A stretch of 27,694 bases of DNA from Pararhodospirillum photometricum DSM 122 (GTDB lineage Bacteria; Pseudomonadota; Alphaproteobacteria; Rhodospirillales; Rhodospirillaceae). Below, one piece after another: positions 1 through 27,694 of the stretch (position 1 is its first letter; the number at the start of each line of letters is the position of its first letter). The stretch is from positions 1,267,626-1,295,319 of the forward strand of contig NC_017059.1 in assembly GCF_000284415.1 (NCBI RefSeq), written 5' to 3'. Position numbers and translations under genes: made by a program. The notes under the pieces are model-generated. The model was not told the origin of the DNA and ran no database searches. It saw only the letters and a list, made by a program, of their open reading frames with translations.

Positions 1-7
1 AAGAACA

Positions 8-463
8 TCACGGCACCTCCGGGGGATCGGCCTCGGGGACCAACTGACCGCGCAGGGCCTGGGCCTCGGCGTCGAGGGCCGCCACCTTGGCCACGTCGGC
101 GGGATCGGGCGCGCTCCCCTGGGCCAGTGCGGCGGCAACCGCCCGCGCCGGACGGATCGACGCGGCGTCGATCTCGTGCAGCCGGCGCACGATCTCGGGC
201 CGCCGCGCCCGGGCCCGGGCCAGAAGCTCGGCCTCGGTCAAGGAGCGCACGGCCCAGGCTAGGGTGATCACCGGAAGGGAACCGCTCTCGTCATATCCCC
301 AAGCGGCGCCGTCCATGGTCAGGGCCTGCGTGGCCGAATCGAAAGACGCCAGGGTGCTTTCGCGCACGTGGTAGATTCCGTGGCCGGCTAGGGTGTCGTC
401 GCTGGAGTCAGCCAAATCGGGCGGTAAAGCTTCGATAATGGCGCCTTTAGCGGTCGCGTACAT
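8..463 (-). CDS. Tail-fibre-assembly-like phage protein (151 aa)
   Basis: Last complete gene of the structural module, directly after the 906-aa fibre-like gene. The start is supported by a TAGGAGG ribosome binding site that overlaps the upstream stop codon. The N-terminal half is a small beta-rich segment. The C-terminal half (about residues 75-145) is helical and charged, with a pattern like the small proteins found after tail-fibre genes in proteobacterial prophages (EIVRRLHEIDAASIRPARA, then a second helix). By position it may be a fibre chaperone or assembly factor; that is inference from context, and no diagnostic domain is certain. An ATG at 6-8 overlaps its TGA stop (TGATG), so another minus-strand gene probably begins here and runs off the left edge. 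Confidence 0.7.
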   Translation of the reverse strand: MYATAKGAIIEALPPDLADSSDDTLAGHGIYHVRESTLASFDSATQALTMDGAAWGYDESGSLPVITLAWAVRSLTEAELLARARARRPEIVRRLHEIDAASIRPARAVAAALAQGSAPDPADVAKVAALDAEAQALRGQLVPEADPPEVP

Positions 464-471
464 GGGGCCTC

Positions 472-3192
472 CTACACCTTAGCCAGACGGCCTCCGGTGT
501 TCTCGTAGTATGATGAAGCGGTCTCACTAAGAGCGATTGAAAAAATACCGGCGTTAGGCCCCATCGAATAGGCCCCTCCCAGAGACGCTGTGCGATCGTA
601 AGCTGTATTTGTCGTGGCAATCGTTAAGTCAGGGACTATGGCGTCAAGATACGTGCTTGTAACCGACCCCGGAACAAAAACATCTCGGAAGTCGTGTGTT
701 GGGCCGGCACTTGAAAGAAAACTGGTTGGATAGCCCAAATCCACTCGCACCGCCCCTGTATTAACCCAGGATTTATTACCCTGACGGTCCCACACAGAGA
801 GGACACCCGACGATGCCTGAACGCGTATACCGTCGCAGTACTGCCACACATTTCCCCACAGCCCAACAATACCTCGATATGTCGCGGTCGCAACATCAGT
901 TGCGTTGACTGTGGCAGGTGACCCTTCATTAACCCGCCCCAGGCCGACCACCCCCTGAGCATCGGTCGTCCCCATTTCAATGAAAGCCAGCATCTGCAAG
1001 GCTGCGCACTGGTAGACCGACCACAGCATGAAACCCGTCACGCCCCCCGCGTTGCGGGCAGCACAGCGGGCTTGGTAATCGGTGAAGGAGATATTGGTTA
1101 GTGGCATAACCCCAGCCACAGAAGCCACTTTGGTGCCGCCGCTGTCGCTGCCTTGATACTTGCCAACCCAAAACTGATTGACCGGCGCGCCATCCTTGTA
1201 AAAAGCCGGATGGAGCACAAAGCCATCCAGGGGTTGATCGCTGATCCACCAACAGGTCTTCCCGGCCTGTGCGCTGCCCGTTGGGGCCGGGGCCACGCGG
1301 TAATAGAACTTCGGGACGCGGATCATGACCTGCCCGTCGATGGTGACCGGCACAAGATTGCCCCACACCGGATGGGTGTTGAACGCGGCGCCCCCCAGGG
1401 CGTAATCGCTGCCCGACAGGGTGTTGCCGGCCTTGTCCACCCGAGCCCAGGTGCCCGAGCCGCCACCGGTCGCGACCAGAGCAATCCCCAACACATGGGC
1501 CGGGTCGCCAAAGGCGGCGCCCATCTTGCCATAGACTGTGGCCCCGCCGTCGCGGCTCCAAAACAACAAGGTATCGACCCCGCTGCCGGTTGACAGCGCG
1601 GGGGGTGTGCCGCCCTCCCAGGTCACGCCGGTCCAGGTCAAGACACGATCGCCGCCGCCGATCAGTTCGACCTGGACCATGTGCAGACCTGAGGCACTCC
1701 AGCCGCTGAAAGACACCGTGATGTTGGCGGTGGGTGTCAGGCTGAAGGACGCGGCCTGGGCGACATTAAACACCACCGCCGAGGCCCTAGCGCCCAGGGC
1801 CTGATGGGTCAGGGCCACGCCATGGGCCCGGCCGCCGCTCACCACAACCCCGCTCAGACTGCCCCCGGTGATGACCACCGCGTCGGCGTTCTGCGCGGCC
1901 AGGGTGCCGCTGGCACTGCTGTCCTCGCCGCTCACCGGCCGGTTGAGGGCCACGACCCAGGCCGCGCCCAGAACATCGGCCACCAGAAGAACCCGGCGAC
2001 CGGCCACGCTCAAGGCCGAGGCCCCGCCAGCCAGGGCCGCGCTCACGCTGGCCCCGGTTGCGCCCTCGACCCACAGAGCGGCGCCATCGCCCAGAGAGGC
2101 CGGCGTGGGCACACTGAGGACGGCCGATGCCCCCAGGACGAAGCGCGCGCCGCTATCGCTCGCCGCAACCGTGCGGCTAGTCCCGGCCGCCACGCTGATC
2201 GTGGAGCGCCACACCGGCCGGGCCGCCTCCAGCGTGCCGGGCACCGTGGTGCGCGCCGCTACCCGCCACGCGCCGTCCCCCTCGTGGACCAGCCAGACCC
2301 GTTCCGACACCAAGGCCAGCGCCGTAGTCCCGCCCTCCAAAGTGCCGCTGGCAACCTGAAGGGTGGCACTGCCCTGAAGCGCGGTTTCCAGCCACAGGGC
2401 GTCACCGGCCGTAAAACCATCGCCGCTAAGGATCACCGTGCCGCCGGCCGGGACCACCACAAGGGCGCCGATCTCGTCGGCGCTCACGGTGTGGGGGCTG
2501 GTCACGGAAAGGACCCGGCTCCAGGCACCGGCTGTGGTGCTGCCCTCCAGACTGACCGCCACGGCCGGCACCACACGGGCGTCGGCGAGATCTCCCGTCC
2601 CCGAGGCCCGGGTCGGCGTGAGGGTCACGCTCCACAGTGTCTCGCTCAGAGCATAGGCGCTGACTTCGCCTTCCATCCAGCGTGTGGAATCGGCCTTGCT
2701 CACCACCCGCACCCATTGGCCGACACTCAACGCCAGCCCGGCCGGCACCTCCCAGGCCAGCAGTTGCCCGGTGGCAATGGGGTGGACCGTGGGACTGTCG
2801 CTTTGCGTGCCGGCCAGGGTCGCCCAGATCCCGGCGCGCTGGTCGCTCCACCAGCCCGGGGTGGCGACGTGGCGGGCGAGGCAAAGATAGGCCCCGCCCT
2901 CGCGGGTCACGAAATCACCGGGGGCATAGGCCTCGCCCGCCCGCCAAGCGCCGCGCGCCTGAACGCTGGGCGCGGGCAGGGTCAGGCGGGTGCCGCTGCC
3001 GTCGCTGTAGGTCAACACCAGATCCCAGCCATCCTGAGCGATCTGGGCGATGCCGCGGCCCGGGGTGCCGGTGGTCTGCTCCAGGGCAAGGCGCAGGGCG
3101 TGAAAATTGCGGTCCACTTCGGCGGCGGTCAGGGGCGCGCCCTTGCCGGCGCCCCAGTCGGGATCGCTGGTGCGGTAGGTAAGACTGACCAT
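472..3192 (-). CDS. Phage tail-fibre-like protein with C-terminal FGE/C-type-lectin-like domain, possible DGR target
   Basis: 906-aa structural protein, probably the receptor-binding fibre or tip. The N-terminus has the motif LTAAEVDRNF (about residues 22-31), common at the start of phage tail proteins. Residues about 78-125 resemble a small chitin-binding-like module (repeated W/Y/G: GAWRAGEAYAPGDFV). The middle (about 130-610) is beta-rich, alanine/serine/glycine-rich repeat-like sequence, including an ITGGSLSGV-type fibre motif. From about 613 to the end lies a domain like the formylglycine-generating-enzyme/C-type-lectin fold (FYYRVAP, GFVLHPAF, WQYCDGIR, ENTGGRLA). The last 35 residues have the layout of DGR variable regions (GG....GPNAG.F...L..TASS...NTGGRL). 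The DNA coding for the C-terminal domain is visibly poorer in GC than the rest, suggesting a separately acquired domain. Start ATG; GAGG about 11 bases upstream is a weak ribosome binding site. Confidence 0.8.
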   Translation of the reverse strand: MVSLTYRTSDPDWGAGKGAPLTAAEVDRNFHALRLALEQTTGTPGRGIAQIAQDGWDLVLTYSDGSGTRLTLPAPSVQARGAWRAGEAYAPGDFVTREGGAYLCLARHVATPGWWSDQRAGIWATLAGTQSDSPTVHPIATGQLLAWEVPAGLALSVGQWVRVVSKADSTRWMEGEVSAYALSETLWSVTLTPTRASGTGDLADARVVPAVAVSLEGSTTAGAWSRVLSVTSPHTVSADEIGALVVVPAGGTVILSGDGFTAGDALWLETALQGSATLQVASGTLEGGTTALALVSERVWLVHEGDGAWRVAARTTVPGTLEAARPVWRSTISVAAGTSRTVAASDSGARFVLGASAVLSVPTPASLGDGAALWVEGATGASVSAALAGGASALSVAGRRVLLVADVLGAAWVVALNRPVSGEDSSASGTLAAQNADAVVITGGSLSGVVVSGGRAHGVALTHQALGARASAVVFNVAQAASFSLTPTANITVSFSGWSASGLHMVQVELIGGGDRVLTWTGVTWEGGTPPALSTGSGVDTLLFWSRDGGATVYGKMGAAFGDPAHVLGIALVATGGGSGTWARVDKAGNTLSGSDYALGGAAFNTHPVWGNLVPVTIDGQVMIRVPKFYYRVAPAPTGSAQAGKTCWWISDQPLDGFVLHPAFYKDGAPVNQFWVGKYQGSDSGGTKVASVAGVMPLTNISFTDYQARCAARNAGGVTGFMLWSVYQCAALQMLAFIEMGTTDAQGVVGLGRVNEGSPATVNATDVATATYRGIVGLWGNVWQYCDGIRVQASSGVLSVWDRQGNKSWVNTGAVRVDLGYPTSFLSSAGPTHDFRDVFVPGSVTSTYLDAIVPDLTIATTNTAYDRTASLGGAYSMGPNAGIFSIALSETASSYYENTGGRLAKV

Positions 3193-3216
3193 GAGGGGGA
3201 ACCTCGGAGGGGGGGA

Positions 3217-3540
3217 TCAGGGAGTCAGGATCAAGGTCAGGCGAGCCCCGGTCTCGGAGCGCAGGGAAAGACGTCGAACCTGCTCGACATCGACCCAAAA
3301 GGCGCCGTCAGCGCTGCTCACGCGCACGGTTTCCGTCTCGCGCGCAATCTCGGTCCACACGGCATCGGCGGCGTTGCTCTTAGGCCGCAATGTGCCCACG
3401 CTGCGCTGTGTGGGAACCAGGGCGCGGGCACAGCTTTGCGCCTTGTCGGTGTTGATGGTGCCGGTCGCGGCCACCACGGCGGTTTCCTGCCGGGCCACCG
3501 CTTGGCGCGCCCGCACCGCGCGCGTTAGAACATCAACCAT
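3217..3540 (-). CDS. Small phage structural protein (107 aa), unknown
   Basis: 107-aa protein with no domain I recognise. I chose the ATG at 3540 because GAGGAGAGG lies just upstream; the frame stays open further upstream, but that part only translates the dispersed repeat at 3553-3600. The protein starts with a basic helix (MVDVLTRAVRARQAVARQET) and continues with short beta-like stretches (FWVDVEQVRRLSLR). It lies between the 386-aa gene and the fibre-like gene, in the same direction, so it is likely a minor tail or fibre-connecting protein; this is context only. Confidence 0.65.
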   Translation of the reverse strand: MVDVLTRAVRARQAVARQETAVVAATGTINTDKAQSCARALVPTQRSVGTLRPKSNAADAVWTEIARETETVRVSSADGAFWVDVEQVRRLSLRSETGARLTLILTP

Positions 3541-3552
3541 GAAGCCTCTCCT

Positions 3553-3600
3553 CAAGGAATGGAGGAGCCTGGGGAGGCCAGCCTCCCCGGCCTTCCCTCT
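3553..3600. repeat. Dispersed palindromic repeat, degenerate copy (forward)
   Basis: Contains the self-complementary core CTGGGGAGGC..GCCTCCCCGG at 3569-3590 followed by CCTTCCCTCT, a diverged copy of the 37-bp repeat seen at 8922, 12351, 14100 and 17768. It lies immediately beside the stop codon of the 386-aa gene (3602) and just before the ribosome binding site of the 107-aa gene, so it would form a hairpin in the mRNA between the two genes. Confidence 0.75.
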
Positions 3601-3601
3601 C

Positions 3602-4762
3602 TTACGCGAGCCACCCCCACCGCACCGTACACCCGGCATGCAAAGCCACCGGCTCCACCCCTTCGGGGTCCACGCTCCAAGTGAGGAAGTCGCGGGTCAG
3701 GGCCATGCGCGCCCCGCCCTGGGCATCAAGCAAGCGGCACAGCCACAAGGCGGCCCCCAAACTCTGGGCCGGATTGCCAAGACACACCGCCCCCGCCAAC
3801 CACTGGCCCGTCGGCAGGGCCCGAAACACCGGCACCAGATCCGCGCCCACCACATAAACCCCCGCCTGCCCCGAGGCGCTCAGGCGGCCAGAGGCGGTGT
3901 CAACGGCGGCGGGAACCACCCCTATCACCAAGCGATCCCCGGCCCACAACCCACCGATCCGCGCTTCCGGGGCGGGGGCTCCCTCGGGCTCGGCGGCCTG
4001 AACCATCAAGCCCCAGGGCAGGCTGTCGCTCCCGTCCACCCCGCCCATCTCGAAGCCCACCCCCGGGGCGCCCCCTGGCACAAGGCTGTACAGCCGATGG
4101 CGCTCGACCGCCCCCACCCGCCGGGTGGCCGCCACCCAAAAGCGCCCGGCCCAGGCAGCGACCGCCGTAGTGCGCCAGACCACCAGACCGTCGCCCTGTT
4201 CCGGGGGCGCCTCGACCAGCCGACGGCTTAGGCCCAGCGTGCTGGTCTCGACCCCGAGCGGCGCCCAGCCCTCGCTGGCTGGCAAGGCGGTGGTGTGGGT
4301 GGCAACAAACAAGGTCTCGCCCAAAACCTCCAAGCCGGCGTCACCGGCCAGAGCCCCAATGACGCTCCCGGTTTCGGGATCGGTCACCACGCTCCCCAAG
4401 GGCTGAACGGTGGGCGCTTGGTCCCAGGCCGGGCTGGCCAGCACGAGGCCGACACCCTCTTGCAGCCCGCACACGGCGAAGCCCTCCCCGCCCCACGGCC
4501 ACAGCCGGGGCCGCGCCAAGCGGACAAACGGTGGCCCCACCGCACTGGGCAGGGCGGCCAACCCCGGGCCGGCCTGACGGAAGGCCAGCAGCGACGCGGC
4601 ATCGGCGCTCAAGCGCACCCCGGCCAGCCCGCCCGAAGGCCACAAACACAGGTCGGCCAGCCCGGTAACCCGTCCCCGGGTTCGCCCCGTGGCCTCCAGC
4701 GCAGTGGCCGTGACGCCGGCCAGCCCGCCAAGGCGCTCATCAAACGCAAAAACCACGCTCAC
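3602..4762 (-). CDS. Phage structural protein (386 aa), unknown
   Basis: Large beta-rich protein with many WAG/GLWAG/GRFWVA-type motifs, no signal peptide and no recognised catalytic motif. Position between the 664-aa protein and the fibre-like protein suggests a tail, baseplate or receptor-contact protein; inference only. No ATG is available at the beginning of the frame. I place the start at GTG 4762 (VSVVFAFDERLGG), preceded by a G-rich GGGGGGG stretch that may act as the ribosome binding site; a TTG at 4807 would add 15 unlikely residues. The start lies inside a possible 26-codon gene in another frame (4740-4820), so translation may be coupled. Confidence 0.7.
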   Translation of the reverse strand: MSVVFAFDERLGGLAGVTATALEATGRTRGRVTGLADLCLWPSGGLAGVRLSADAASLLAFRQAGPGLAALPSAVGPPFVRLARPRLWPWGGEGFAVCGLQEGVGLVLASPAWDQAPTVQPLGSVVTDPETGSVIGALAGDAGLEVLGETLFVATHTTALPASEGWAPLGVETSTLGLSRRLVEAPPEQGDGLVVWRTTAVAAWAGRFWVAATRRVGAVERHRLYSLVPGGAPGVGFEMGGVDGSDSLPWGLMVQAAEPEGAPAPEARIGGLWAGDRLVIGVVPAAVDTASGRLSASGQAGVYVVGADLVPVFRALPTGQWLAGAVCLGNPAQSLGAALWLCRLLDAQGGARMALTRDFLTWSVDPEGVEPVALHAGCTVRWGWLA

Positions 4763-4820
4763 CGGCGCCAGCCCCCCCCAGGGCCGACACGGTGGCGAAG
4801 GGATCAAGATACACCATCAT
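4740..4820 (-). CDS. Possible 26-aa small protein or coupling leader
   Basis: A short reading frame starting ATG ATG GTG (MMVYLDPFATVSALGG...) whose first ATG overlaps the TGA stop of the 664-aa gene in an ATGA arrangement, the standard layout of translationally coupled phage genes. It ends 23 bases inside the following 386-aa gene. Because the 386-aa gene lacks a good ATG of its own, this frame could either encode a real small protein or deliver ribosomes to the GTG start of the next gene. It is too short for a family call. Confidence 0.4.
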   Translation of the reverse strand: MMVYLDPFATVSALGGAGAGERGFCV

Positions 4821-6811
4821 GACGCTCCGAGGCTGAGGGTGGGAACAAGACCGAAGGCGCCGGCCGGGGTCACGTGCACGGTGTGCTCGACCCGGTCGAG
4901 GCCGCGCAGGGGCCGCAACGCCAGACAGACATCGGTGGGCACCTGGGAGAGCAGGGCGCGCGGGCTGACCGTGCCGTGGCGCCGCGCCCAAATGTAGGCG
5001 TCCTGCTCGGCCCAGAGATTACGCAAGCACAAGCGCTGCAACAGGTCCCCGGCGGTCCACTTGGCCACGCTGGCCAAGGCGTCGGTGGGCTGCTGGGCGC
5101 TGAAGTCATAAAAAGGAATGGCGAAGGGATCGTCGTCGCTCACCCCCAGGGCGTGGATGGTCTCGGCGCTCAGGGCATAGTCGTCCCAGGCGGCCTCGGC
5201 CACGGTGTCGGCCCCCGCCGCCGGCCGCAGGAACGTGCCGCCCCCACCAAGCGACCCGGCCAGCACCAGCTCGACCGAACAGCCGTCCTCGTCCCACGCC
5301 AACCGCAGCGACACCACCTTGCCCCGCACCTGCCCCTCGGGCAGCACCGGACTGTGCAAGACCACGCTACAGTCGAGGTCCAAGGACAGCGCCGCCGCCG
5401 TCCAGCCGGGCAAGCGGGCCCGCACACTCACACAGCGCTGGGCAAAGGCCAGCCGAACGGCCAGAACCCGCAGCAGGTGGGCCACCGCCTGACGCCCGCG
5501 CGACGTGAGGGCAAAGCTGGGATAGAGGGGGTCGCCAATGGGCAGACCGGTCTCGGCCTCGCCGGACCTGACCTCATCCAAGCCGCTGGGTGTTGAAACG
5601 TCGGCGCTCGCCTGAAGGCTGACCCGAGCCCGCGAGAGCGAAAGAAGACTATCACAGTCCGGCACCGTGCTGTCGCTCTCGTCCTCGGCCGCGTCGCACA
5701 CGCCAACATCGCGCAGACCAAAGCTGATCTGCTCGCCGCCTTGGGCCGGGGGCGCCCCCGGGGCCAGATGGCTGGTCAGGCGGCACACCACGGTTTCGCG
5801 CCGTTTTTGCCGAAAGTCCCAGCGCACCCGCAGCACGGGCCAGTAGGCGCTCTTGGCAAACGAGATCCAGCCGGCAAACAGACCGGCTGGAAACAAGCTG
5901 GAGCGCGCGGCGGTGGGGCCAAAATCAACGACGCCATCCAGACTGATCCCGCTGCCTGTCCCGACCACGAGGACGCGCCCGTCTTCGCTGGTGACGGCGC
6001 TGGGGTCGTCGGTGAGGTTGGACTCGAAGGCGGGCAGGTCCTGGGCGACCAGGGCGCTTTCGGTGATGAGATAGCCGGTTTCGCCGCCCAACCGCTGGCC
6101 GACGCGCGGCCAGCCATCGGCAAAGTCGGCTTCCGGCGACAAGGTGACAAGGGCGCCGCCGGCCTCGCGGGCGATGAGGGCACCGAAGTCGGCGAGCGCC
6201 CCGCCGCGCTGGGTCCAGGTGGTGACCATGCGGCCCTCGATCCAGGCCGGGGGCGGGCCGTCGGGCTGGCTGAGGGTCAGGCTCCCTTCGGCCAGACTCT
6301 CGGGGCCAAAGGTCAGGGTCCGGCGTCCCTCCAGAGCGTGCGACACCAAGACCCCCCCGGTCAGGCGATCCACACACAGGCGGGCGAACCAGCCTTCCAG
6401 GATCTCGTCGGGCTCGTCCTCGCGGCCCTCACTGATAAACAGGGCATCGTAGGCCGGCGCGACCTTGTAAGGCGCCAGGGCGGCGGCGGTCAGGGCCTCG
6501 GTGTCGCCGGTGCGGGCGTCGAGTTGAAGGGTAAGAAACGGCCCGGTCAGGCCATCGGGCAGTTGGGTCAGGACCCCAAAAAACAACGGCATGACGGCGC
6601 CGTCCACCCGGGTGGACAAGTAGGCGTGCACAAGGCCGTCGGGGCCGCCGATCCGAGACGAGCGCCGGGCCACGACCACGCGGGCATAGGGGGCCTCGCC
6701 CTCCTCGGCCCGGATCTCCAAGGCACGGATGGCCTCGTCGGTACGGGCGTGCTGCGCGGCATCAAAGGGAGTGCCCGGGGCGACCCAGGCAAAGTAGAGG
6801 GCCTCGGGCAC
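4817..6811 (-). CDS. Large phage tail/baseplate protein (664 aa), unknown
   Basis: Second-largest structural protein of the module. The start codon is GTG (6811), supported by GGAGGAAG six bases upstream; the gap to the preceding gene is only 14 bases. It has no recognised enzymatic motif. The N-terminal third (about 1-160) contains mixed alpha/beta sequence (YFAWVAPGTPFDAAQHARTD, YARVVVARRSS, MPLFFGVLTQLPDG) suggesting a tail-hub or baseplate-type fold. The rest is beta-rich with acidic loops. Cysteines are scattered without a metal-site pattern. Given its size and place between the neck genes and the fibre gene it is probably a central tail or baseplate component; that is inference. Confidence 0.75.
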   Translation of the reverse strand: MPEALYFAWVAPGTPFDAAQHARTDEAIRALEIRAEEGEAPYARVVVARRSSRIGGPDGLVHAYLSTRVDGAVMPLFFGVLTQLPDGLTGPFLTLQLDARTGDTEALTAAALAPYKVAPAYDALFISEGREDEPDEILEGWFARLCVDRLTGGVLVSHALEGRRTLTFGPESLAEGSLTLSQPDGPPPAWIEGRMVTTWTQRGGALADFGALIAREAGGALVTLSPEADFADGWPRVGQRLGGETGYLITESALVAQDLPAFESNLTDDPSAVTSEDGRVLVVGTGSGISLDGVVDFGPTAARSSLFPAGLFAGWISFAKSAYWPVLRVRWDFRQKRRETVVCRLTSHLAPGAPPAQGGEQISFGLRDVGVCDAAEDESDSTVPDCDSLLSLSRARVSLQASADVSTPSGLDEVRSGEAETGLPIGDPLYPSFALTSRGRQAVAHLLRVLAVRLAFAQRCVSVRARLPGWTAAALSLDLDCSVVLHSPVLPEGQVRGKVVSLRLAWDEDGCSVELVLAGSLGGGGTFLRPAAGADTVAEAAWDDYALSAETIHALGVSDDDPFAIPFYDFSAQQPTDALASVAKWTAGDLLQRLCLRNLWAEQDAYIWARRHGTVSPRALLSQVPTDVCLALRPLRGLDRVEHTVHVTPAGAFGLVPTLSLGAS

Positions 6812-6825
6812 GGCGACTTCCTCCG

Positions 6826-7341
6826 TCAGACTTCTTCAAGCACCAAACGCCAGGGGTGCAGACCGTCCCACTCCTCCAGCCCTGCCGACCAGTCGCGCAC
6901 CATCATCAACAGGCGCGGGCGCAGCGACACACAGACCGGGCGGTCGTGGGGGGCGATGCTCACCGCGCGGCCGGCGACCTCGGTCACGGGATGGGCAGCG
7001 CCGTCGCTGTCGTGGGCCTGAACGCTCCCGGCCACAATGTCGCGCTCGGCGGTCCAGGCATTGGTCCCCGGGGCCAGCAGAACCCCCAGGCGGTTGGCGG
7101 CCTCGACGCTCAGGGTGACGCCCGGCCACAAGCCAGCAAAGGCCGGCGGGCGAACATCACTGGCCGACAAGGTCAGGACATAGCGGGCCCCGGGCAGGGC
7201 GGCGAAGTGGGCGGTGCCGCTCTGGTCGCGCCAGAACTCGCCGCGCGGCACCGGGGTGAGGACATGGCGCGTGCCCCGGGCACTCCAGCGGGCCAGCAGG
7301 GCCGGGCCATCAAGCACCAAAAGGGTGTCGGCCTCGCTCAT
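6826..7341 (-). CDS. Phage tail protein (171 aa), unknown
   Basis: Beta-rich protein (LLVLDGPALLARW, ARYVLTLSASD) ending in a tryptophan-rich tail (RDWSAGLEEWDGLHPWRLV). The start is GTG 7344 or ATG 7341; both overlap the stop codon of the 71-aa gene, consistent with coupled translation, and I chose the ATG. There is no signal peptide or membrane segment. It lies between the neck/tail-terminator genes and the 664-aa protein, where siphophages have distal-tail proteins and podophages have tail-hub proteins; no specific family can be named from sequence alone. Confidence 0.7.
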   Translation of the reverse strand: MSEADTLLVLDGPALLARWSARGTRHVLTPVPRGEFWRDQSGTAHFAALPGARYVLTLSASDVRPPAFAGLWPGVTLSVEAANRLGVLLAPGTNAWTAERDIVAGSVQAHDSDGAAHPVTEVAGRAVSIAPHDRPVCVSLRPRLLMMVRDWSAGLEEWDGLHPWRLVLEEV

Positions 7342-7556
7342 CACACCCCCCGTTGCGGTCGGGCCAGCAGGCGCCGGCCGCCCTCCATGAGGGCGTCAAT
7401 GCCCTGGGGATCACCGGCCACACCTTGCTGGCGCGACGAGGCAAGCGGCGAGGCCAAGACGGCGGCGGTGTCGTCCGACAGGCGGGGGGTCCCGCCCAGA
7501 CCACGCAGCGCAGAGGCCACCGTGGTGGTCCCGGACAGCGGTTCACGATCGTTCAT
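7341..7556 (-). CDS. Small phage protein (71 aa), unknown
   Basis: 71-aa protein (MNDREPLSGTTTVASALRGL...) starting at ATG 7556, which overlaps the TGA of the preceding gene (ATGA), and ending where the next gene begins. Both junctions look like translational coupling, which argues that it is real although the frame continues open upstream (a shadow of the 131-aa gene). It is rich in Ala, Gly, Leu and Arg, with a predicted helical C-terminus (GIDALMEGGRRLLARP). No family is recognised. Its position would suit a tail-assembly or head-tail component. Confidence 0.65.
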   Translation of the reverse strand: MNDREPLSGTTTVASALRGLGGTPRLSDDTAAVLASPLASSRQQGVAGDPQGIDALMEGGRRLLARPQRGV

Positions 7557-7948
7557 GAGTCCCTCGCAAACATGGCGTGATACGGAATAGACAGGGGCAC
7601 GACGCAAAACCCCTCCTCGAAGCGGGCGCTGGCCCGGGCCGGGGCGCCGGTCACCAGGACCAGCCCCTCGGTCGCCAGCCAGCGCCCGCCCAAGCCCTGG
7701 GCCACGGCCGCGCAAACGGTGTCGGCAGCGGCGGGGTCGCTGGCCTGGGGGTCGTACAGCAGCACACTCAGCGCGCCCGCTTCCGCCCCCCAACCGCGCC
7801 CGCCCTCGGCGCTGGTCGGCGCCAGGACGGCCCGTGCCCAGGCCTGGCCGGCGGGCGGGCGGGCGCGGCTCCCCTCCCCCACCAGGGGACGCCCCAACAA
7901 CGGCGCCAAAGCAGCCAGCAAGACAAGGCGAAGACCCGGGGCGCTCAT
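7553..7948 (-). CDS. Tail-terminator-like protein (DUF3168-like), 131 aa
   Basis: Resembles the DUF3168/tail-completion family in length and layout: an N-terminal helix (MSAPGLRLVLLAALAPLLG), a central stretch with a DPQASDPAAADTVCAAVAQGL helix, and a C-terminal beta strand series (RFEEGFCVVPLSIPYHAM). In siphophages such proteins cap the tail tube and join it to the head connector. The start ATG (7948) overlaps the end of the 122-aa gene by four bases. The family assignment rests on pattern and position, so it is moderate; a neck protein of a short-tailed phage is an alternative. Confidence 0.6.
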   Translation of the reverse strand: MSAPGLRLVLLAALAPLLGRPLVGEGSRARPPAGQAWARAVLAPTSAEGGRGWGAEAGALSVLLYDPQASDPAAADTVCAAVAQGLGGRWLATEGLVLVTGAPARASARFEEGFCVVPLSIPYHAMFARDS

Positions 7949-8313
7949 AACACCGCCTCCGGGCGCACGGTGACGCGAAACAACAGCCCAAGCGCCGCCG
8001 AGGACTCGGCCACCTCGATCACGGTCCAGGTCTGCCCCTCGGCCACCAGGGCGTCGGTCGGCCGGGGGGGGGGAGCGTCGGCGGTGAGCACCAAGCCCCG
8101 GCGGTCGCCGGGCAGGCGCACGGGATCAACCGGGGCGTCCGGGGAGGTGCTCAGGAACACCAGGGAAACGGGATGCTCGCTCACGCAGGCGTCGGTCGGG
8201 TCGAAGGCGGGATCGACCCGGCGGCGCAAGGTCGCGACCAACACGGCATCGCCCGCCGCCGCCAAAACACGGGTAAAGGCGGCCAGCACGCGGGCACGGG
8301 TGATCGGGGTCAT
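7945..8313 (-). CDS. Head-closure/neck-like phage protein (122 aa)
   Basis: Small protein downstream of the DnaT-like adaptor and upstream of the tail-terminator candidate, the usual place of head-closure (stopper) proteins. It opens with a helix (MTPITRARVLAAFTRVLAAAG) and continues with beta strands (VSLVFLSTSPDAP, TDALVAEGQTWTVIEVAES, LLFRVTVRPEAVL); the TDALVAEGQTWTV segment is typical of small neck proteins in proteobacterial prophages. It is separated from the preceding gene by six bases and overlaps the following one by four. Function is inferred from order. Confidence 0.6.
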   Translation of the reverse strand: MTPITRARVLAAFTRVLAAAGDAVLVATLRRRVDPAFDPTDACVSEHPVSLVFLSTSPDAPVDPVRLPGDRRGLVLTADAPPPRPTDALVAEGQTWTVIEVAESSAALGLLFRVTVRPEAVL

Positions 8314-8319
8314 GGCGGC

Positions 8320-8844
8320 TCACCTCCGGCAGACAACAGAGCCCGGCCCCAGCAGCGGGGCCAGCAGAGCCAGGACCAGGGGCGGGATCGGCGCCGGGCC
8401 GGCCCCGCTCTCGCGCACGGTGGTGGTGCTCAGGGCATCCACGGTCAGATGTTCCTCAATAAGGCGGCCCTCGGGGTCGGAATCGGGCAACAGGGGCGCC
8501 GACAAGGCGCGGGCCGCCAGTTCGCAACAGGCCGCCACGATCTCGCGCGGCACCTGATCGTCGGCGATCGGCGCCCCTTGCGCATCCCGGGCGCCCACGC
8601 GCGGCCATCCCAGGGCCTGATCGCGGCCCCGGCGCGGCCGGCCGGAAAACCGCGCGGCAAAACGCCCCTCGAGACAGGCGGTGGCCTCGCGCAAGGCGCC
8701 TTCGCGCAGGGCCTCGGCGGCGGCGGTCCAGGACGCGGCCAGGGGGGTGTGGGGGCGATTGCCCCAGTAAGTATCGGCCGCGCTCAGGGCGACCAGGGAG
8801 TCGGCATCGGCGCGGCCGCTGCCATCCTCGGCGATCAGGGACAT
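8320..8844 (-). CDS. DnaT-like phage protein, probable head-tail adaptor (174 aa)
   Basis: Matches the pattern of the small phage proteins labelled putative DnaT-like ssDNA-binding protein: a YWGNR strand, then ALREATACLEGRFAARFSGRPRRGRDQALGWPR and a helix VPREIVAACCELAARAL. Despite the name, such genes sit in the connector module next to the capsid gene and are probably head-tail adaptors. I chose ATG 8844, which has AAGG eight bases upstream; GTG 8850 is an alternative two codons earlier. It follows the 148-aa gene after the inverted repeat pair at 8868-8958. Confidence 0.75.
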   Translation of the reverse strand: MSLIAEDGSGRADADSLVALSAADTYWGNRPHTPLAASWTAAAEALREGALREATACLEGRFAARFSGRPRRGRDQALGWPRVGARDAQGAPIADDQVPREIVAACCELAARALSAPLLPDSDPEGRLIEEHLTVDALSTTTVRESGAGPAPIPPLVLALLAPLLGPGSVVCRR

Positions 8845-8867
8845 GGTCACACCTTGGGAAGTTAAGG

Positions 8868-8904
8868 AAGGGAAGGCTGGGGAGGCTCGCCTCCCCAGAC
8901 CCCT
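8868..8904. repeat. Dispersed palindromic repeat (reverse copy of a perfect inverted pair)
   Basis: A 37-bp unit with an internal palindrome (GGGGAGGC TC GCCTCCCC). It is the exact reverse complement of 8922-8958, 17 bases away, and identical to 13909-13945. The pair lies between the 148-aa gene stop (8963) and the DnaT-like gene start (8844). Confidence 0.95.
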
Positions 8905-8921
8905 GATGACTTAAGGGGAAG

Positions 8922-8958
8922 AGGGGTCTGGGGAGGCGAGCCTCCCCAGCCTTCCCTT
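8922..8958. repeat. Dispersed palindromic repeat (forward copy of a perfect inverted pair)
   Basis: Exact 37-bp reverse complement of 8868-8904. The two together can form one long hairpin of 37 bp with a 17-nt loop, or two smaller hairpins. It ends four bases before the stop codon of the 148-aa gene; in minus-strand mRNA this structure follows that gene and could weaken or protect read-through into the adaptor gene. Confidence 0.95.
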
Positions 8959-8962
8959 CTCC

Positions 8963-9409
8963 CTACGCGGCCGGCCCAACAAGCGCCGACGCCCGAGGCG
9001 GCCGCCCCAGCCACGTCACCACCAAAGGCAAGCCGACCCAAGGCGCCCCCGACCACGCCAAGGGATCGGCCCCCGGCCCCAGCCGAGCCGGCCCCGCCAC
9101 CACCGTGGAAGGCCCACCGTCGCCCAGAGTCAGCGTGGCCGTGCCGGTCAAACCGCCAAAGAACGCCGAGACGGCCAGAGGGCTCCAACAGCGGGCAGTA
9201 AAGCGCAGAACAAGACGCTGGCGCCCCACATCCTCGCGAGCTGGCCCCAAGCTGCCGTCGCCGGCCTCTTGCCACCACACGCGGCTGTCTTGCTCCAGGC
9301 TCAAACGCGCGTCATAAACCGGACCCAACTCCTGGGCCGGGCCATCGGCGGGCGTAAAAACGATCAAGGGGTCGCTGCCAGGAAGCAGCGTGGCGAGGGC
9401 GAGACTCAT
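8963..9409 (-). CDS. Phage structural protein (148 aa) after the capsid gene, unknown
   Basis: Beta-rich protein with strands such as PLIVFTPADG, RVWWQEAGDG, QRLVLRFTARCW and TATLTLGDGG. It lies 24 bases downstream of the major capsid gene and before the adaptor. This position is often taken by a head decoration protein, and the beta-sandwich-like composition would suit either a decoration protein or a tail-tube-like subunit; neither can be settled by reading. ATG 9409 is preceded by CAGGAGCGGACC. Confidence 0.65.
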   Translation of the reverse strand: MSLALATLLPGSDPLIVFTPADGPAQELGPVYDARLSLEQDSRVWWQEAGDGSLGPAREDVGRQRLVLRFTARCWSPLAVSAFFGGLTGTATLTLGDGGPSTVVAGPARLGPGADPLAWSGAPWVGLPLVVTWLGRPPRASALVGPAA

Positions 9410-9433
9410 GGTCCGCTCCTGTTGCAGGCCGGA

Positions 9434-10447
9434 TCAACCGTTGGTGCGCAGGGCGGCGATGCGAATGGCCTTGCGCTCGTACACGCGCTGCCAATTGGCG
9501 GCGAGGGCCAGTTCGGCGTTGGTCGGAGCCGGTCGGGCCATGCTGGCACCCACCCAGCGGATGCCGCGCGGGTGCAGCAGGAAGTGCCGGCGCGAATGAA
9601 GGATCTCCATGCCCTCGCCATCGCCGGCCCCCGGCACCCGCTCGGTCTCGACCGGCATTTTCGGCTGGCCCTCGCCATAGGCAAAGGCGCCCTCGGCAAA
9701 CAAAACGCTGGTATAGACGGGCCGGTGGGCGCCCTGGGTCACGGGCAGGCCATCGTCCACGATGACGCGGTAGCCCAGGTAGGTCTGGTAGCGCAGATCG
9801 CCGCTTTGGGGATCGTAGACCGGCAGCAAGGTGCCGAGCCGTTGCAAGCGGGTGTGGACCACCGAGTGCAAGGCGATCGCCGAGAGGCGGCTTTTCATGT
9901 CACCCAGGGTTTGGGCGGCGGCCAAAATGGCTTCGTCACTGATCACCTCGGCGGCGGTGGGGGCGCCGGCGTCGTCGGTCGCCACCGAGTGGATCATGTC
10001 GCCCCCGTTGGCGGCAACATTGGCGGCCAGAACGCCGCTCAGGCTGGCGATCAAGAGTTTTTGGCGATCGCGCACCCAAAACGGCGCCACCAGATCGGCG
10101 ACGGCACGCAACGGGTCGGTGGCGAGCAAGGCGGCGGTCAGGTCCATGCTCGACCACGCCTTGTTGCGCACATGCTTGATGGCGACATCACGCCCCGCCG
10201 TCAAACGGGCCGGGGCGACCAGACTGTCGGGATCGTCGGACCCGACATTGGAGTCCCCCGACAGGTCGTTGAAAAACGGCAGGGGAAAGGTGGTGCCGCC
10301 CCCGGCCGCCAGGGCATCGAACTGGGCATCGCGGGCCACGACCCCGGACTGGACAAAGGCATCCAGCTCCAAGGAGCGCTGCACCAGATAGGGCTGGAAA
10401 ACCTCGGGAACGATCACGTCAGACAACCGGGTGGAAACCGTGCTCAT
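9434..10447 (-). CDS. Major capsid protein, gp13-like (337 aa)
   Basis: Forms the icosahedral phage shell. The sequence follows the gp13-like major capsid family closely: SDVIVPEVFQPYLVQRSLEL at residues 9-28, then QSGVVARDAQFDALAAGGG and FPLPFFNDLSGDSNVGSDD, then the block DVAIKHVRNKAWSSMDLTA, a LVAPFWVRDRQKLLIASLSGV helix, and a C-terminal beta domain (DGLPVTQ, VYTSVLFAEGAFAYGEG, ILHSRRHFLLHPRGIRW). Length is typical of the family. Start ATG 10447 with CAGGAGA upstream. It is preceded by the scaffold and portal genes, the standard head-module order. Confidence 0.92.
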   Translation of the reverse strand: MSTVSTRLSDVIVPEVFQPYLVQRSLELDAFVQSGVVARDAQFDALAAGGGTTFPLPFFNDLSGDSNVGSDDPDSLVAPARLTAGRDVAIKHVRNKAWSSMDLTAALLATDPLRAVADLVAPFWVRDRQKLLIASLSGVLAANVAANGGDMIHSVATDDAGAPTAAEVISDEAILAAAQTLGDMKSRLSAIALHSVVHTRLQRLGTLLPVYDPQSGDLRYQTYLGYRVIVDDGLPVTQGAHRPVYTSVLFAEGAFAYGEGQPKMPVETERVPGAGDGEGMEILHSRRHFLLHPRGIRWVGASMARPAPTNAELALAANWQRVYERKAIRIAALRTNG

Positions 10448-10475
10448 GGAAATCTCCTGGATCAGAAAGCGAGGA

Positions 10476-10967
10476 TCAGCGGGCCTGATCGCGCAGCACG
10501 CGCGCCAACTCGGGCTGGGTGCGCAGCAAGCGGCCCTGCTCAGTGAGGTTCAAGGTGTCGCGGGCAAAGGGATTGGGAACGGCGGCGCCCAGACGTACCG
10601 GCGGGATGCCCCCCCCGGCCGGCAGATCCCACCACGGGCCCGGCCCTTCGCGACGTCGGGTTTCCAGCCACTCGGTCAGGGCTGCCGGGCTGGCCGCGCT
10701 GTCGGCAAAGGCGGCGCGGGCCGCCTGGAGCACCTCGGCCCGAGCCTCGGCCCGCACTTGGGTGGTGGCACAGGCGGCCTCGACGGCGGCGGCAAGGCGA
10801 GCTTCCTCGGCCTGGGCCAGGGCCTCCCCCAGGCGGGTGATCTCGGCGGTGGTCGCCGCCAAATCCTCGGCCTGAAAAACAAAACCCCCGGCGGGGCCGG
10901 GGGCGTAGTGGGGACGCAAGGCCTCGGGAATGGCCTCTTCGCTCTCGTAGTACACGCGCAGGGTCAT
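10476..10967 (-). CDS. Capsid scaffolding protein (163 aa)
   Basis: Sits between portal and major capsid protein, the usual scaffold position. Its composition fits: an acidic N-terminus (MTLRVYYESEEAIPEALRPHY), a long charged alanine-rich helix or coiled coil at about residues 33-95 (EDLAATTAEITRLGEALAQAEEARLAAAVEAA), a proline/glycine linker, and a short C-terminal helix (LTEQGRLLRTQPELARVLRDQA) that would contact the capsid protein. ATG 10967 overlaps the portal stop codon (ATGA). Longer upstream extension of the frame is only a shadow of the portal gene. Confidence 0.82.
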   Translation of the reverse strand: MTLRVYYESEEAIPEALRPHYAPGPAGGFVFQAEDLAATTAEITRLGEALAQAEEARLAAAVEAACATTQVRAEARAEVLQAARAAFADSAASPAALTEWLETRRREGPGPWWDLPAGGGIPPVRLGAAVPNPFARDTLNLTEQGRLLRTQPELARVLRDQAR

Positions 10968-12319
10968 GGGTGGGAATCCTCCTGGGAGTCGCGCCGCTGG
11001 GCGTCGGCCGTGGGGTCGAAGGCCCACGACAAGACGCCCCGACGACGCAGTTCGGTCAGATAGGCCTCGCGGCTGAGGTCGCCGGCCGCCCGGGCCTGGG
11101 CCAGGGCATCGAGGTCGGCCTCGTCGCCGGCGTCGGTAAAATCGGTATTGACGTCGATGCTGCCGCCCGCGCCCAGCCCGGCCCACGCGGCCATCAGGAC
11201 CAGGGCCTGCTCCAGGCCGTCGCGCAATTGCAGGGCCCACGCCTTGATCGACGAATTGGCCCGGCTCTCGGCAATGGCGGTGGCGGTGGCCGTCGTGGCG
11301 CCCGTGCGGCTCAACAGGGGCTCCATGGCAAGCTTGTCCATCTGCGCCTCCAGCCGGCTCAGGTCGCGTTCGCCGGCTTGCAAGGCGGTGCCCTGGGGCT
11401 CGACGTAATACCAACGGGCCTGGGCGTCGGGGGTGTGCAAAAAGGTCTTGGGCCCCACGGCCAGCGCCCCGCCGTCCGGCCCCTCGGGCGCCGGGCCGGA
11501 AAGCGCCAGCATGGCAAAGCGCCCCAGGGTCAAAATGTTGCGCTGGTCACTGGCCGACTGCCAGTGAGCCACATTGAGGTGAGCCAAGCCCTCCAGGGGC
11601 GGGCGGGCCTGCAACGCGCCCACGGCGGGCCCCAACCGCAAGGGCACCAACGGCACCGTGTCCAGACCGGTGCGTCCCTGACGCAGCGGCGCCCAGCTTG
11701 GGCCGTCGTGCTGCCAGATCTCCCAATACCCGGGCTCCAGCACCTGAACACGGGCCCGTGGGCGCAGGAAAAACCCGTCGCGCTCGCCTACCTCGTAGCG
11801 CACCCGGGCATGGGCCAAGCACCAGCGCCCCTCGACCACCCCAGCCTGGGCCGCGATCACCTCCTCGGCCGGCACCACCACCAAGTAGGGCCGCCGCCGG
11901 GCAGCCGGCACCTCGGGCCCCGGCATATCCACCTGAAGCCAAGCAATGCCGGTGGTCAAAGCCTCGGCGAACCAGCGCTGGGCCACGGTGTGCACGCTGT
12001 TGCCCAGCAAGTCCGCGTCGTCAAGCCAGCGGCGCAGCACCAAGGGCACATCGGCCCCCAGCACCAACGGCCGGGCAAACACCCGCCCGGTGATGTCGCG
12101 CACTGTTTCCTCAAAGGCGGGAAACAACACGGCGCGCTCCAGGCGAGCACGGTAGGCCTCAAGATCCTCAGCCTCGTAGCGCGGCAAATAGGCCTCGCCC
12201 GCCGCCCGCATGGCCAACGTCCCCCCCATCAGGGTCCGCACCAACGCCCAACGGGGCAGCAAACTCACGTACTCTGGATCGGGACGCGCAGGATCGCCCC
12301 CGGCCTTGACCTCGACCAT
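10964..12319 (-). CDS. Portal protein, DUF4055 type (451 aa)
   Basis: Forms the dodecameric ring through which DNA enters the head. It resembles the DUF4055 portal family: N-terminal PEYVSLLPRWALVRTLMGG, LPRYEAEDLEAYRARLERAVLFPAFEETVRDITGRVFARP at about 48-88, the YLVVVPAEEVI region, and the conserved helices LEGLAHLNVAHWQSASDQRNIL and TATAIAESRANSSIKAWALQLRDGLEQAL. It lies directly after terL. ATG 12319 has purine-rich GAGGAGAAGGGAAGG upstream. No truncation is visible. Confidence 0.88.
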   Translation of the reverse strand: MVEVKAGGDPARPDPEYVSLLPRWALVRTLMGGTLAMRAAGEAYLPRYEAEDLEAYRARLERAVLFPAFEETVRDITGRVFARPLVLGADVPLVLRRWLDDADLLGNSVHTVAQRWFAEALTTGIAWLQVDMPGPEVPAARRRPYLVVVPAEEVIAAQAGVVEGRWCLAHARVRYEVGERDGFFLRPRARVQVLEPGYWEIWQHDGPSWAPLRQGRTGLDTVPLVPLRLGPAVGALQARPPLEGLAHLNVAHWQSASDQRNILTLGRFAMLALSGPAPEGPDGGALAVGPKTFLHTPDAQARWYYVEPQGTALQAGERDLSRLEAQMDKLAMEPLLSRTGATTATATAIAESRANSSIKAWALQLRDGLEQALVLMAAWAGLGAGGSIDVNTDFTDAGDEADLDALAQARAAGDLSREAYLTELRRRGVLSWAFDPTADAQRRDSQEDSHP

Positions 12320-12350
12320 GGCCTTCCCTTCTCCTCTTTCAAAGAAATCG

Positions 12351-12387
12351 AGGGGTCTGGGGAGGCCGTGCCTCCCCAGCCTTTCTT
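12351..12387. repeat. Dispersed palindromic repeat (forward copy)
   Basis: 37-bp copy with central palindrome GGGGAGGC..GCCTCCCC and small changes in the tail (CTTTCTT). It abuts the TerL stop codon (12387-12389) and precedes the portal start, so transcripts carry the hairpin between terL and portal. Confidence 0.9.
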
Positions 12388-13841
12388 CACCAGCGCAGCG
12401 CCGTGACCCGACCCGCCGCCCCTCCCTCGTAAAACGTCAGGGCCAAGGCATCGGCCAAGTCAGGGCTGCGCACGCCACGACGCTTGAGGGCTTCCTTGCT
12501 CTCGAGCTTGAGCCGCCCCGACCCCTCAAACCCATACCGCGGGCACACCAACTCACCCGCCAAGTCCTGGGCCAGATCGCGGGGCAAGCCAGCAAACCCG
12601 GGCTGGCTATCACGCAGCCACGCCCGCAAACACAGCCAAAGATGATCGCGCAACAAGGCGCCGCGCTCCTCGCCGACCACACGCTCAGGCGCCGCCGTGG
12701 CAACGTTGACCCCCACCACCGGCACCCCCTCCTCGCGTAGCCGATCAACCACCCCAGCGCCCACGCCGATCTCATCGACAAAAACCCGCTGCGCCCGCCA
12801 CAACGCACTCAAGCGCCGCGCTTGCCCGGCCACCGCCATGGTGTCGCGCCCGGTCGTCACCTCCAGGGCCTCAACAGCCGGACCCGCCCGCAACACAAAA
12901 ACCGTGCGGTCATCGCCAAAACGCGCCACGTCCAGACCAAGCCGCCGCTCGTGACCGCCCCCCTCGGCAGTGCGACCCAAAGCCGCCTCGGCCCACTCCA
13001 AAGCAATCAGCACATCGTCGTCCTGGCGCGGAAAAACGCCATCGGCCCGCACCCGCACGATGTTGGACCCCTCGCCATACTTGCGCACCAAGCCGGGCCG
13101 ATAGCCGGGATCAACAAGGGGGCTGTCGGCACAGCAAAAATGCAAGGCGGTGTACGCCGAGCGGTCCTGCTTGTGCGAGCGGGCAAAAAAGCCAGTGTTG
13201 CGGGTCGGGTTGCCAACCATCAGCAAACGAGCCCCCGGCCCCGACAACGCCCCCTCAGCAACCTCAAACACCGCATCAGGCACCCCGGACGCCTCCTCAA
13301 TCACAAACATCAAGGCCCCGCGCCCCTCCCCCCCGGCCGGCCCGCCAGCATGAAACCCCTGCAAAGCATCGGGGTTGTCGGGCCGGGCGGTGCGAGCCAC
13401 CGCAAACCACTCGCGCGGCCGGCCCCGATCGGCAATCCGCTGCGCCGATAAGTCAAACAGAGCCGACAGCCGCAAAGCGCCGGGCAAACCCAAGCTCTCG
13501 GCCCGCAAATCGGCACCCCGGCACAAACGCGCCAACTCGGACCACAAAATCTGCTCAAGCTGACTGGCCGTCGGCGCCGTGCACGGCGTCTTGGAATAGT
13601 CAAAACACTCCAAATGCCACCAAATCGCCGCCCCCGTCGCCGTCGTCTTGCCTACCCCATGCCCCGCCCGCGCCGTCACCTTGGCCCCCGACGGCGCCAC
13701 GGCCGCCAATAACGCCGCTTGCTGCACCGTCGGCGTCAGCCCCAACCGCTGACGCGCATACAACACAGGATCAGCCCGCCACAGCGTGCGCAGGTGAGCG
13801 TAACGGTCGAAAAGATCCGACGACAAGAAAGAGCCAGGCAT
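12387..13841 (-). CDS. terL: Terminase large subunit (484 aa)
   Basis: Packaging motor ATPase and nuclease. The ATPase has a Walker A-like motif ARAGHGVGKTT at residues 58-68, a Walker B strand LMFVIEEA at 177-184 and a coupling motif MVGNPTRNTG at 208-217. The RNase H-like nuclease domain follows: LGLDVARFGDD (D304), VFVDEIGVG (D356) and SPDLADALAL (D461/D464), so all acidic catalytic positions look intact. I chose ATG 13841 because GGGAGG lies just upstream; the frame runs 15 codons further but without a good start. It is separated from terS by an unusual 328-base intergenic region. Confidence 0.93.
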   Translation of the reverse strand: MPGSFLSSDLFDRYAHLRTLWRADPVLYARQRLGLTPTVQQAALLAAVAPSGAKVTARAGHGVGKTTATGAAIWWHLECFDYSKTPCTAPTASQLEQILWSELARLCRGADLRAESLGLPGALRLSALFDLSAQRIADRGRPREWFAVARTARPDNPDALQGFHAGGPAGGEGRGALMFVIEEASGVPDAVFEVAEGALSGPGARLLMVGNPTRNTGFFARSHKQDRSAYTALHFCCADSPLVDPGYRPGLVRKYGEGSNIVRVRADGVFPRQDDDVLIALEWAEAALGRTAEGGGHERRLGLDVARFGDDRTVFVLRAGPAVEALEVTTGRDTMAVAGQARRLSALWRAQRVFVDEIGVGAGVVDRLREEGVPVVGVNVATAAPERVVGEERGALLRDHLWLCLRAWLRDSQPGFAGLPRDLAQDLAGELVCPRYGFEGSGRLKLESKEALKRRGVRSPDLADALALTFYEGGAAGRVTALRW

Positions 13842-13908
13842 GGAAACCTCCCGCCTCCGGCTCCATGGGGAGGCGAGAGGGCACAAAGGGGGGGAAGGGA
13901 AAGAGAGA

Positions 13909-14136
13909 AGGGAAGGCTGGGGAGGCTCGCCTCCCCAGACCCCTCCATTCCTTTAAGGACGACGCCCATCACAAAACGATGCAATATAATAAAAATGTAT
14001 TTATTTTTAATAATAATTATATTAATTATTTTAATAAAAATACACAATGTTTACGTATGACTTTCTGATCGCGCATACTCTCTGTTTTTCCATGAATGGA
14101 GGGGTCTGGGGAGGCGAGCCTCCCCAGCCTTTCTTC
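13909..14136. mobile_element. MITE-like element: inverted repeats flanking an AT-rich core
   Basis: Reverse copy of the dispersed repeat at 13909-13945 and forward copy at 14100-14136. The inverted match extends inward over CCATTC (13946-13951) and GAATGG (14094-14099), giving arms of about 40 bp around 142 bases. The core is almost all A and T in a GC-rich genome and encodes nothing obvious. The arrangement resembles a small non-autonomous element, but no transposase and no target-site duplication was identified; two independent repeat copies beside an AT-rich remnant is an alternative. Confidence 0.5.
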
Positions 14137-14169
14137 TTCCTTTCCCTTCTTCCTTTCCCTTCTTCCCTT
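14131..14169. repeat. Pyrimidine tandem repeat downstream of terS
   Basis: A 13-base unit TTCTTCCTTTCCC occurs twice in direct tandem (14131-14143, 14144-14156) followed by a partial variant. It lies between the right-hand dispersed-repeat copy and the TerS stop codon; the minus-strand transcript would be purine-rich here. Confidence 0.75.
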
Positions 14170-14778
14170 TCACCCTTCCCCCTTTCCTCTATTTTTTTCC
14201 TCTTCGCGCAGGGCTTCGTCGAGCAGGGCGGACAGCCCGGCGCCATTGTTGCTGGGGTCGGCATTGGCGGTGGGTTTCCACAGGCCGAGACGGTGGCCGA
14301 GGAGGTTGAGGGCTCGGAGTTTGTCGGCGAGTTTGACGCGGATACGCTTGACGGGGCGGGCTTCGTTTCCTTTGCCGTCCATGTATTCGTCAACGGTGAC
14401 TTCGGCGATGGCGGCGGCTTGGTGCTCGTCCATGTCGGTGAGATCGACGACGGCGGTGCCATCGGGGTTAAGGCGCAGAAGATCGAGGGGCCGGGAGAAG
14501 GCGACGTTGGCGAGTTCGGCGAGCACGCGTTCTTCGGTGATGGCATAGCGTTCGATGAGGGCGCGGGTACGGGCCTGGGCTTCTTGGTCGGCGGCGGCGA
14601 GGGCGGCTTGCACGGCGGGGCGGGCGAGACAGCGGGCGGCGCGGGGGCTGGCGCGGGGGCCGGCGTTGGGCTCTAGGACGCGCCACGCGGCGGCGGCTTT
14701 GCGACCGTTGGCGAGATAGGCGGCCACGAAGGCGCGTTCGGTCTCGGAGAGGGGGGGCAAGGAAGGCTCGCCGGTCAT
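14170..14778 (-). CDS. terS: Terminase small subunit (202 aa)
   Basis: DNA-recognition subunit of the packaging terminase. The N-terminus contains the small-terminase helix-turn-helix pattern: LSETERAFVAAYLANGRKAAAAWRVL, then ASPRAARCLARPAVQAALAAA, followed by a helical core (ITEERVLAELANVAFSRPLDLLRLNPDG) and KLADKLRALNLLGHRLGLW, typical of the family. The C-terminus is charged (EALREEEKNRGKGEG). I chose ATG 14778 with GAGGA upstream; a GTG at 14817 would add 13 residues. It lies upstream of terL in transcription order, but separated by a 328-base region. A terminator-like hairpin precedes it. Confidence 0.88.
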   Translation of the reverse strand: MTGEPSLPPLSETERAFVAAYLANGRKAAAAWRVLEPNAGPRASPRAARCLARPAVQAALAAADQEAQARTRALIERYAITEERVLAELANVAFSRPLDLLRLNPDGTAVVDLTDMDEHQAAAIAEVTVDEYMDGKGNEARPVKRIRVKLADKLRALNLLGHRLGLWKPTANADPSNNGAGLSALLDEALREEEKNRGKGEG

Positions 14779-14817
14779 GGCAGGGTCCTCGTGGTCGAGC
14801 CGAACCGGCTCATCCAC

Positions 14818-14851
14818 CCAAAGGAAAAGGGCCGCTGGGGGGAGCGGCCCT
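14818..14851 (-). terminator. Rho-independent terminator between the 264-aa gene and terS
   Basis: Perfect 9-bp stem AGGGCCGCT/AGCGGCCCT (14828-14836 and 14843-14851) with a six-base G/C loop. On the minus strand the stem is followed by TTTTCCTTT. It would stop transcription coming from the 264-aa gene before it reaches terS, unless antiterminated. Confidence 0.7.
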
Positions 14852-14859
14852 CACACGAA

Positions 14860-14872
14860 TTTCATGATGAAA
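14860..14872. promoter_or_regulatory. Small palindrome upstream of terS
   Basis: TTTCATGATGAAA has perfect 6-bp arms around a central G, located between the stop of the 264-aa gene and the terminator hairpin. It could be a binding site for a phage regulator, but no promoter is evident next to it, so the call is weak. Confidence 0.3.
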
Positions 14873-14877
14873 CGACA

Positions 14878-15672
14878 TTACATGACAGCCCCCTCGGCGT
14901 CAAGGGGGCGCCGAGGGGAAAAACGGCCCAGCCCGGCCCGGCGGGCATAAAGCGCCAATCCGGCCTTGAGGTCGGCAAACGCGGTGTCGGCGCTGCAATG
15001 GTGGCGCCGGCGCACGGCATCCAGACCGCGATCATAGACCACGACATCGAGAATGAGGGGCAAGGGGCGGTAGGGCGGCCGGCGCGCCCAGCCATTGACC
15101 TCGGCGGCCCAGGGCAGATACAGCCGGCTGTGCTCCAGGGCCAGTTCGCCGGGCAACAGATCGAGCACGCGGCCGGGCCCCGAGGCCTCGGCGGCACCGG
15201 GAACGCCGTCTAGATGGGAGACGCGGGCCATCAGGGGGCGGGTTAGACCCTCGATGACCCGGCGCAGACGCAAGGCGGCCAGGGCTTCGGCGTCATCAAG
15301 GCGCCCTTGGTCGCGCAACCAGGTGATGGGGGCTGCCGCGCCGCGCCGAACGACGGTTTGCGGGGTGGGGCCTTCGTCGGCAGGGAGGGCCAGGGGCGCG
15401 GGGGCATGGCGCAGCAGGGCGTCGATCACAGCGGCCTTGCGCTCTAGCCGGGATCGGGCTTGGCCGGTGGAGGGGGCCAGGGCGGCGGCGCGGTGATAGC
15501 CCGCCAGGCGCTTCTGACCAAGACGCTGGGCCTCGGCTGGGGTACGGCGCAAGGCCTCGACCAGGGTCAGGACGGTGGCAAGGAAGGCGTCGTCCAGGTC
15601 CTCGCGGACCACACGCTGCCACCAGCGGCGCAAAACCGGATCGGCATCGGCAAGACAGGGGGGAAGGGGCAT
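14878..15672 (-). CDS. Unknown phage protein (264 aa), first gene of the module, possible regulator
   Basis: All-alpha, arginine-rich protein immediately upstream of the terminase genes. The N-terminus (RRWWQRVVREDLDDAFLATVLTLVEALR) and the segment ITWLRDQGRLDDAEALAALRLRRVIEG look helical. The C-terminal part (residues about 205-255) has LPLILDVVVYDRGLDAVRRRHHCSADTAFADLKAGLALYARRAGL, a helix-rich layout that could bind DNA and is loosely like the DUF6456 proteins of alphaproteobacteria, which are linked to replication or late-gene control. That resemblance is uncertain. ATG 15672 has a near-perfect AAAGGAGGT site, which lies inside a hairpin (15678-15699). A terminator separates it from terS. 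Confidence 0.7.
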   Translation of the reverse strand: MPLPPCLADADPVLRRWWQRVVREDLDDAFLATVLTLVEALRRTPAEAQRLGQKRLAGYHRAAALAPSTGQARSRLERKAAVIDALLRHAPAPLALPADEGPTPQTVVRRGAAAPITWLRDQGRLDDAEALAALRLRRVIEGLTRPLMARVSHLDGVPGAAEASGPGRVLDLLPGELALEHSRLYLPWAAEVNGWARRPPYRPLPLILDVVVYDRGLDAVRRRHHCSADTAFADLKAGLALYARRAGLGRFSPRRPLDAEGAVM

Positions 15673-15677
15673 GACAA

Positions 15678-15699
15678 CCTCCTTTGGAAACCAAGGAGG
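15678..15699 (-). promoter_or_regulatory. Hairpin that would hide the ribosome binding site of the 264-aa gene
   Basis: The leader contains CCTCCTT and AAGGAGG arms, with two more G-C pairs and an AAA-type loop inside. The AAGGAGG arm on the mRNA is the Shine-Dalgarno sequence for ATG 15672, so the folded RNA would block translation. This suggests translational control, for example by an RNA-binding protein or by passage of a ribosome. Confidence 0.55.
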
Positions 15700-15714
15700 C
15701 CACCATGCCGTTTT

Positions 15715-15735
15715 GTCATTGTTATAATCAATGAC
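15715..15735. promoter_or_regulatory. Palindromic operator-like site at the glgX/phage boundary
   Basis: Perfect inverted arms GTCATTG and CAATGAC separated by TTATAAT. It lies 6 bases past the glgX stop codon and about 43 bases upstream of the 264-aa start. The spacer carries a consensus -10 (TATAAT) on the plus strand and TATAAC on the minus strand; no matching -35 is clear on either. A repressor or regulator site overlapping a promoter is the likeliest reading. Confidence 0.5.
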
Positions 15736-15741
15736 TTTCCG

Positions 15742-17739
15742 TCATTCCCCGGCCAGATCCGGTGCCAACACCGCCACGCTCAAGGGGGGCAGTGCCGGCA
15801 GATCGACAGGGGCGCTGGCCAGAACCACCGACCACGCGGCATCGTCGGGCAGGACAAAGGAACACGCCGTTGCCCGGCCATTGACCAGAATCAGACGCGC
15901 CGCGCCCAGGCGCAGGGCAAACGCCCGGTCGTCCCAGTCGTCGGCGGCCATGGGGTGACCGTCGGGCCGGCGCCACGCGACATCAGCCCAGCCGTCCGGC
16001 CCCGGCTGGCCGGTCAGAAACGCGCAGCGGCCGGGCTGACGCAGGGCGAGGGCTTGGCGGACGAACGCAAGAAAGGTCGGATCGGTCGCCGCCCAGTCGA
16101 GCCAGGTCAGCGGGCTGTCGTGGCAATAGGGGTTGTTGTTGCCGTGATGGGTCTGGCCCAACTCGTCGCCGGCGCGCAGCATGGGCACCCCCTGGGCCAG
16201 CACCAGGGACAAGATCAGGTTCCGGCGCTGCTGCTCGCGAAGGGCCAAAATCCCGGGCTCCCCGGTCGGCCCTTCGACGCCGTGGTTGACCGAGTGATTG
16301 GTGTCCATCCCATCGCGGTTGTCCTCGCCATTGGCGAGATTATGCTTGGTGTCGTAGGCAACGAGGTCGGCCAGGGCAAAGCCGTCGTGACAGGTAACAT
16401 AGGTTACGCCGGCCAGCGGCCCGCGCTCGGCGGGAAAGACCGGGCTGGAGCCGGCCAGGGCGGTGGCAAACGCGCCGGCCGAGCCGCCCCGCAGCCAAAA
16501 GCGGCGCACGGCATCGCGCGCCTGATCGTTCCATTCCAACCACGGCGCGGGAAAACGGCCCAAGGCATGGCCGGCCGGCCCGGCATCCCACGGCTCGGCG
16601 ATCAGCAGGCACGACGAGAGCACCGGATCGGCGGCCAGGGCACGCAAGAAGGGTCCCTCGGGATCAAAGGCCCCCTGGTTCCGAGCCGGGGTGACGGCGA
16701 GATCAAAGCGAAAGCCATCGACCCCGCGCTCGACGACCCACGCGCGCAAGGCGTTCACGATCTGGGCCAACACGCCTGGATGCTCGGTCTGGACACTGTT
16801 ACCGCACGCGGTGTGATCGACATACGCCGCCAAATTGCCCTCGACCAGCCGATACCATGACAGGTTATCCAGCCCCCGCCAGGACAAGGTCGGCCCCCGC
16901 GCGCCACCCTCGGCGGTGTGGTTGATCACGACATCAAGCACGACGGCCAAACCGGCGTCATGCAGGGCCTCGACCATGCGGCAAAAGGCGTCGGGCGGGC
17001 CGTAGGCGGGATGGGGGGCGGCGAAGGCGATGGGATTGTAGCCCCAATAGTTGGTGCGCCCGCTCCCCCACAGGGCAGGCTCATCGGCAAAGGCCCAGAC
17101 CGGCAGTAGCTCGACCGCCGTAACGCCCAAACGCCGCAAGTGGTCCACCACCCCGGGGGCGGCAAAGCCGGCAAAGGTGCCGCGCGCCACGGTCTCGACC
17201 TCGGGATGCTGCTGGGTCATGCCTTTGACGTGAGCCTCGTAGATCACCAGCCGACCGGGCTCCAAACGCCCGCCAAGGCGGGGGCGGGGCGACGGGGCCG
17301 CAGGATCAACGACGATGGCCTTGGGCACAAAGGGCGCACTGTCCAGGCCACTGGGCTGGTCATCCTCGCCTTGGGGCCAGCCGCGCGCGACATCAAAGCC
17401 GAACAAGGCAGGATGGGGGATCACCGGGCCGTCGAGGTGGCGAGCCAGGGGATCAATCAGCAGCTTGTGAGGATTAAAGCGATGGCCCCGGGCCGGGTCA
17501 TAGGGACCATGAGCGCGCAGCCCATAGCGCAAACCGGCCCCGACCCCGGGCAAGAAACCGTGAAAAAACGAACCGTCACGCCCCGGCAGGGGCAAGCGCT
17601 CCTCCCGCCCCTCGGCATCGAACAGACACACCTCAACCGCCGAGGCATTGTCGGAAAACACCCGCCAATGAACCCCGCCGTCCCCGACCCAAGCCCCGGC
17701 CGGACCAGGACCACTCGGCTCCAACACGAGACGACGCAT
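15742..17739 (-). CDS. glgX: Glycogen debranching enzyme GlgX (665 aa)
   Basis: Hydrolyses alpha-1,6 branches in glycogen after phosphorylase has shortened the outer chains; cytoplasmic GH13 enzyme. Residues about 10-95 are the CBM48-like N-terminal domain (VHWRVFSDNASAVEVCLFD). The GH13 barrel carries YEAHVKGMT, DVVINHTAEG, GVDGFRFDLA with the nucleophile Asp near 346, LIAEPWDAG with the acid Glu near 382, and VTCHDGFALADL with the third Asp near 452; the GlgX-specific NRDGMDTNHSVNHGVEG and LRAGDELGQTHHGNNNPYCHD stretches are present. ATG 17739 follows GGGGGAAAG; GTG 17742 directly before it is an alternative. It follows glgB in the same direction. Confidence 0.95.
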   Translation of the reverse strand: MRRLVLEPSGPGPAGAWVGDGGVHWRVFSDNASAVEVCLFDAEGREERLPLPGRDGSFFHGFLPGVGAGLRYGLRAHGPYDPARGHRFNPHKLLIDPLARHLDGPVIPHPALFGFDVARGWPQGEDDQPSGLDSAPFVPKAIVVDPAAPSPRPRLGGRLEPGRLVIYEAHVKGMTQQHPEVETVARGTFAGFAAPGVVDHLRRLGVTAVELLPVWAFADEPALWGSGRTNYWGYNPIAFAAPHPAYGPPDAFCRMVEALHDAGLAVVLDVVINHTAEGGARGPTLSWRGLDNLSWYRLVEGNLAAYVDHTACGNSVQTEHPGVLAQIVNALRAWVVERGVDGFRFDLAVTPARNQGAFDPEGPFLRALAADPVLSSCLLIAEPWDAGPAGHALGRFPAPWLEWNDQARDAVRRFWLRGGSAGAFATALAGSSPVFPAERGPLAGVTYVTCHDGFALADLVAYDTKHNLANGEDNRDGMDTNHSVNHGVEGPTGEPGILALREQQRRNLILSLVLAQGVPMLRAGDELGQTHHGNNNPYCHDSPLTWLDWAATDPTFLAFVRQALALRQPGRCAFLTGQPGPDGWADVAWRRPDGHPMAADDWDDRAFALRLGAARLILVNGRATACSFVLPDDAAWSVVLASAPVDLPALPPLSVAVLAPDLAGE

Positions 17740-17767
17740 CACTTTCCCCCAAAAACCCTAAGGAATG

Positions 17768-17804
17768 AGGGGTCTGGGGAGGCAAGCCTCCCCAGCCTTC
17801 CCTT
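17768..17804. repeat. Dispersed palindromic repeat (forward copy) between glgB and glgX
   Basis: 37-bp copy with central palindrome GGGGAGGC..GCCTCCCC. It overlaps the glgB stop codon (17803-17805) by two bases, so the mRNA carries the hairpin right after glgB. This shows the same family seen in the phage module is present in chromosomal metabolic operons. Confidence 0.95.
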
Positions 17805-20049
17805 ACCCCTTGAACCGTAGCACGATGGTCGCCAGCGGCGGCAAGGTCAGGGCGAGGGACTGAGCGTGGCCATGGGCGCTCACCGCCTCGGTCTCGACGA
17901 ACCCGTTGCCCACATTGGAGCCGCCATAGAACCCGCTATCGGTATTGAGCACTTCATCCCACACGCCGGCCCGGGGCACCCCCAGGCGATAGCCATGGCG
18001 CACCACGGGCGTGAAGCTACAGACCACCAAAACCAAGGGCTGGACACCGCGGGCGCTGTCGATGGTATCGCCCTTGGTGGCGGCCGGGGGATCACCGGCG
18101 CGCAGGAAGCTGATGACCGACTGGTCGGCATCGGTGCAGTCCACCCAGGCGAAGCCGTCGCCCTCGGTATCGCGTTCGTGCAGCGCCGGCAGGTCGCGGT
18201 AGAGATGGTTGAGGTCGCGAACCAGGGCGTGGACGCCTTGATGCCAGTCGATGTTGAGCAGGTGCCAATCAAGGCCGGTGGCATGGTTCCACTCGCGGCC
18301 CTGGCCGAACTCGGAGCCCATGAAGAGCAGCTTCTTGCCCGGGTGGGTCCACATGAAGGCGTAATAAGCCCGCAAGGTGGCGAACTGTTGCCACGCATCG
18401 CCGGGCATGCGCCCGAGAATGGAGCGCTTGCCGTGAACCACCTCGTCGTGGGACAGGGGCAGAATGAAGTTTTCGGAGAAGGCGTAGAGGAGGCCGAAGG
18501 TCAGGTCGTTTTGGTGATAGCGGCGATGAATGGGTTCGTGGGCAACATAACCCAAGGTGTCGTTCATCCACCCCATGTTCCACTTGTAGCCGAAGCCGAG
18601 GCCGCCCAAATAGACGGGCCGACTGACCATGGGCCACGAGGTACTTTCCTCGGCGATGGTGACGGCGCCGGGGAAGCGCTCGTAAACCAAGGTGTTCATC
18701 TGGCGCAGGAAGTCGATGGCCTCCAGGTTTTCGCGCCCGCCGTATTTGTTGGGGACCCACTGCCCCTCCTCGCGGGAGTAGTCGAGGTAGAGCATGGAGG
18801 CCACGGCATCGACACGCAGACCGTCGATATGGAACTGGTCGAGCCAGAACAAGGCGTTGGCCAGGAGGAAGTTACGCACCTCGTTGCGGCCGTAGTTAAA
18901 AATAAGGGTGCCCCAATCCATGTGCCGGCCTTGGCGCGGGTCGGCGTGCTCGTAGAGATGGGAGCCATCGAACCACGCCAGACCGTGGGCATCTTCGGGG
19001 AAATGGCCGGCGACCCAATCGAGAATGACGCCGAGACCGGCCTGATGGCAGCGGTCCACGAAGTAGCGGAAGTCATCCGGGCTGCCGAAGCGGCTGGTCG
19101 GGGCAAACAGACCGATGGGCTGATAGCCCCAGGAGCCATCGAAGGGAAATTCGCTGACGGGCAGCAGCTCGATGTGGGTAAAGCCCATCTCGAGGACATA
19201 GGGAATGAGGGTGTCGGCCAGGGCGCGGTAGCCGAGCGGCCGGTCCTGGTCGTCGCGGCGCCACGAGCCCAGGTGGACCTCATAAATGCTGATGGGGTGG
19301 GTCCGGGCGATGGTTTCGGCGCGCCGGGCCATCCAGGCATCGTCGCTCCAGGTATAGGAGCCGAGGCCGCAGACGACGGAAGCGGTCAGAGGGGGATGCT
19401 CGGCCCGGAAGGCATAGGGGTCGGCCTTGGCCGGCAGCAACCCGCCATCGGGGCCGGTGAGCTCGAACTTGTAAAGGGCGCCGGGGCCGACACCGGGGAT
19501 GAAGATATCCCAAACGCCGCTGCCCGGGTGCTGACGCATGGGATGGACCCGGCCATCCCAGTGGTTGAAGTCGCCAATGATGCTCACGCGGGTGGCATTG
19601 GGCGCCCACACGGCGAAACTGGTGCCGGGGCTGCCGTCCACCGTCATGGGGTGGGCGCCCATCTTGCGATAGATCTCAAGATGGGTGCCCTCGCCGAGCA
19701 GGTAGCGATCGAGATCGCCGAGCACGGGCCCGAAGCGGTAGGGGTCGTCGATGTCACGGACGTGGCCGTCTTCCTCGACCCTGAGGCGGTAGGAGAAGGG
19801 ACCCTGACCGGCGGGCAGGTCGAGCCCGAAAACCCCCTCGGGATGGAGGCGGCGCATGGGAGCGACGACCCGGCCATCGGCGGCGTCAATGACGCTGACC
19901 GCGGCGGCGCGGGGCCGGAAACACCGCAGACAGTACCCGCCTCCCCCCCCTGTGGCACGACCACCATGCAAGCCGAGAAACGCGAACGGATTGCCATGAC
20001 GAGCCCCGACCAGGGCGGTCATCGCTTCGGAAAAGGCGTTGGGGTCCAT
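17803..20049 (-). CDS. glgB: 1,4-alpha-glucan branching enzyme GlgB (748 aa)
   Basis: Cuts alpha-1,4 chains and re-attaches them as alpha-1,6 branches during glycogen synthesis. It has the full bacterial layout: N1 domain from residue 1 to about 115 ([13 protein letters not shown]), CBM48 at about 135-235 ([23 protein letters not shown]), then the GH13 barrel with [35 protein letters not shown] (nucleophile D414), [10 protein letters not shown] (acid E467) and [12 protein letters not shown] (D535). The C-terminal all-beta domain ends in [16 protein letters not shown] 20049 has GGAG a few bases upstream. glgX follows after 63 bases with a dispersed repeat between them. Confidence 0.97.
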
Positions 20050-20181
20050 GATGCTCCAGTACGCGGCAAGGGGGCGCGCTCGGCAACGCCGAAACGGCTT
20101 TCACGCGAAACGATACTCCACGGGGAACGCTTCGTCACCCCGAGGCGAAGACGAAAAGGCAGGCGCCCCCCGCAAGCGACC

Positions 20182-20670
20182 TCAGGCGTCGGCGCCCGGG
20201 GCCTTGGGGGTCTTCCGGCCACGCGCGGTCTTGGGCTTGGCGGGCTTGTCCTCGGCGGTGACAGCCGGGGCTTCGGCGTCGGCGGCGCGCGCCTTCTTGC
20301 GCGGGGTCTTGCGCTTGGGGGGCTCGTTGTCCTGGGGCTCGGCGGCGGGCGCTCGGACGCAAACCGGGGGGGCCTCGGGCTCGACGACCGAGGCCTGGGC
20401 CACCGGCGCTTCAACGACGGGGGCCTCAGCGACCGGGAGTTTCTCACCCGGAACGTCAAGGACCGGCCCCTCATTCCCCGAAACCTCGGCCACCGGCGCC
20501 TCAACGACGGGGGGCTCGGCATCGGAGGCGGCGGGTGTTCCGGCCAGCTCGGCCCGGACCTGGGCCTCGGCCAGGGCCCAGAAGTCGTGATCACGTCCCG
20601 AGGGGAACCCCTCGGCTTCGGCGAGATAGTAGGCGCGCGTCTTAATGCGCTCTTGCAATTCTTCCGTCAT
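20182..20670 (-). CDS. DUF2934 protein with lysine/proline/alanine-rich tail (162 aa)
   Basis: Residues 1-45 match the DUF2934 pattern (IKTRAYYLAEAEGFPSGRDHDFWALAEAQV). The middle is a low-complexity acidic Pro/Val/Ala/Glu stretch with repeated EAPVVEAPVA-type units, mirrored by near-identical DNA repeats around 20402-20425 and 20492-20515. The C-terminus (about 115-162) is basic, with KRKTPRKKARA and KPAKPKTARGRKTPKAP, like the tails of bacterial histone-H1-like DNA-binding proteins. Function of DUF2934 is unknown; nucleoid or stress association is inference. ATG 20670 has GGGAG about 10 bases upstream. It lies upstream of glgB in the same direction, 132 bases apart. Confidence 0.8.
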   Translation of the reverse strand: MTEELQERIKTRAYYLAEAEGFPSGRDHDFWALAEAQVRAELAGTPAASDAEPPVVEAPVAEVSGNEGPVLDVPGEKLPVAEAPVVEAPVAQASVVEPEAPPVCVRAPAAEPQDNEPPKRKTPRKKARAADAEAPAVTAEDKPAKPKTARGRKTPKAPGADA

Positions 20671-20867
20671 GGGGGGTCGCTCCCGAGGACTGACAGGACG
20701 CTTGGTGCGGTGCACCCATCATGCCGACACCCGGCGCAGAGGTGCAAGCATGGCGATCAAGGGCCCGGCATTTTTCTTGGAATAGCCCCAGAGAGCCGCC
20801 CTGCCCCCCGCCGGAGGCCTGGGTGCAAAAAAGTGCGCCCAATCCCCCGCGCGGCGCGATTCCCCCC
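20671..20867. other. Divergent intergenic region between DUF2934 gene and SUF operon
   Basis: About 200 bases between two outward-facing genes. I see no RNA gene or repeat of the main family here. The minus-strand promoter for the DUF2934 gene should lie in this segment, but I cannot place convincing boxes. Confidence 0.5.
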
Positions 20868-20897
20868 TTGATCCGGGAGGGGAGGCCCCCTTATCAA
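20868..20897 (+). promoter_or_regulatory. Probable promoter of the SUF operon
   Basis: TTGATC (20868-20873) is a good -35 candidate and TATCAA (20892-20897) a moderate -10, with an 18-base spacer (17 if TTATCA is used). It lies just upstream of the palindrome at 20901-20915 and 50 bases before the regulator start. Confidence 0.5.
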
Positions 20898-20900
20898 AGA

Positions 20901-20915
20901 GGACCAATTTGGTCC
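20901..20915. promoter_or_regulatory. Operator palindrome, probable Rrf2-regulator binding site
   Basis: GGACCAA and TTGGTCC are perfect 7-bp arms around one T. The site lies directly downstream of the -10 candidate, over the expected transcription start, and upstream of a gene for an Rrf2-type Fe-S regulator. Autorepression of the suf operon through this site is the natural reading; it is inference from position and known Rrf2 behaviour. Confidence 0.65.
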
Positions 20916-20947
20916 GATTGAACCCCAGCACCCCAGGGAAGCCCGCC

Positions 20948-21460
20948 ATGTTTCGGATCAACAAGCTCACCGATTACGCCGTGGTGTTGCTGGTGGACAT
21001 GGCCCGCAGCGACAAGGTCCGCGCCGCCCAGCAAATCGCCGTGGATACCGGCGTGCCGCTGCCCACGGTGGCCAAGGTGATGAAGGCCCTGGTGCGTAGC
21101 GCGTTGGTGGTGAGCCATCGCGGCGCCAATGGCGGCTATGGCTTGGCGCGCCCGGCGCAGGCCATCACGGTGGCGGACATGATCCAGGCCCTGGAAGGCC
21201 CCATTGCATTGACGGCCTGCGTGGCCCGGGGGGAAGATCCTTTCGGCGGGGCGCGCGATCTGGCGGCGCCCGGAGGGGACGAGCCGTGTGGCCTGGGCGG
21301 CCTGTGCCCGATGCACGGCCACTGGGACACCGTCAATCGCCGGGTGGAAAACGCCCTGCGCACGGTGACGCTGGCCGACATGGCCCAAGGCAGCCTGCCG
21401 GCCTTCGACCCCGCGATCACCCGCCAGCGGGCGGCCCTTCTTGCGGGTGATCTCGCCTGA
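20948..21460 (+). CDS. Rrf2-family SUF operon regulator (170 aa)
   Basis: Winged-helix Fe-S-sensing transcription factor that heads the operon. The N-terminus is classic Rrf2: [65 protein letters not shown] (recognition helix and wing), and [14 protein letters not shown]. Cysteines at 91, 114 and 120 with H123 and H125 form a likely cluster site; the 91-to-114 spacing is longer than in E. coli IscR, as in the SUF-regulator branch of the family. ATG 20948 has GGGAAG upstream; a GTG at 20909 would cross the operator. sufB follows after 43 bases. Confidence 0.9.
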
Positions 21461-21503
21461 GCCCCTTTATGATCCGGAAAGCCGCGTTGCGGGAGAGAGA
21501 AGC

Positions 21504-22958
<1,455 letters not shown>

Positions 22959-23015
22959 CTGGCCTTGAGGACAACCCCATGCCGGGGGGAGACACCGGCA
23001 AGACGGAGGAGAGTG

Positions 23016-23771
23016 ATGGCGCTTCTGGAAATTACCGACCTGTCGGCCCGCGTCGAGGACAAAGCGATCCTCAAGGGCCTGTCCCTCACCGTGCGCGCGG
23101 GGGAAGTCCACGCCATCATGGGCCCGAATGGCGCGGGCAAGAGCACCCTATCTAACGTGATCACCGGCCGCCCGGGCTACGAGATCACCGGCGGCAGCGT
23201 GCTGTTCAAGGGCCAGGACCTGACGACCGCCGCCCCCGAGGAGCGGGCCCGGGCCGGGATCTTCCTGTGCTTCCAGTACCCGGTCGAGATCCCCGGGGTG
23301 GGCTTCACCACCTTCTTGCGCACGGCGCTGAATGCCAAGCGCAAGGCACAGGGCCTCGACGACCTGGACGCCGGCGCCTTCCTGGCCAAGCTGAAGGCCG
23401 CCACCAAGGCGCTGGGCATCCCGGACGCCATGCTCAAGCGGCCGGTCAACGTCGGCTTCTCGGGCGGCGAAAAGAAGCGGGCCGAGGTGTTGCAGATGGC
23501 CATGCTGGAACCGGACTTGCTGATCCTCGACGAAATGGACAGCGGCCTTGATATCGACGCCCTACGCATCGCCGCCGAGGGGGTGAACGCCTTGCGCTCA
23601 CCCGAGCGGGCCGTGGTCTGCATCACCCATTATCAGCGGCTGCTCGACTACATCGAGCCCGATTTCGTCCACGTCCTGGCCGATGGCCGCATCGTGCGCT
23701 CGGGTGGCAAGGAGCTGGCGCTGGAACTGGAGGAGAAGGGCTATGCCGACTTCGTCTCAAGCGCGGCCTGA
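23016..23771 (+). CDS. sufC: SUF ATPase SufC (251 aa)
   Basis: ABC-type ATPase subunit of SufBC2D; ATP binding drives the rearrangement that exposes the cluster-assembly site at the SufB-SufD interface. Walker A GPNGAGKST at 36-44, Q-loop region CFQYPVEIPGV at 85-95, signature SGGEKKR at 149-155, Walker B LLILDEMDSGLD at 168-179 and H-loop H205 (ITHYQR) are all intact. ATG 23016 has GGAGGAG just upstream. It lies 57 bases after sufB and ends four bases before the first possible sufD start. Confidence 0.97.
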   Translation: MALLEITDLSARVEDKAILKGLSLTVRAGEVHAIMGPNGAGKSTLSNVITGRPGYEITGGSVLFKGQDLTTAAPEERARAGIFLCFQYPVEIPGVGFTTFLRTALNAKRKAQGLDDLDAGAFLAKLKAATKALGIPDAMLKRPVNVGFSGGEKKRAEVLQMAMLEPDLLILDEMDSGLDIDALRIAAEGVNALRSPERAVVCITHYQRLLDYIEPDFVHVLADGRIVRSGGKELALELEEKGYADFVSSAA

Positions 23772-23830
23772 TCCGATGAGTGCCCCGGCCTCGGAGTCCC
23801 TGCCCTTTCTGAACTACCCCGGCGGCCCGC

Positions 23831-25111
23831 GTGGAGGGCTCGGGCTGGCTGGCCGGCCTGCGCCGACACGCGCTGGAGGCCTACCGCCGCCAGGGGATCC
23901 CCACGCCCCGGGTCGAGGCGTGGAAGTACACCAATCTGGCCTGCCTGGGCCGCGAGGTGTTCGGCCCGGCCCCCCCGGTGCCGACCCTGACCCGCTCCGA
24001 CCTGCCCGATGCCCGGCTGCTGCCGCTGACGGCGCCTCGTGTGGTCTTTATCAACGGCCGCTTCGCGCCCGCCTTGTCGGATCCGCTGCCGGCGGGGGTG
24101 GCGGCGGGCAGCCTTCAAGCCCAGTTGCGCACCGATCCCGAGGCCGTGCGTCCGCTCCTGGAGCGTGCGCAGACCCAAGAAACCCTGGAGAGCTTGCCGC
24201 TGGCCGCCCTCAATCTGGCGCTGCTCGACGACGGCTTGTTCTTGTCGGTGGCCGAGGGGGTAACGGTCGAGACCCCCGTGCATCTGGTCCACCTCACCGT
24301 TCCCGGCGACGGCCCCTCGGCCACCCATCCGCGGGCGGTCATGGTGCTGGGCAAGAACGCCCGGGCGGTGATTGCGTCGAGCTTTGTCTGCCTGCCGGGC
24401 GCCGCCACCTTCACCAATCTGGTGTCGGACGTGATCTTGGAGGAAGGCGCCCAGCTTTCGCACGCCCGACTGATCTGCGGCGCGGCCGATGGGGTAACGG
24501 TCGGCGCCACCTTGGCCAGCGTGGCCGCCGGCGCGCGCTACGAAACCTTCTCCCTGACCCTGGGCGGCCGCTTGGTGCGCAACGAAACCCGGGTGCGGCT
24601 GGAGGGCGAAGGCGCCCAAGCCCTGGTGAACGGGGCCTATGCCGTGCGGGCCGGCCAGCATGTGGATAACACGGTGTTTGTCGATCACGCGGTGCCCCAC
24701 GCCACCTCGTCGCAGTTGTTCAAGGGCGTGCTCGATGAAACGGGCCGGGCGGTGTTCCAGGGCAAGATCCTGGTGCGGCGCGACGCCCAGGGCTCGGATG
24801 GCCGGCAGTTGCACCGGGCCTTGCTGCTGGCCCCGGGGGCCGAGGTGGACATCAAGCCCGAATTGCAGATCTACGCCGACGATGTGGTGTGCGGCCACGG
24901 CGCCACGGCGGGCGAGATGGATCTGGACCAGTTGTTTTACCTGCAAAGCCGGGGCCTGGACGCCGCAACGGCCCGGGCCTTGCTGGTGGAAGCCTTCCTG
25001 GACGACGCCATCGGCACGGTGACGGACGAGCGGCTGCAAGAGGCCCTGGTCGAGCGGGTGCGCGACTGGCAGCGCAGCCGGGCCCAGGCGGTATGGAGCG
25101 ATTCCCGATGA
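23831..25111 (+). CDS. sufD: Fe-S cluster assembly protein SufD (426 aa as read), probable 5' frameshift
   Basis: SufB paralogue and partner in SufBC2D. The open frame from GTG 23831 encodes EGSGWLAGLRRHALEAYRRQ, PTPRVEAWKYTNL and the beta-helix core, ending in the typical GAEVDIKPELQIYADDVVCGHGATAG and DQLFYLQSRGLDAATARALLVEAF helix. The expected N-terminus (MSAPASESLPFLNYP...) is found in another frame from ATG 23776, four bases after the sufC stop. Removing one C from the CCCC run at 23817-23820 joins the two frames as ...FLNYPAARVEGSGW.... GTG 23831 has no ribosome binding site, so either the sequence has an extra base or SufD is made short. The stop overlaps the sufS start (ATGA). Confidence 0.9.
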   Translation: MEGSGWLAGLRRHALEAYRRQGIPTPRVEAWKYTNLACLGREVFGPAPPVPTLTRSDLPDARLLPLTAPRVVFINGRFAPALSDPLPAGVAAGSLQAQLRTDPEAVRPLLERAQTQETLESLPLAALNLALLDDGLFLSVAEGVTVETPVHLVHLTVPGDGPSATHPRAVMVLGKNARAVIASSFVCLPGAATFTNLVSDVILEEGAQLSHARLICGAADGVTVGATLASVAAGARYETFSLTLGGRLVRNETRVRLEGEGAQALVNGAYAVRAGQHVDNTVFVDHAVPHATSSQLFKGVLDETGRAVFQGKILVRRDAQGSDGRQLHRALLLAPGAEVDIKPELQIYADDVVCGHGATAGEMDLDQLFYLQSRGLDAATARALLVEAFLDDAIGTVTDERLQEALVERVRDWQRSRAQAVWSDSR

Positions 25112-26367
25112 CGGCTCTTTCCAGCCCCCCCCCACGGGCCGATGACGGCTACGACGTGGAAGCGGTCCGGGCCGATTTCCCGGTGTTCCAACTCCGGGTG
25201 CACGGCGACAAGCCGGTGATCTACCTCGACAGCGGCGCCTCGGCGCAAAAGCCGCGCGCGGTGATCGACGCCATGACGCGGATGATGGAAACCGAGTACG
25301 CCAACGTCCATCGCGGCACCTACTGGCTCTCGGAACAGGCGACCACGGCCTACGAGGCGTCGCGCGAGACCGTGCGGCGTTTCTTGAACGCGGCGCGGGG
25401 CGAGGAGATCGTCTTCACCATGGGGGCAACTGACGCCCTCAATCTGGTGGCCCAGAGCTATGGCCGGGGCGTGTTGCAGCCGGGGCAGGCGGTGCTGATC
25501 AGCGCCATGGAGCACCACTCCAACATCGTGCCCTGGCAGATGCTGCGCGACGAAAAAGGCATCGCCCTCAAGGTTTGCCCGATCACCGACGACGGCGCCT
25601 TGGACCGCGACGCCTTCGCCCGCCTGCTGACGCCCGAGGTCGGGCTGGTGGCGATCACCCAGACCTCGAACGTCTTGGGCACGGTGACGCCCGCCGCCGA
25701 TATCATCCGCCAAGCCCACGCCGTGGGGGCGCGGGTGCTGCTCGATGGCTGCCAGGGCGTGGTCCACGGCCCCGTCGATGTCCAGGCGCTGGACGTGGAC
25801 TTTTACGTGTTCTCGGCACACAAGCTCTACGGCCCGACCGGCCTCGGGGTGCTGTACGCCAAGCACGAGCTGTTGGAGCGCATGCCGCCTTGGCGCGGCG
25901 GCGGCGATATGATCCGCTCGGTGACGTTCGAGCGCTCCGAGTGGGCCGACCCTCCGGCCAAGTTTGAAGCCGGCACGCCGCCGATTGTCCAGGCGGTCGG
26001 GCTGGCGGCGGCCATCGACTATGTGTCGAGCCTGGGCCTCCCGGCCATCGCCCGCCACGAAGCCGACCTGCTGTCCTACGCCACCCAGCAACTCTGTGCG
26101 GTGCCGGGCCTGCGCCTGTATGGCACCGCACCGGGCAAGGTGGCGGTGCTGTCGTTTACCCTGGACGGCATCCATCCCCACGACATGGCAGCCCTGCTGG
26201 ACCGCCAGGGGGTGTGTCTGCGGGTTGGTCATCACTGTGCCCAGCCGCTGATGGAGCGCCTGGGGGTGTCGGCGACGGCCCGCGCCTCCCTGGGGCTTTA
26301 CAACCAACGTTCCGACATCGACGCCCTGGTCCGGGGCCTGGACCTCGTGCGTTCGTTTTTCGCCTGA
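25108..26367 (+). CDS. sufS: Cysteine desulfurase SufS (419 aa)
   Basis: PLP enzyme that takes sulfur from L-cysteine, giving alanine and a persulfide for SufBCD. It is a group II class-V aminotransferase: VIYLDSGASAQKP at 37-49, NVHRGTYWLSEQAT at 66-79, SAMEHHSNIVPW at 132-143 (H137 over the PLP ring), the PLP lysine K239 in FSAHKLYGPTG, RGGGDMI at 263-269 and the catalytic C377 in RVGHHCAQP. LLDGCQ replaces the more common DGAQ (Cys at 215). ATG 25108 overlaps the sufD stop. No sufE or sufU gene lies in this operon, so the sulfur relay partner must be elsewhere. Confidence 0.96.
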   Translation: MTALSSPPPRADDGYDVEAVRADFPVFQLRVHGDKPVIYLDSGASAQKPRAVIDAMTRMMETEYANVHRGTYWLSEQATTAYEASRETVRRFLNAARGEEIVFTMGATDALNLVAQSYGRGVLQPGQAVLISAMEHHSNIVPWQMLRDEKGIALKVCPITDDGALDRDAFARLLTPEVGLVAITQTSNVLGTVTPAADIIRQAHAVGARVLLDGCQGVVHGPVDVQALDVDFYVFSAHKLYGPTGLGVLYAKHELLERMPPWRGGGDMIRSVTFERSEWADPPAKFEAGTPPIVQAVGLAAAIDYVSSLGLPAIARHEADLLSYATQQLCAVPGLRLYGTAPGKVAVLSFTLDGIHPHDMAALLDRQGVCLRVGHHCAQPLMERLGVSATARASLGLYNQRSDIDALVRGLDLVRSFFA

Positions 26368-26392
26368 GACCCGAAAGAGCGAGTGCCCCCCA

Positions 26393-26791
26393 ATGATGCC
26401 TCCCTATGCCCTGTCCGCCTCGCCCATGGACCCGCCCGAGGAGGGCGAGGTTGCCCGCTGCGGCACGCCGTTGGAACCGGGCACGCCCGCCGCCACGGTC
26501 GATGCGGTGATCGACGTTCTGCGCGAGATCTATGACCCGGAAATCCCGGTCAACATCTATGACCTGGGCCTGATTTACGACGTGAGCGTGGAAGCCGACG
26601 GCACGTGCAAGATCCTGATGACCCTGACCGCCCCGGCCTGCCCGGTCGCCGGCACCTTGCCGCCAGAAATGGCCCAACGGGTGGCCGCCATACCAGGGGT
26701 CGGCGAGGTGATCATCACCTTGGCCTGGGATCCGCCGTGGACGCCGGAACGTATGAGTGAGGTGGCCAGGGTTGCCCTGGACATGTTCTGA
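26393..26791 (+). CDS. sufT: SUF-associated DUF59 (MIP18-type) protein, SufT-like (132 aa)
   Basis: Small protein of the DUF59/MIP18 family, commonly encoded in alphaproteobacterial suf operons and involved in Fe-S protein maturation. The family core runs from about residue 40: VIDVLREIYDPEIPVNIYDLGLIYDVSVEADGTCKILMTLTAPACPVAGTLPPEM, with the DPEIPVNIYDLGLIY motif and the conserved Cys in TAPACP, followed by VIITLAWDPPWTPERMSEVARVALDMF. The N-terminal 35 residues are loosely conserved and proline-rich. ATG 26393 and ATG 26396 are both possible; the ribosome binding site is weak, suggesting coupling with sufS 25 bases upstream. Confidence 0.92.
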   Translation: MMPPYALSASPMDPPEEGEVARCGTPLEPGTPAATVDAVIDVLREIYDPEIPVNIYDLGLIYDVSVEADGTCKILMTLTAPACPVAGTLPPEMAQRVAAIPGVGEVIITLAWDPPWTPERMSEVARVALDMF

Positions 26792-26823
26792 CCCGCAATA
26801 CTTCTGAGAGAAGGAGAGGTCCC

Positions 26824-27165
26824 ATGGCTCTTCCGCCGTCCCTTCACCTGACCCCGGCCGCCGTCACGCGCGTCAAGGCCCTGATGGCCCGGGCCGATCA
26901 GCCGGTGCGGGGCCTGCGCGTTGGCGTGGCCCAAAAGGGGTGCTCGGGCCTGTCCTACCGGGTGGACTACGCCGAGGACGGCCCGCGCCCGCTGGAAGAG
27001 GTGGTGAGCCAAGACGGCGCCACCGTCTTCATCGAGCCCGGGGCGGTCCTGTACCTGATCGGTAGCGAGATGGATTATCAGGAAGACGCGCTTCAGGCGT
27101 CGTTTGTCTTCAAGAACCCCAACGAAAAAGCCCGCTGCGGCTGCGGCGAAAGCTTCGCGGTCTAA
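26824..27165 (+). CDS. sufA: A-type Fe-S carrier protein, SufA/IscA-like (113 aa)
   Basis: Carries and delivers Fe-S clusters to client proteins. The HesB/IscA pattern is complete: LTPAAVTRVKALMAR, the first cluster Cys C40 in KGCSGLSYRVDYA, FIEPGAVLYLIGSEMDYQED, and the C-terminal pair C105 and C107 in RCGCGESFAV. ATG 26824 has a strong AAGGAGAGG site. It is the last gene of the operon, and transcription probably ends in the repeat-derived hairpin immediately after it. Confidence 0.96.
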   Translation: MALPPSLHLTPAAVTRVKALMARADQPVRGLRVGVAQKGCSGLSYRVDYAEDGPRPLEEVVSQDGATVFIEPGAVLYLIGSEMDYQEDALQASFVFKNPNEKARCGCGESFAV

Positions 27166-27174
27166 AAGAAATCG

Positions 27175-27249
27175 AGGGGTCTGGGGAGGCCGCGCCTCCC
27201 CGGCCTTCTCTTTTTCAAGGCTGGGGAGGCGCGGCCTCCCCAGACCCCT
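27175..27249. terminator. Bidirectional terminator built from an inverted pair of dispersed repeats
   Basis: Forward copy at 27175-27211 and reverse copy at about 27213-27249 form a long inverted repeat of about 34 bp with one mismatch and a short T-rich loop. On the plus strand it is followed by a run of seven T (27253-27259). On the minus strand it is followed by a looser T-rich stretch (complement of AAAAGAAAT). It lies between the convergent sufA and metalloprotease stops, so it can end both transcripts. Confidence 0.8.
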
Positions 27250-27257
27250 CGGTTTTT

Positions 27258-27662
27258 TTAGGCTTGCGTTTCCAGGTCGGCCATCTCTTCGTCGGAAAAG
27301 CCGAAGTGATGGCCGATTTCATGAATCAAAACGTGACGAACCAAGCGGTTCAGGTCTTCCCCCGTCTCGATCCAGTAATCGAGCACCGGCGAGCGATACA
27401 AAAAGACCATGTCAGGCCCGCCCGGCACATCGCCCAGGCTCTTCCGGTCAATCGACACCCCATGGTACAGACCCAAGAGGTCAAACGGGCTCTCCAGGCC
27501 CATGGACACCTGCACCTCCTCGTCGGGAAACTCCTCAACGCGCACGACGAGATCGGTGCACTGGGCGCGCAGCACCTCGGGTAAGGTATCAAGGGCGGCC
27601 CGGGCCATCAGATCAAGATCGGCCAGGGAGGGCGGATGGGTGAAAGGCGGCAGGTCGCTCAT
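27258..27662 (-). CDS. Zincin-like metallopeptidase family protein (134 aa)
   Basis: Matches the small minimal-gluzincin family: VVRVEEFPDEEVQ, SPFDLLGLYHGVSI, PDMVFLYRSPVLDYW and a C-terminal HEIGHHFGFSDEEM with the zinc-binding HExxH at residues 114-118 and the downstream Glu needed for the third ligand. The family is widespread in alphaproteobacteria, cytoplasmic, and of unknown physiological role. ATG 27662 has GAGAAG upstream. It is convergent with the suf operon, so it is a separate unit. Confidence 0.92.
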   Translation of the reverse strand: MSDLPPFTHPPSLADLDLMARAALDTLPEVLRAQCTDLVVRVEEFPDEEVQVSMGLESPFDLLGLYHGVSIDRKSLGDVPGGPDMVFLYRSPVLDYWIETGEDLNRLVRHVLIHEIGHHFGFSDEEMADLETQA

Positions 27663-27694
27663 GGATCGCTTCTCGGCACGGGGAACGCGGACCC

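Follow-up and report, generated by a model that had tools for sequence, protein, structure and literature searches.

A predicted receptor-binding lectin tip of a DGR-target family, orphaned on the fibre of a head-tail cluster in Pararhodospirillum photometricum

Introduction

Near one end of a 27,694-nt stretch of the Pararhodospirillum photometricum DSM 122 chromosome (NC_017059.1, positions 1,267,626 to 1,295,319; hereafter the window), a fibre-like ORF of 906 aa closes with the residues GGAYSMGPNAGIFSIALSETASSYYENTGGRLAKV, which raises the question of whether this protein is, or once was, diversified by a DGR. An earlier reading made from the letters alone (the sequence-only reading) had taken the last 35 codons for a DGR variable region, with the cassette expected just beyond the left edge of the window. 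We find instead that the fibre carries an orphan member of a family of DGR targets, and we consider it quite probable that this lectin tip was captured by a head-tail cluster of vertical descent, on whose fibre it would act as a fixed head whose alleles change by tract exchange and not by mutagenic retrohoming. Features and coordinates are collected in Table 1, in which W, B, C and D denote the window copy of the fibre end and three further copies in the same chromosome.

Table 1. Features of the fibre locus, its flanks and the related fibre ends. Positions refer to the window unless another record is named.
Feature	Position	Strand	Basis or remark
gp151, next gene	8..463	minus	D identical at residues 1-145, B at 1-57; C 65%
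Fibre-like gene, 906 aa	472..3192	minus	ORF listing
Fibre parts (residues)	1-415; 416-562; 563-906		N-terminal part common to syntenic fibres; linker; lectin tip
Lectin tip, FGE-type C-type lectin (predicted)	475..1506	minus	homology to copies B and C from residue 563 (window 1506)
35 codons equivalent to DGR variable region of relatives	475..579	minus	6 of 9 AAY columns are NNY
Divergent block with variable-region equivalent	475..789	minus	59.4% to B (B vs C 97.5%)
86-nt tract identical to B	779..864	minus
Divergent block	880..993	minus	59.6% to B (B vs C 98.2%)
167-nt tract identical to B	1067..1233	minus	overlaps 222-nt stretch 1075-1296 with 2 differences
Head-tail cluster (small and large terminase, portal, SPP1-gp13-like major capsid, further ORFs)	3217..15672	minus	syntenic in G001 and G027
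Host glgX and glgB, cluster flank common to two genera	15742..20049	minus	NCBIfam
DUF7483 gene, phage-type structural	L006 18980-19948		between gp151 and host isocitrate dehydrogenase
Copy B fibre end	chromosome 2,199,454		template-peptide match
Copy C fibre end	chromosome 2,148,677		template-peptide match
Copy D fibre end, fragment in 66-codon frame	chromosome 1,580,678		template-peptide match

The fibre end and its family

Homologues of the fibre tip comprised 375 proteins, the best 120 of which were used and 119 compared for the spacing of their C-terminal end. Among the matches listed, 113 of these 119 keep the constant residues HGGxWxxGxxAGLFxLxVxxAASxSxTxIGGRLAKV at the same distances, which bears out the DGR-target layout that had been noticed at the fibre end. 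The suggestion of an FGE/C-type-lectin-like end likewise held: the tip profile matches TaqVP (5vf4) with an E of 4e-13, and the predicted structure confirmed a C-type lectin fold of the FGE type with the variable segment at the C-terminus. PHROG 5302 (‘tail protein’) matches fibre residues 619-904, and a Pfam search of 41 members assigned the tip to no family. Judged by homology, the fibre gene ends on its 3′ side in a C-type-lectin tip of a DGR-diversified phage family, with a predicted role in receptor binding. A scan of genome contigs led to one locus, and tblastn searches of phages and of plasmids yielded 3, 2, 5 and 4 records, none of which reaches 60% identity. An Ideonella plasmid region has no gene named reverse transcriptase in its annotation.

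The DGRs of this family were read from 80 viral loci, 17 of which lack a readable C-terminal end; L084 was dropped from the other 63 as a false pattern match, leaving 62. In 41 of these 62 relatives the final 110 nt recur downstream in a template copy that A-only change can explain; a reverse transcriptase accompanies all 41 and occurs in two more, and Avd is present in those 43 and in one further relative. The screen admitted a template only if, out of 110 positions, no fewer than 100 were equal or A; this partly builds in the A share, but not the existence of the template copies. Over 33 codons, 429 of 449 mismatches between variable region and template fall at a template A, a count that leaves out the last two codons (482 of 575 when they are included). 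Nearly all templates have AAY at nine columns, and there 367 of 369 variable-region codons end in C or T; column 33, which lies outside the variable region, had been removed from this hypermutable set (367 of 410 with ten columns). In the phage cassette of L029, the reverse transcriptase matches RVT_1 (E 1e-23) and the Avd matches bAvd (E 1e-27).

Search for a DGR in the chromosome

The window sits in a single contig of 3,876,289 bases with a completeness of 100. An RVT_1 profile search of this contig gave no match at E<=10. The same profile found the reverse transcriptase in three of three DGR-bearing viral records and in none of 12 viral records judged DGR-less from their flanks, which may be fragments and represent 12 of the 13 DGR-less rows (L095 was left out). 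The L029 reverse transcriptase protein had no match in the chromosome either, in a search that lacked a positive control of its own, and a bAvd search returned none at E<=10, with a weak control in that the control genomes gave one sub-threshold match only. At the DNA level, a template search with positions 472-800 recovered, apart from the query segment, one fibre copy and three matches of 15-21 nt that look like chance, while a 34-aa template peptide matched only the four fibre ends in the whole genome (E 0.001-0.06). All these searches for reverse transcriptase, Avd and template concern the chromosome, and an unassembled plasmid might yet carry a reverse transcriptase.

The statement that the window contains no template or reverse transcriptase was therefore correct, and the searches of the entire chromosome likewise found none. 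The cassette expected beyond the left edge is not there: gp151 is followed by one DUF7483 gene and then by the host isocitrate dehydrogenase gene (icd), and the leftward search proposed in the sequence-only reading found no reverse transcriptase, Avd or template copy within 10 kb. The fibre is accordingly the third gene from the end of the structural module and not, as described before, the penultimate one. The tip is an orphan, a DGR-family target in a genome in which no DGR was found.

The head-tail cluster and its tip-less relatives

Portal relatives were detected in four of 98 genomes, namely this one, the second member of its genus and the two members of another genus, and the head-tail cluster is likewise present in 2/2 and 2/2 genomes of these two genera and in none of the other 94. 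The gene order from fibre to terS is kept beside glgX-glgB in G001 and G027, the two genomes in which the glgX flank could be read; the G008 contig ends about 2.3 kb past its capsid gene. Amino-acid identities to G001 and G027, respectively, are 0.82 and 0.79 for the major capsid protein, 0.83 and 0.78 for terL, 0.75 and 0.69 for the portal and 0.69 and 0.71 for terS, compared with 0.83 and 0.78 for glgB and 0.64 and 0.59 for glgX. Nine of ten cluster genes drop from G001 to G027 as the host genes do, terS being the exception. In the head genes dN is well below dS, although dS itself is high everywhere; the capsid has a dN of 0.13, similar to the 0.11 of glgB. Evolution is much faster in o401, o140 and the fibre. 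No integrase or replication gene was named among the cluster ORFs scanned, which were part of the total and included several without any family. From these comparisons, which cover four genomes, the cluster seems to have been vertically inherited as part of the host genome.

The main alternative is that the cluster is an ordinary decaying prophage, the outcome of separate integrations of one circulating phage near glgX with nothing domesticated. The capsid does point to live phages in its relation to the SPP1 coat protein (43.8%). It scores 26.1 bits against Gp13-like, just under the cut-off of 26.4, and matches PHROG 247. The cluster is moreover inverted here, glgX adjoining its terS side as opposed to its fibre side in G001 and G027; icd was not found beside the cluster in 12 kb of G027; and the fast evolution of the tail genes would also suit decay. 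However, the frames assigned to the cluster are open, the identities of nine of ten track host glgB and glgX with a capsid dN near that of glgB, and the distribution (every genome searched of two genera, none of 94 others) speaks against separate integrations. We regard this alternative as rather unlikely, and retain vertical inheritance of the cluster as the preferred reading.

Several local features accompany the rearrangement and the cluster. The inversion relative to glgX shows at window positions 15672-15742 against L115 5067-5303 and L116, and the fibre end now lies near icd. Dispersed repeats of ~35-55 bp, mostly 84-100% identical and in both orientations, are common to all four distant stretches compared, at about 18929-18985 of L006 and at about 3551-3603, 8864-8980, 12334-12392, 13890-13965 and 14090-14144 of the window; we take these to be REP-like. 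An AT-rich spacer at 13925-14149, between terL and terS, has a GC of 0.33-0.36, compared with 68% in the window.

In the two syntenic relatives, the fibres of G001 (519 aa) and G027 (505 aa) match each other over their full length at 46%, but align with W only over residues 1-415 and 1-420 (N-terminal part, 47% and 41%). The tip was found in none of the 97 relatives searched. Since the G001 and G027 fibres are tip-less and no other relative has a tip, the tip is most simply explained, by parsimony over three genomes, as a gain in the lineage of P. photometricum and not as a loss in both relatives.

Descent of the tip

In a fibre tree of 65 tips, calculated without the variable region and rooted at the midpoint, W, B and C form one group (100/99) that adjoins eight DGR-bearing rows (93/87), within a larger group of 18 rows, 13 of them DGR-bearing. 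One step further out lies L026 (85/85), a DGR-less row whose 17-kb record contains no reverse transcriptase. Across the tree, the starred branches force at least eight changes of the DGR label, a number raised by the separate label given to short-flank rows, and at least six of the DGR-less label, which applies to 13 rows. As far as the tree can tell, DGRs come and go in this fibre family, and the W/B/C group likely descends from DGR-bearing ancestors.

This topology could also mean that a DGR acted on the present locus and was deleted in situ, its reverse transcriptase, Avd and template being lost downstream of the fibre, with no graft involved. The placement of W, B and C among DGR-bearing rows is what such a deletion would leave, as is the scatter of DGR-less rows over the tree. 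Yet the orthologous fibres of G001 and G027 are tip-less, which leaves nothing for a DGR to act on before the tip arrived, and the flanks retain no trace of a reverse transcriptase or Avd, making in situ deletion decidedly improbable. Under the capture of a tip from elsewhere, which we prefer, loss of the DGR may predate the arrival of the tip, because the nearest outer row, L026, shows no reverse transcriptase in its 17-kb record.

Mosaic relationship of the four fibre ends

The comparison of W with B alternates between near-identity and strong divergence: 222 nt with two differences and a 90-nt stretch with four stand beside blocks of 114 and 315 nt at 59-60% identity, and two shorter intervening blocks reach 79% and 91%. 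Set between the blocks at 59-60% are runs of full identity of 167, 86 and 64 nt; the longest compares with a maximum of 58 nt when the 197 mismatches were placed uniformly 10,000 times. Third positions differ in 25/38 and 69/105 codons of the divergent blocks, compared with 1/74 in the near-identical stretch. Recombination could account for the near-identical tracts; selection on the protein would not preserve third positions in this manner. That the four similar ends are an assembly artefact, as the identical tracts of 86-167 nt between distant loci might suggest, is very improbable given that their N-termini differ and that the blocks between the tracts are ~40% different and would not be made by collapse.

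Within the 105 nt of the variable-region equivalent, W and B show 38 differences, of which 20 are at third codon positions, 5 at an A of B and 12 at an A of W, a comparison between paralogues and not between strains. Differences between W and its paralogues come in blocks and touch every codon position; they do not follow template adenines. The 315-nt block has a GC of about 0.52 in W, against 0.66, and this AT-richer W allele may have another source. At the protein level the W tip is 24-26% different from B and C, and therefore neither is its immediate donor. Copy D has the same tip end as B (0/168 differences), and its gp151 is identical to that of W over 145 residues; in the stretches of G001, G008 and G027 that were searched, nothing matched gp151.

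Locus D (L025 7753-9846) contains the fibre-end fragment, gp151, a GH108 endolysin and a GTA_holin_3TM holin, with an adjoining lytic transglycosylase gene. The holin belongs to a Pfam family described as ‘for gene-transfer release’.

Wear of the hypermutable codons

W keeps NNY at six of the nine hypermutable codons, compared with 367 of 369 in the DGR-bearing relatives (Fisher p 9e-5), a difference that rests on a sample of nine codons counted as independent. Three of the nine W codons cannot be reached from AAY by A-only change, so that the residues at these places do not, as had been supposed, reflect A-directed mutation of AAY throughout. Copies B, C and D keep 8/9. The 13 DGR-less viral rows, several of which are near-copies, keep 98/117. 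These relatives (L026, L034, L062/L063, L065, L067/L076, L073, L079, L086, L088, L093 and L095) are scattered over the fibre tree, and their wear varies, with 4 to 9 of 9 codons kept. Loss (or gain) of the DGR looks recurrent in the fibre family.

A second codon comparison concerns variation between close copies. Outside the variable region B and C agree at 97% of 600 nt, and they differ at 0/9 hypermutable codons; DGR-bearing pairs (n=6, 93-99.7% identity outside the variable region) differ on average at 7.7/9. This mean leaves out five DGR-bearing pairs that are 100% identical outside the variable region, three of which differ at 5-7/9 codons and two at none; the latter two pairs are probably the same virus.

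Although the fibre end is in register with DGR variable regions and relatives of the same group have complete cassettes, service by a DGR adjoining the window or elsewhere in the genome has practically no probability left and is already refuted for the chromosome, given a single contig without reverse transcriptase, Avd or template, a left flank formed by host icd, and copies B, C and D that are identical at all nine hypermutable codons. Of the claim that the fibre end is a DGR variable region, the family, the fold and the register of the variable positions stand; what falls is that it is in service, with no reverse transcriptase or template found in the chromosome and paralogues that differ block-wise.

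Discussion

Our preferred explanation runs as follows. The tip (residues 563-906), together with gp151, would derive from a prophage of the B/C/D type and would have reached the fibre of a vertically inherited head-tail cluster through homologous recombination. Once captured, the tip may act as a fixed receptor-binding head, and its alleles would turn over as tracts are exchanged among the resident copies or with newly arriving phages, and not by mutagenic retrohoming. A more ambitious version would have two sister genera keep a GTA-like particle, unrelated to RcGTA, beside glgBX; one species would have re-tipped it with the lectin head of a DGR phage and, dispensing with the mutator, would use the defective prophages B, C and D as a tip library swapped by gene conversion, with locus D as its lysis module. 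We hold this version to be speculative and on the whole doubtful. Endolysin relatives occur in all four cluster-bearing genomes, four of them in this genome including that of D, and because such relatives are common in these genomes, the presence of an endolysin says little on D as a lysis module.

A narrow literature search found nothing on DGR loss and, among the titles listed, nothing on gene conversion of DGR targets or on GTAs in Rhodospirillales, which is no proof of absence. The nearest parallels come from neighbouring fields. In the DiGReF survey (PMC3521204), DGR target paralogues without a variable region and one duplicated DGR without reverse transcriptase are described in genomes that keep a DGR; those cases likewise place target-like genes apart from a reverse transcriptase, but there another DGR is in the genome, whereas none was found here. 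Experiments in E. coli (PMC3945230) have shown that phages recombine with defective prophages via homologous segments, including side-tail-fibre genes. The mosaicism described there, which arises by relaxed homologous recombination, also shows stretches of near-identity bordered by diverged sequence in resident prophages; ours is read from sequence alone.

Among known DGR systems, TaqVP of Thermus aquaticus, TvpA and Mtd are variable proteins with the same FGE-type C-type-lectin fold, and differ from the present tip in that no reverse transcriptase, Avd or template was found here. The phage cassette L029 has a homologous fibre end at 49% identity, and its fibre has the C-terminus of P0012, which one source labels Rhodospirillum centenum. 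There the fibre is followed by a 94-aa gene, Avd, template and reverse transcriptase, whereas here it is followed by gp151, the DUF7483 gene and host icd. DGR targets are usually studied together with their mutator; the present locus instead offers a tip of a DGR family after the mutator has gone, with recombination as the visible source of change, and the loss of NNY is a codon signature that may tell served from orphaned targets.

With RcGTA and its kin (PMC9662315, PMC6821227) the cluster shares a seemingly vertical inheritance and head genes under purifying selection. It appears to be set apart by an SPP1-gp13-like capsid and by a tip of a DGR-phage family. RcGTA-like clusters numbered 0 in 24 Rhodospirillales genomes in a published survey (PMC6821227). 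If the cluster were a GTA, it would combine an SPP1-like capsid with a changed receptor-binding head, in an order for which that same survey counts no RcGTA-like cluster.
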